Assembly: GCA_021234155.1 (NCBI GenBank)
Contig: JAJEKV010000044.1
Span: 9,830,777 to 9,894,776 of the forward strand
Direction of reading: 5' to 3'
Length of the DNA stretch: 64,000 bases
Origin: Isoetes taiwanensis
Lineage: Eukaryota; Streptophyta; Lycopodiopsida; Isoetales; Isoetaceae
In this document: positions 1-64,000 of the stretch, in pieces
Layout: each line of letters opens with the position of its first letter
Position numbering within the stretch: the first letter of the stretch is position 1
The notes under the pieces: generated by a model
Told to the model about the DNA's origin: nothing
The model's database searches: none
The model's input: the letters and a program-made list of their open reading frames with translations, nothing else
Translations under genes and position numbers: made by a program

Positions 1-1460
1 CCTTAAGAATGCTCTTCGTAAACATGGAGTAAAAAGCATAAAGTCACACACATTTCTACCATCAAACTAGAAATAAAGATTAGCCTTCCTCTTTCTAAAA
101 ACAGCTTCGTATTAACAAGTTTATGCGACAAAACTTGTCTTAAATTTCCTTGTCGGTTTGACAAGGCATCTGACCAAGAAGTCAAACTCTGACTACATAT
201 TTGTAGTAAAAATTTCATCTTAATATCCATTGATAGAAATTCCATCCAGACTTTAATTTAAACTCTAGGCCCTTCCTTTTTATTTCAGTCTCACTGTTTA
301 TCGATTGTCTGGCGTTGCTCTATTGTCTTCGCCAAACTTCTATCTGGCAAAAATCCATTTATCAAGAGAAAGGAAAGACACATGGAATAAGAAGAGATAG
401 AATATAAGACGTTGTATTTGCAGGCAAGACATCTATAAACTTGACCTGCAGAGCATTCAACATTTGCCTTTAACCTTTACAGTATATTTAGACACTTATA
501 TGAGGATTTTATCGATAAGTACAAGTTTCTGTCCTTGCCATTACCAGTTATCCATAAGTACTAAGAACAAAATGAAAATTCAACTTGTACTTTCGATTCC
601 AGGGCAAGCATATCCATGTTTTCATATGCTGAAGTTATCACAGTGTATGATAGGTCTACCCATGTATGCTTCCACACTTTGCATACTCGTCAAAAGACGA
701 TATGGGCTTCCTCATCTCCAATTAATGAGGGTGGGACTTTGCCAATTGGTATCACTTACAACTCTGCACTATCTATAACACTGCATTAGCTGCTGCAAGA
801 TTCACTGGAGATGTGCAGTGAACCAAGACCAAGCTTTAAATAGACCTTAAAGCTTTACTTTGCACAAATAACCCTAAAAAATTCCGAAACATTTCGTAGT
901 TATTTGACTGATCTAAAGTTGTCTAGCTTGCAAAGTTAGCTATGCTCAAATTGCAATCAATTTTACAGGAACTAATCTACAAAGAAACACCTATAAACTG
1001 CAGGATTTTACACAAAAATGCTAATTTTTCTCCAACTATTTGAGAGTAATGACATATGAATCAGTGTGGTGGTCTCTAACTCTTTAAAATCCTATTCTAC
1101 AGAATCCAAAGCATGGGTACTAACAGATCAACAATTTTGATTTTAGTTCCAGTGATCTGGAGTCACTTACTTCTTGTGCCATATAATATGGATTTCCAAC
1201 CATTCCAGAATGGATTAGGCCTGGCTTCTCATAGTAGGCAGGAGGATATAGGTACATCTACAATAGAGCCAAAAGAACGCAAGGTTTCACATTCTTTAAC
1301 AATGCTAAAAGCTACCAAACAAATTCTGAAGGTATCTATATCAACAGCCTTGAGATAGGAAGACAAATTTTGCCATGTGTTTATCCAATCCAACCCTTGT
1401 TTAATGGTTCATAAGACTTTTTTCTCTACATTCCAGTCTTGGTCGATTCTAAATCAAGCA
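1..1460. other. No recognisable gene
   Basis: AT-rich sequence with only short open frames that resemble no protein family I know. No splice-bounded coding run, repeat array or transposon terminus is evident. It may be intergenic DNA or part of a long intron. Confidence 0.4.
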
Positions 1461-1490
1461 TTTGCATACCTTTTTTTGGTGTTCCCAGGC

Positions 1491-1701
1491 TGTATCTGAA
1501 TTTAATAGACAGAATCTAAACTATCCACCGAAAATGGGCATTCTGTATACCCTTGCAAACATTATGATTGAAGAAGCTAAAATAGAAATTGCTAAAACAT
1601 ACCAAAATGAAGCGATGGAAAGGAAATTCATTGAAAAAAGAAGACCCATCTCCATGGAAAAGACAACTGCAGTAGAAAGATTTCGATTTTTCAAAATTTG
1701 A
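1491..1701 (+). other. Possible isolated exon, unknown protein
   Basis: A pyrimidine-rich tract ending in a good acceptor (GGTGTTCCCAG) is followed by an open frame of about 70 codons. The frame is rich in Glu, Lys and Ile, with a helical-looking stretch around NIMIEEAKIEIAKTYQNEAM, and ends in a stop codon. I do not recognise the family. No upstream exon was located, so it could equally be chance or a decayed repeat. Confidence 0.15.
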
Positions 1702-2060
1702 GCGATTTAAGCTGTTGATATCTGTTTGATACAGTAAACGTGCCTAAATGCTGCAAAGAGGCCAAGAACCGCAGAATCAGAGAAAAAATAAATGGATCAG
1801 AGAATAAAGCAGCATAAGATCCACAGCCTATTAAAAAAACGTAATGTATGGCCTCTTCACATAAGAACATTCCCAAAACCAGCTCTGGAGGTCTCTTCTT
1901 CCGAATTTTTGCCCCTTGTTGATTTAAGGTCATAAATTGATTGCGAGTTACGGGGCTCAGCATGTACAAATATGGCGACAAAGGAATCTGGAAGCAATCT
2001 GATAGAATTAGGAGTCAAGGCCGGAGGCACCGGAACTATGGCCTTGGTACTATCTAAATT

Positions 2061-2279
2061 TTATAATAGCACAATAGAAGATGGAAATTCTATAGGAGAA
2101 AAAGAACAGAATAAGCAGAGATCGGAACAGAAATAAGGGCGAAGGACTGGCGCTGGTTTAGGAACTCCGCCATCACTGCAAATATCAGAGGGGAGATCAA
2201 AAGGGGGGTAAGGAGCCGTGCCATAAGCACTGTCGAACTTCCACACTTTCCTTTCTGCCATAGCCAGCACCTCTGCCAT
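2061..2279 (-). other. Short hypothetical open frame
   Basis: A 72-codon frame beginning MAEVLAMAERKVWKFDSAYG, followed by a Pro/Ser/Phe-rich tail. Its start codon is real, and the first 35 residues look more protein-like than the rest. It lies about 500 bases beyond the kinase-like exon on the same strand. No homologue is recognised. It could be a small gene, a first exon, or noise. Confidence 0.15.
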
Positions 2280-2792
2280 ACGAAAAATGGCCGGTTAGGC
2301 AGTCCGAACAGCATCTACTCGAAACAGAGTGATCGCCAGTTTACTGGCAACAGCCAGTTTGAAGCAGTTTTTAGTATATGCTGGGTATATTCTAGCATAT
2401 ACTTAGAATATGCCAAAAACCCACTTGTGCGAGGGTTTGCCCCCCTAAGGGCAACCCAAAAAGAGGAATACCGAACAAATACACGTCAAGCGCGTAAAAT
2501 CTTGCTTCTGGGCAGTTTGTCTCTAATATTGTCTTTTGCTTTTGACTACTCTGCCACATGGCAAAAGAAAAGCAAAAAATTTAGAGGATGGATCAACCCA
2601 TATACATTAACCATTGAAGGGAACCGGTATGTACAGTACAGTACCCAAATATTAGCAATGGCAATATAATTAGGAACTTCAATGGTCCTTATATCCAAAA
2701 TTGGTTTGTATAGTAAAGGTTAAGGTGTCCTATACTGTGAGAAGGGAAAAAATGTCAGTATAGAAAAAGAAAAGGACAGGGATGCTCACTTA

Positions 2793-3722
2793 CAAGCAAT
2801 ATCTGCTTGCACAATCTTCGTGCGCAGCCATATACCTTCAATGGAGTCCATAGGTAACAGATTACCCAGCTTGTGTTGCAGCTTGTCAATGCTGAGAACA
2901 TTGACATCCTTCTTTAAGTTTTTGGAGTAGACAACTTGGCAACCGGCCTCCAGAAATGAATCGCTTTTTAAATGTTAGAACAGGGAGAACTGGACCAAAG
3001 CTGTCCTCATAGTCAATTGCTCTCAATTTATGTGCCACTAGGTCAAAAAACACATTCCCTTGGTGTCGATCCACAGAAGAGCAGAGATAATCGAGCAAGC
3101 GCAGCTCTGCAAAAGCCTCAGTCCAGACGTCGAGCTTCAAGAGCTTCTGTAGCATTTCATCAGGCAACTGAGGAGTATCGCCCTGGGCGTATTTGGGGGC
3201 GACTGCATTCCGTGCCGAGTAAACGAGGGGAGGCGTTCCGAATTTCACAATGCGCGTTCTGGGGATAATCTTAAGTCCCATCATCTTATACAACTTATAC
3301 GCGGCCACTTCGGACACTATCATTTTGCCCCATTTTGGGGCCATGCCACTCGGACGCTTAAGATACAGCGTCGGACCAGGAATGAAACTCAGTCGCTTTG
3401 TAGCCAATCTGATAATCACAGCTCCACTTTTTCCTGCCACTCCCAAGTGTGGCGTTACCAAGCCACCTTTGATGATTTCGGTGTTGCTATCTCCATCTTC
3501 TAGATGTGTGTAGAATTGGACATGCTGAGCAGGCACACTGTTTGGAAAACGAATTTTTCTCCCACTAAAAAAACCTTGCATCTCTGCATCGTCCAGTGGA
3601 AGGTGTCTTGACTGCCGGTCCTGGATATACAGTTTCATGCCTTCCCTGATGGTGTCTGCAGTAACCATGTCACCGGTGCCATCGGGCACATCGTGCAGCT
3701 CCATAACTTGGGCTGCCCTGTA
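2793..3722 (-). CDS. PI3/4-kinase-like (or fragmin-kinase-like) catalytic exon, frameshifted
   Basis: A ~930-bp exon is bounded by a plausible acceptor (TTACTTACAG before GGCAGCC) and an excellent donor (GTAAGTGAG). The protein carries a lipid/protein-kinase-like catalytic core. A lysine-containing strand reads LYLKRPSGMAPKWG, followed by a helix with SEVAAYKLYKMMGL. The catalytic loop is VDRHQGNVFFD, equivalent to DRHxxN, and the metal-binding segment is AIDYEDSFG, equivalent to the DFG/DxG motif. This arrangement is shared by PI3/4-kinases, actin-fragmin kinase and FAM20/HipA-like folds; I cannot choose among them. A one-base shift near the A-run at about 2960 moves the good coding frame; the shifted frame continues for ~60 residues to the donor. 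The gene may be intact with a sequencing error, or a pseudogene. The substrate is unknown. Confidence 0.55.
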
Positions 3723-3949
3723 AGTAATACACAATGAAATTCTGATCTGAGAATGCTATCGAGCAAGATAATGCTATACCGGGCCTAAAATAAGTTCAAA
3801 GCAAAGTAAGACTGACACACACAAGTTTTTAAACGAATGCACAGCAGCACACCAGCTTTGAAACGAGCGCAAAATGGCAACAAATGCCTTGCGACACAAG
3901 AAACGCTAAATTTTGAGATCCATCCTCAAAATACAGATGAAATGAAACA

Positions 3950-4270
3950 CACAAGTTTTGAAACGAGCGCAATTACACGGCAACAAACTCCTTGCGACGC
4001 AAGAAACGCTAAAATTTCAGATGCATCCTCAAAATACAGATGAATGGCTGAATGGCTAGAATTTCAGATGCATTGCTAAAATTTCAGACGCATTCTCAAA
4101 ATGCAGATGAATTAAAATTTCAGATGCATACGCTAAAATTTCAGATGCATTCTGAAAATGCAGATGAATGGCTCAAATTTCAGATGGATACGCTAAAATT
4201 TTAGATGCATTCTCAAATACATATAAATCACTGAAATTTCAGATGCATTCTCAAAATATTGATGAATGTA
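3950..4270. repeat. Degenerate tandem repeat (TTTCAGATGCATTCTCAAAAT type)
   Basis: At least six imperfect copies of a ~35-45 base unit built on AAATTTCAGATGCATTCTCA and ATGCAGATGAAT. Unit length varies through small deletions. The block sits in what would be an intron or the upstream region of the kinase-like gene. Confidence 0.7.
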
Positions 4271-4287
4271 CACGGACTGTAACTTAC

Positions 4288-4395
4288 CGGGATCTTGCAC
4301 TGTCTACCGCCAGCGGCTGCGTTTGCGTCTCTCCTAGACTTGAGCTTGGCCGTTTGAAAGGATGATCAAGATCCACGGATGCATACACACAGCAG
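4288..4395 (-). CDS. Possible upstream exon of the kinase-like gene
   Basis: A 108-bp segment lies on the same strand about 570 bp upstream of the kinase-like exon. It has acceptor TTCATTCTGTGCAG and donor CCG|GTAAGTT, and one frame stays open (contains DLDHPFKRPSSSLGETQ). The donor context recurs in altered form near 4670, next to the second satellite block, so the exon edge itself may have been duplicated with the repeats. The link to the kinase exon is inferred from strand, spacing and splice sites only. Confidence 0.25.
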
Positions 4396-4484
4396 CTGCA
4401 CAGAATGAACTAATTTAGTCTGTATTTTATAAAGAAGGCATGCAGAATGCAGGAAAGGCTTAATAATTTTAGATGCATTCTCAA

Positions 4485-4660
4485 AATTAAGCGAAGAACC
4501 GATTTGAAGCAAGAAATGCATTAAGCGAAGAGTAGATTTGAAGCGAGAAATGCATTAAGCGAGATTTGAAGCATCGATTTGAAGCAAGCAATGCATTAAG
4601 TGAAGAATCGATTTGAAACATGATATGCATTAAGCGAAGAATCGATTCGAAGCACACGAA
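4485..4660. repeat. Degenerate tandem repeat (GATTTGAAGCAAGAAATGCATTAAGC type)
   Basis: Four to five imperfect copies of a ~34-base unit containing CGATTTGAAGC and AATGCATTAAGCGA. It shares the ATGCAT core with the neighbouring array at 3950-4270, so both may derive from one ancestral satellite. Confidence 0.7.
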
Positions 4661-4699
4661 CTGTAATTTACCGGGATATGACATATTCAACAAAACTTG

Positions 4700-6560
4700 G
4701 ACTTATTCAAATTTAATAGATAGAATTTCAAGGATGCCATTATAAGAATATATGTATTGTTTAATTATTTTTTATTGTTATAATGTTTATAAGTTCTAAT
4801 TATATAAGTTTATCTTTAAATAAACACTTTAATAGTTATTTTAGTATAAAATTCGTTTTCAAACTAATTTTATCTATTTAGAATTAGACATTTCAAGGAT
4901 ATAAGATTTCAATTTTCAGTGATTTAATAAATTTAAAATTTGGCAATCATGATAATTTCTAAATGATATTCGATGGCTTGATAAGTGATAAGTTAAAAAT
5001 ATTATGAGAATTTTCACAATTTACAAATTTTTATACTTTCAAAACACTTTAAAAAAAGTTTTAGGTTGAAATTAATTAAATGATAAAGTTAATGGTTTAA
5101 TAATAACTATTGAATAATTTATTATTGATGAAATAAAATATATTGAAAATTAATCAATAATAAGTTTGAAACTTTAGTATGAAACTTTGTTTATTGCTCT
5201 TTTTGGTACACTGTTCAATCTCCTTTACATGGAAGCTGGTGTGACACTGCTCTATTGTTTATACGTGGGTGGCGACTAGAAAGCCGATGCATTGCCTTCC
5301 GCATAAAGACTTTTGTGAGTTTAGAGCAAAATGACTGTTTTTCTTGGTCTGTTTATAATGATCCGGAGGGCATTAGAGGAAAACTGAGATCACATTTTGT
5401 CCCATTAAGGAATGCTTAAAATGCCATGTCAGCTTTTTAAACTGTCCAATAAGAGAAGAGCTTCAGTATATCTCATTCCAGTATTATGTGGCAGCCTGTA
5501 ATTAATGCAGCTGCAACTAACTTCTGTAGTATCATTTTTTCATTATAACTTTTGATCCAGAACTCCTATTCAAAAACTTTTTGTAGCAATGGGTTCGTCT
5601 TCACAAGATCTATCTAGTGATAACCCATTCATACATCTTTTACGATATAAATATATAAGAAATAAGCAAAAAATCATATTTTTTTAAGGTTAACGCATAT
5701 GACCATATTGAAATACATCATAACCATATATCATTGGAAAGATCTTTTCATTCCGCATCTAATGCAACAAACGCCGCAACATTTTGACAAGTGGATCAAA
5801 AGTTATGGGGGGAAAATAACAGCAATGAAGTTGTTGGTGCTGCATTAATTGCAGTTAATAGAGGGTAGCCATTCCATTGGAGGATTCTTATGGGGATGAA
5901 ATGAGATCTCAAATTTCCTCTAATGTTATTCGTTGCTATTCATTGCTATTCGTTGCTATTCATGCTGAGAGGCGGTGACCATGGAACAATGGTCTTTCTT
6001 GACCATGGATTCGTGAAAGAGTTTTTAAGCAATAAAAAAGGTTGACATTCGATGTGGCAGATTCCTTGCAATTCTTCATGACAATAGAAACATAAACCAT
6101 AATGAAAGTGATACGAGAAAGAAGCAAATACTACTGCGTATCTCCTGAATTAGTGCACGCATGAAGTCATTACTTATTATTTTGTCCGTTCCACCTGTAG
6201 GTTACGATGTTTATCAGATTCCTAATTCGATAACATACAAATAGGAAGATATAGAATTCTAACCTCAATTTGATTCTTCATATATCTCTGGATATTGTTA
6301 GCCAAAATGATGAAGCACAATGGTGGCTTGATATATTTCACCATGCTAAAAAACAACACATGGGCGATTTGAAACTCGTAATAGATAAATATTTGAGCAG
6401 AAAAAGATGAACCACAGACGGTGAACTTATCAAATTTTTACTTCCATGATGCAGATGTTTTAGGTTTGTGAAATTTTTTCCTGGATACAGAAGTTTCAGA
6501 CCTGTGCCTATAAAAATAACAGGAAATAACAGGTTATGGATGATTCAAAACTCTTAATAC
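4700..6560. other. AT-rich gene-free stretch
   Basis: Very AT-rich to about 5200, then mixed sequence with no coding run. A short direct repeat of TTGCTATTC units is visible at about 5930-5962. Nothing else is identified. Confidence 0.4.
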
Positions 6561-6575
6561 ATAAACTAGAAAATC

Positions 6576-6596
6576 GGCCGCCCTGACGAGCGGCCT
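6576..6596 (-). terminator. Helitron 3'-terminal hairpin
   Basis: Six-base GC stems (GGCCGC/GCGGCC) around an eight- or nine-base loop, positioned 6 bases before the CTAG end. In Helitrons this structure is the rolling-circle termination signal. Confidence 0.65.
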
Positions 6597-6682
6597 CTTT
6601 TCTGTCTGTGAGATGTTCAAACGGATATCAGTCTATTTATATAAGTGCTTCTCTTGAGATGTTCAAACGAATAGCTCTTTAT

Positions 6683-7465
6683 TTATATACGTGCTTCTTT
6701 ATATACGACATTTGGGGTGTACATTCGGTGGTCTTTTCGTAATGCACCTTGACGTGATGTTTCGGTCATAGCAATTTTGATTCCTGCCCGAGAAGTGCAC
6801 CTTGAGAGAGCAACATAAAGTTGGCCATGTGCAAAAACTGGGGCTGGCAAGTAAAGGCCAACGGTCTCTAGAGATTGGCCTTGCGACTTATTTATTGTTA
6901 TCGAGAAAGCCAAACGGATTGGGTATTGCCTCTTGGTGAATGGTATGTGCGAATCAGACGGCGTCAGGTTGATCTTTGGGAGCAGGATTGGGGTGCCTCT
7001 GAATTGTCCTGTGATTATTTCTGCCCGTAGGATTCTTTGTGTTGCATGGGTGATGTGTAGGCGCGTCCCGTTGCACAGTCCACCCTGAGGATACATGTTC
7101 CTGAGCAACATCACTATTGCTCCTACCTTGATGTTGAGCTTGTGAGGTGGCATTCCGGAGGGTGTGAGCTGGTTAATGAATTCAATCGGAAAAATTTTGA
7201 TATCCTCTTCATTTTCCATGTTGAGAGTGTCGATGCCGATGTATAGATGCAAATCTCCGTGCAACCTTTGCAAGGTCTTGTCGCTGAGTTTTAGTGTATC
7301 CTCATTTTTTTGGAGATAGTATGGATTTTTCAAATAGATGTTCCATGTTTGCTGAGTCGATGTTTGTTCCAAATACCTCATCGATAATATTGTTCTGCGC
7401 AATGCATGTGCTCGGCAGCTGAACGACATCTGCAGGGAGTGTAGGCTCGTACATAAATATTTCAC
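6683..7465 (-). pseudogene. Helitron PIF1-like helicase, C-terminal part
   Basis: The frame encodes the C-terminal third of a PIF1-family helicase of the RepHel type. Visible blocks are [47 protein letters not shown] (helicase motif V region) and [16 protein letters not shown] (motif VI). The N-terminal helicase motifs and the Rep nuclease are absent. A homopolymer A-run near 7310 shifts the frame; the matching upstream coding lies in another frame ([20 protein letters not shown]). Non-functional as found. Confidence 0.75.
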
Positions 7466-7649
7466 TAGAAAAGGGTCAATTGCAAGTAGTGGGCTTACGG
7501 AATTTTCTCATGGCCTTCGCTTATAATGCAGATGTATAAAATTATGACTACAAAAACAAAAGGTTATAGATAGTTCGAAGGTCCTAATATATGAGGATAA
7601 CTCTTTCCCCGAGTAGATTATAGCAAATAACTCTCAAGGCCGTTATTTG

Positions 7650-7745
7650 CCATGATGCACGAGAGAAGAGGATTGGCCTCCCTTAAACCCATGTGAGTGA
7701 GGTTCTACCGATCTGACCGCTATCCACTGAATCACAGGGTGTCCC
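7650..7745 (-). repeat. tRNA-like SINE relic
   Basis: The minus strand reads TGATTCAGTGGATAGCGGT, a good pol III A-box context, then a weak B-box-like GGGTTTAAGG. No cloverleaf can be completed, so this is a decayed tRNA-derived element and not a tRNA gene. Confidence 0.3.
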
Positions 7746-8221
7746 AAATATTCTTTTTAAGAGAATATTCGAGTGATTATTGACAATAACTTCTGGTATA
7801 TTCTTTTCTATGGAATATTCGAACTGCTTGGCATTCCGGCATCACTTTGCCCTGCTTTGACAAACTCTTCCGACAATCTTCAGCTCTTTCAAAGATCATT
7901 CTATAATGAAATGGAAAGCTTCTGGTGTCAAGGCTTTTGAAGTTTGATGATGCCCAAAATTCTTTCGTTTAAGCCCAGAAAAATCTTCTGTTATGTATGC
8001 CCATGATTTAAACCTACAAAAAATCCCCTGTTTTTCCAAATCGGATGATGAATGAGCTTTGCTACTCGAGCTTTGTTCTGTCACTTGCTTCTTGCTTGTC
8101 ATTCTTTCCCTGTTTCTTCCAGTAGCAAGCAGAACCTTCTCGGACCTAGGTTTAAGGATATTTGGGCAGAATACAACGAGCAGATACAATGCACTGTAGG
8201 TGTCCAGTTTGTCAAATGAGT

Positions 8222-8270
8222 GAGACAGACAGACAGACAGACAGGCAGGCAGGCAGGCAGGCAGACAGAT
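8222..8270 (+). repeat. (ACAG)n/(GCAG)n microsatellite
   Basis: About 12 tetranucleotide units, changing from ACAG to GCAG and back. Confidence 0.9.
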
Positions 8271-8354
8271 AGTATTTTTACGTCATGCCCTCATCAGTGT
8301 CTATATATCCCAATATTGCTATATTTCTTAGATTATTTAAAATTTTGCTATTAG

Positions 8355-8560
8355 AGGCCTTGGTCTTTGGTCTAGTGGTCGTACATTAGTCTTATAACAT
8401 ATATGTCTCTAGTTCAAAATCAACCAGAGTTGCATTATGTATAAACTATGACATTAATTGCCAAATTTTTTTCGGAGGAGGCTTCCCCGCTTCTATCATC
8501 TTCGCCAATTATATAAAGTGGGAGTATAGAAGCAAAGGTTTTAATTTTTTTATTTGTGCA
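8355..8560 (+). repeat. tRNA-derived SINE relic
   Basis: TTTGGTCTAGTGGTCGTACA matches the pol III A-box (TRGYNNARNNG) and is followed ~35 bases later by AGTTCAAAATC, a decayed B-box. The A-box context is the same TGGTCTAGTGGT seen in the TA-flanked elements at 29.0, 29.7 and 60.3 kb. Confidence 0.45.
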
Positions 8561-8689
8561 TACTTAGAGAGCTTTCATGCCAATTAAAATTATTGCCGCA
8601 ATAGTAGCACTAAAATCAGCACTGCTTCTAATGAAGTATAAGGATCTATTTTTAGAGAAGATTCTTCATAAGCTAGCTAGAAGGGAGAT

Positions 8690-9260
8690 AGAATACGAAA
8701 TCAAGCTAGTGCCAAATGCTAAGCCAATACTGAAGCTACCATATTGCCTTTGCTAAGTGCTTTGGAAGAACTCAAAGTTCAATTGAATGATCTTTTGGAG
8801 GCATGCTTCATTAGGCCAAGTGTTTTGACATTTTGGAGCGCAAATTCTCTTTGTGAAGAAGGATGATTTATCTCCTAGAATGTGCATCGATTACCAGTGG
8901 TTGAACAAAGACATAATCAAGAATAGCATATGGCTTGTTTGGCCAACTATAAGGAGCCAAAATCTTTTTTAAAATTTAAGATCGAGAGACCATCAAATTG
9001 GCATTAAAGAAGAAGATATATTTTGGATGACATTTGAAACGAGGTACGGATACTATGTGTTCACCCTAATGTGCTTTGGGATTTGCAACACATCAAGCAC
9101 ATTAATGAGACTCATGAAGTGTAAATTGATCATTGTGTCAATGATGTCTTGGATTATTCCAAGTCGATGGAGCAACATGCCCATGACTTGAGGAAAACAT
9201 TTAAAATGCTAAGGAAGATTGAGTTGTATGCAAAACAAAGCAAACCCGGGGGAATCACAT
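8690..9260 (+). pseudogene. Ty3/gypsy reverse transcriptase relic
   Basis: Read across frames, the segment gives PILKLPY, then a helix ending CFIRPSV, then RMCIDYQWLNKD, GIKEEDI, FETRYGYYVFTLMCFG and STLMRLMK. These are ordered RT motifs of Ty3/gypsy elements. The catalytic YxDD region is decayed (DVLDYSKSMEQH remains). Frameshifts and stops show it is dead. No LTRs were recognised nearby. Confidence 0.7.
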
Positions 9261-9279
9261 TTGCTAGGTGTACAGAACA

Positions 9280-10010
9280 TATGCATGTAGCGATATAAGA
9301 TTTTTTTTTACCATTTTCATATGTATACTCAACCGTTATGGGGTTTTTTCATCGCTATCAGGGGTTAACTATCATTAGAGGTCTGGTGGGATCAATTATT
9401 GTCCCAAACTTGATGCCAACATGGAAATCGCGCGGCCAATAAGATTGCAAGTGCGTAGAGCCTTTTCATCCTCCATGCCTGCCTTCCCATACCAGGTGTC
9501 ATCAAGGGGCAGCTTCGGCATTCTCCTCACTTACCTGCAGGTTCCATGGGCGGGATCGTGAATTACCGCCCAAATTTCGAGCGTGTATATAAATATAGTC
9601 ATGTATGGAAGCCATCAAAGACCCACCATCTCCAAGAAATGCAGTTGCCACATTAGGTGTGGGTTAAGCTTCTTTTGATAGCATATTAAATAGCAATATT
9701 AATATTGAGTTATTCCTCATCTCCCAATTCTTTTTAGTATGTTCGATGATAAATTGGAACAATGGATATCTCAAGATGGTGGAGCGGGACAACACTTTGG
9801 AGGGTATGTATTGTTCCTTCTCTTCTATGCTGATGATATTTCTGATGTTTTCTAAAATTGTAAGTGGTTGCAACAACACTAACATTTATCTTTTTCTGTA
9901 ATACCACATGAAGTTGGCTAACACAAAAATCTTTGGTGTATAAGTACAGACTCAACATCCTTTGATTTCTATAACTATGGATAGATACAAAAATATCATG
10001 AAAGATAGGA
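9280..10010. other. Gene-free stretch with a TATA-like site
   Basis: No coding run. A TATA-box-like TATATAAATATAG at about 9585 faces the plus strand, but no gene follows, so it may be a leftover LTR promoter. The right end abuts the 3' side of the PEPCK gene. Confidence 0.35.
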
Positions 10011-10151
10011 CTTCAATGTCTTATTCATGCTAAAATAAATGTTTAACTATACAATACAAAAGAATTACATAGCAGTAAAGACGAATTACAAACAGCCGTC
10101 CTTAGTGAACATGTACAACTATCCACCTCCTTACACACAACCAAGAATGTT

Positions 10152-13100
10152 TCATGCAGGACCTGCTTCCAGTATTTCCTGTGTGAGCTTAGGGTCTCCA
10201 ACACTATAATCTGTGAAATTTTCAAAATTTTTCTTGAACAGGCCAGCCAGCTTCTGCAAGGTGTTGTAATATGCCTTCTTATCACGCCACTGCATACAGA
10301 GTGAGGCATCTGTTAAACCTTATTTCAATTTAAGCTATTTCCGATTTTATTTAAATTCAATCTGATGAATTACCATATTCTCTGGCTGGAGAATTCCTGA
10401 AGGTACGCCCTCTACAGAATCAGGAACCTGCAGCCTAAATACTTTGGTCTCAGAATATTTTGCTTTCAACAATGAACCATCATGGATGGCATCAATGATC
10501 CTCCTTGTGTATGAAAGCTTCATTCTTGTTCCCGTACCATAGCTATATAGCCAAAATCATAAATTCAGGCCGACATATGCAAAACTAAAAAAGATTGAAA
10601 AACTTGGCCAACTAAAACAAATATTATAATTCACAGACCTCCCTCCACTCCAGCCAGTATTAACAAGCCAGGCAGTGGCACCATATTTCTGCATCTTATC
10701 AGCCAACATAGCTGCATATTTGGTGGGATGAAGCATGATAAATGCAGCTCCAAAACAGGCAGAGAAAGTAGCCGAAGGCTCCTTGACACCTTCTTCTGTA
10801 CCAGCAACCTGAAAGAACGAAAGCATTTAAAAACCCCAGAGATGTATGGAGAAGCACAACACCAGAGATTAAGCTTACCAGAGCTGTGTACCCACTAATG
10901 AAGTGGTACATTGTCTGAGCAAGAGTGAGCTTGCTAACAGGAGGCAACACACCAAATGCATCACAAGCAAGCAATATAATATTTTTAGGATGAGGGGCAA
11001 CACAAGGGATCTTAGCATTTGGTATATATTCAATTGGATAGGCCGCCCTTGTGTTTTCTGCAAATTTAGAAGGAAAGAAATTTGTCAGCACAGTGACACA
11101 ACTAAAAGGAAAACCAAGACACCATAAAGGAAGAGCAGTTTGCCTGTCACACTATTGTCGCCATAGTCCACTTCGCGTGAATGTTCATCAAAAACAACAT
11201 TCTCAAGCACTGCAACATAACCCAGGATGAGAAACATGCTATCATGGTAAACTGCGGATTACAATATGATCTCAACTACTTCAACCTGTTCCAAATTTGA
11301 TGGCATTAAATATATCAGGCTCCTTCTCCGGAGACAAATCAATACACTTTGCGTAACATCCTCCCTCAATGTTGGATACCCCATTATCACTCCAGCAGTG
11401 CTCATCATCACCGATTAAATACCGGTTCGGATCAGTTGAAAGAGTCGTCTTACCAGTTCCTGTTCAATAATACCAATGTAAAATCCAAAGTAATTATGTG
11501 CATACGCTTCACATGTTTCTTGTTGATGTCCTTCATAAAATACCTGATAATCCAAAAAATAATGCTACATCTCCTCCTTTTCCCATATTGCAACCTGAAT
11601 GCAAAGACAGGACCCCTTTTTTCGGCATGAGATAATGCATCAGGCTGAAAAGGCCCTTCTTCATTTCTCCAGCATATTGAGTCCCAAGAATCACCATCTC
11701 TTTTCGCCCAAGATTTATATCAATGCTAGTTGAGGATGTCATATAGTGCGTGTAACGGTTGCATGGGAACATGCCAGCATTGTAGATAGTGAAGTCAGGT
11801 TCACCAAAATTCTCAAGCTCTTCAGGAGTAGGCCGTATACACCTGCCATGCAACGCTTTCAATCCATGTTTCCAATCAAAAGCAAATTCGTGACTACCAT
11901 TCCAACCCTCAAAAGTACATATGGACAAAAGGAGAGAAAAAATTATACATGTTGTGCATAAACAATGAATGGTAGGCCCTTGCAGATATAATTCTGACTT
12001 TGATTTGATGCTCTGGGTCCCAATTCAAAAACTGGTCATTCACGAAAACCTAAAGAGAACCAAGATGAAAAGATCGGCCAAACTATGCAAATTTTATTCC
12101 TAAATGTTCCAAAGTAAAGCGTACCTTTTCCAAAGATTTTAAATAATCAACTGCCCTCTCACGGTTGACTAGGAAGGTTTGTTCATCCATTTCAATATTT
12201 GGAGAGCCCCTACCATAATCAAACAACAAATGAGCTACATATATGGAAACTAAGCAGCTTATATATTATCGAACTAGAAGATACTCACTTTCCCCACCAT
12301 AGATCATCAAAAGAAGTTTCCTCCTCCACAACACGTTTGTCCTTAGGAGATCTACCTGTTTTCGCTCCTGATAATGTCGCAAGAGCACCACTGGAAGTGA
12401 TGTATGATCCCTTTTCAAATTTGATAGCCTGTTCATAAAGTTCTGCAAGTGCAAACGAAGCAACAACCAAGAATCTGTAAATTCAAGATAAGTAAAACTA
12501 ATAGTGCATTAATTTCCAAGAAGCACAGGATGCCATGTGATAAAAAAATAGTGCACTATCTATGTTCGGGACGAACAGGATGTCATGTAAAGATCTGTAC
12601 CTCCCCTTCAGGTAATCCATTTTCAATATTGCACCTTGTAATTGGCTCAAATGAACCAAGTAGGCACATAGTTCGATAGAATACGGTAGATAAAGATGAT
12701 CCATAGAACAAGCAACGTATCAACATAATGAGAAAACAAATAATTGCAAGCCGGCAACCAAAAATACTCTAAGGAGCACAATAATTGTGTAATATCCCAA
12801 GCAAGTGTAATGCTCTAATCAGGAGAGAACAAAGATAAAATATTTGTACCTCCTGGTGATAGATTGTAAAGAATGTGAGTTAACTTGAGCGAAAAGTCTG
12901 TCATGTTGGGGCGTACAGGAAGTAAAGGCTTCGGAACAGAAACCTGTCCAGTCTTCTTCTCGGGATCACCACGGACGACCTGAGGCCCCCGTTCTCTTGT
13001 AAGAGATGCCAGGGAAGCACTGAAAACCAATAACATGATCAAGTTGCTCAAAGCTTCAAAATAGGAAAGTGTTGACTGTGCTTCCATACCTGACGGATTC

Positions 13101-13529
13101 CATCTGTTGGCGCTCCTTTTCTTCTTCGAAAAATGGAGTGAAAGGAGCTGTAAAAGGAGAGCGTGGTGTACCACCCCCTTTGACAGGAGTTGGTGGTGCT
13201 GATCTTTTTTTTTGTAGTAACTGCAACTCATCAATTGTATTAGCCTTAACTGTAGGCACACTATCGTCAGTGCATACTTCAGCAACTCTCTGCAAAAGAT
13301 TCTGTCTCTCTTCCTCAGAGAATGGAGTAAAAGGCGACCGTGGTGTGCCAACTCGAGGTGAACCACCTCCCCCTTTTACAGGAGTAGATGGTGCACCAGC
13401 CTTTCTCAATTGTTGAACTCGGTCGCCAACAGATTTAGATGCAGGCACGCCATCACCATCAGAACTCTTGGGATGTGTTTTGATCTTTGAAAGAGAAACT
13501 GGAAAAGTAAGTGTATCTTCAGTCGCCAT
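10152..13529 (-). CDS. PCK1: Phosphoenolpyruvate carboxykinase (ATP), plant type
   Basis: Cytosolic PEPCK converts oxaloacetate plus ATP to PEP, CO2 and ADP, the entry step of gluconeogenesis. Twelve coding exons (approximate plus coordinates): 13529-13090, 13019-12850, 12442-12289, 12209-12125, 12049-11949, 11842-11544, 11459-11286, 11209-11144, 11057-10879, 10808-10639, 10542-10374, 10289-10152. The product is about 714 residues, somewhat longer than typical plant PEPCK (~670). Signatures in order: plant N-terminal [31 protein letters not shown] (oxaloacetate-binding Arg); [25 protein letters not shown]-loop [11 protein letters not shown] near residue 414; metal site [33 protein letters not shown]. 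The start is the ATG giving MATEDTLTF. The N-terminal extension is duplicated and rich in Thr-Pro and Ser-Pro. Intron 8 uses a GC donor. All other junctions are GT-AG and in phase. Confidence 0.97.
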
Positions 13530-14000
13530 TTTTCTGCTAGCTTCCAAAGATCAAGTTCAACAGTCCTGCAAAAATGCCAAAGCTTTGGTGAGACAAGTCA
13601 ATCTAAACGATAATCTAGAAAATACTCCATTTGTAAAATGCATTTTAGACTCAAATGAGCTAATTCAACAATTGCTGTAGTAATTCAGACACAAGACACG
13701 CTCAAAGCTAAAAAAGATTGCATTGATGGAAATAACACTTATAGGGACACCAATTCTCATAGCAGTGTCAAGTAAATACAATTACTGCAAATCAAAATTC
13801 AAAGGTGAGATATCATGTTCAAGCATAAAAAATGAAAAACCCATAAATTAGGAAGCTGCAAGCACAGAAAAAAGCTTACAAAGGAAGGTCGGTCAGACAC
13901 GACCAGATTAGGGCGACAAGCCACCAGAATTGGAAGCAGATCCAAGAAGAACCTGCAAAAACTGCTGAGACTAAGAGAACAGGGGCCCGATCATGAGGGC
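13530..14000 (-). promoter_or_regulatory. PEPCK 5'UTR with intron and proximal upstream region
   Basis: A pyrimidine-rich acceptor (GGCATTTTTGCAG) at about 13566 and a donor (CCTTT|GTAAGC) at about 13879 define a ~314-base intron within the 5'UTR. The upstream leader exon therefore begins at or beyond 13880. No clear TATA box was recognised. Leader introns are common in plant genes and often raise expression, but that role is inferred here. Confidence 0.5.
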
Positions 14001-14307
14001 GGAAGGGGCAGAAACGGAGAAGAGGCGATGATAGGATGAGAAGCGCCATGTCCATATGAAGGGAGAAGCGGGTTCAACATGGACCAATAAGCCAACAATG
14101 GTGAGCACCCATTGATGTCCCAAGTCGCATTACTACATCCACATATACCTGTGATATTTCCAACTACAATCAAACAATCCGTGCATTGGCTGCCATTGAA
14201 GCTGATGTCCGAATTATATAGGAGCTGATGCTATTGCTCTTTCCTTTGTGCCCGCTTGTTTGGGATAGTTGATGTATCGTGGGTCCCTTCAAATTGTTGA
14301 TCTATCT

Positions 14308-14986
14308 GCTTGGTCTCAAGGTCTTTTCTCGCAGTCCAAGTATCTTCCAACATGGCCAAAATCCCAAAGATTCACTATAGAAAAACCAAGACATCTCTAT
14401 TTTACTACTATGCTAAAACCTAAAGGAAGGGACGCCCATTGGGGAGCGAGCCAGTCCAAGCACGATAGTTTCAATTGTTCCCACGAGTCCAGTCATGTCT
14501 CGACGTGTGGCATGCTTTTGGTTTCTTACCCAACAACATGGAAACTGGGGAGCTTATTCTGTCTGTGGAATGGAAAACGACGTTCCCACTTTGCTCAACA
14601 ACTAATGAACAGGTAAATCTGCCCAATTCCCAGTTTCCATGTTGTGGGGGGGTGGAACTAGGTCGCCCACTCCAAGACTCGCTCTCGACTAACGACAGTC
14701 GTAGGACCTTGGAATGTGCTTCTCAGGTTCCATGCCCCAACCCAAAAAAAAAAAAAAAAAAAAACGAAACCAATAGTCTACACGATTTGAGAGAGCGTGT
14801 AATATGGGTATAATTGAATTACCCTAGAATGACTCCTCCTTCTCCTCTTTGCATCATAATTTTATGCTTCTGACATTCAAAAATCTTGAGGTTTGAAGCA
14901 TTTCTTTATATTGTATTGTATTGAAGGCGATTTACTTTCTGGGCCAATTCCCCATCGCTATACAGAATGCTTTACCATTTAATTTA
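14308..14986. repeat. Direct repeat, copy 1 (~680 bp)
   Basis: Nearly identical to 16047-16731. Both start TCAAGGTCTTTTCTCGCAG and end in CCATTTAATTTAATA. It contains an internal inverted repeat (ACATGGAAACTGGG and CCCAGTTTCCATGT) and an A-run of ~20 at about 14745. The pair could be LTRs of a small non-autonomous element, but TG/CA ends, PBS and TSD are not apparent. Confidence 0.8.
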
Positions 14987-16046
14987 ATACTAGTAAACAT
15001 GTGCCCATTGTTGCCGGGCTAACGTTGGAACATGTTAATGACCTCGCTCAATTTAGTGCACATGCCAACAAAATATTGAAAACTAAGAAATTGAGTGTTG
15101 GGTTTAGTTTTGACTCTTTTTCTAATGTTCAACATGAGAGAGTTGTTTTATAAGGACTTTTACAAATAATGTTGTAATATGAGGGATTTTGGTGCATGTG
15201 ACTACCATCATGTGGTAAGTGGATGAGTGCAAGTCTCATCATGTGTAGTATATGCTAAGAATGACATGGGTGATGCGAGTCTTATCATGTGTAGTGTGTG
15301 GTGTGTGTCTGAGAATGTGTTTTCATAATCGACATAGATCCCAGAAGGGATGCTGCCAAAGTGGTATGATTTTAATTACTAAATTAAATTAAATAATGTT
15401 GCAATAACAAATGTCGCATTATTGGTTGTGTTATGAATGAAATTCTTGATTTTAGACATTTTTTTGTATATCATCCACTCATGTGCAGATAATAGATAGC
15501 AACTCATGAAAAAAATGTTTGTTTTTTCTCAAAATTAACTTGTGATGCTTAGGTAGTTGTCGAGCATTGTTCGGCCGTTGCTTCGGCTAAGCTCTTGAGA
15601 AGAGAGTGTTATTTTGTCCGACATTGCTTGAGCGTTGATCAGGCTAAGTTGACTTCATTGCGCAGTGGCTAAATTTGTAGGAGTTTTGGAGATACATTAA
15701 GTGTTGCAAGCTCAATTGTTTATTTTTTGCTCCTTGTGTGGAAATTTGGAGACGCCAAACAGAGGGAATATTCTATATCGATGTCAAAATTGAAATTTCC
15801 GCATTGATAACTTTGGGCTATGAAATATGCAGGGTAAAATGAGTTGTATATTAATGGTTGCATTTTTTTTTGGGTACCTTCAACTGTCTTTGTTTTGTGC
15901 TTTGCATAAAAATTTTACTTGGTATACATGATGTTGATGGAGAGAGCATGAAAGTTCTATACTTCCCGTCTATATATGCTCTTGTTAAGGAGTAAACAAT
16001 CCAAAATGACAACAATACCATACTCAACCATAAGTCCAAGTCCAAG
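14987..16046. other. Spacer between the two direct repeats
   Basis: About 1.06 kb with no coding potential. If the flanking repeats are LTRs this would be the internal region, but no primer-binding site or polypurine tract is convincing. Confidence 0.4.
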
Positions 16047-16731
16047 TATCAAGGTCTTTTCTCGCAGTCCAAGTATCTTCCAACATGGCCAAAATCCTTT
16101 GTAGATTCACTATATAAAAACCAAGACATCTTTATTTTACTACTATGCTAAAACCTAAAGGAAGGGACACCCACTGGGGGCGAGCCAGTCCGAGCACGAT
16201 AGTTTCAATTGTTCCCACGAGTCCAGTCATGTCTCGACGTGTGGCATGCTTTTGGTTTCTTACCCAACAACATGGAAACTAGGGAGCTTATTCTGTCTGC
16301 GGAATGGAAAACGACGTTCCCACTTTGCTCAACAACTAATGAACATGTAAATCTGCCCAATTCCCAGTTTCCATATTGTGGGGGATGGAACTAGGTCGCC
16401 CACTCCAAGACTCGCTCTCGACTAACGCCGGTCGCGGGACCTTGGATTGTGCTTCTCAGGTTCCATCCACCACCCCCCTCCCCCGCAGTCCTCCCCCAAA
16501 AAAAGCACCCAATAGTCTACATGATTTGAGAGAGCGTGTAATATGGGTATAATTGAATTACCCTAGAATGATTCCTCCTCCTCCTTCTCCTCCTCCATCA
16601 TAATTTTATGCTTCTGACATTCAAAAATCTTGAGGTTTGAAGCATTTCTTTATACTGGATTGAAGGTGATTTACTTCCTGGACCAATTCCCCATCGCTAT
16701 ACAGAATGATTTACCATTTAATTTAATATGA
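16047..16731. repeat. Direct repeat, copy 2 (~680 bp)
   Basis: Same order and orientation as copy 1. The A-run of copy 1 is replaced by a C-rich stretch near 16475, and one arm of the internal inverted repeat carries a substitution (CATATTG for CATGTTG). Confidence 0.8.
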
Positions 16732-17149
16732 ATATGTTGTTCAAAAAACCACTTGTAATGCAAATGGGCCATCTATATAACGAAGGAATTTTTATATAAT
16801 TACAAAAATAACTATTTGTCATGAACCTATGCGAAAACAAGGAAAATATGCAAAGAATACGCAAGGAATACGGAAGAAATATGCCAAGATCGGCGAAGAA
16901 TCTGACATATGATGAAGAAACAAGAATACAATGGTACGAAGGCGAGCAGGAATGTGAAAGAGATGCTTAGAAGGCTCAAGACTGGCGTTGAACTGGAATG
17001 GTTCGACAAGAAGGAGGTGCTCTATATATATCTAGACCAATGGATAGGATCTCGCCACTTCAATGGACGAGATCGTGTCGCGCATGATGTAGGTTCTAGA
17101 ATATTCTAAAACCTTCTGGAAACAATTCTGCATATAAAGAAAATGTAAG

Positions 17150-17295
17150 TGAATGTCTTTAATAAGTGTAGTGCACTTGGTAAAGGTCCATGATTTGCAA
17201 GTTGAAAGTTCTGAGTTCAAACCCTTTCTTGTGCAACTACTCTTTTGCATCCATGTGACGATTTGTACATACGAGTATACAGTATGGTGGTCATG
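17150..17295 (+). repeat. tRNA-like SINE relic
   Basis: AGTGCACTTGGTAAAGGTCC followed by CTGAGTTCAAACCCTTT resembles an A-box and B-box at tRNA spacing. It lies just beyond the 3' end of the minus-strand chromovirus. Confidence 0.4.
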
Positions 17296-17489
17296 CACCA
17301 TCCCCCTCCTATGCTAAGGACGATTCCTCGAAATTAGAGCTGGAGTCAGAGTACTCAAACTTGGCTTATCCGGGTAACATCGGGGAAATTTTGTAAATTT
17401 TATCAGGAGCATTAGTCAGATTCTCGGCAATCGACAAAGTAATACATCGACAAAGTAATACAATCACCGACGAAGAAACTTGGAGTTCA

Positions 17490-18800
17490 AATTCTATCGA
17501 ACCTCGAACTCCTCGTGATCCTTAATTTCCACGGGTGGTGGCGGTGGAGGAACGCGACCTGGAGAAGAATTAACCATGTATGGCTCCAATAGAAAATTAT
17601 AAAATACTGGATGGGAACGAACAGCTGGAGGAAGCTCGAGTCGGAATGCCACATCGTTGATCTGAGTCGTGATCCGGTAAGGACCAAGGCAATGATAGTC
17701 AAGTTTGTTGCAGGGACATGAGGTAGGGAGGTCCTTATGAAGAAGCTAGGCAAGGTCACCAACATGAAATGTAGGAGCTTTCTGCTGATGTAAATCGACA
17801 TAATGTCGATAACATTCCAGCGTCTAGAGAAGATGGTGCTGGAGATCTAATTGAAGAGCCTGGAGTTTCTCAAGTTGAGATTCGACACTAGGATTCGCAG
17901 GGTTTGCCAGCGACACTAAGGGATCAAGGAAAATGCTGACCAGAGTTTAGAAAGAATAGAGTCTGGCCTGTGGAAGTTGAGTTATTATAGGTAAACTCAG
18001 CTAATAGAAGATAATTGACCCAATCATTCTGCTGATAATTGATAAAGCACCTCAAATATTGCTCCAGAGTCTGATTAGTGTGCTCTGCTTGCCCATTACT
18101 TTCTGAATGATTATCGGATGTCATTGAATGATCAATATGCAGTAACTTCAAAAGCCGCTTCCAAAACTCTGCGACGAACTAAGGTCCCCTGATTATTGAC
18201 AATAATATCTGGCAATCTATGAAGTCTGACTACTTCACGAAGAAGAAGATCTGTTGTTCCCTCATTGGTGATGATGACATTGCAGGAAATGAAATGAGCC
18301 ATCTTAGAGAAATGATCAACAACCACCATGATGGCATCGTAACCCCGATATGCTCTTCCAAGATCCATCTGGAACTGGCAATGGATGAAGAAGACCATGC
18401 AAAAGATGTCTTGGGACCTTTACTCGATAGCAAATGTCGCGAGATCGAATAAAAACTTCGATAGAGCGACAAATCCCAGGCCACCAATACTCTTGACTAA
18501 TAAGTTCAAGAGTCTTGGATATTCCAAAGTGTTTGGCCATAGGTGAGTTATGGCAAGCCTGGAGAACTCGAAGCCTAGAAGTACCATCTGACATATACAG
18601 AAGTCCACGAAACAAGAGTCCATCTCAACTCTCAAACCAGTCATAGTCTGCTCGCATTTGCCGAGAAGATGATGCATTGCCAAGATGTGAGAATACATCT
18701 TGAGCCAATGGATTGGAAGACAGAGATGCCCAAACAGACTCCAACAAGACACTATCACGAGGCCTCTCAAACAAAGTGATGACTAAAACCTAGAACTGAT
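17490..18800 (-). pseudogene. Integrase and chromodomain hinge of the old chromovirus
   Basis: Read across frames: the zinc-binding N-terminus is partly visible; the core begins with YRGYDAIMVVVDHFSKMAHF; the second catalytic Asp region is degraded (IIVNNQGTL where SDRG is usual); and SNGQAEHTNQTLEQYLR keeps the third acidic residue. The end gives a Pro-rich hinge (PPPPPPVEIKDHEEFEV), typical of the start of the chromodomain. Multiple stops and shifts make it inactive. Confidence 0.8.
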
Positions 18801-18899
18801 CAGGCCCTAGAATAACATGTGATTGCTGATTAAATGGAGAATCACCTTGCTTAGGCTCAAGATAGGAGCATCGGAACAAGACATCATGCTTCTCTTGGA

Positions 18900-19985
18900 G
18901 AGGTCCAGGATGGTACTTGATCACGAAATCAATATGGGATAATATTTGAGTATATCATTGGGCCTTGTGATGGTTGAGCACTCGAGCTGACTCAAACTAT
19001 TCCAGATTTCAATGATCTGTATAGACTGTGCCCTTATGAAGAGATCCTTTTGAGGAAATATCTCTATTCCTCGAAAGAATCAACTATCGCCAATAACTCT
19101 TTGTCATAAATTGGATAGTTGATTTCGGCACCTGAATGATAGGCGATCAGATGCAATTCATGGTTACCCCCCTCATGTGACAGGTACCACCAAGAGCAAA
19201 ATTAGAAGCATCTGCTTTGACAACATATGGGCACGAAGGATCTGCATGGACAAGAATTAGTGTCATGATAAAAGCATGCTTCGGGGTAACGAAAGCAGAT
19301 TTCGTTTCTATACTCCATTCAAAAGGCACATCCTTAACTATGAAGTGTGTCAAAGAAAGGGCAATCTCCGAATAATCCCAAATGAAACGCCGATAGAAAT
19401 TGGCAAACCCACGAAAATACTGAACATCTCGAACGGATGAAGGTGTTTACCACTTTAGAACAGTGGTGACCTTTTCGAGATCCATAAAGACTCTATGTGG
19501 AGTGATATGGTAGCCAAAGAATTCCATAGTATCCTGCTCGAACTGACCCTTCTCAAATTTGGACTTCTAAAAAGCCTCTCGAATATGCCTCTCGTCTTCG
19601 AGAGTCTTAGAATAAATAAGAATATTATCCAAATAGATGATAACAAACATGTCTAAGAAACTCCCTCATTGGCCATATGCTAGAATACTGCTGGAGCATT
19701 GGTAAGTCCAAACGGCATAACTATGTACTTAAAATGGTCATACCGAGTACGAAATATTGTTTTTCACTCATCACCCTCTCGAGGATAAAACTGTAGGCAC
19801 CACAAAAATCAATCTTCGTAACATGGCGCACACCTTAGAGCCGCTCTAACAACTCTGGGATCAGAAGAAGTGGGCACCGATTTGGCAATGTGATTTTATT
19901 GAGGCTGGGATAGTCAACAACTAGATACAAATCAGGACATAACACAGAAACAGAAATTGAAACATCAACAAGAACAGAGCTAAGT
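18900..19985 (-). pseudogene. Reverse transcriptase and RNase H of the old chromovirus
   Basis: Ordered motifs include NKITLPNRCPLLLIPELLE, HVTKIDFCGAY, a degraded catalytic box [37 protein letters not shown], then RNase H ([14 protein letters not shown]). Frames change at least five times. Confidence 0.8.
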
Positions 19986-20461
19986 TCAAAAGCATCTTAA
20001 GAAAGATGTGTTAGATGCGACACATCGAAAGCATCTAAAGCATCGAAGCATCTAAGTTTTAAGATGCGGTTAAGATGCATTTGAGAAAAAATTTAAATTG
20101 TCGAAAAATACCTTCACTCCATTGCAGCCTTAAATACCTTTGATCTATAAAGACTTTTAGAACTAAAACGCAGAATATATACGAATAATAGAAGAGAAAA
20201 TTGTTACAGATCTTGCTGTTACAGGTTTCTTGCTGCAAATCCTATTGCGTTGTTGCAGGTCTCCTAATCGGCTGCAACAGACCCTTTTTCTCTATTGCTG
20301 ATTTCCCAATACAAATGCAAACTTCTGGCCTAACTCTCGACCTCGTTATAGACCCTATAGACCCGAATTGTTGCCTGCCCCATCATCAACAAAGAGCTTT
20401 GAAGAGAAAATGGTTATAGAAGGCCAAAGTGGCACCAAACTGCACATATTTTAGAGTCAGC

Positions 20462-21797
20462 TGTGACGTTCCAAGTATTTATACGGACGTATAAATACTT
20501 TGACACGTCACCCAGTATAGATACGCCACCATGGGTATGGTAACCTAGGGGGTTGACCTAAAAGGGATTAAATTAGCTATGATCAGTAAGGATAATAACC
20601 TACAATTAAGGAATTAATATTTAAGAAGGATAATTAGGCTAATTATGGTTTGGGAAGCCACCCCGCCAAACTCGACACAAGATGGTGAATACTATCCGAA
20701 CCATTAAGGTGGATCACCACCCCCATATCAACCATAATCGATTCGCCAGAGCACCCAAGGAGCGCTTGAGTTTCCAAGGACTGTTGTCGACTCCCAAATC
20801 ATTTGAACAACCACTAGTCGTCACGCCACCCTAGTTACAAACAATATGGAAGCACCCCACGATAATGGTTCCAGCCCGAAACGGGTTAGTAGTAGTTTAG
20901 CTTGTGAATTGTAGGATAGTAACTTCATTACTCTTTCTCGATTGCCTTGTTGAGATTAACCCTTCTCGTGGTAAGTAGGATTACATTTCAATTATGAATG
21001 GTGCTCGCTAAGGAATGATCGATGTATCTATGAAGTATTTTTGAGCTTCCCTTAAAAGGGGGTTTAGGGGTAGAGACCTCTCGAGCTCATGTATGATAGT
21101 ATGTTCCTAGATAGGGCCCGTAATATTCCCATTAGATGTGGCTCAAGGTGACAAGAGACCACCGGTCAGAGACGCTTATGGTCTGTCTTAGCACCGCAGA
21201 AGGGACACGCTGGTGAAGTGGGGTGGGGTCTTGCACTAACATAAAAGGCCCCGAGACTCCTACATGGGCTAGGCCCGATAGCCTGGCCACGAGAGGGTCC
21301 GGGTATGGGTCCGACACTCCCCGGGTGTAGAGGTGTGATCCGTGATGGAGCATCTTGCACTTTGAGTAGATTTAGGGTGAGTAAATTGGCACGGATGCGG
21401 GGGTCCGGGATGCGCACGTATTCTCTAGCTCACCCATGGAACCACGCGGATCCTCGAAGGGGACGCTTCCCGACCTGCCTCATCGGACCGGGGCCATGAA
21501 CCCCGAATAGGCTCAAAGGGTGATACCTTGAGTCTCGTCTCCGGGAAGGCTATAGCGAAGCCATAGCGTGGATCGACCCATCCCAAAGTGTGCAATGTGA
21601 GGGGCGATGGAGTGGACAACCCTAGCCGATGTTCTATGCCAGCCAATGCCAGGTTATACCTCTGTCTGCTGATCTCTTGAGACCAAGCCGTCAGTCCATC
21701 CTCACAGGAGTCTGAACCGGTGTAGAACCTGGGGTTTGGGGTGTTTTCTTAGGTTTAGATGCATATTCTTTTGTCGTTGGTATTTGGATGGATGGTC
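20462..21797 (+). repeat. 5' LTR, first part
   Basis: Matches 40249-41577 of the 3' LTR from TGTGACGTTCC to GGTATTTGGATGGATG, where the nested block begins. Positions 20473-20500 form a 28-base near-perfect palindrome (13-base arms AAGTATTTATACG). Differences from the 3' LTR are mostly short indels at CG-rich spots. Confidence 0.9.
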
Positions 21798-23110
21798 GTC
21801 CTTATCGATACTTGATTTTCTTTTGTACCACATCTTAGTCTTAAGGTTCCTAGTCTTCTGGAATTTGAATGCCTCAGAAATAATTTTTTGTATAATGCAG
21901 CAGATGCCATCTTCCCCTTCAAGTGGGATTGATTCATAGCATTTAGCTATGTCAGCAACAAAGACACTAGAGATTTTGCTTGGTAAATTGAGAGCTACCT
22001 GATAAACGGAATCAATCATCCAGTTTGGGCTGAAGCCTTTGGGGCAGAATACATTAATATCCTTGGTCTTGCTAGCTGAGATATCAGGCCAGATGTTAAT
22101 AATAGATTTAAGGCCTTGTGTGATTAAATCTGCAATTTCAGTGAATGCCGTATTATGGGCATTAGTAATCCACCGGAAGGTGTTCTTGTGAGCTTTATAA
22201 ATCCCAAGAAGGTATGGAAGTGGTGGTAGCTCATCGGGTAAACAATCCCATTTCAAGAAACGAGACATTTCATTGATTAAATCCTTCTGTAAATCTGCTA
22301 CAGAATTAGTCGAAGCAATAAAGTCATGACTGTTCAATCTTTCTAATGCTAAATTCTTAGCCAATCTTGGGCATATAAAGTTTGCATTATTAGTTGCTTT
22401 ATCAATGCCAGAAATATATAGGTTTTTCTTAACCCATATTAATTCTTTTAGAGCCTCCATATCGTCTTGCAAGATGTAATGTCTGATCTTGCCTTTCATG
22501 CTGCTGAGGTATTCTGTCATAAATGTCAAAGCTCTTTCTCTTAAAGACGTCTCTATTAGTTGTAGAGTTCTAAGCTCAATATTTTTCAATTTAAATCTGT
22601 TCACCCTTAAAAAAGAGTGTAGACTGTCAATAACAGTGCCCATGCACTCGTTAATATCCATTTTTCTGTGCGAAATATGATTCAAACCCATCAAAAATAG
22701 ATTTCTAAGATTTTTATTACGTATGATGTTGCAATCAGTGGTCAGAACATGCTTGTAGTCTGGGTCAATATAATCTATCAGAGCTCTACTAGAGCAAGGA
22801 CAATTAGGTTCACGTTTATCTACAAACGTGTTGAAAGGTTTATAAACCAGACTAGATAGTTTCTCCATGTATTTCCACCCGAAAGTAGTGGTGTTGAGAG
22901 CCTCAATCCCTTCTTCACCAAAATGTTCCTGAATAATTGGAGACAATACATCTTTTATTCTGATGGAATCCATCAATCTGGAAAAGTATGTAAGATGTAT
23001 ATGATGTGTCTTGTTCTTTTCATTTAGTACCGTACAAATATGAATCCTGCTATTAATATCAACTTCAAGTTTTCTGGTCGTTTTATCCTCCAGTTCCTGA
23101 ACAATTAGGC
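21797..23110 (-). CDS. Atypical reverse transcriptase-like protein, 3' truncated
   Basis: The coding block begins after an acceptor (AATTGTTCAG) with ELEDKTTRKLEV, so its N-terminus is probably supplied by splicing. Visible features are a CPCSS motif, HVLTTDCNIIRNKNLRNLFL, then DKATNNANFICPRLA, LPPLPYLLGIYKAHKNTFRW (RT fingers) and SSVFVADIAKCYESIPL (RT motif A with the catalytic Asp). The same order of motifs, as I recall, occurs in poorly described RT proteins of cnidarians, algae and protists that may be related to Penelope-like elements. Motif C (YxDD) is missing because the frame enters LTR sequence at about 21797. The last ~30 residues of the open frame are LTR-derived and not part of the protein. 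Confidence 0.6.
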
Positions 23111-23524
23111 ATTTAAATAGTATCACTTAAGGAGATAATACACTTTATCTTTTCTACAGTAGAATCTTAAAGGAGTAAAGGCATAGTGAAGGACGTATGC
23201 ATGGATTATGGGTATAGATTGTTACAATGTAAAGGATGTGCCGAAAGGCATGTGTATATTCATGAGTGTAAGTGTGATAGAGCTAAATCCTGAGTTCAGA
23301 ATCTAAACACGATCATTTTAGGCTATAAAGCACATGTTCTTGTATATTATGGTCTGATTATAGGACTAGATCTCCATCATGACCTAATATCCGTTCAAAT
23401 ATGAATGAATGAACAAGCTAATAAATTCGAATACAACAAAGTAAAAAGCACTAAATTTAGATGTTTAGATAGTTTAAAAGAACATCAGTTATTATCATAA
23501 TCCTTTACGAAAAAGGTGACTAAC

Positions 23525-25209
23525 CTCGTTCACGTTTCTGTCAGATCTATTGTCTTTGGATCTGCTTCGAACATCCTAGAAGGGTTGCTCTTGGTAACAG
23601 ATGATTCTTCAAGTGCGCTGTGTATTCTGGTAACCTCAAAATTAGAACTCGAGGTGTTCATAGAGGTCCCTGCAGTCACAGAACTGGAGACATCAATTGT
23701 TTCTTTTGTGGTCTTAGCATATACTCTGGGTGGAAAGTAGCTGCCACTTTTGCTGGATGATGTAGTGCCAGCGTAACTATTACTGCCACTGAAGTTAACC
23801 CTTTTTTCTCCCTTTGTTATACTGGTTTTTCTTAGGGCCAGGATTCGTCCTAATCTTATATTCTGTGGGACGAAGCATCATATCCGCAATCAGTACCAGG
23901 TGGTCACTGCCGAACTTGATATTAGGGTCACATTTAGGATCCTTGCCAAATTCAATAGCCATATTAGACATGAGTTGTCGAAACCTCATATATGCTATCT
24001 GAGCAATAACAGCTTTCTTCAGGTTATTGGTCAGTAGATTAACCAAAGCAATAAAGGCATTGGTACATCCCTTTGTATACTCCTCTGGAAAAACCTTGTC
24101 AAGGTTGTTCAGCATGAACCAAACTGCCTGGTCAAACCAGGTGATGTTATCACCACATGCATCATCCATAGGTGGCATATCACATGCGCATTTAATGTAT
24201 GGAGCAAAGGACCTCCAGATTTTTCTCAGAATGAAATCTTCCTTCAGATTGACGCCCATGGCCATATGATTCTTTTGGTTACAATATAAACCATTGGGGC
24301 ACGGACAGCTTTTGCTAAACATTTGAGTGGTGAAGGGCACAAAGATTTTCTCTTTCTCCATATTGTATTCACCTTTATCTATTGTTTTGTATTCTTTTTC
24401 CATCAAGGTATCATTGATGTCTGCCAAAAATTTCCAAGCCTGTACAGATATGGGCGCACAAGTTCCCATGGTGCCCGTTTTCCAAAGTATCTGGTCATAT
24501 TCTTCACCTAGTGCTTCCACAACATGTGATGGAATCATAGGAAAAAGTGTAGTATTGTTCAAGTCTAGTCTGTCCTCATCATCTATTTCCACCGCTTCCC
24601 TTTCCTCTTCAGCAATGGTGTTATCTATGTTAACTATCTCAACATCTTCAGAAATTGTAGTAAAATCAGTGTTATCAGAGTTGTTACTTTCAAGGCCGAG
24701 GGTGATAGAGCTAAATAGACTGTTTCCCACGAACAAATCATTAGATTTTTCTACCACTTTCTCTTTAACAGGTGGTTTTCTTACAGCCTGCTTAACATTC
24801 TTTTTTCTTGCTGAATTCACAGCATAGGCTTGTCTTAAACGGCTTTCAGTAGCCTCAAAAGTCTGCTGCAATTCTATTTCAGCATTGGTTCGTGCACACA
24901 AAAGAAGACTTATATCTCTATACGTGTCATCAATCAGCTTGACGAATTCGCATGGCCTACTTTTCATTTTGAGTGCTAAAACTCCAAGCCATTCACTGAA
25001 CCCCAAGTAGGCAACAGCAGACAATCTGTAATCTGTCAAATTCATTTCAAGTTCAATAATTCTCTTGTGCATGCCATCGTTATTGAGGCAACAAAGCATG
25101 GTCTGAACTGCCTTGTTGGGAATCTGGCAGTTTAATGAAGGATAACCCAGTTTTCTAAGTTCTGGAACCCACAACATTTCTGTTTCATTGTGCTCCTCTG
25201 TCCTTGTAG
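23525..25209 (-). CDS. Long ORF of the RT element, unknown function
   Basis: The open frame runs from an acceptor (GTTGCAG before CCTACAAGGACAG) to a stop at 23795. A S/T-rich extension stays open in the +1 frame for about 90 codons to 23530, close to a donor GAG|GTTAGT. The protein has a Lys/Arg-rich basic patch (SARKKNVKQAVRKPPVKEK), an acidic segment, a Cys cluster (SCPCPNGLYCNQKN) and a second one (CACDMPPMDDAC), then a helical C-terminus ending in a basic tail. I do not recognise the family. Position before the RT suggests a Gag-like or nucleic-acid-binding role, by inference only. A run of six A at the frame change could be an indel error or a recoding site. Confidence 0.5.
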
Positions 25210-26624
25210 GCTGCAACACATGCATGATAATTATGTGTATTAGATATAGAAAGTACATTGAATCTGTACCTTTGCATAAGTTTATTCAAATCTCAGTTTA
25301 GTATAGTCATCATTTGTAATATAGAATAAAAATCAAACTTGAATTATGTCTTTGAAAGTAACAGTAAGAGTATTAAATGTGTAAGTAATGTGAGCTCATA
25401 AGCAGACTTCAGAGGGTATGGGTATCAAGTCCTAGAACTTGTTAACGGAAGTTTCAGCATATATACTCTATCTTAATACTAGGGTCTTATCTAGCATAAG
25501 AACTTACTACTACTAACTTGGTCTCTTGACCGAAGCTAGAGAGAGTCCATCCTGGCACTACCCAGGCCCATATTCTCTTGAATCAATTGTAGACAGTAAG
25601 TGAAGACAATCAGTTTAGACATATGAAGTACTTAAGAATAAATTAATTTTCCAGTGGGGGTATGATGATAAGTAGATGTCCCTATTAGGAACACAGAGAT
25701 ATCCAAGTGTATTAAGGAGGATAGACTGAATGAATGAAAACTGAACCTTTTTCTTTGTTCAGATCCTTCAGACATTTAACCTGCAGTAGATATCTCGTGT
25801 ATTTGAGAAAATCTCACCTGTATTTGTGATACTGCAGGCTGCATGTTCAAGAGGCCTGTATGTCACCCAGACCCTTTGTTATAAGAGTATGGTTCCAATA
25901 AAGAATGTACCATCTTACCTTTAAGACGGCTTATTGGGGAGCCTGTCCTGTAGAGACAAGAAAGTTCCTTAACCTCCATGCATGAAGCTCGAGATCTAGG
26001 CATACACTTGGATATAGGTGAAGGAAACGTAAATAATATGAGTCAGATAGCAAACTTAATTTACTTGTGCATTACCATAGTAAATTATATTTAGATCTTT
26101 TGGAGACATTCCAACCATTATCGAAATATGAGTCAATGGTTAAGACAGATTATTTTAAAAGATATGACCTTACTAGTTTCATGAAAATGACCAAGTATAT
26201 GGGAGTTTAAAAGCTTTTTCATGTAATATTCCATTATATCGATCAGCTTTAAAATCCATCACTTATAATGAACATATTAATACTGGTAACCTGCATAGAG
26301 TAGGTTAACAAAATGGTTCATTAAACTAAACTGTATCATTATATGGTGTCCAAAAATTATGGTCAATATGTTCTTATTCCTACAGATCAGATTGAAGCAT
26401 CCATCATATGCTTAAGATCCCAGCAATAATGCAGAATAGAAATATATCATGGCTATGCTATTGCAAGTACATGAAGCGAGATAAAAAAGGAAACATATGG
26501 TTTCATCTTGCTGTTCAAAGAGAAACTGGTAGTCTTCACTCCATGAGATCATCAGCGATCCCCATTTGAAGTGTTCGTCCAGGTGGTCCATAGTACATAC
26601 ATTCATCACATATACATGTAATAC

Positions 26625-26746
26625 AAAGGGAGGGTCTCCACGTTACCTGCAACCAACCAGACATACATTAGCAAATCTATGGTAATGATGAGAGGGTCGT
26701 CAGGTAAGCAAGGGAGATAGAGCCTCAGTTTTTATCCTGCTCCTTT
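26625..26746 (-). other. 122-bp block identical in both copies of the RT element
   Basis: This block and 62428-62549 are identical base for base by eye, whereas flanking sequence is clearly diverged. On the element's strand it contains TCTGGTTGGTTGCAG followed by GTAACGTGG, that is, back-to-back acceptor and donor consensus. An open frame with LPDDPLIITIDLLMYVWLVA crosses it. It may be an exon boundary, a splicing regulator or a structural RNA site. Confidence 0.5.
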
Positions 26747-26992
26747 TGATGTATGAAATAATGAAAGGATGTAAAAATCATAAACAAAACAAAACATAAC
26801 AGTATGTTTGCATGCATGCAAATATTCGTATTTAATGCTTAAAGCAAAGGAACGGTATGAGAAAAGTATGAGAAAAGTGGAGTCAGCCTAAAGTAGAAAC
26901 TTTCTTGCTGTCATAACTTCAGTAGACTATGAACTTTCAAGAATGTGACACTAAGATCTGTAAGGTTGCTGAAAGAATTCTTCCAGTAGATA

Positions 26993-27292
26993 TTAAGCAA
27001 AGAACTCAGTGGAAATGATAAAAAGAACCTCTTGTGTCGCCTGTAGCAAGTTCTGGTCCTCCAAATCGTTTGAAGGGACTGCTGGATTGTTGTAGATAGG
27101 ATTATTTTTTGGATCATCCGCCTCTGTCATAGCCTTGGCATTTGCAGCTCTAGCTAAGCATCTCTTGATTATTTCGGCAGCATTGGCATTTTTACTCTGT
27201 GTAGTACTGTTTCTAGGGATGCCAATATCCTTTCTGGGAGCCTTATTCTTTGCCCCAGGTGGCCTTCCGGACTTGCGCTTCACTCCACTCAT
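26993..27292 (-). CDS. AT-hook protein of the RT element
   Basis: The ATG at 27292 starts MSGVKRKSGRPPGAKNK, an AT-hook-like motif (basic, GRPxG) expected to bind the minor groove of AT-rich DNA. About 80 further residues are rich in Asn, Ala and Lys. A donor-like AG|GTTCTT near 27030 suggests the real exon ends there. An upstream small exon (27526-27375, MPNTLNRKIQMICAGDG) ends at a donor GAG|GTAATGG, which is also conserved in the second copy. In the second copy (near 63075) the AT-hook frame is broken by indels. Confidence 0.5.
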   Translation of the reverse strand: MSGVKRKSGRPPGAKNKAPRKDIGIPRNSTTQSKNANAAEIIKRCLARAANAKAMTEADDPKNNPIYNNPAVPSNDLEDQNLLQATQEVLFIISTEFFA

Positions 27293-28176
27293 GGCCGGAA
27301 TAGAGACAAGCAGGAGAAGGAGTATGATACGAAATGAAGGAATGGGATATGAGAAGAAGACCATTACCTCAAAATCGAAACTCATTAATGCTGTATTTCC
27401 CTTAGATTTAGTTTTAAATGTAGGTAGGAGAATGCCGGAAATACCTCTGACCCTGAGTGGCTTGCAATCAAGTCTGCCGTCTCCAGCACATATCATCTGT
27501 ATTTTCCTATTCAATGTATTCGGCATAGTCTGGCAGTGGTCCAGACCCTAAGACCATTGAATACCATATGAAATATGAAAAATGAAATGTGGTTTTAATC
27601 CCAGCATAAAAACCTTAGAAATTACGATTAGTGCAATGCCCTTATGTTCAATATGGAACCACGAATATGTCAGAATCCATGGTAACTTATCTTTCGAATG
27701 CACCTAGTAATGTTAGTATGATAAAAATCTTAAATCCTCATACTTAGAAATCCCAAGACTATGGTATTGGTAGGATTAACAAGGCCGTTAATGGAAAAAC
27801 TCACAAACGAAAGTGAAACATAATCAACAAGAATAAACCTATGGTATGGTTGCCCACCATTTTCCCATAGATCTGTCTATAGATTAGTGTAGTTTGGATT
27901 ACATAAAGATGGATCCTATAGGTCCCCCCCATTTTGGCTTAAACAAAATATTATGGTTATCTACCTTATAGTAATGACATCACATGTAGTTCCCATGATA
28001 AAGAGATATATGGATACACATATAGTCATAGATGAACAGCTTAACTGGGTCAACTGGTGAGCTGGTGTCAGACCTCTACTGTGCCTTATCAAGCTATATT
28101 CTTAAAGTCAAATAAGTCAGTCAGTTCCAGTCCCATATATATTTATATTTATATATGTATATATGTATATATATAT

Positions 28177-29464
28177 ACAAGAAAATTAATACGTCCTACG
28201 GCGCATTGTTCCAGTTTTAGCATGTTCTTACGATGTAAGGCCCTATAGTGCTCTAGATAACCAACGATTCTACTGAGATTCTCTTGGATTCTCCTAGATT
28301 CTCTTAGAATTTTCTATTTTGATTGAGGTGCTTACCCATGAGCATTTAAAACCTTCTAAAATTATCTATTTTGGATCTATGCAACATTTTTAAAACATTT
28401 TCTATTTTTAGACTAAGGCGCTTACCTTGGGCATCTAGAATATTTTTTTTTCAAGATTTATATTGTACACCTTTATTATGAAACATTTTAGAACATTCTA
28501 TTGTCGCTCTTTGCAAAATCTTAAAACCCATGAGCATTTAAAACCTTCTAAAATAATCTATTTTGGATCTGTGCAACATTTTTAAAACATTTTCTATTTT
28601 TAGACTAAAGCGCTTGCCTTGAGCATCTAGAATATTTTTTTTTTCAAGATTTATATTGTACACCTTTATTATGAAACATTTTAGAACATTCTATTGTCGC
28701 GTTTTGCAAAATCTTAAAAAAACTCTAAGATTTCATCAAGATTTTTTTTACATTCTCTTAGATATTATGAAGATTCCCTTAGATTCAATTAGATTTTAAG
28801 AGATTCCGTTAGACTTGTATATTTTCCTAGATTCTCTTACAACTTATGAGATTTCCTTATATTCCCTTTAATTCTTCTGGATTCCCTTACATTCTAGAAA
28901 TTTCTAGAACATTTTAGAACTTTCTGGAACATTTTGAAAGTTTCAAAACATCCTAGAATATTATAGTCTATTTTATCTTAATTAAAACATTACCCTTAAG
29001 TATATTTGAAACATAATTTTTTCATAGAATTAATGCTTGGTCTAGTGGTTAGAGTGGGGGGTTTGGGGGGTTGAGGACCAGGGTTCGAATCACCCCAATA
29101 ACATAAAAAATTTTAAAAGCCTTTCCTTAAGGAACGAGCATTCAATATGAGCCTTAGGATCTTAAACTCGATCAACGATCAAGATCTCATCATATAAAAG
29201 CAATATGAGCCGTAGGATCTATTACATATAATTCCCAAAGCCACGCGGGACCGTAGGGATGTGTCCCCAAGCCATGTGAGCCGCCGGATCTCGGACCGAC
29301 GCCAAGATCGGGGATCAATCGACCGTGAGGGACCGACGGTACATATTATATGTAAACTCCCGTGCCATTCGGGCCGTGAGGATACGCCCCAAATCCACGT
29401 GAGCCGCCGGATCTCGAATCAGGACTACGGATAAGCGACAAACATAAGAACATATATAGATCAG
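28177..29464 (+). mobile_element. TA-microsatellite-flanked element, copy A
   Basis: Starts ACAAGAAAATTAATACGTCC and ends GACAAACATAAGAACATATA, with (TA)n on both sides. The inside has degenerate TTCTCTTAGATTC-type repeats, a duplicated ~230-bp segment (about 28330-28520 and 28530-28715), a tRNA-like module at 29034-29096, and repeats of GAGCCGTAGGATCT. It is nearly identical to copy C in inverted orientation at 59901-61190. Flanking by TA microsatellites resembles rice Micron elements. No transposase is present. Confidence 0.65.
29034..29096 (+). ncRNA. tRNA-like pol III module in copy A
   Basis: TTGGTCTAGTGGTTAGAG fits the A-box and GGTTCGAATC the B-box, ~40 bases apart as in a tRNA gene. 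The anticodon arm is replaced by a G-rich run (GTGGGGGGTTTGGGGGG), so it cannot be a functional tRNA. It is a tRNA-derived promoter such as those that drive SINEs. Confidence 0.6.
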
Positions 29465-29484
29465 ATATATATATATATATATAT

Positions 29485-30133
29485 ACAAGAAAATTAATGC
29501 GTCCTACGGCGCATTGTTCTAGTTTTAGCATGTCCTTATATTCCCTTTAATTCTCCTGGATTCCCTTACATTCTAGAAGTTTCTAGGACATTCTAGAACT
29601 TTCTGGAACATTTTGAAACTTTCAAAACATCCTAGAATATTATAGTCTATGTTAATTAGAATATTACCCTTAAGTATATTTGAAACATAAATTATTCATA
29701 GAATTAATGCTTGGTCTAGTGGTTAGAGTGGGGGTTTGGGGGGCTGAGGACTAGGGTTCGAATCCCCCCAATAACATAAAAAATTTTAAAAGCCTTTCCT
29801 TAAGGAACGAGCATTCAATATGAGCCTTAGGATCTTAGACTCGATCAACGATCAAGATCTCACCATATAAAAACAATATGATGGTAGGATCTATTACATA
29901 TAATTCCCAAAGCCATGGACCGTAGGATGTGTCCCCAAGCCACGGAGCCGCTCCGGATCTCGGACCGGACGTCGAGGAATCGATCAACGGACCGTAGGAC
30001 CGCAGACACATATTATATGTAAACCCCGGGCCATGGGGGGTGAGGATACGCCCCAAACCCACACGGAGCCGCTTCCGGATCTCGAACGGACGGTCACGGA
30101 TAAGCGCGACAAACATAAGAACATATATAGAGT

Positions 30134-30135
<2 letters not shown>
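29485..30135 (+). mobile_element. TA-microsatellite-flanked element, copy B (internally deleted)
   Basis: Same ends as copy A, but ~680 bp is deleted after AGTTTTAGCATGT; sequence resumes at CCTTATATTCCC. It retains the tRNA-like module (29709-29769) and the GAGCC repeats. It is followed by a ~60-bp TA run and then by the remaining part of the 5' LTR. Confidence 0.65.

Positions 30136-30195
<60 letters not shown>
30136..30195. repeat. (TA)n microsatellite
   Basis: About 30 TA units forming the junction between copy B and the second part of the 5' LTR. The intact 3' LTR has only a short TA run at the corresponding place (about 41592). Confidence 0.95.
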
Positions 30196-30198
<3 letters not shown>

Positions 30199-30361
30199 CA
30201 TCGGCGTGGGCGAATGACACCTCCGGTGGTGTCCTTCACTGAGCATCTCTATGTAGATGGCCCTGTCGACGGAGGGCCCCGCCATGGCGAGATGGTTGCC
30301 ATAGGAGGGAAAGTCCTCGTATATATACGCCCGGGTCATTACATATTCGTGGGCGTCCACA
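30196..30361 (+). repeat. 5' LTR, second part
   Basis: Matches the last ~175 bp of the 3' LTR (GCATCTCTATGTAGATGGCC, GGCGAGATGGTTGCCAT) and ends GTCCACA where the 3' LTR has GTCACA. About 70 bp present in the 3' LTR between the two parts is missing here. Confidence 0.85.
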
Positions 30362-30364
30362 AAG

Positions 30365-30378
30365 TGGTATCGAGGCCG
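30365..30378 (+). other. Primer-binding site
   Basis: TGGTATCGAGGCC starts three bases after the LTR end. It resembles the complement of the initiator-methionine tRNA 3' end (TGGTATCAGAGCC) with a small deletion. The second retroelement has TGGTATCGAGCC at 50425, so the variant is shared within this family. Confidence 0.7.
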
Positions 30379-31125
30379 TGATTTTGATTGCCGGAATCAT
30401 AGCATCGACCAAAACCCTAACTCGTTAGTTCGGTAGTTAGGTGGAAGTTAAGCTAGTGTGATTGTTTAGCTCTTTGATGTTTGGTTTCATTGCTAGGTTA
30501 ACATTAGTAGGGTGTAAGTCTTAATAAGTTTAGGGCAACTGGAGGGCCCAAGTTTGGAGGGGTTATAAATTTTTATAGGTAGTCTAGATGAAGGAGAAAG
30601 TGAGTCCATTGGATCCCGCGATCCCAAATACCCTAGGATACCGTCCGCGGAAAAATGGTCCTTTAAAGGCCGAGGAAAGTCAACTCCTGGGCGCCGCTGA
30701 TTTTTGTCGCCTTTGCGCCGTGGTGGGGAGTTTAAAATGCCGTTTACGCGGATCAGACCGCCGCTGAGTCAACCCGGCCCGAAGTCAACCCGGGCACCGC
30801 TTGTCGACCCTTAGTCGGGTGGAGCTGGCCAGAATGTCGCTTCGTAGCCGAATCGCATTTTTCGGCGTATTCTGCCAGATAAATATTTTTTTTTTTAAAA
30901 AAAAATAATAAAAAAGTTAATAAGAAAAATTTTTAAAATTTAAAAGTTAGCGGCCGCTAAAATTATTATGTCCTTTGCCTTCAAACGCCCCACTCGTTAG
31001 ATTCGACACCGCCATACCACGGACTTGACTGTTCCTCCACCTTGGTTCTTCGCTAACCCTAGCCTTCACTACCGCTTCCTAGTCGCCAAGCCCTAACTTT
31101 GTTCCTCTAGACCTCGGCCATAGCC

Positions 31126-31371
31126 ATGGCCAACACCAAGAGTACCGTGGACCCCGCTACCCTTACCATAGCTCAGATCTATGCCTTCATCGCCAAGCAC
31201 ATGGCTACTGACCCCGCCTTGATTGATATACTTTTGGACGAGTTGGTAAACAGATTTGAGAACAATGATAGGATTTCCTACCCCATTTACCATTACTCAG
31301 GAGCCGCTTTTGGTCGCTCAATCTCCACAGACTTCCTTACACCATGGCGAAGCAACCCGACTTGGTCATGA
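31126..31371 (+). CDS. Start of the extra ORF between PBS and the H3-like region
   Basis: Good-context ATG (AGCCATGGCC), then MANTKSTVDPATLTIAQIYA and a helical region. The frame breaks at 31371. A Glu/Lys-rich coiled-coil-like stretch (EEDLRERFGEYKEEQERIQK) follows in another frame at about 31700-31830. It may be the N-terminus of a polyprotein that continues into the H3-like domain. The family is not recognised. Confidence 0.35.
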   Translation: MANTKSTVDPATLTIAQIYAFIAKHMATDPALIDILLDELVNRFENNDRISYPIYHYSGAAFGRSISTDFLTPWRSNPTWS

Positions 31372-31992
31372 TGTTGATTAGTTCTACCTCCGGAATGTGA
31401 AGGACACACCGAGGAGGAGGACATAAGAAAGAGGCCGATCAGATTAGAAATTTGGGCGTGGAAGATGACCGCAGAGAGATAGAACCCAGCCGATCTATGT
31501 CCGAGGTAGGGAATACCTGTGATCTTGGGGATGGAGTTGCTGTTATAGATGGCGTGGCCACCCAGATTCCCCCATACCAATGGCATGAAGCTTCTCGAAA
31601 GCTTCACGTGGGAGAGATTCCCGACATCCATGTAACGACAATCCGCATCGACATGAACCAGCCGCCCGATCGATACCATGTTTGAACTCCTTCACAAGCA
31701 GAAATGGACGATATAATGAGATTGAAGAAGACCTCCGTGAGAGATTCGGGGAGTACAAGGAGGAGCAGGAGAGGATTCAAAAGGAAAAGGAGGGAGAAGG
31801 CCCGCAAGAAGAGCCGGATCGCGGGTGATGGGGGATCGGGAGTGGGCGGGCCCACCCCCAAAGCGAGCATACAACCGCTAAGCAACATAGAAATCAGAGT
31901 CCGAAAGTCCCAAGTAGCCTAGTACAAGGAAAAAAAAAGTTGAGGACCCATCCGCTTTTTGGAAGAAACGCAGCCCACGGAGGCGTGAGCCG

Positions 31993-32382
31993 GTGGATGC
32001 GTTGGGGCCAAGACGGTACACGGCTGCGAGAGGGGCCGCCTCCCAACCCCCCGCCCCACAAAGGAAACCCCACGGTACGACTCCCAAGATCGCCTTCACG
32101 GAGATCCGTAAGTTTCAGTGGTCCACCCAACTTCGACGTCACTTAAGCCCCTTCGAGGCAGGTTGGTTAGTTGAGACGCCCAAGAGTTTAAAACCGACCT
32201 CCTTTCCGGACTTTTTGCCATCCCGGGCGCTTCCAAGAGGGCTGCGGAGGGCTCATTTGGTGGCACTCTTTGGTGACGCCAATCTTTGCGCGATCCACGC
32301 AAAGAGGGTCACCATAATGCAAAAGGATTTAGCCCTCGCCCGCAGGATTAGGGGGAGAGCATCCTTAGCAAATTTTATCTGA
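31993..32382 (+). CDS. Histone H3-like domain inside a Ty3/gypsy element
   Basis: The frame gives a basic, Pro-rich tail (RKPHGTTPK), an H3 alpha-N segment ([12 protein letters not shown], cf. ALREIRKYQKST), then after a compensated frame shift QEFKTDL (cf. QDFKTDL), [18 protein letters not shown] and [20 protein letters not shown], almost the H3 C-terminal helix sequence. Loop 1 is of canonical H3 length, not the longer CENH3 type. The middle (alpha-1 to loop 1) lies in another frame between about 32185 and 32240, so the copy has paired indels or sequencing errors. It sits between PBS and gag in the sense strand and ends at a stop. A role in chromatin targeting or particle assembly would be speculation. 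Confidence 0.7.
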
Positions 32383-32560
32383 TATTTGCATTGTAAATAT
32401 TTTTTGATATTTAATAAAAAGAAAAAACTTACCTTTTATTTTGAATTAATACCTAAATTGCTGACATCAAGATAAATAAAAAAGGGTTAAAAGGATCTTC
32501 AAAGTTTCATTTCATTTGTTATATCTGTTTTTTTTTCCTTCCTCCTCCCTTCCAAGCGCC

Positions 32561-33945
32561 ATGGCAACCAATCGACCTACTTGCATGGTACCAAGATGGA
32601 GAGCATTGGGATCCATAAAAGTGCCCTTCGATTTGTTACGGCCCTTGCTATGTCGTACGCTTTGATCTCATCACTAATATGCAAAGCACCCGTGACTATG
32701 CCTGATTCCTAGAGTTTTTACATGCAGGAGATGCTTCCTTTGTGTATTCCTCTTGGGGATCCTCCCGATTCTATCTAGAACGGGATGTGGTCCCGATATG
32801 CTGGGGGTGACACCCACGCGCATGATGTGCTGAAAAGAAAGCTTAGATGGGCAAGCACACCGCCCTGTGCAAAGATCGTGGGCATAATATCTTGAAGTTG
32901 CTTTCGCCTTTAGCCATCCTCATGGATCAATATGTTGAGGATGAGACCTTGCGGGCAGAGAAAGGCAAACTTCCTGAATCTTCGAGGAGGGAGAAGATGA
33001 GCATATAGGCACGGGTGACTTCACCACCGGGAAGCGGTTATGAGGAGATGCCACCACGGGGGAACAAGTCGCGACGCTTGTTAGGGCTAGACGCCCCTTC
33101 GGGATTGGTATCACCAAGGGCAAGAATATCTTCTCTTGATGATATCATCCGACCTATCACATGGTAGCCGGATTTGCCGGCAGTAAGGACCATGTACTCT
33201 ATGAATTAGCTTGAGTATTGTATGGATGACTTCATCGACTTTGTCTCCTATTGAGCTTCCTCCCGAGGTGCGGCGGTTTACTCCAATTCCACCAGAGACC
33301 ATAGAGCCACCGAGACTTTGTTATGGCTTCTGAACCGGTGATGCAGATCCGCCTCTCGGCCCTCACCGGATGCCTTTACAGCCTATGGGACCTCATGTCC
33401 CAAATATTAATATGGTCGAGGTTCCTCCTGGTCTGGATGAGGAGGAGAGGATCTATACCATAATCCCCGCCATTTGAAGGAAGAGCATCGTGAACTCAAG
33501 GAAGAAGAAGTCCCTATGGACTTAGACAAGGAGGTGACCACGCCGAGACCCCGCAAAGGGAAGGTATTGGGAAACCACCTTACTCGCTTCTTCTTATCAG
33601 CTTTTCGACAGGGCAAAGTTCTTTTTATAGCCCGAGACTTAGGCCTGAGGAGGCTTCATGGTGGACCCTCCGTGCTTTTTCCACCTTGGCCGGGCACAAG
33701 AAGCTTCCCATCGTACATTTACTTATGTACTTTCGACGACGCGATCTTGCCCCCGGGCCTTGGGACAAGACATTGCACCCCGGATGAGTATGAAGCTCCC
33801 ACGGCGTGCCCCATTGCCGCTGCCTATCCGGCCGCAGGTTGCCACCATTGTTTGCCACACGAGAGACCGGGGGTGACTCTCGCGCACACCCCATCGCCAC
33901 CACCTCCTCGCCTATGGATGAAGAGGGGGGACCCATCTCTTAGAT
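32561..33945 (+). pseudogene. Second extra coding region of the chromovirus, broken
   Basis: An ATG at 32561 (MATNRPTCMVPRWRALG) opens a short frame. Protein-like pieces follow in different frames (FVTALAMSYALISSL, ILKLLSPLAILMDQYVEDET, LKEEHRELKEEEVPMDLDKE). It has a Pro-rich C-terminal part. No family is recognised. It may be an additional Gag-like or accessory ORF that has decayed or been corrupted by indels. Confidence 0.35.
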
Positions 33946-34074
33946 AATTGTATTACGATTTTGTATTATGATAGTTGTAGAATTTTGGGTTGGCATTTCC
34001 TTTAGCCATTCTATAGTTATGATATACCATCTTCTTATCAATTGTGACTATTGTATCAATGAATACAATTAAAA

Positions 34075-36170
34075 TTGTTCTCTTCCATGATGCGTTCTTC
34101 TATCTATTGGAGTTTAGGGTATAACGAAATTGTTCAATGTTCTATATTCATTTCTATCGCCTCGAGAAAGACACACCAAGAATATGAAGAGAGAATTACC
34201 GATCTGATAAGGAGGGATGATCCAGGGCTGCCCGACCAGGATTATGGCCAAAGGTATGGGGAGTACCCGGAATGGGACGAGGGTTACGAGATAGAACCCG
34301 CACCACCAGGGGAGCCCTATGATCCAGCCAAGGGGATGGAGATAGTTAATATTCTCGTGGAATCCGCCTTGAGGACCAAGCAAACTCTTCGCGACATGGG
34401 ACTATTGGGACATGTCAAGGCACGGCTTCGAGGATGCCAACGATCACTTGGTGCATCTTCTACGCATTAAGGAGGCTCTTTAATCTCCTTATCATTAGCC
34501 CAACGCTAGATTACCAACCTGTTATCGTCCAGGCCTGGGCACGTTACAAGCTCGTTAGGGTTGTACGTGAAAGTGTTCGCTATTCAATCTTGTACCCATT
34601 TGCGAACCCCTAGGCCCGGTCCCCTCAGTTCTGTTCTTTTGATGTTATATGTGAGTTGAACTTCAAATGTCCAATGTATAATACCTGTTCTTGTAGTATA
34701 TCTTTGCATTAACTTCTGTCACTATCAATGTACTCAACATTAATGTAATGACTGTTTTCACCTGTAATAAGGATCTTTGCCATTGTACTTTTTTTTTTTG
34801 TATTCCCTCTCTAGCCTATCCAAAATGGTATTTTTGTGAGACTTTATGTCACTATAATTTTGCTTATACCTTTTTATGCTCGATATAGACGGTGAACGCA
34901 ACGCCGCCTGGCAGACACCCTCAAATGCCAGTAGACTAACACCTGAACAGGAACTTATGTTAATGAAGAGACAATTAGGCGAGTTACAAGCTTATGTGTT
35001 GCACGCCAATCCACCACAGCATATACAAGAAGACGGACCGGAGTTACCCCCGCTACCCCCAAGTCCACCTCCACAACAGCCAGGCATGCGAGACCAGCCC
35101 ACTACGCACTTAAGGAGGAGGCTCCATTCTAAACGTCGCCCGGAGTTCCTCTAGGGATAGTGCCACCTCCTTACAATCAGCCTTACGTATTGTCCTCCGA
35201 GTCATCTCAGTATCATCCGGGTGACCATGCAAAGCGCCGGGACAAGGAGAGAACCGTGAAAAACAGTTGACACCGACCATAACCGATATGGAAAAATAGA
35301 AACCGCCCGCTTTGATGGGAAATCTAGAGGCTGACCAATCGCAGAGTCCCTTGAGGCGAAATGAAGGAGTTTGGGAAGTCCTATGGCATGACGAGAAAAA
35401 GCGATACAGAAAGGTTGCCACCACAAACCTTTACGTGAGTCCGCCCATATTTGGTGGAAGGGCTATCAGAGCCAAGCACCGGATAGAAGCGGTGCAAGTT
35501 TAAGAAGTTTGCCAAAGCCTTTAAGTTGCATTATGTGCCTGCATGCGCACAAATGCCAACAAATTGAGACCTTCTCCAAAGTTAGAGCGTATGGGTATGT
35601 GATTCGAGGCTTACACCGATGAATTTATGCTACGAGGTCTGTATGTACCAGTGTATGAATGAAAAGAGGGGTGGAGGGCTACATTGAAGGGTTGGCCCAA
35701 TCAATTAAAACTAATGGTTAAGGCCATAGACCAAATCGCTCTTGGAGGCCGAGGCTCATTGAGCCCGAGGAGGACACACCAAGGAATCAAGATTCGCCCC
35801 CGCCCACTTGACCCTACCGGCGGTCCACATCTTACAAACCCCACTCCCCAAGTGGGGCCCTCCTGAGAACTCTTACGGTGTAGGGAAAAGAAAGTCACCT
35901 TCAAAGACGCGGAGAAATCCGAGCGGTTCGGAAGGAAGTTGAACCTCTTACATCTATTCCCAAAGAGGCTCGAAGAACCGCTCCGCCCGAGACAAGGCAT
36001 GCTACGTGTGTATGCGGCCCGGGCACTTCATGCAAGATTGTCCTTATGTTCACCAGACCGCCCACCGGCCATGGCCGAACCTCATTGGGACGATCTTGAG
36101 TCAACACTACCGCCGAGGAGGAGGCTCCTCAATATATTCACTGGTATGCGTCTCATATCCTTGCAGCTAT
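34075..36170 (+). pseudogene. gag of the chromovirus
   Basis: A piece at 34150-34470 (RKTHQEYEERITDLIRRDD, acidic and Pro-rich) precedes a clear ATG at 34876 (MLDIDGERNAAW) with the helix LTPEQELMLMKRQLGELQAY. Broken capsid pieces follow (ETARFDGKS, FKLHYVPACAQMPTN), then a zinc knuckle CYVCMRPGHFMQDC (CX2CX4HX4C) at about 36000. At least four frame changes. Gag packages the element RNA. Confidence 0.65.
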
Positions 36171-36311
36171 AGAAACCCGGCAATCTTTGAAAGTCAGCCC
36201 ATTGTTATTTCCACTATAGGTCAAGTAGACAAGAAGCCTTTTGTAATTTTATGGATACGGGGAAGTACACATAACTTTGCTTCTCCTAGAATGGCCTGTA
36301 TTGCGGCTTGA
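36170..36311 (+). pseudogene. Protease region of the chromovirus
   Basis: The frame after the zinc knuckle gives GQVDKKPFVILWIRGSTHNF. The position of the usual D-S/T-G catalytic triad is occupied by RGS, so the active-site Asp is missing or obscured by an error. Confidence 0.5.
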
Positions 36312-36799
36312 AACCTTGAGATCTCGACCAAGCCTCATCACTTTAGCCGATTGGTAAGATTAGACATACGCATGGCCGCCGATTAACCTTAAGATGCGGT
36401 TGCCGTGCACCCGCTTGCTTTGGGTGCCGAGATAATGGATATTGGCAAATACGACTCATTGTTGGTTCTTGGCATCCGCAAAAGCCAATATAGACTGCGA
36501 AAGCGGGGAAGTTACCTTTAAGCGCGGCTAATGGAGCCCAGCGCGGACTATAAAAGGTGAACTATTCAACCCTATCATGCGCTTCTATGTCCATCGAGGC
36601 GATTAGATAAAGCTATACGCAGCGGGAAAGCTCCTTCGTCATTAGACACTCGCCTCCATTGAGTCACCGCAAACGCGAAGCAAGTAATCGATACCTTGCC
36701 GGAGGGATTGCTAATCTTCTCCGAGAATTTGGTGATCTTTTCCGGATGAGATCCAAGCTTTCTCCTTTTAGAGGGTGGAATGTGAGATAGCTTTTGGAA

Positions 36800-37445
36800 C
36801 TGTGTACTAAGCCTACCAGCAAGGCCCCGTACCGTATGAGTCCCCCTGGAGTTGGCGAGCTTAAGAAGCAACTTCAGGAGTTACTAAACCTAGGTTTCAT
36901 TCGACCTAGTGTTTCAGCTTTGAGCTCCTATTCTTTTTGTTAAGAAAAAGGATGGCTCCTTGAGGATGTGTATTGATTATCGCCAACTCAACAAGCATAC
37001 CATCAAGAATCGCTATGCTTTGCCTAGAGCAGATGACCTTATGGACCAGTTGCAAGGGGCCAAGTATTTCTCAAAGATTGATCTACGCTCCGGGTACCAT
37101 CAGATAAGGATTAAAGAGGAAGACATTCATAAATCTGCCTTTCGCACTAGATATGGGCATTATGAGTTTACCGTTATGCCTTTTGGATTAACTAATGCCC
37201 CCGCAACGTTTATGCGATTAATGAATGATGTCTTCCGACAATACTTGGATGATTTTGTTGTTATTTTCTTTGACGACATTCTCATCTATAGTAAAACCCT
37301 AGAGGAGCATGAGAAACATCTTTGGTTGGCCCTACAAAAGCTAAGACGCCATCAGCTCTTTGCCAAGTTCTCTAAATGTAAGTTTGCCACTCCCAAGATG
37401 GATTATTTGGGCCATGTCATTTCTGCAGAGGGAATTACTTTCTGA
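36800..37445 (+). CDS. Reverse transcriptase domain of the chromovirus
   Basis: A run in several frames ([28 protein letters not shown]) leads into a long open frame from 36960: [54 protein letters not shown], the catalytic box [20 protein letters not shown] and [11 protein letters not shown]. The box reads FFDD where Ty3 elements usually have YIDD or YLDD; both Asp residues are kept. It would synthesise cDNA from the element RNA. Confidence 0.9.
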
Positions 37446-37990
37446 GATCAGAGCAAAGATAGAGGTAAGAAGGGAATGGCCTATTCCAAAGAAATATTTC
37501 GAGGTCCAGAAGTTTCTTGGGATTAGCAGATATTATCGGAATTTGTAAAGGATTTTGCAAAGATTGCAAAAGACCTCTTACAAATCTTACTGGCGAAGCA
37601 TGAGAAAGTGAAGGATTGGATGGAGCAATCGAAGGCAAAGGTTCGGGGAATTTCCAAAGAGCTTAAAGATGCCTTAACGTCAACACCAGTTCTCACATTG
37701 CCCGATCCCGAGAAGGATAAACTAGTGGCAAGCGGATGCGATAAGATTGCCACTTAGGTGGAGTCCTAATGCGGGACGAGAGGGTTATTGCCTATGATTC
37801 AAAGAAAATGAACGAGGCGGGCGGAACGATACCCCTACCCATGATCGGGAATTGTTAGCCGTTGTCCGTGCCACGGGTGGATATGGAGACACTACCTTCT
37901 TGGTAGAAGATTCCACCGGATACTGGATCATCAAAGTCTCAGATTATTTATCCACCCGGCAAGAATCTCAACCTCCGTCGGAGGAGATGG
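37446..37990 (+). pseudogene. RNase H domain of the chromovirus
   Basis: Follows RT after a frame change: QKFLGISRYYRN, then LTSTPVLTLPDPEKD, a degraded catalytic strand, MNEAGGTIPL-like sequence and HDRELLAVVRA-like pieces in different frames. At least three indels. Confidence 0.65.
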
Positions 37991-39040
37991 ATGGAATTTT
38001 CGGAGGAGTACGATTTTGAGATTATGTATAAGCCTGGCAAGCACAATGTCGTTGCGGATGCCTTGTCACGCCATCCCTTGGTAACCCGAACCTATTGTAA
38101 TGCAATTTCTACACTCACCAGTGAGTTTGGGAAACAGATAGAACAGACCTTGGCCACGGATCCCGAGTTCCGTGAAGTTTGGGATAGTTTGGCTAAGGAA
38201 GCTTGCACAGATAAGGAGCGTGAAGCTTTCTGTTCGTATAAGAAAGAAGGCAACTTGCTATATTACAAGGATAAGTTGTGTGTACCTGAGACTTCAGGAG
38301 TACGTAAGCTGATTCTCCATGATACCCACAACAGCCCTATAGCTGGACATGCAGGGTTTATGAAGACCTACTTTAAGATCCGCTCCAGTTATTTCTGGCC
38401 TTCGATGAAGAAGGACATTGCCAAATACATTAAGCAGTGTCAGATGTGTCAACAAACCAAGGCTGCGCAATTAAGGATTCCAGGAGAGTTACAACCGCTG
38501 GACGTGCCCAATGCTAAGTGGGAAGTGATAACCATGGATTTCATTGTAGGCCTTCCACGTACTCTCCGTGGATACGATGCATTAATGGTAGTGGTCGACA
38601 AATTGTCAAAAATGGCTCATTTCTTACCCTGTCGAACCACGGATACAGCCTTTGACACCGTGCTGCTATTTGCAAAGGAGATCTTCAGGTTACACGGAAT
38701 GCCACGAGTTATTATATCCGACAGGGATCCCAAATTCGTAAGTGCATTCTGGAAAGATTTCTTTGCCACCATCCAGACCAAGCTTGCTATGAGTACGACA
38801 TATCATCCTCAAACAGATGGTCAGACAGAGCGTACCAATCGCATTATAGAGGATATGCTACGAAGTTATGTGTGGAGTAAGCAATCACAATGGGCTGACT
38901 ATATTTACCTGGTCGAGTTTGCCTACAACAGCATGAAACAAGAGTCTTCCCGAATGTCTCCCTTTATGATAAATTATGGTTATCAATGTCTTACTCCAGA
39001 TACATGGCATAATCCCATTTCTAAAGTGGAGGTTTCTTAA
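37991..39040 (+). CDS. Integrase of the chromovirus
   Basis: A 349-codon open frame starts within the RNase H/integrase connection (YKPGKHNVVADALSRHP). The HHCC zinc domain is complete (HDTHNSPIAGHAG, CQMCQQTK). The DDE core is intact: ITMDFIVGLP, ISDRDPKF and DGQTERTNRIIEDML. This enzyme inserts the cDNA. The frame stops at 39040, just before the GPY/F-like region, which continues in another frame (VWLKIKVKQAK, KKLAPRWAVQKLL). Confidence 0.92.
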   Translation: MEFSEEYDFEIMYKPGKHNVVADALSRHPLVTRTYCNAISTLTSEFGKQIEQTLATDPEFREVWDSLAKEACTDKEREAFCSYKKEGNLLYYKDKLCVPETSGVRKLILHDTHNSPIAGHAGFMKTYFKIRSSYFWPSMKKDIAKYIKQCQMCQQTKAAQLRIPGELQPLDVPNAKWEVITMDFIVGLPRTLRGYDALMVVVDKLSKMAHFLPCRTTDTAFDTVLLFAKEIFRLHGMPRVIISDRDPKFVSAFWKDFFATIQTKLAMSTTYHPQTDGQTERTNRIIEDMLRSYVWSKQSQWADYIYLVEFAYNSMKQESSRMSPFMINYGYQCLTPDTWHNPISKVEVS

Positions 39041-39234
39041 CAACTCCTCTTGGAGATGCAGGCTCTGGTCGAAGAAGTTCGTGGTTATTTATTAGCTGCA
39101 CGCAGTCGTCAGAAGAGTGTAGCCGATAAGCACAGAACCCCACGCGTTTTCTAGGTGGGCGAATCCGTTTGGCTTAAGATTAAGGTAAAACAAGCCAAGC
39201 TTAAGATTGGCAATTGTAAGAAGTTGGCACCCAG

Positions 39235-39660
39235 ATGGGCCGTTCAAAAATTATTGAACGTGTTGGAGAGCAGGCATATCGCTTGGATTTGCCTCCCCGC
39301 TTGAAGATCCATAAGGTCTTTCATGTGAGCCTTCTGAAACAGCACACCCCTGATCCAGAGGAGGTTTTGGATACCCCAACCCTCCTAGAAATGACAGAGG
39401 AGCAGCTGGAGATAGTGCCTGAAGCTCTTCTTGATCGGGCTTATAAACAAACCAGAAGGACTCAAATGTTGCAATACTTGGTTAAGTGGAAGCACTTACC
39501 AGTTGAGGATGCTACCTGGGTGATGAAGATAGACCTTGAGAAGCACTATTCGGACTTCATGCGGGAATCTCAAGGCCGCACCATCAACGATGCTATCAAC
39601 CCCGCAGCCGGCGGTAAGCTTGGAAGCTTGATTGCCAAGAGTAGCGCTCTAGAGGGGTAG
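39235..39660 (+). CDS. Integrase C-terminus and chromodomain
   Basis: Starts in the GPY/F module (AYRLDLPPRLKIHKVFHVSL), then the hinge and a chromodomain (VPEALLDRAYKQ, LQYLVKWKHLPVEDATWV). Chromodomains direct chromoviruses to particular chromatin marks. In the intact element this would be the C-terminus of the pol polyprotein. Confidence 0.9.
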   Translation: MGRSKIIERVGEQAYRLDLPPRLKIHKVFHVSLLKQHTPDPEEVLDTPTLLEMTEEQLEIVPEALLDRAYKQTRRTQMLQYLVKWKHLPVEDATWVMKIDLEKHYSDFMRESQGRTINDAINPAAGGKLGSLIAKSSALEG

Positions 39661-40235
39661 ATGCATCGTAAATAATAATGGTTACCAATGATGAGATCAC
39701 CTTTGTGTTCTCTAGGACGTGGTGTACTGTCAATGTTGACCTGACCACGACTTGTTTCGAGAGCATATAGTTAATAGGCTGCGTTCATGTCGGCTATAAT
39801 GGGAACTTGACCATTCCCTATGCTGCAATGGGTGCAAACCATAAACATGATAGGTTCCCTGGTAGATAGGGTTTTCCTTTTATTTTAGGGGGTGGTCCCT
39901 TCAACCACAATCTAATTATATATACTAATATACTGACATGTGCAGGCCAGTGAGCAGTACGTGACCTGCCCATGTTAGAGGGTTGCTGATGGCCCGATTT
40001 CTTCGGTTTTATTTTGTCTACATGTCTTGTTTTGTTGCTACTCTCATGCTGATATTGGACTTCGGTCCTTGAACTCTTTGATAGTGATAATCATGTGAAA
40101 TGCACCTCGGTGCTTAAACTGTTTTAAACTTTAAAGTTTTAAATATATTACCCTCGGAAATAAGGAATTACCTTCCTTCATAATGTCATGTCCTATATTT
40201 GTATCTAACCCTAATGCTGAGGACAGCATTATTCT

Positions 40236-40248
40236 AAGGAGGGGAGAA
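40236..40248 (+). other. Polypurine tract
   Basis: AAGGAGGGGAGAA ends immediately before the 3' LTR TGTGACG, as required for plus-strand priming. Confidence 0.9.
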
Positions 40249-41825
40249 TGTGACGTTCCAAGTATTTATACGGACGTATAAATACTTTGACACGTCACCC
40301 AGTATAGATACGCCACCATGGGGTATGGTAACCTAGGGGGTTGACCTAAAAGGGGTAAGGATAATAACCTACAATTAAGGAATTAATATTTAAGAAGGAT
40401 AATTAGGCTAATTATGGTTTGGGAAGGCGCCACCTGGCCAAACTCGATTGGCCAGCATGGTGAATACTAATTGGAACCATTAAGGTGGATCACCACCCCC
40501 ATATCAACCATAATCGACCCGTGAGCACCCAAGGAGCAAATTGGCCCAAGGGCTATTCTTCGACTCCCCAAATGTTGAACAACCACTAGCGTACAGCCAT
40601 TTTGCCACCCTAATTCTGACAATATGGAAGCACACGATAATGGTTCCAGCCGAAACACGGGTTAGTAGTAGTTTAGCTTGTGAATTGTAGGATAGTACTT
40701 CAGTACTCTTTTCTGGTTGCCTTGTTGAGATTAACCCTTCTGTGGTAAGTAGGATTACATTTCAATTATGAATGGTGCTCTGTTAAGGAATGATCGATGT
40801 ATCTATGAAGTATTTCGGTAGCTTCCCTTAAACAGGGGTTTAAAGGGGGTAGAGACCTCTGAACTCATGTATGATAGTATGTTCCTAGATAGGGCCTGTA
40901 ATATTCCCATTATTAGATGCGGCCTTGTGTGTACAAGAGACCACCGGTAAGTGAGGCGCTATGGTGCTTAGCACCCGGAGAAGGGACACAAGTGGTGAAG
41001 TGGAAGTGGGGTCTTGCACGAACATAAAAGGCTCCGAGACTCCTACGGTGGGCTAGGCCGATAGCCGGTCCGCGTAGAGGGGCGGGTATGGGTCACGACA
41101 CTCCATGGGTGTAGAGGTGTGATCCGTATGGAGCATCTTGCACTTTAAGTAGATTTAGGGTGAGTAAATTCGCATGCGGATGCGGGGGTCGGCTGATGCG
41201 GCACGTATTCTCTAGCTCACCCATGGAACCCTTGTGATCACGGAAGGGGACGCTTCCCGACCTGCCTCATCGGACGAGGCGTCATGAACCCCAGGTAGGC
41301 TCAAAAGGGTGATACCTTGAGTCCAAGGCGTCTCGGGAAGGCTATAGCATGGATCGACCCATCCGCAAAGTGTGCACAGGGGAGGGCGGATGGAGTGGAC
41401 AACCCTAGCCCGATGTTCTATGCCGACCAATGCCGAGTTATACCTCATCACTGATCTCTTGAGGCCCGATGAGTCCATCCTCACGAGTCACGAAGGGGTA
41501 GAACCACGGGGTTTGGGGGTGTTTTCTTAGGTTTAGATGCATATTCTTTGTCGTTGGTATTTGGATGGATGCGCCACCCTTCGTGGTGGTTATTTATATA
41601 TATATAATTTATGCTGTGTGCTAACCTTGTATTCATGCTTCCGCGATAAAGGAGCCCATCGAAGGCGTGGGCCGAATGACACCTTCGTGTCCTTCACTCG
41701 AGCATCTCTATGTAGATGGCCCGGGTCAGACGGAGGGCCCTGCTCATGGCGAGATGGTTGCCATGGGAGTGGAAAGTCCCCGTATGTATACGGCCGGGGG
41801 TCGTACATATTCAGGGAGCGTCACA
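40249..41825 (+). repeat. 3' LTR (1577 bp)
   Basis: TGTGACG...CGTCACA, uninterrupted. It carries the same palindrome at its start as the 5' LTR and a short TA run near 41592 that marks where the nested block entered the 5' LTR. Followed by TSD TCAGC. Confidence 0.92.
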
Positions 41826-41999
41826 TCAGCAGTACTAAGCAACCTAATCCAAGTGTCTTTGGCAAAAAAATATTTTTTGAAAAAATAGGTGAAGCATCTA
41901 TGTCAGATGCGGGTGTCGATGCGCACACATCTACATCTAAGCATCTTATTTTAAGATGCGCACATCTTACGAACTTAGGAACAGAGTAAGGGGCCCACA

Positions 42000-42455
42000 A
42001 TACTGCATGGACTGAAATAGATGTTGGTGCAGAGACCTGGATTGCGGATTGACTGGAACTAGAGCTAGAACCAGCAAACCAGAAAGATCTAGTATGCCAA
42101 TCAATCTGAGAGTTATGTAGCTTGAGCCAGAGCAAATCCAGGACTACTGGCGCATGTGGGCTAGCAATGAGATTGAAGGAAATGCTACAAGCTCTCTCGA
42201 ACAAAACCTGAAGAGGCACAGTACATTCTGTGATTGCGTTCGGGGAGATCTCACATCCATCAATCACACTGATAGAACTGGGATGCTCAAACTTACTTCT
42301 AAGGATGGCATGCTTAGTAGCAAATGCATATACATAAAGCAAGTATTTGCACCACTATCAAGTTGTGCCAATGCTTTCAAAATCCCAACCTCTGATTCCA
42401 ATGATATAGAGATAAAAAATTCCACTAACATTATCCGATGGAATAAACCTATCAT
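42000..42455 (-). pseudogene. Aspartic protease of the old chromovirus
   Basis: ALAQLDSGANTCFM carries the D-S/T-G-A active site of retroviral-type proteases. It is followed by IDGCEISPNAITECTVPLQV and a downstream LDLLWLKLHNSQIDW segment typical of Ty3 proteases. It lies on the same strand as the RT and integrase at 17.5-20 kb and would directly precede them if the inserted element were removed. Confidence 0.7.
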
Positions 42456-42599
42456 GAAGTGTGGAAGGAGTCTGAAATGGCAACCAGTCGACGAGAGACT
42501 GCTACTACTGGACCGGCTCCTGGAGTTTTTCTATAACATCCCTAACCGACATGTCCTTAACAAACTGGGCAAAACCGTCTAGACGTTTATGAGTAGTCA

Positions 42600-44310
42600 T
42601 TTCTAAATATATTTGGATGAAGGGCAGACGTGGGATAAGGTAGAAAAGAATGTATATGCATATGAAGTGCTATTTAGATCCTAATATAAGAGTTGTAAGC
42701 ATGTCGTTCATGATCAACTAAATGATTTATCTGATACATTGAGATGGAGGTAGTTGATAATGATATACAAAGAAAAGTCAGTGTGTATATCGAAGGGAGA
42801 GTATTTGAACAACATTTGTAAATTCTTGGAGAGATTTATAGTGTTGCTAAGGAACGGAGAATTGATCTTGGCGGGATAATCTATTCAAGTCATGACATGA
42901 GATGGGAATAAGACATTGTTATTTATATCATTGCCCAATTAAATATCAATATTTATAGGAAGGAAGTATAAGATGATGATGGATAGAAGGACTGACTTGT
43001 TGGGCCACGAAGCAAGATTGATATGTCATGTAACAAGATGATGTTGGAATATCTCGTTAATTTATTTTGTGGGCTTATTTTCCAAATTAAGATATTGGAA
43101 TAGTTATGACTATGAAGGTCAAAAGGATTGTAAATTCCATAATAGTGCTTCCATGTATAGTAATTATTTGGCTTGCTATAAGTGGTTGCAGATACTTGAG
43201 GAAGAGGTGGGAAGTAAGTTACATGACTTATTGAATATAGCCAAAGGATTTGGACTTGAAGCCCAAGAAAACACATGAAGCATGTAGATAACAGCAAATA
43301 AGAGCTTGATTGAAATTAATAGTGGTTGGTGCTTATAAAATCTTGTTGTTGAAGGACTAACCAGTGTGATTGGAGTAGATGTATGGAAGAGGTCAGATAT
43401 AGAGATTAAGTGTATAGCCTAAGATAGTCATTGGATCCTCGTAATGGAAGTTTTTTAATAGGTGCTATAATCCTTATGGGCTCCCTTGTATCAACTTAAG
43501 TATGCTATCTAGTTATAAGATACACAGACTGGGGGATTTGATTATGTATTTTGCTTGTAACTTTTTGGACTTGGCCACCCAAGAAGTCTCAAGATAGCTA
43601 ATCCGACCTGAGTATATCCCTTCAATGGTGGGTTAGTATTCTGTGACACATAATATCTTCCCTAGGAAAAGTTGCATTAACTGCATTATGTTTGTTATCT
43701 TGGATAAGATGTGCATGTTTCTCTATTTCTCTTGTTGCTATGGATGCATTATGCATAGAATATACCTATTAAGTAATACTTGAGCTATTTCTAATCTTGG
43801 AAGTACGTTAGATTGAATGCTAGAAGGGTCAGGCATTGGAGCTATCTAGTAGGTATCTTTCTTTAACTTAAATCACTTGTATGAAGCTAGCTTTGAACTT
43901 CCAAGTTTGGAGAGGCATCATCTTGGATTAGAGTGCAGAGCTTATGTCATTTAAGACTTGAATGATAATGCAATTGTGTTTGACAAAGATGGATTATTTC
44001 TAACGGCCAAAATTTCATTTGTTTGGTGGTATATTGAATTGAGGATTAAGATGTAAGAGAGTGTGGTGAAAGTAGTTGATCTCCTCTTAGAATGTAATTG
44101 TTATATTGGACTAAAGTAGTGAAAATAGTTGTGTGCTAAAGATTACGTGATCTTGGAATACGCTTGCAAATGATATATACTATGCATTTGAGATGTGATA
44201 AGCTGACAGTGATGCTTATAGATCACGAAAGTTATATAATGGACTGCAAAAATGCTCTATTGATTTTGAATCGACACATGAGGACATGGGTTGAATTCTA
44301 AAAGGGGAGA
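42600..44310. other. Gene-free repeat-like DNA
   Basis: No coding run. The right edge, AAAAGGGGAGAATGTGGTACC at about 44297-44317, looks like a polypurine tract followed by a possible LTR start (TGTGGTACC), so the stretch may be a decayed plus-strand retroelement interior. Confidence 0.3.
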
Positions 44311-45480
44311 ATGTGGTACCTTGGTCGTATTATGCATTATATGTTTTGGGGTATTGTACTAAAAGTGCATACTTGGTATGTGGTAAATTTATAAAAATTT
44401 TAGGAGAAAAGCAAAGGGCATAGATTTTTGTTGGTTTCTGGAAGAAGGCAGCAGGAGCAATTTCTGGGCAGTTTTGCTGGTCGAACTTTGGAGCATGATA
44501 TACTTTTCATGTGATTTTTACTTTTCTAGAAAGGTTTTTGAATGAGGTTTCTGGATGGATCTGATCAGAGCAAAATTCGTCTGTATGTGGAAGATATCGC
44601 AGAAAGAGGTGATGAGTCCAAATTGACTGCACTGTATATCTTTTTATATAGTTTGGTTCCTGGAGCTAGGAGCTGAAAAGAGGGATATTTTTGGAAGAAA
44701 AACAGCTATAAGATACCAAAGAACCATTCTTGAAGCGGTTCTCAGGTAAGTGGTTGTCTTACAACAGGGGTTTGCTTTTGAATTGCTGTGATGTTCTTAG
44801 TTTGTATTGGAAGTCTTTTGGATTAAGCTACTTGATTCGAATAAATCACCCTAAAGCTCTAGGGAAGCTGCCATGCATGAGGTTAAAAAGGTGCTATCTA
44901 ATATGGGACTTCATGGCAGGCACTACATTTCAAGATATAAAAGTATCAGGCAAAGTTCCCCAAAAACCCAATATAGTTGGTCCAATGCTAAAAGTGCTTT
45001 CCCCGAAAGAGAACTCATCAGTGGTGTTTTGGGAAGCATACAAGGATCTTTGAATAGCATATGGTGATTCTATTGTTCCTTAGCTATCCTGTTTGAGACC
45101 GTTTGTCAGAGCCACAGTATAATCGAAGTGCTTGGATTTGCAATGTTGCTTGCCAGGAGAACGGCGGTGCTTTTTGAGTATGGTTGGATTTAGAAAAGCT
45201 CTGAAAGTGCCTATTGTGGAGGACGACAAATGAGAAGAAAACTAGCACTTAGAAAAGAATTGCAGATTGTGGCACCTTGAAGAGACCCAGACCAGGTCCT
45301 TTAGTTGAAGAAGCATGATAATATCTCTTTAGTTGGAGAAGCATGTTAAAACATGTTTTAGCAAGCTTAAACTCATGTTGTTTTCTGTTTTTTTTTGACA
45401 ATTTGGATTTTCTCATAGTCCTATCTTCTATTCTGCAGAACGTTACAGGAGCACATTAGAGCAACAAAATAAGCTTTGTT
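44310..45480 (+). other. Possible 3' LTR start of an unidentified retroelement
   Basis: The start TGTGGTACC follows a purine tract. The far end and a partner LTR were not found. No ORF of note. Confidence 0.25.
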
Positions 45481-45540
45481 TTGGATCTAGATCAAACAAA
45501 TGGGTTATCAAGCACATGGATTATGAAACAAATTGAGTTC

Positions 45541-46066
45541 TTGGCCGTCAAATCCTTCCCAAGTATGCTTCTTACGGTTCTAGAGATTTTTACTCTCAAA
45601 TGATTAACCTTTTTATCTCCCACAATCTATAGCCTTCTATATCTTGAGATTTCATAGCACACATGCTTCTTACCATTGATCCTGCTCTATGTGGATGTTG
45701 CTGGAGGTAATTAAGATTTGGCTTTACTTGAACCCTCAACCTCAGGACCAGGTTTCTATTGTGCTTTGTCTCGCGAATCTCTTTGACAATATCAAAGCAT
45801 TGCTTATAGTGTAAGCTTCTCTTGCATGTCTGTTTTGCTATACGATGAAGGGCAACATTACATGATGCAAAATATTAATGATGCTACACCATGAGATGTG
45901 AAATGATATTACAACCATAATAAGCCGGTCTTCTATTTGGCATTCAAATCCTTCCCAGGTGTGCCTCTTACAGTTCTAGAGATTTTTACTCTCAAATAAT
46001 TAACTTTTTTTACCCCCCACGACCCATAGGCTACTATATCTTGAGATTTCATAGCACACATGCTTC
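45541..46066. repeat. Local direct repeat (~130 bp, two copies)
   Basis: TCAAATCCTTCCCA...GAGATTTCATAGCACACATG occurs at 45541-45670 and again at 45938-46066. Confidence 0.75.
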
Positions 46067-47252
46067 CCCATTTACTCAATTTGTTTCTGGAGAATCCTTT
46101 TAATTAATATGACTTAATTGAGCGTATATATTGCATCTTTTCTTGCAGATGTTTGTTAGAACAAGCTAAAACTGCTTCAAAGCCTAATGGAATTCTTTGT
46201 ATCCAGGCAGTCAGTCATCTGCATTAACTTTCATTCTAAATTAGTATACCACATAGTTTGGAAATCCCAATTTGAACGACAAAGTAGTAGTACAACACTT
46301 TTACTTAACACTGATTATGATGGGAGAAGATGTCTCTTGAACAAGAGCTGGAAGAAGACTAGCTATTTTGGCAACTTAATTGTGCATTTGCAACCTTTTG
46401 CAACCTCAGGACGGTAGAGGTTTTGTAATATTGCGTTATGAGGTTTTTAGAGTCTGTGGCAATCCTAGATGAGGTGTTAATTCTGTCCCTAGAATTGCTC
46501 AAAAGAAAATATAGGTGGCATTAATAGTTTTTCCACGTATTTGGAACACAGAGAAAGAAGTTGGGAAGGATTTGCTAGAGGCAAATTAAGGTGGTCAATT
46601 ACTCTTGTGCAAACATCAGAGCAAAGGAGATTGTTCCTCCTAAACTGATAAGTTGTATTTTGAACAAGCTAGAACCCAAAAACCAGGTGTGAACGTGATG
46701 ATGGCACGAATTAATGTGGTGATGGTGGGAACTAAATGTAGTGAACATAATTCAGATGCCCAAAACTAGCAACATGGTCAATGCAATGAGGAAGGTCAAC
46801 TTGAAGATACAGCAGAAAGACTGAAATGAGTTGCTAGCAGCACAACAAGGCAGAAAAGGAAGCAATGAAAAAATAAAGGAATAGATGTTTGTTAACATCT
46901 GTTGAAACATTGCACAATAAGTCTGAAAAGGAAGGAATAAAGAAATAACAGAATAGGTGTTTATTAACATCTTTTGAAACATTGCAGGCGACTGACAAAT
47001 AACTGAAATTATAAAGACATTAACTGCTGCAAGTTCATTTATGATATACATTACTGCAATTTGTTGAAACTTCAGACATTCTATTGTGCTTTGTCTCGCG
47101 AATCTCTTTGACAATATCAAAGCATTGCTTATAGTGCAAGCTTCTCTTGCATGTTTTATTTGCTATACGATGAAAGGCGACATTACATGATGCAAAATAT
47201 TAATGATGCTACATCATGAGATGTGAAATGATATTACAACCATAATAAGCCG
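45753..47252. repeat. Direct repeat (~175 bp), copies at 45753-45930 and 47077-47252
   Basis: Both copies run from TTCTATTGTGCTTTGTCTCG to ATAAGCCGGTCTTCTA with few differences. A third, more diverged copy lies at about 47415-47530. The ends do not look like a known family. Confidence 0.8.
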
Positions 47253-47799
47253 GTCTTCTACCTTGAGTTAGCATGGAACTCGAAGAAGTCTCTACAAGAA
47301 ATATATTTTTACAATCATTTGCAACATTTGGAATTTATATTTGTAATGCATGCACCATTTGATAGTAATAGATAATTGTTTAATGCTAATTATAAAATAA
47401 CAATGTTATCATGTAGTTAAGACAATATCACAACATTGCCTACGTTGCAAGCTTCGTCTGCATGATTGTTTGCTATTCGATATAGAGCAATACTACATGA
47501 TGTTCTGTCATGAAAAAGTATTACATGATGCTACTAGGATGTGGGCAAGTACACAAACTCAGCACACCACTATGATACTGCAATAATGAGGTCTCTTTGT
47601 GCAAGCTCACCACACCACTACAATGTAGCTAATAGTGGGTGGTAACCTTACTAGGCATATTGTATCCCATTTCACATACATCTCAAACCCTAACTATTGG
47701 TCACAATTTTGCATATGAGGTTCATAAAATATGTATGAAATACACAATAAGCACTCAAATACATACATATACTTTTTCGTGAACTGTGTAGGTAACTCA

Positions 47800-48075
47800 A
47801 TGATCATGTGCAAAAGAACTAGTAATCATGATGTGTTGGGCGTAAAAGGATGGAATTAAAATGATGGAATTAAAATGATGTGACGCAATACGCATATGTC
47901 TCTTTGGCAGGATCGTGCTTCGAAAGAGGGCATAGTTGATAGAGATGAGCTCTGCCATAGCGATGGTTAACAATCCCCACATGAGGATATATGTTGCAAT
48001 ATGACGTTCATACAAGAGTTTTTGAGAAATAAACAAACTCATGCCCAGCAACGCTGGGCACCATTATTAGTATTA
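47800..48075 (+). mobile_element. Possible Helitron 3' end
   Basis: A strong hairpin GCCCAGC-AAC-GCTGGGC lies at about 48041-48057, followed ~10 bases later by TTAGT where an intact Helitron has CTAGT. Stem-loop sequence and spacing fit a non-autonomous Helitron. The 5' end was not found. Confidence 0.35.
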
Positions 48076-48106
48076 GTGTAGGGGAATTATATGTACAAGA
48101 AATTTA

Positions 48107-48130
48107 TTGCGGCGGCCAAGGCCGCCGCGA
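48107..48130. other. GC-rich perfect hairpin
   Basis: GCGGCGGCC-AA-GGCCGCCGC stands alone in AT-rich DNA. No CTRR follows on either strand at the right distance, so its origin is unclear. Confidence 0.5.
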
Positions 48131-48885
48131 ACATTTCTCTTATTAAAAACTGTGCAGTTGGACCCTAGTTAACGTCCAACATTTTCTTCTGCAATAGCCA
48201 AGTAATTCTGGATTGATGTGAAGTAACTTCGTACGATCTTTTCTAAACTCCAATTTTAAAATTACAAAGTACAATATTTAGTTTAGTCTTTTAAAAAGTT
48301 AACGAAATACTTTTTGCTATTGAAGGTTCATGTGTTCACAAATATCAAACATCAAGTAGAATTATCAATTTGCTGAACTGAAGATGTCTCATCATCACTA
48401 GAATGATATTTTTGCGAATAATATAATTACGAAATAAATCCAAGAGGAGCTCCAATACAGCATCTCTCGACACAAAGGCTGGTGAATTACCAAAGGCGCT
48501 CATCCACCAGCCATAAAAGTCATCTAGATTTAGTTCAATAACGTAGTCTTCTTTCATCCGTGCCATCTCTGCAAATGAAAAAATATAATTGCAAATCAAC
48601 TCAAACATTCGCTACAATTTCACACAATGATAGAATCCACATACGCATTATACCAAGATTAAGGAGCATTGGTTCCTAAATAATAAAGAAAGAAACCATG
48701 GTTTATATTTTTGCCACTTTCTTGTTTCTGAAACCAATCTATGCCGCATATTCTTTTCGCAGAATTCACGGGTCTGGTGGAAATCATCCAGTGAGAATTG
48801 GTATTTAGCAACAATTCAATCAACAAAAGATGGAAACCATGTTATATCAACTAATGAAGGGGAATGGACTTTGAAACATGTTTTC

Positions 48886-50422
48886 TGTGATGTTCCAGCA
48901 TAACATACAGTATGAATCATTATATTATAATCGACCGTCACTAGTACATGTCATTTCGGGCGACATGTACACAGCGGCCGTAAAGGGTAGTACCCTAGGG
49001 TACGACCTTGTGAACCATTATATTGCACATGTTAAAGCAACATGTGAATATAATCCCTTTTTGCCACGTGGCAATGACCCATTGACCAAAAAGGGACCAG
49101 CCCTAAATGCGTGGAAATAAAGGGGCATAAACCCTAAAAAGGAAACCCTTTCAGTTCTCAGCCACGAGTCTCAATTGGCAGCGAGAGGATGCATTTCCGA
49201 CTGGCGGAAGCGGAGAAGTCGGATCTCTCGGGTTGCGGCTCGATCCAAGATCGGCAGTCCGAGATCGAAAGCATGGACGCTTTGAGGAGGTGGGAGCCGC
49301 CAAGATCTTGGTGGGTGGTTGATTCAATAGGTAGATCCGAGTTATCAGGCCTTTTTCAGGGGGTTTAACATCCATTCCTAGCTATAGGCGACCCCCTCTG
49401 ACCTAGGAATGATAGACACTAACAAAGGAACCTAACCATGTATGATTAGGTAGATTAGAATAGATGTATACATTATGTTCGGTTACATTGATGATGTTTT
49501 GACATTCTATCGCCACTCTTGTGTATTGGAAAGGGGGGTAGAGACCCGAGCCCAAGTAGTTGTATGATCATAGTTAGCCCATTAATTCCCAATTAATGCG
49601 GCCTGCATAATAAGAGCCCACGGCTGTGGGTGGCGGGAGCTAGAGCCGGTGACAAGGAAGGGCTTGTCGATCCAGTTGAGCCCTCAGTGCATGCGGCGGC
49701 GGGGAACATTGTGGGCTAGGCCTAATACCACGGCGCTAGCGTGAGGGGGGTATGGGCTCGACACACCTCTTGGGTGATCGCGTCATCTTCTAGGGGTTCA
49801 AGTGGTGATACGAGCAGTGGCTCTACGGCGTCTGTGATTGGCATGAACCTTACGGAGGAGAGTGATCTCCCTCTGCCTCATCGGGGCTGGGGGAGATGCA
49901 ACCCAAGAGTAGCCTTTGGCTATGAACCCGGCAGGCTATGAGTGGGGCTCAATACTTTTCAGCCTATACGCAAAGTATGCACGGGAGGGGCGGATGGAGT
50001 GGACTACCCGCGACCATGTTTCTATGCCGGCCAAATCCATTTTTGCCATGAATTACATGCGCATTGTTATCAGGAGGCAAGCCGTCAGTCTTTCCCAAAA
50101 GTACGAGCACGGGTAGGATTTCCCCATGTTATGTTGATATCTTGATGTGTTGTTGTAGCCTCTTTGTGATATGGTGGACCACCCTTGAGGTGGGTATGTT
50201 ATTGTTGATTGATGTCATGTGCTCATGTGTGTTTTCGCTTCAGCGGCTAGATCGATCGAGGGAGGCGGGATGAATGACCGTCCATTCTTCCCGTCGAGTT
50301 CTTGGCCGGCAAGAGCGATGTTAGGTGGGCGGCCTCATGTCAGCGAGCAGATCTTTGGTTTGAGGGATGATCTCCGGTTTGTATCACGATTGGGGCATCA
50401 TTATAGGGCTGGGGGCGTCACA
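48886..50422 (+). repeat. LTR of a second, related retroelement (~1.54 kb)
   Basis: Begins TGTGATG and ends CGTCACA, and is followed directly by a PBS (TGGTATCGAGCC). It is related in architecture to the LTR at 40.2 kb (same ends, same PBS, GCATGCGG-type middle). The first 190 bases contain at least four palindromes. No partner 3' LTR lies in the window. Confidence 0.7.
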
Positions 50423-50424
50423 AT

Positions 50425-50436
50425 GGTATCGAGCCT
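50425..50436 (+). other. Primer-binding site of the second retroelement
   Basis: TGGTATCGAGCC lies two bases after the LTR end and resembles the complement of initiator-Met tRNA. Confidence 0.65.
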
Positions 50437-50683
50437 TGATCTTGGGCGGACCAAGATCCGGCACTGAATCGTATTCCTATAGGAACTAACTAATCTAGAC
50501 ATTAGGTCTTGGAGATAAAAAGCCAAAGCACAACCCCCTCGAATAGTGGGAAATTTTTTTTTCCCGGGGAATAGAGTTAGCAATTATCTAGAATTAGGAT
50601 AATTAGAGAACATATTTAAGATGAAATAGATAGAAGAAAAGTCACCTAAGAAAGTCTAGCAAATTTTAGACACTTTTTGGCCT

Positions 50684-51812
50684 ACACCTCCAAGGATGCG
50701 CCAGGAGCATATTAGGTCCAGACCTGGCTGGTCTCGCGCAAGATGCTTAGAGGGGTCACCCCATATGAACCCTAGAACTCGGCCTTAGGAGCCCCAAATT
50801 GTAAAATAAAAGATGAAATTCCGCTTAAAAAGCTCGAGTTAGCTAGATTTGAGTGTTAAAACACAGAAAAACATTAAGTAAAAGTTAATTTGGAGCAACA
50901 CCTCTAAGGATGCGCCAGACACTAGTTAGGTCACGACCTAACACCCTTCTCACGCATGCTTAGAGGAGTCCACCAAAAGTAACCTTGGAATTTGATCAAA
51001 ACTTACTCAAATTGTAAAAGTAATGATAGAATCCCACTTAGAATGCTTCAATTAGTTGGAAATGCATGTTAATTTGTTTAAATTGGATAAGTTTAAAGCA
51101 AAAAGGGCCAACACCTCTAAGAATGCGTCAGGGCATAGTTAGGTCTGGACCTAACACCCTCCTCGCACATGCTTAGAGGGGTTCGAGCGAAAAAAAGGTT
51201 GAAGAAGACCTAGCTTCGATTCGAGATATGGAGGATTTCATCAACAGACCAAGAAAATAACAAGGCAGAGATGGAGGTCGTGCAACACTTAACTCATTGG
51301 CGTGCATGCTCCACGCAAAAAAAAAAAAAAAAATTGTGACACCGAAAGACATGAGACTGGCGAAGTACATCAAGAGAACAGACAAATAGGACAGAAAATA
51401 CTTTTTGTAACTAAGGAGCTTATATGTAAAGTGTGAAACTTTTGAATAATAAGGACGTATAGTTTGTTTAAAATGTGCATGAGATCAAGTGTAGTAGCAA
51501 TTAGGGAGCAAACGGGAAATTTTGGTTTTGGAGGTCAACACCTCCAAGGAGGCGCCAGACACCAGTTAGGTTCCAACCTAACTATGCTCTCGCGCATGCT
51601 TAGAGGGGTCCAACCAACTGGACCATTGATCAGCTACTTCCCTACTTCAAATGAAGTAAATAAGCACACAAAATTGCATTACATAAGAAGATAAGTAAGA
51701 ATTCACCTCTTAAACTTGTTTTGGCATCATTTGGGCACAGCACCTCCAAGGATGCGCCAGAGGCCACTTAGGTCCCAACCTAACTATGCTCTCGCGCATG
51801 CTTAGAGGGGTC
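50684..51812 (+). repeat. Tandem array of conserved hairpin units
   Basis: Five ~73-base hairpins at 50684, 50898, 51111, 51538 and 51739, spaced ~213, 213, 427 (twice 213) and 201 bases. Each has outer arms CCTCTAAGGATGCG and CGCATGCTTAGAGG and an inner stem around TTAGGTC/GACCTAA. The inner stem of the fourth unit has AGGTT/AACCT where the second and third have AGGTC/GACCT, a paired change that keeps pairing. The ~140-base spacers are much more diverged. It lies in the leader of the second retroelement. Confidence 0.75.
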
Positions 51813-52192
51813 CGATTTTTCAAACCCCATAACTTGAGCTACAGAGCTCCAAATCGCCTGAAATTTGTTGCAATAGGACCGTTAGACAGCCTAGAATCCA
51901 TTTATGACCAAAACGACCAAAATTGCTCAAACCCTTGAATTGTTTTTCCAAACTGTGTTTTGTTTGTAAATAGAAGCATACCCCATTAGTACCTCACAAG
52001 TATTGCTCTCGGCTCAAAGCTGATGCCTTACTCCTAGATAGAAGTGCCCAAGAACACCCCTTTGTTATAGTCATCTAGACCTCAGCATAGCAACCCAAGT
52101 CCAACTGTTGGTACATCACCTCTGCTCATGCCAAAGGCATAAACCTTGACCTAATTTTGTGTCCTTCTAATAGAGTTTGACCCATTAGGGAT

Positions 52193-52731
52193 TTTTTTAG
52201 ATCATAAAAGGGCCTTCTAAGAACTGCTGACTAAGCTATATGAACTACCAATCAGAAAATAGAACTGGTAATCCAGTCAGCAAAACAGTTATAACTAACT
52301 CAGTGGATCACATTTTCTAGCATACGTGTTGATAGAAAAGTCCAAATGAGTTTTTGTTTGGTGCAATAGATAGATCTCATTGAGATCTTTCCAATCTTGG
52401 GTGGTTTGCATATCTTTTAACCCCGCAGGATAGTAAAAAATGGTAAAACCATATTTTTTAGAGTTTTGACAATCATAAGTGGTTAAAACATGTGCAAAGC
52501 ACCTAAGGTTGGAAAGATCTTAACGAGATCTATCTATTGCACTAAACGAGAGCTCATTTCGACTTTTCTATCAATAGTTATACTAGAAAATGTGATCCAG
52601 TGAGTTAGTTATAACAGTTTTGCTGACTGGACCCGTCAGGCTCTGATTTCTGATTGGTAGTTCATTTATCTTCATTTGGCTTAGTTGGCATGTTTTGAAG
52701 GCCCTTTTTTAATCTCAAAAAAACCCTAATG
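52193..52731. mobile_element. Foldback/MITE-like element
   Basis: A 539-bp near-complete inverted repeat. The left arm starts CATTAGGGATTTTTTTAGAT and the right arm ends with its complement, with a short centre around 52435. Inner parts also pair, e.g. GTGGATCACATTTTCTAG with CTAGAAAATGTGATCC. No coding capacity. The target duplication is not clear. Confidence 0.75.
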
Positions 52732-55700
52732 TATACAGCCGCCACATTGACACTCCCTATTGCCAGGATACTTAGAAAGGAGCTAGAGTCTAGAGCTGCC
52801 CAAGTCACTCCATGTGTAGAGATTGGACTCCCCCAAATCAACTTTGCTAGGACCTTAGAGTATGCCTCAAACATCATGGAGGTTTTGCAAAACAACCCTC
52901 ATTTCATGCCATACCACACATCCTAATGTCCATAGACTTGGAGATTATAGATATGTCTCGATATCTTGCTTTCGAGCCATCTTGCTTGCTTATAGAGCCC
53001 AAAATGTTGTAGGAGAGCCCTTCAAGTGGACCCTTAGACTCTAGAATATACGGCGTTGCTTTTGAAGTCTGAGGGCGAGCCACGGAAGAGCTAGAGGCAA
53101 CTTCTTGAAGACATCAAGGTCCGGCCGATGTACTGAGGGCAGATAAGAAGAGGAGACCGAAAAGGAAAGGACCAAGAGAGGGAAGCACAACGACAAACAC
53201 CTCAACCGACAAAGCGAGTAGAACAGACACCACCGCCTATCATCAATCTTCATCAAATGGGAAGAATATTTGGTAACCAATGGCATCAAGAATTTTCTAG
53301 ATGTCAACCTCCGGCTACCACGCCCCGAGGTCACATCGGAAAGAGGATCTCGATGCCTTCACCAACTTCGATGCATATGAGTTTCAAATGGAAGAATGCA
53401 AGGCAGCAAAATACAAAAGGTGCGGAAGAAGGCGTTGGACATTGATGCCACGTTGGCATCACGAGCTAAGGTCGAGTGCATAATCTTTCATCGAGGAGAG
53501 AAGTCATGGCGAATGGGGAGGCGTATAGAAACTGGGAGGGAAGACAACCACGACCTTTGCCCTAGCGGCTCAAGCTTAATGTAATGCAACGTCAACAAAA
53601 GTAGCAACCAAGCTAGGCAACCACAAAGCACCTAAGGCTTACCAGGACGAGCTTCCAGCTCCCTTGCACCAGCAGGAGAACTTTCATCGGTTCCAAAAAG
53701 TAGGAGACCATGAGGGGATGGAGACGCATATCAGGGAAGGAACATCTCCAACTTGAAGGCCTATATCAGCATTAGGGGCAAGATCAAGGAGGAGAATATT
53801 CCGCTCGAACAAGAATTCGGGACCTAGAAACCAAAGGAAGGACGACTTTACTACGTCAGCCAAGGAGTGCGAGACTCGAATGGATAGAACCCAAAGGACG
53901 GAGGAGACGACCTAGCCAGCAGGTACAAATCACGCAAAGGCAACCAGAAGGAGCTAGGGTAGGTGCAATGGAGATGACCACACTTCCAAGCATAGGAGAG
54001 GCACCTCGGAATGAAGCAAAGCCCAATCAACAGGGGCGCACTCAGAAATTCAACCTACGGAGGAATGACAATGCCTGCCTACCGACCACGATCTCAGAGC
54101 TTCGAAGACATTCAAGAACGCCCGACTGCAACAGCCAGGTGATCAACCGATCAATGGCACCGCACATCGGCAACCTTGCAATGACACACTGCATATAGGG
54201 ACGTTGAGCGGTCACCGCATTCCTTACGACGGACATACACATTAAGGAGGAGCATCTTTTTCAAGGGATCACATCGACGAACACTCTTCGCAACTTGGGG
54301 TGACGAGCTCGGATCAGACATGAAGCTCAACAATAGTAGCAGCATCTCAAGGAATCCCGGAGTCAACCAGAACGAAGAAGATGCAGCAAAACCGAAGGAT
54401 CAAATGCGATAGGAGGAGGAGAAACCCTAAAGGAGTATAAACATTTAAGTAGATCTTTGTAGTTGTTTTGAAAAAGTGGATGAATTAAAATCCCAATGTA
54501 AATGCGTATATGTCTATTGTATATCTCGGGTGCTCACAGATATAGTGGAGAAACATGAGTTTAAAGTCATGTTTTATGGATTTAGCGCTTAGATCAAGCT
54601 CCTTCACCGACTACCAAATGAGGAAGCAAGGAAGCACAACTATAGCCCAAGATCAAAATGGAAGAGCAAGTACGAGGGAGAAACGACAGAGCCCAAGCAA
54701 ACCTTCGACTCCAAACACTTGGGAAGTGCCCTCAAGTAGAAGACCGCTTTCGTCCACCCAATGTCGAATAAGAGACAACACCCGGTCATGTCAAGATCAT
54801 GCACAAGATTCGGGGACATCGCCGGGGTGCACCACTACCCTCTTGTGGCAGCGGCAACACTTGACGAACTTATGACACGAGTGGCCTCAACAATAGAAGG
54901 AGGAACGACACGACATCAACGAGCCAACTAAGAAGGCAACATCTCGACAACCATAATTCCACCTTGTGGTAATATAGGGTGATGCGCTATGACACGTGTA
55001 TTAGATGGAGATGCACTTACGAAAGGCAGGCGTGACAAGGAGATATGCCTTCAACAACTAGGTGATGGCTTCGTCAGGTACTCCTACCAGTAATTAGAAG
55101 AGAACAAGCCGATCATATCTCCGACATGTGGCACGTCAAACGCCCAAGGTAGAAGCATTCGACACCTTAACGACAAGGATAGCAACTGAAGCACCTTCGG
55201 CAAAAAAGAGAGTTCAAGATAATAGCCAGGCTATTCAACGACAAGAGTATATCTAAAGGGTGTACTTCTTCAACTCAAGGGTCAAAGCTGCAAGCAGATA
55301 TAAGGATCCATCATCCCGACAATATAGCCAGCAGGAGGAGAGCCATGAAGCTTTACTTGACAGAGAGACCGACATGCATAGAGGGACAAAGATCGTGAAC
55401 CGAAAGCTGGAGAAGTGCTAGCAACCGACTTCTTCCCACGAGCACCCTAGAGGCAGCGGGAGGATCAAAACCGACGGGCACAATCAAAACCACCGGAGGG
55501 TACCTCAAGACAAGAAGACGGCATATTAATCGAGGAATGTGACAATGTCCAAGCCATGTGGTGAGGGGATCAAATAAGGAAGATCGGAAGCTCGATGGAG
55601 AAGCAATTAGGGTGGCGAGGCGAGCCGATAACTTGCACGCGGACTTGCATGCAACTTGGTGAACCCAAGGATGGGCGATTCAAAGAACAAGCTGAAGAGA

Positions 55701-56700
55701 ACAACTCGAGGAGGAGTATAGCCAAAGGAAGCGCGCACAGCCTCAAGAGACGCCTCCAAATAGCTTCAAGTATCATGAAGGGGGGAACAATTACCGCTCG
55801 AGAACAGGATCAGGAAGCAGACTGAAATGTCGAAGCATCAACGATCGACACCTTTTAGTTAGAATGTGATGCAAAAGCGTGTTGTGCCATAGCCGACAAA
55901 CATCGGAGGGCCCAAGTATATCAACAAGTTACCCCGGAGTATGAGCTGACGTACAAATAGGAGGATATAGATCGTCAACACCATTGCACCGGGAGGAACA
56001 CCGATGACATTACCAAGGAGTAGGTGTGCAACTCGAAGGGAGGCACAAGGGGGACTTAATAGCTCTAGTAGTAATTGTAATTATGTAAGCTATATGCTTT
56101 GCATATATAGTTCCCTTGTTATTCCTTCCCTCCCATAGCGTAACAAATCAAAGGAAGAGATGTCAGGCAATTTGCAGGGGTGGAGCAATCAACATCCTCA
56201 GCACTCTTCAGGCAACAAGAGGACTCGACGTATGAGACGTCGATGGAGTCGAAGAAACAATATCGGATACAGAGTCGTCCTTTAGCTGCCAAGACAAAAC
56301 GTTCAAGATGAAAGATCTTTTTCAACGGCGCCACCTTCAGGCTTTTGAAAAGCGGCATGGAAGATTTCAAGTGATCAACTACACCATCAAGCCATCAGCA
56401 ATGAGAGGCTTCTAACGAACAAAAGTCAACCTCTACATCAAAGGGGAGCCACCGTCAAGGAGACTGAAGTATCGAGCGACTCGGAAGAACGTACCTTGCT
56501 ACTTCAAGCAGAGTGGATGAGCTTCTAGCAAGCTCAGGGATCTAAGGCCAGGGGGCCTAGTAGGTTAAATGTACAGACGGCAACATCCATATTGGGATTA
56601 GAAGGCATTGCCGGATATTCTCGCTGAAAGGATTGCCCCAATATTGAGCTAAGCGTCAAGGATTGAGAAGGAAACGCATAGGAGTGACTAAAATTATACA
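52732..56700. other. Unidentified degenerate region
   Basis: About 4 kb of purine-rich plus-strand sequence with many short frames in no consistent order. A fragment on the plus strand (about 52729-52926, RILRKELESRAAQVTPCVEI) and others look protein-like, but no retroelement motif series can be placed. It may be the decayed interior of the second retroelement, whose LTR points into it. Confidence 0.35.
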
Positions 56701-58130
56701 CGATTGTTAACAGTCATCCAACGTATTGAAACCACTTGGTGAGATTGATCTCCTCGCTAAGAAGGAATCATTACTAGGATAATTGTTGACCATGTATAAA
56801 TCTAGCACCTCCAAAAGAATAATCCAACCGAAAGAAAAGAAGTAATCTAACAAGTCCGGCCAACTTGTTACGATGGCATCAATTCGATTGGTAGGAATAT
56901 TCCAAGAGTTTAAATAACTAAGAAAGGGGGAATCTCTAGAATATAAAAGAATAATACATGTAAGGTACATCTAAAATAAGAATTATAGTAATCAAATAGT
57001 CTTTTGAGACAAAAGGAATTGTCGTCATGACAAAACCTTGTGGTTTAGAATCGTTCTAACCAAGTAGGTAACCCATAACTATATTGAAATAAATGATGAC
57101 ATAATATGTGCATCCATCTTAGATGGTTATATATGTTAGCTAAGGCTAGTAAAGTAATGCGCTAAGTAAGAAGCGTATAACCTCTTAAGGGGAGAGAATA
57201 GATATGACGTTGTGTACAACGTCATTGAAGGGGTGCAGGACCATTTTCTTTTCGAAGAAAGTGGGAGGGCTCAATTTTTTTTTATTGAACGTACTTGCAT
57301 CAAATTGACCGACCCGTAGAATAGAGTTCTCTCCGGCAATAGCCGAAGCGAATAGAGCATAAGATAGATAGATACCTTAGTGCTCAGGAGGCCTTCAACG
57401 TGCGAGACTGACGTAGTAGCTAACTACACCAATGAAGTGGAGCAAAACTATGGGAGCAATGCAACGACCAAGTCATCTCCAAAATTACTCGACGCCGGCT
57501 CAATGGGTGGATGCGTTCTAGCCTTAGGTAAGGTGTGCGCATGCATTATAAGCTTTAATGTGTCTTATAGATAAGTTAAATATAGATCCTAATAACTGGA
57601 TAGAAATTGTTGTACGTATATGTATCATAGGGAAATAAGTTAAATAACAACGGTAATTTGAGGTAGCATGTTAATTAATCCTTCACAAGGATGCAATTCC
57701 TTCCAAGGATAGCTATATGACCTCGGGTCCTTATAAATATAAATAGAAAATAGAATTCAGATATACTTAAGTGCATCTTAGGGATATACTTCCAAGGGTA
57801 ATGCAGGACCCAAGGAAGAGAATAAGAAGCACATCTAATTCTTGTGTATGATAATTAAAACCTTGTCTATGTAACAATAGGTCTAAACCAGGGTTATTGT
57901 TAAAATAATCGCGATCTAAAAGTCCTTAAATATTGCAAAGCTTAGAGTAAATATAATTGTACTATCGGAAGTAATGTATCCGATACTATGATAATGTTAA
58001 TTCATAAATATTACCTTAGGGTAATTATGTTAATCGCATGCATTAAAAGAGCCAGCAGAAATCATGCAGGTTTCAAGTTAATCTACGCATGCAGCCTATG
58101 CTAGGTATGGGTCAGGGATAGGTTTAATAC
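56701..58130. other. Gene-free stretch
   Basis: AT-rich, with no coding run, repeat array or terminus recognised. Confidence 0.4.
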
Positions 58131-58137
58131 GCTGTAT

Positions 58138-58315
58138 GTTTTATACGGAATACGTATGAATTGTATGATACGGCACATATTTGCCGTATAAAACGTAAAA
58201 AATACGGCAAAAAAAAATTCTGGCGTCGGAAGATTTTCGCGTACGCGAAACCTTCGTGAAAGCATACGCGAAAGTTTTTTCGCGTACGCGAAACAGTGAA
58301 AACCGCGTACGCGAA
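58138..58315. repeat. Palindrome cluster (TACGG stem-loop and CGCGTACGCG units)
   Basis: GTTTTATACGG (58138-58148) pairs with CCGTATAAAAC (58184-58194), enclosing a second stem ATACGGCA/TGCCGTAT. It is followed by two perfect 16-base palindromes TTTCGCGTACGCGAAA (58235-58250, 58278-58293), a partial one (CATACGCGAAAG, 58263) and a shorter CGCGTACGCG (58304-58313). Confidence 0.85.
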
Positions 58316-58904
58316 CGCAAAAAAATCATAATATATATATAATTATTCTATGTGTCCATGGGAAACGATGTACCCATGGATTGTTTACATATTCAAATCA
58401 ATCTAGGCCGCCTATTTGTGGGCCAATGAGGTGGCACAGCTACGGCCTTAGGATCTACATGGGGTCATGCATGGGGCATGCACCATGCCTCTAGACCGTC
58501 GGATCAAGGGGGGAAGGTAAAATAATAGCCCTTGATTTTTTTAAGGAAGGTGCAAGGAAGGTCCCTAAAAGTGCTTTTTGGTGTGCCCAATCTCAGCCCT
58601 TGGATCAAAAGAGGGAGGAGAAATCCTGGCCACTAAGTTTTTTTATTAAGTTGCAATTTATTTATTAAAGGAGTTGAGGTGGCATCCTCATTTAATAAAA
58701 AAGTAATGAGGTGGCACCAACATTTATGAAAGGAATTTCGAGGAAGCTTCTTTTTTTGTAATTATTTTCAAAGGCCCGTAACTTGCAGCAAAGGGGTCGG
58801 ATGAAGATGGGGCCTATGCCATTGGATTCCTCTCATCGAGAGCTTTCCAATGAGTAGTGCTTTGATATTGTTTCATCGTAGTTGAAGCGAATATGATCGA
58901 ATAC

Positions 58905-59745
58905 TAAGAATCTTCTTGGAATCTTGGTATTTTATGGAATCTATGGGAATTTAAGAGAATCTAGGGGAATTTTCATAGCATCTTAAAGAATATAAAGGAA
59001 TCTCTATAGAATCTTGAGGAATCTATGTGAATCACAGGAGAATCTTTAAGAATTTAAGCGAATCTTTATAAAACCTTTGAGAATCTAGAGGAATCTTCAA
59101 ATCTTGAAGAATCTAAGAGGACCTTCATAGAATCTAAGGGGATCTGGGAGAATCTACATAGAAACTTGAGGAATCTAGAGGAATCTCAACAGAATTAGGG
59201 AATCTATGGGAATCTTAAGAGAATCTTAGAAAATCTAGCAGAATCTAAGCGCATCTTCGTAAAGTCTTTGAGAATCTACGTGATCTTTAATGGAATCTTG
59301 GAGAATCTAGGGGAATGTACTTAGATCTAATGGAATCTAGGGGAATCTACATAATATCTAAAGGAATCTAGGGGAATCTACATAAAATTTATATATAATC
59401 TTAGAGAGTCTAGAGGAATCTTTGTAGAATATTAAGAATCTAGAAGAATAGTTGTGGAATCTTGGGGAATATTTCACATTGGATGTGTTTTGTAGGGGAA
59501 TCTTCATAGAATCTATGGGAATTTAGGAGAATCTACATAGAATCTTGGAGAATCTAGAGGAAATTTGGGTTATTCTTTGAGAATCTAGGGGAAACTCAAG
59601 AGAATCTTAAAGAATCTATGAGAATCTCAAGAGAATGTAGAGGAATCTAAGGGAATCTTCGTGGAATCTTCAAGAATCTTGGGAATTTTTTTCTAAGCCT
59701 TGACGAATCTAAGAGAATCTTTATAGAATCTTCATTGGATGGCTC
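58905..59745 (+). repeat. GAATCT-type degenerate satellite
   Basis: About 840 bp made of GAATCT separated by variable 4-12 base spacers (TAGGG, TTCATA, AAGG, TTGA). The complement of the same motif (AGATTC) dominates the left part of the TA-flanked elements. Confidence 0.85.
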
Positions 59746-59765
59746 TCCCTCATAGTACAATCACT

Positions 59766-61188
<1,423 letters not shown>

Positions 61189-61262
<74 letters not shown>
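61189..61262. repeat. (TA)n microsatellite
   Basis: About 36 TA units between copy C and the second RT-element copy. Confidence 0.95.
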
Positions 61263-61263
<1 letters not shown>

Positions 61264-64000
61264 TCTATCTTTATACTAGGGTCTCATCTAGCAAAAGAAC
61301 TTACTACTACTAACTTGGTCTCTTGACCAAAGCTAGAGAGAGTCCGTCCTGGCACTACCCAGGCCCATGTTCTCTTGAGTCAAATGTAGACAGTGCGTAG
61401 AAAAATTCAGTTTATACTTATGAAGTAGGTAGGACAAAAATCATTTTCCTGTGAGGATATGATGTTAAGCTGATGTCTCCATTTGGAATTCAGAAATGTC
61501 TAAGTGTAGACAAAAGGAAAGAATGATAAACAGAACCCTTTTCCTTTGTTCAGATCCTTCAAGCAGTTAACTTGTAGTTGCTCTCTCATGTATTAGAGAA
61601 CATCTCACAAGTAATTGTAAAGCCATATGTCGTTGGCTCAAGAGACATGTATGTCTCTCAGACTCTTTGTTATATGAGTGTGGATCCAATAAAGAAAGTA
61701 CATTCTTACCTTTTAAAGCGCATGTAAGGAAGCCGATTACCATAGAGACAAGACAAATCCTTAATCACCATGCACGATGTTTGAGAGCTTGGCCTATTCT
61801 TCGATGTAGGTGAAGGAAACACAAATATCATAAGTCAGATAATCAACTTAATTTATTTGTTCATTACCATAGTGTAATATATTTAAGTCTTTCAGACCTA
61901 TTCTTTCTTTTAACCAGATATGAGTCCATGGTTAAGAATCAGATTCTTATGGCTGATATGTCCTTACTAGTATTATGAAAAAAGCCATTAAAAAGGAAAT
62001 TTAAATAGCTTTTCTTGGAATTTTCCACTACGTAGATCAGCACTTAAAATCCATCACTTGTATTTCTGAACGGATCCATATTAAAAAACTGTTTTTAAGC
62101 GTGCTAACAAAATTGTTCCTTATATTATATTGTATTACTACATGGTGCCCACAAAATATGGTCGATATGTTCATATTGCTGTAGATCTGGTTAAAGCATC
62201 TATTATATGCTATAGATCTCAGTAGCAGAGCCAAAAATGAATATATATCATGGCAATTCTATTGTAATTACTCAAAATGAGATAGAAAGAAGGAAAATAT
62301 ATGGTTCCATCTTGGTGATAAAAAGAAATGAGTAGTCTTCACTCCAAAGGATTATCAGCAATTTCCAATTGAAGAGTTCGTCCAGGTGGTCCATAGTACA
62401 TATATCCATCACATAAACATGAATCAGAAAGGGAGGGTCTCCACGTTACCTGCAACCAACCAGACATACATTAGCAAATCTATGGTAATGATGAGAGGGT
62501 CGTCAGGTAAGCAAGGGAGATAGAGCCTCAGTTTTTATCCTGCTCCTTTAGATGCATGAATGGATATAAGAATTTCAATAAATAAAGTACAAGGTTTGCA
62601 TGCATGCAAATAATCATATTTTATGTCCGAAACTTAAGAAAAGTAAAGTAAAAAGTAGAGTAAACTACGGTAGAAACTTTCTTCTTGATCAAAACAATAC
62701 ATCGATTGACAATGAAGTTTGAAATGTGACTTTAAGATCTAGCGTGGTGCACGAGATATTTAGTCCAATACATGTTAAGAACTGAAATTAGTAGTTATGC
62801 TAAAAAAACCTCTTGTGTGGCTGTAGCATGTCGGGTCCTCCATATCACTTGAAAGGATTTCTTTGGATTGTTGTAGATAGGATTGTTTTTGGATCTTACC
62901 TTTGCCTCTGTCATAGCTTTGGCATTTGCAGCTCTAGCTAAACACCTCTTAATAATCTCGGCAACATTGGCATTTTTACTCTGTGTAATCTTGTTTCTAG
63001 GGATGCCAATATCTTTCTAAGGCGCCTTATTCTTTGCCCGGGTGGCCTCCGGACTTGCGCTTCCTCCACTCATGTTTGTGATGGCGGAATGGAGGCAGAA
63101 AGAGATGGAAGAGTATGATCTGAAATAAAAGGAATATGATATGAAAGGAAGACTACTACCTCAAAAGCGGCAGCCATTAATGCTGGAATTCCCTCCGATT
63201 TAGTCTTACATGTCACTAGTTGAATGCGGACATACCTCTAAATAAGGCGGTTTGCATTTAATTACCCGCCTCAGTAGGGTATCTTTGTGTCTTCTTATTC
63301 AATGTATTCGCCCTAGTTAGGCAATGGTCCAAACCCTAAGGTCATTTGAATACAAAATATGTATTTAATTCTACCATTAGGACCTTTAGAAGTTAGAATG
63401 AGTGAAATGAGTGGAATGCCTCCATGTTCAATATGAATCCATGAATATGTCAAAATTCATTGGTATCTATATTTTTTGACTGCACCCTATATTCTAGGCA
63501 CGATAAAAATCTTGAATCCTTACCTTTTATACCTCAAGCACATGGTAATATGTTGGATTAATCATAAACATTAAATGAAACACGAAGTAAAACCGGAATA
63601 AAAGGAATAAACGAGAATAAGCAAGAATGATCCTATGCTGTATAAGCCTATAAATTTTCTATAGGTCTGTCCATAGGTCCAAACTTGGGATTGATCCCGT
63701 AGGTCCATTCCCTTGTTATAATCAAGGGAATGAAATATTCTATGTTTCATTAAATTAATGCTAATGGTGTCTCGTAGACCATAACGGCAATTTGCTCAAA
63801 TTATATGATACACGAAACTAGGACGTAGTCACTTTATCCTATGGTGATGCACCCTGATTATGACATCACAAGTAGTTCTTATGGTGGAGAGAGGCTAAGA
63901 CAAACTGCCCTACTAGGTCATACTGTGAACTGGTGTCAGACCCCACCAGTGTAGTTTCAGGCTACATCTATGAAGTCAAATAAATCAGCCAGTTCCAGTC
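61261..64000 (-). mobile_element. Second copy of the RT element (5' part, degraded)
   Basis: Collinear with 25460-28125 in the same orientation, from ATACTCTATCTTTATACTAG to CAGCCAGTTCCAGTC at the window edge. It contains the identical 122-bp block (62428-62549) and a broken AT-hook exon (about 63075 downwards, with an internal stop after AKNKAP). The Cys-ORF and RT parts are absent to the left, beyond the TA-flanked insertion. Confidence 0.75.

Follow-up and report, generated by a model that had tools for sequence, protein, structure and literature searches.

The window, by which we mean the whole 64,000-nucleotide stretch of Isoetes taiwanensis DNA analysed here, holds an old copy of a Ty3/gypsy chromovirus with a decayed gene ending in a histone H3 fold. 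The features of the element are as follows.

20457..20461, no strand: 5' target-site duplication, TCAGC
20462..21795, plus strand: first part of the 5' LTR, starting TGTGACG and matching the 3' LTR
21796..30195: later insert (about 8.4 kb) splitting the 5' LTR, the LTR match resuming at 30196
30196..30361, plus strand: second part of the 5' LTR, ending CGTCCACA
30365..30377, plus strand: decayed primer-binding site of the tRNA-Met type (TGGTATCGAGGCC)
31126..32363 (end approximate), plus strand: ORF0, a frame-broken gene for an N-terminal domain, a basic linker and an H3 fold
31993..32382, plus strand: the ORF originally reported (GTG start, 129 aa), the decayed C-terminal third of ORF0
32065..32361, plus strand: H3 histone fold part of ORF0, covering the homology of the reported ORF
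32561..33947 (extent approximate), plus strand: ORF0b, a decayed second accessory ORF, its frames read against the ORFs of two other copies, L023 and L011
36006..36311, plus strand: gag C-terminal zinc knuckle piece (zf-CCHC_2, E 0.00088, below the Pfam cut-off)
36924..37445, plus strand: reverse transcriptase piece (RVT_1, E 5.2e-36, on 36960-37445)
37907..39040, plus strand: integrase piece (Integrase_H2C2, E 9.4e-21, and rve, E 7.6e-08, on 37991-39040)
39235..39660, plus strand: integrase C-terminus with chromodomain (SH3_Tf2-1, 1.6e-12; Chromo, 2.7e-08)
40249..41825, plus strand: 3' LTR, beginning TGTGACG
41826..41830, no strand: 3' target-site duplication, TCAGC

The LTRs have TG..CA ends, begin with the same TGTGACG (at 20462 and 40249) and are bounded on both sides by TCAGC, in agreement with the matching LTRs and target-site duplication given in a preliminary description of this DNA. 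The sense-strand position between primer site and gag that it gave for the H3-like ORF is equally clear: the primer site lies upstream at 30365, and the zinc knuckle, reverse transcriptase, integrase and chromodomain detected by Pfam follow downstream in Ty3 order. In relatives the primer site reads TGGTATCAGAGCC, and the site presumably corresponds to tRNA-Met. The LTR pair is 84.7% identical across 1384 columns (20462 onward versus 40249-41571). Over 1260 aligned sites (20462-21795 versus about 40249-41573) there are 76 indels to 68 substitutions, an unusual excess of indels, and by eye the differences cluster in GC-rich stretches. Either real decay or long-read error could be the source of this odd mix; assembly error as the cause of the frame breaks in the window's ORF0 was set aside.

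Read by eye in the window translation, the chromodomain appears to lack two of the three cage aromatics, for which we follow the naming (Y24, Y48) of PMC3350952. In group II plant chromodomains, as described in PMC6317226, the first and usually the third cage aromatic are absent and the binding partner is unknown. Elsewhere in the window, the insert at 21796-30195 contains an array (28135-29485) that is repeated in inverted orientation at 59880-61231 with 96.7% identity, and it also holds, on the minus strand, two ORFs of considerable length, 474 and 496 aa (within 21702-25285), neither with a Pfam match. Exons of a phosphoenolpyruvate carboxykinase gene are found at 10699-12024 and a Pif1-type helicase piece, as in Helitrons, at 6683-7507, both on the minus strand.

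The reported ORF and the longer gene ORF0

Pfam assigns the reported ORF to Histone (E 1.4e-11), and among solved structures its best match to an H3 chain has E 3.7e-19. Across the window, a canonical H3 query found a single meaningful place (E 5e-20; next match, E 0.14), and frameshift-tolerant alignment to H3 gave scores of 246-286 with four different frameshift penalties. In the control, run at the penalty that gives 266, 60 other places in the window scored no more than 50, and the H3 similarity is therefore far above chance; a chance open frame as the source of the likeness was rejected on the E value of 5e-20 and the frameshift-tolerant scores. The central claim of the preliminary description, an H3-like fold inside a Ty3/gypsy chromovirus, is thus upheld. 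Its identification of the 129-aa ORF with that fold holds in part: the ORF exists and resembles H3, but it is not a continuous H3 and makes up about one-third of the gene. A change of frame sets the segment with QEFKTDL and helix 2 (about 32158-32247) apart from the ORF's ends, and because loop 1, together with the last part of helix 1 and a large part of helix 2, differs in frame from both ends, the reported ORF is not a readable H3. Likewise, the canonical length claimed for loop 1 is seen in 14 aligned element copies, but in the window ORF loop 1 falls in another frame. The substitution of Q for P before KD, which had been offered as evidence of divergence from host H3, has to be given up: the residue is P in 14 of 15 aligned relatives and L in the other, and the Q is private to the window copy, a matter of copy-specific decay.

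When a protein search was limited according to query length, the hits were H3 relatives of unremarkable appearance, with identity no higher than 52% among 120 listed of 2255. With the query lengthened upstream (X at stops, scoring over the H3 part only), 49 proteins were obtained, including P0126, a 373-aa protein from a 2953-nt contig, probably of another species. Between 31126 and 32355 the window runs collinear with P0126, whose residues 1-250, the part before the histone fold, score 203 against window positions 31050-32000, compared with maxima of 53 at 98 other window places and 64 for 100 shuffled queries. The H3 fold in the window is therefore the C-terminus of a longer gene, ORF0, which starts at 31126, about 870 nt upstream of the reported ORF, and which is broken in this copy.

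ORF0 in other copies of the element

With P0126 as query, the genome of 1.66 Gb in 1110 contigs gave at least 216 matches. Among the best 110 of 9724 candidates, which were scored, many are open frames of about 400-500 codons with no internal stop, and the best is 64% identical to P0126 over residues 129-371. Twenty places of 10 kb each were fetched by similarity to P0126, so that the P0126 match in all 20 (from residue 1-8 to residue 371 or 373) is no test of the gene's presence. Upstream of ORF0, sequence like the window's LTR is found in 20/20, and in 17/20 a TGGTATC primer site directly follows the LTR-like end, with ORF0 starting 633-776 nt after it in the 11 full-length copies that have both; other copies thus carry the ORF in the place where the preliminary description had advised looking for it. 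Gag or pol pieces lie downstream on the same strand in 15 of the 20 (by tblastn over 10 kb each: zinc knuckle in 15, reverse transcriptase in 13, integrase in 12 and chromodomain in 7). L015, L018, L021, L022 and L027 gave no same-strand gag or pol match within 10 kb, and L022 has reverse transcriptase and integrase matches on the opposite strand. Open pieces of L016, L028 and L011 include Ty3_capsid, Retrotrans_gag, a retroviral protease (RVP_2), RVT_1, RNase H, rve and Chromo by Pfam, with gag, protease, reverse transcriptase, RNase H and integrase in Ty3 order and, in L028, the chromodomain at the integrase C-terminus (Chromo, 4.9e-09).

In twelve of the 20 fetched copies ORF0 is full-length, at 394-421 aa, and free of interruptions. 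L011, with an open 411-aa frame, is a thirteenth intact copy outside the 12 passing the motif filter, and ORF0 is broken or lacks a start in the other seven. LTR pairs or target-site duplications among the 20 were delimited in full for L010 (duplication TCCAT; LTRs 92.3% identical over 1658 columns) and in part for L025 (about 98% over 571 nt) and L020 (90-98% over about 450 nt), and from these identities at least one intact copy is fairly young. Two copies also have an ORF0b of 489-492 aa between ORF0 and gag (L023:3586-5064 and L011:4860-6329 (minus)), which has no Pfam match.

Copies were also selected by the leader, independently of H3. With the L018 sequence from primer site to ORF0 start as query, the best 40 of 1893 candidates were scored, L018's own locus and the fetched copies L023 and L017 among them. 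The downstream part was covered for 27 of these 40: an H3 fold lies there in 26, the query's own locus included (19 from the P0126 or canonical-H3 lists, three from the P0162 list and four from short stretches), and one, L051, has none within the 301 nt looked at. L053 was negative in 301 nt, yet has an H3 fold further downstream by the P0162 search, and in L052 and L056, two of the four short-stretch copies, the H3 pieces are visibly decayed. The sample stands for one subfamily, that of L018, which is the nearest to the window copy (77% DNA identity with L018), and it too bears out the expectation that family members share the ORF. ORF0 is a gene of a multi-copy Ty3/gypsy chromovirus family, located between the primer site and gag.

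Element and host H3 are well separated. When the best 150 of 9022 candidates from a genome search with canonical plant H3 were scored, 15 host-type genes stood out at 96-98% identity over residues 1-136 (270-274 bits), followed, after a gap down to 188 bits, by at least 135 element-type folds at 71-86% identity. The match of these 135 to canonical H3 starts mostly at residue 20 or later, and their context was seen where they coincide with the 20 fetched copies. The gap and the late start make the element H3 a distinct, tailless form. Near-identity to a host H3 gene, which the preliminary description had named as a sign of one-off capture, was not found: aligned element folds are 81-86% identical to canonical H3 (73% in L028), versus 96-98% for the host genes. 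In genomes of this kind, a tally of histones takes in many genes that belong to elements.

The ORF0 protein and selection on its H3 fold

The ORF0 protein consists of an N-terminal domain, a basic linker and an H3 histone fold, the last giving a Pfam Histone match of 1.3e-40 in L018. In all 12 full-length copies the canonical N-terminal H3 tail (ARTKQTARKSTGGK...) is replaced by the N-domain and linker, so that the tail is lost up to about residue 36, K9 and K27 included, as the preliminary description had anticipated in speaking of a changed tail. The start Met is followed by A-x-T-K, as in the H3 N-terminus, in 11 of the 12 intact copies (among L010-L025) and in P0126; this echo may be meaningful or may be chance. 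An ARKS motif occurs in the linker of only 2/12 copies, and a general tail mimic is therefore not supported. The linker contains 23-32% K/R in the measured stretch of the 12 copies. Residues 10-230 of the N-domain are predicted to fold, mostly with a pLDDT of about 90, and no match was found for the N-domain. The H3 part has a pLDDT of about 50 in the better model and 70-82 in an earlier one, and a search with the better model of ORF0 against PDB chains, histones among them, gave no match reaching E 0.001.

At the sequence level the fold is complete, with alphaN and alpha1-loop1-alpha2-loop2-alpha3 at canonical length, in the part where the structure model is weak. Fourteen element copies align to canonical H3 without gaps over the fold. 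Loop 1 has its canonical length in all 14 and shows no CENH3-type insertion, unlike the fungal CENP-A-type rows of the alignment, and a CENH3 origin was rejected on this ground. Changes common to most of the 14 copies fall at positions 86, 87, 89, 90, 102, 105, 107 and 124; L90, we presume, recalls plant H3.3 rather than H3.1.

Pooled pN/pS over the 66 pairs of 12 intact copies was 0.082 for the H3 fold, 0.324 for the N-domain and 0.464 for the linker, and the corresponding median pairwise dN/dS values, from which pairs with saturated dS drop out, were 0.026, 0.086 and 0.268. These values lie far below 1, the outcome that the preliminary description had proposed checking for across copies. For the reverse transcriptase, pN/pS was 0.046 (five copies, the window included), and the constraint on the H3 fold is of the same order as that on the element's own polymerase domain. 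Five copies have identical H3 folds at the protein level, with dS of 0.04-0.20 between them. The 12 copies of the selection set (L011 was left out by the filter, L028 and L029 because the N-terminal part was not open or not found, and five others were also left out) were chosen by similarity to P0126 and by open frames, which biases the set towards conserved copies. Between subfamilies, however, pairs of H3 folds have dS from about 0.5 to saturation with dN staying at 0.01-0.15, a pattern unlikely to come from this bias. Constraint on ORF0's H3 fold is strong, and purifying selection keeps it nearly unchanged. Many copies, separation from host H3 and dN/dS far below 1 agree with the long residence in the element proposed earlier, as opposed to a recent accidental capture.

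P0126 has the same build as ORF0, an N-part followed by an H3 fold, and in a tree of H3 folds from which the host H3 genes of the Isoetes genome were left out, the element copies and P0126 lie on one side of one branch (support 91/98). P0138, P0144 (Adiantum nelumboides), P0149, P0151 and P0162 form a group of their own (97/93), with P0131 inside it, and P0155, P0159 and P0163 form a separate group (93/87). Like ORF0, these eight proteins have a long N-terminal extension before the H3 fold; five of the eight start with MARTKQTA, like H3 itself. In the P0138 group this start is present in 4/5, then comes a long insert and then an H3 fold with helix 2 altered, and such fusions may be another mobile-element or variant histone. 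Among the best 138 of 8115 candidates for P0162 in the Isoetes genome, none but L057, another ORF0, covers most of the P0162 N-part. P0155, P0159, P0163 and P0168 are further long H3 fusions, on contigs of 7,720 to 222,567 nt, and P0152 (260 aa) joins an H3 fold to a BED zinc finger, a combination that brings hAT-type transposon proteins to mind.

Possible roles of ORF0 and known systems

Our preferred reading, held with confidence just short of even, is that ORF0 works as an element-made H3 variant that would enter nucleosomes with host H4 and counteract silencing of the element. ORF0, which comes before any other long ORF downstream of the primer site, would be made early, its H3 fold would pair with host H4, and the protein would be laid down on chromatin, the element's own included. 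Nucleosomes containing it could not carry the host's H3K9 or H3K27 silencing methylation, the linker would thread out at the tail's place and display the N-domain, and the outcome would be anti-silencing of the element. More doubtful is the full version of this idea, in which a tail-swapped H3 would enter host nucleosomes, block the silencing methyl marks and also show a new folded domain on the chromatin surface. If true, it would make a histone a working gene of a retrotransposon lineage, with the parasite rewriting the nucleosome itself.

A nucleosome free of marks fits with a tail that is lost and a fold that is kept almost perfectly, and for this reason we prefer anti-silencing over a role in integration. 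That role is rather unlikely in our estimation and is nevertheless a serious rival: the H3 fold would anchor ORF0 in host nucleosomes, the N-domain or linker would bind integrase or capsid, and new copies would land in chromatin holding ORF0, giving the element, with its chromodomain, two chromatin contacts. The chromodomain may, as read by eye, be of the group II type described as having an unknown partner (PMC6317226), a gap that a second chromatin-contacting protein would fill, but a tether would not obviously need the whole H3 fold to be kept almost residue for residue. The same conservation bears on the idea, which we consider distinctly improbable, that ORF0 is a soluble mimic that is never deposited and weakens silencing by occupying H3-H4 chaperones or H3-modifying enzymes. 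The element folds do differ from plant H3.1 at 86, 87, 89 and 90, presumably the region by which chaperones distinguish H3.1 from H3.3, and the A-x-T-K start found in 11/12 copies and P0126 is H3-like, but a decoy need not conserve the whole fold, last helix included, at a pN/pS of 0.082.

Less probable again is a function in the particle, with ORF0 acting like a nucleocapsid or condensing cDNA in the particle and the pre-integration complex. Its place upstream of gag and its basic linker (23-32% K/R in 12 copies) would suit such a function, but a capsid and a zinc knuckle are already provided by Gag, and without H4 an H3 fold by itself would not be expected to be stable. Passive capture, in which a fragment of host H3 was trapped once and then carried along, has very little probability: host-gene capture by LTR retrotransposons is on record (PMC13317346), and the window copy is broken, but the fold has been kept in many copies of diverged subfamilies at dN/dS far below 1, host H3 is clearly apart from the element folds, and P0126 has the same fusion. 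A host H3 pseudogene or one-off capture was rejected on the number of copies, the dN/dS and the distinctness of host H3.

The preliminary description knew of no Ty3/gypsy element with a histone fold, and none was found for any LTR retrotransposon in the full texts searched, which leave out most subscription papers. The nearest precedent is H3L, an H3-like gene of a hAT transposon of Pyrenophora tritici-repentis (PMC3538342). H3L too is an H3-like gene present in many copies of a transposable element, differs from both H3 and CENH3 and is reported to have tail insertions. It is described there as a separate ORF in 26 very similar copies, possibly drifting, flanked by terminal inverted repeats, whereas the Isoetes gene encodes a fused H3 fold, belongs to an LTR retrotransposon and is found in diverged subfamilies under purifying selection. 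Transduplication of the hAT H3L type was ruled out by the LTRs and gag-pol, in place of a hAT transposase and terminal inverted repeats.

Plant chromoviruses, as described in PMC6317226, PMC3350952 and PMC2864245, share with the Isoetes family the LTRs, the primer-binding site, the order gag-protease-reverse transcriptase-RNase H-integrase and the terminal chromodomain. A figure legend of PMC2864245 lists, for some element, a further ORF whose function is unknown; no element-encoded histone is named in these descriptions as far as they extend, and the Isoetes family adds ORF0 and ORF0b before gag. In an orchid Ty3/gypsy lineage, an additional ORF encodes an AlkB demethylase (PMC12786077), likewise a host-type gene of epigenetic control in an LTR retrotransposon, but an RNA demethylase instead of a histone.

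Histones rank with the most conserved proteins of the host, and part of the silencing of retrotransposons works through H3-tail marks. An LTR retrotransposon with a tail-swapped H3 gene of its own, in many copies and under selection, would have a direct way onto the nucleosome, and whether a mobile element evades H3-tail silencing by supplying the nucleosome becomes a testable question. Histones from a virus-like agent also occur in the histone multiplets of giant viruses, to which we take the IMG/VR contig L001 to belong. By our own reading, the H3-like part of L001 lies within a 356-aa multi-histone-like protein, and, unlike in the Isoetes element, none of its six listed ORFs is retroelement-like. 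The ORF0 proteins, by comparison, are natural, long-evolved H3 fusions, with a long linker and an N-domain outside the fold, that can be set beside host H3 variants.
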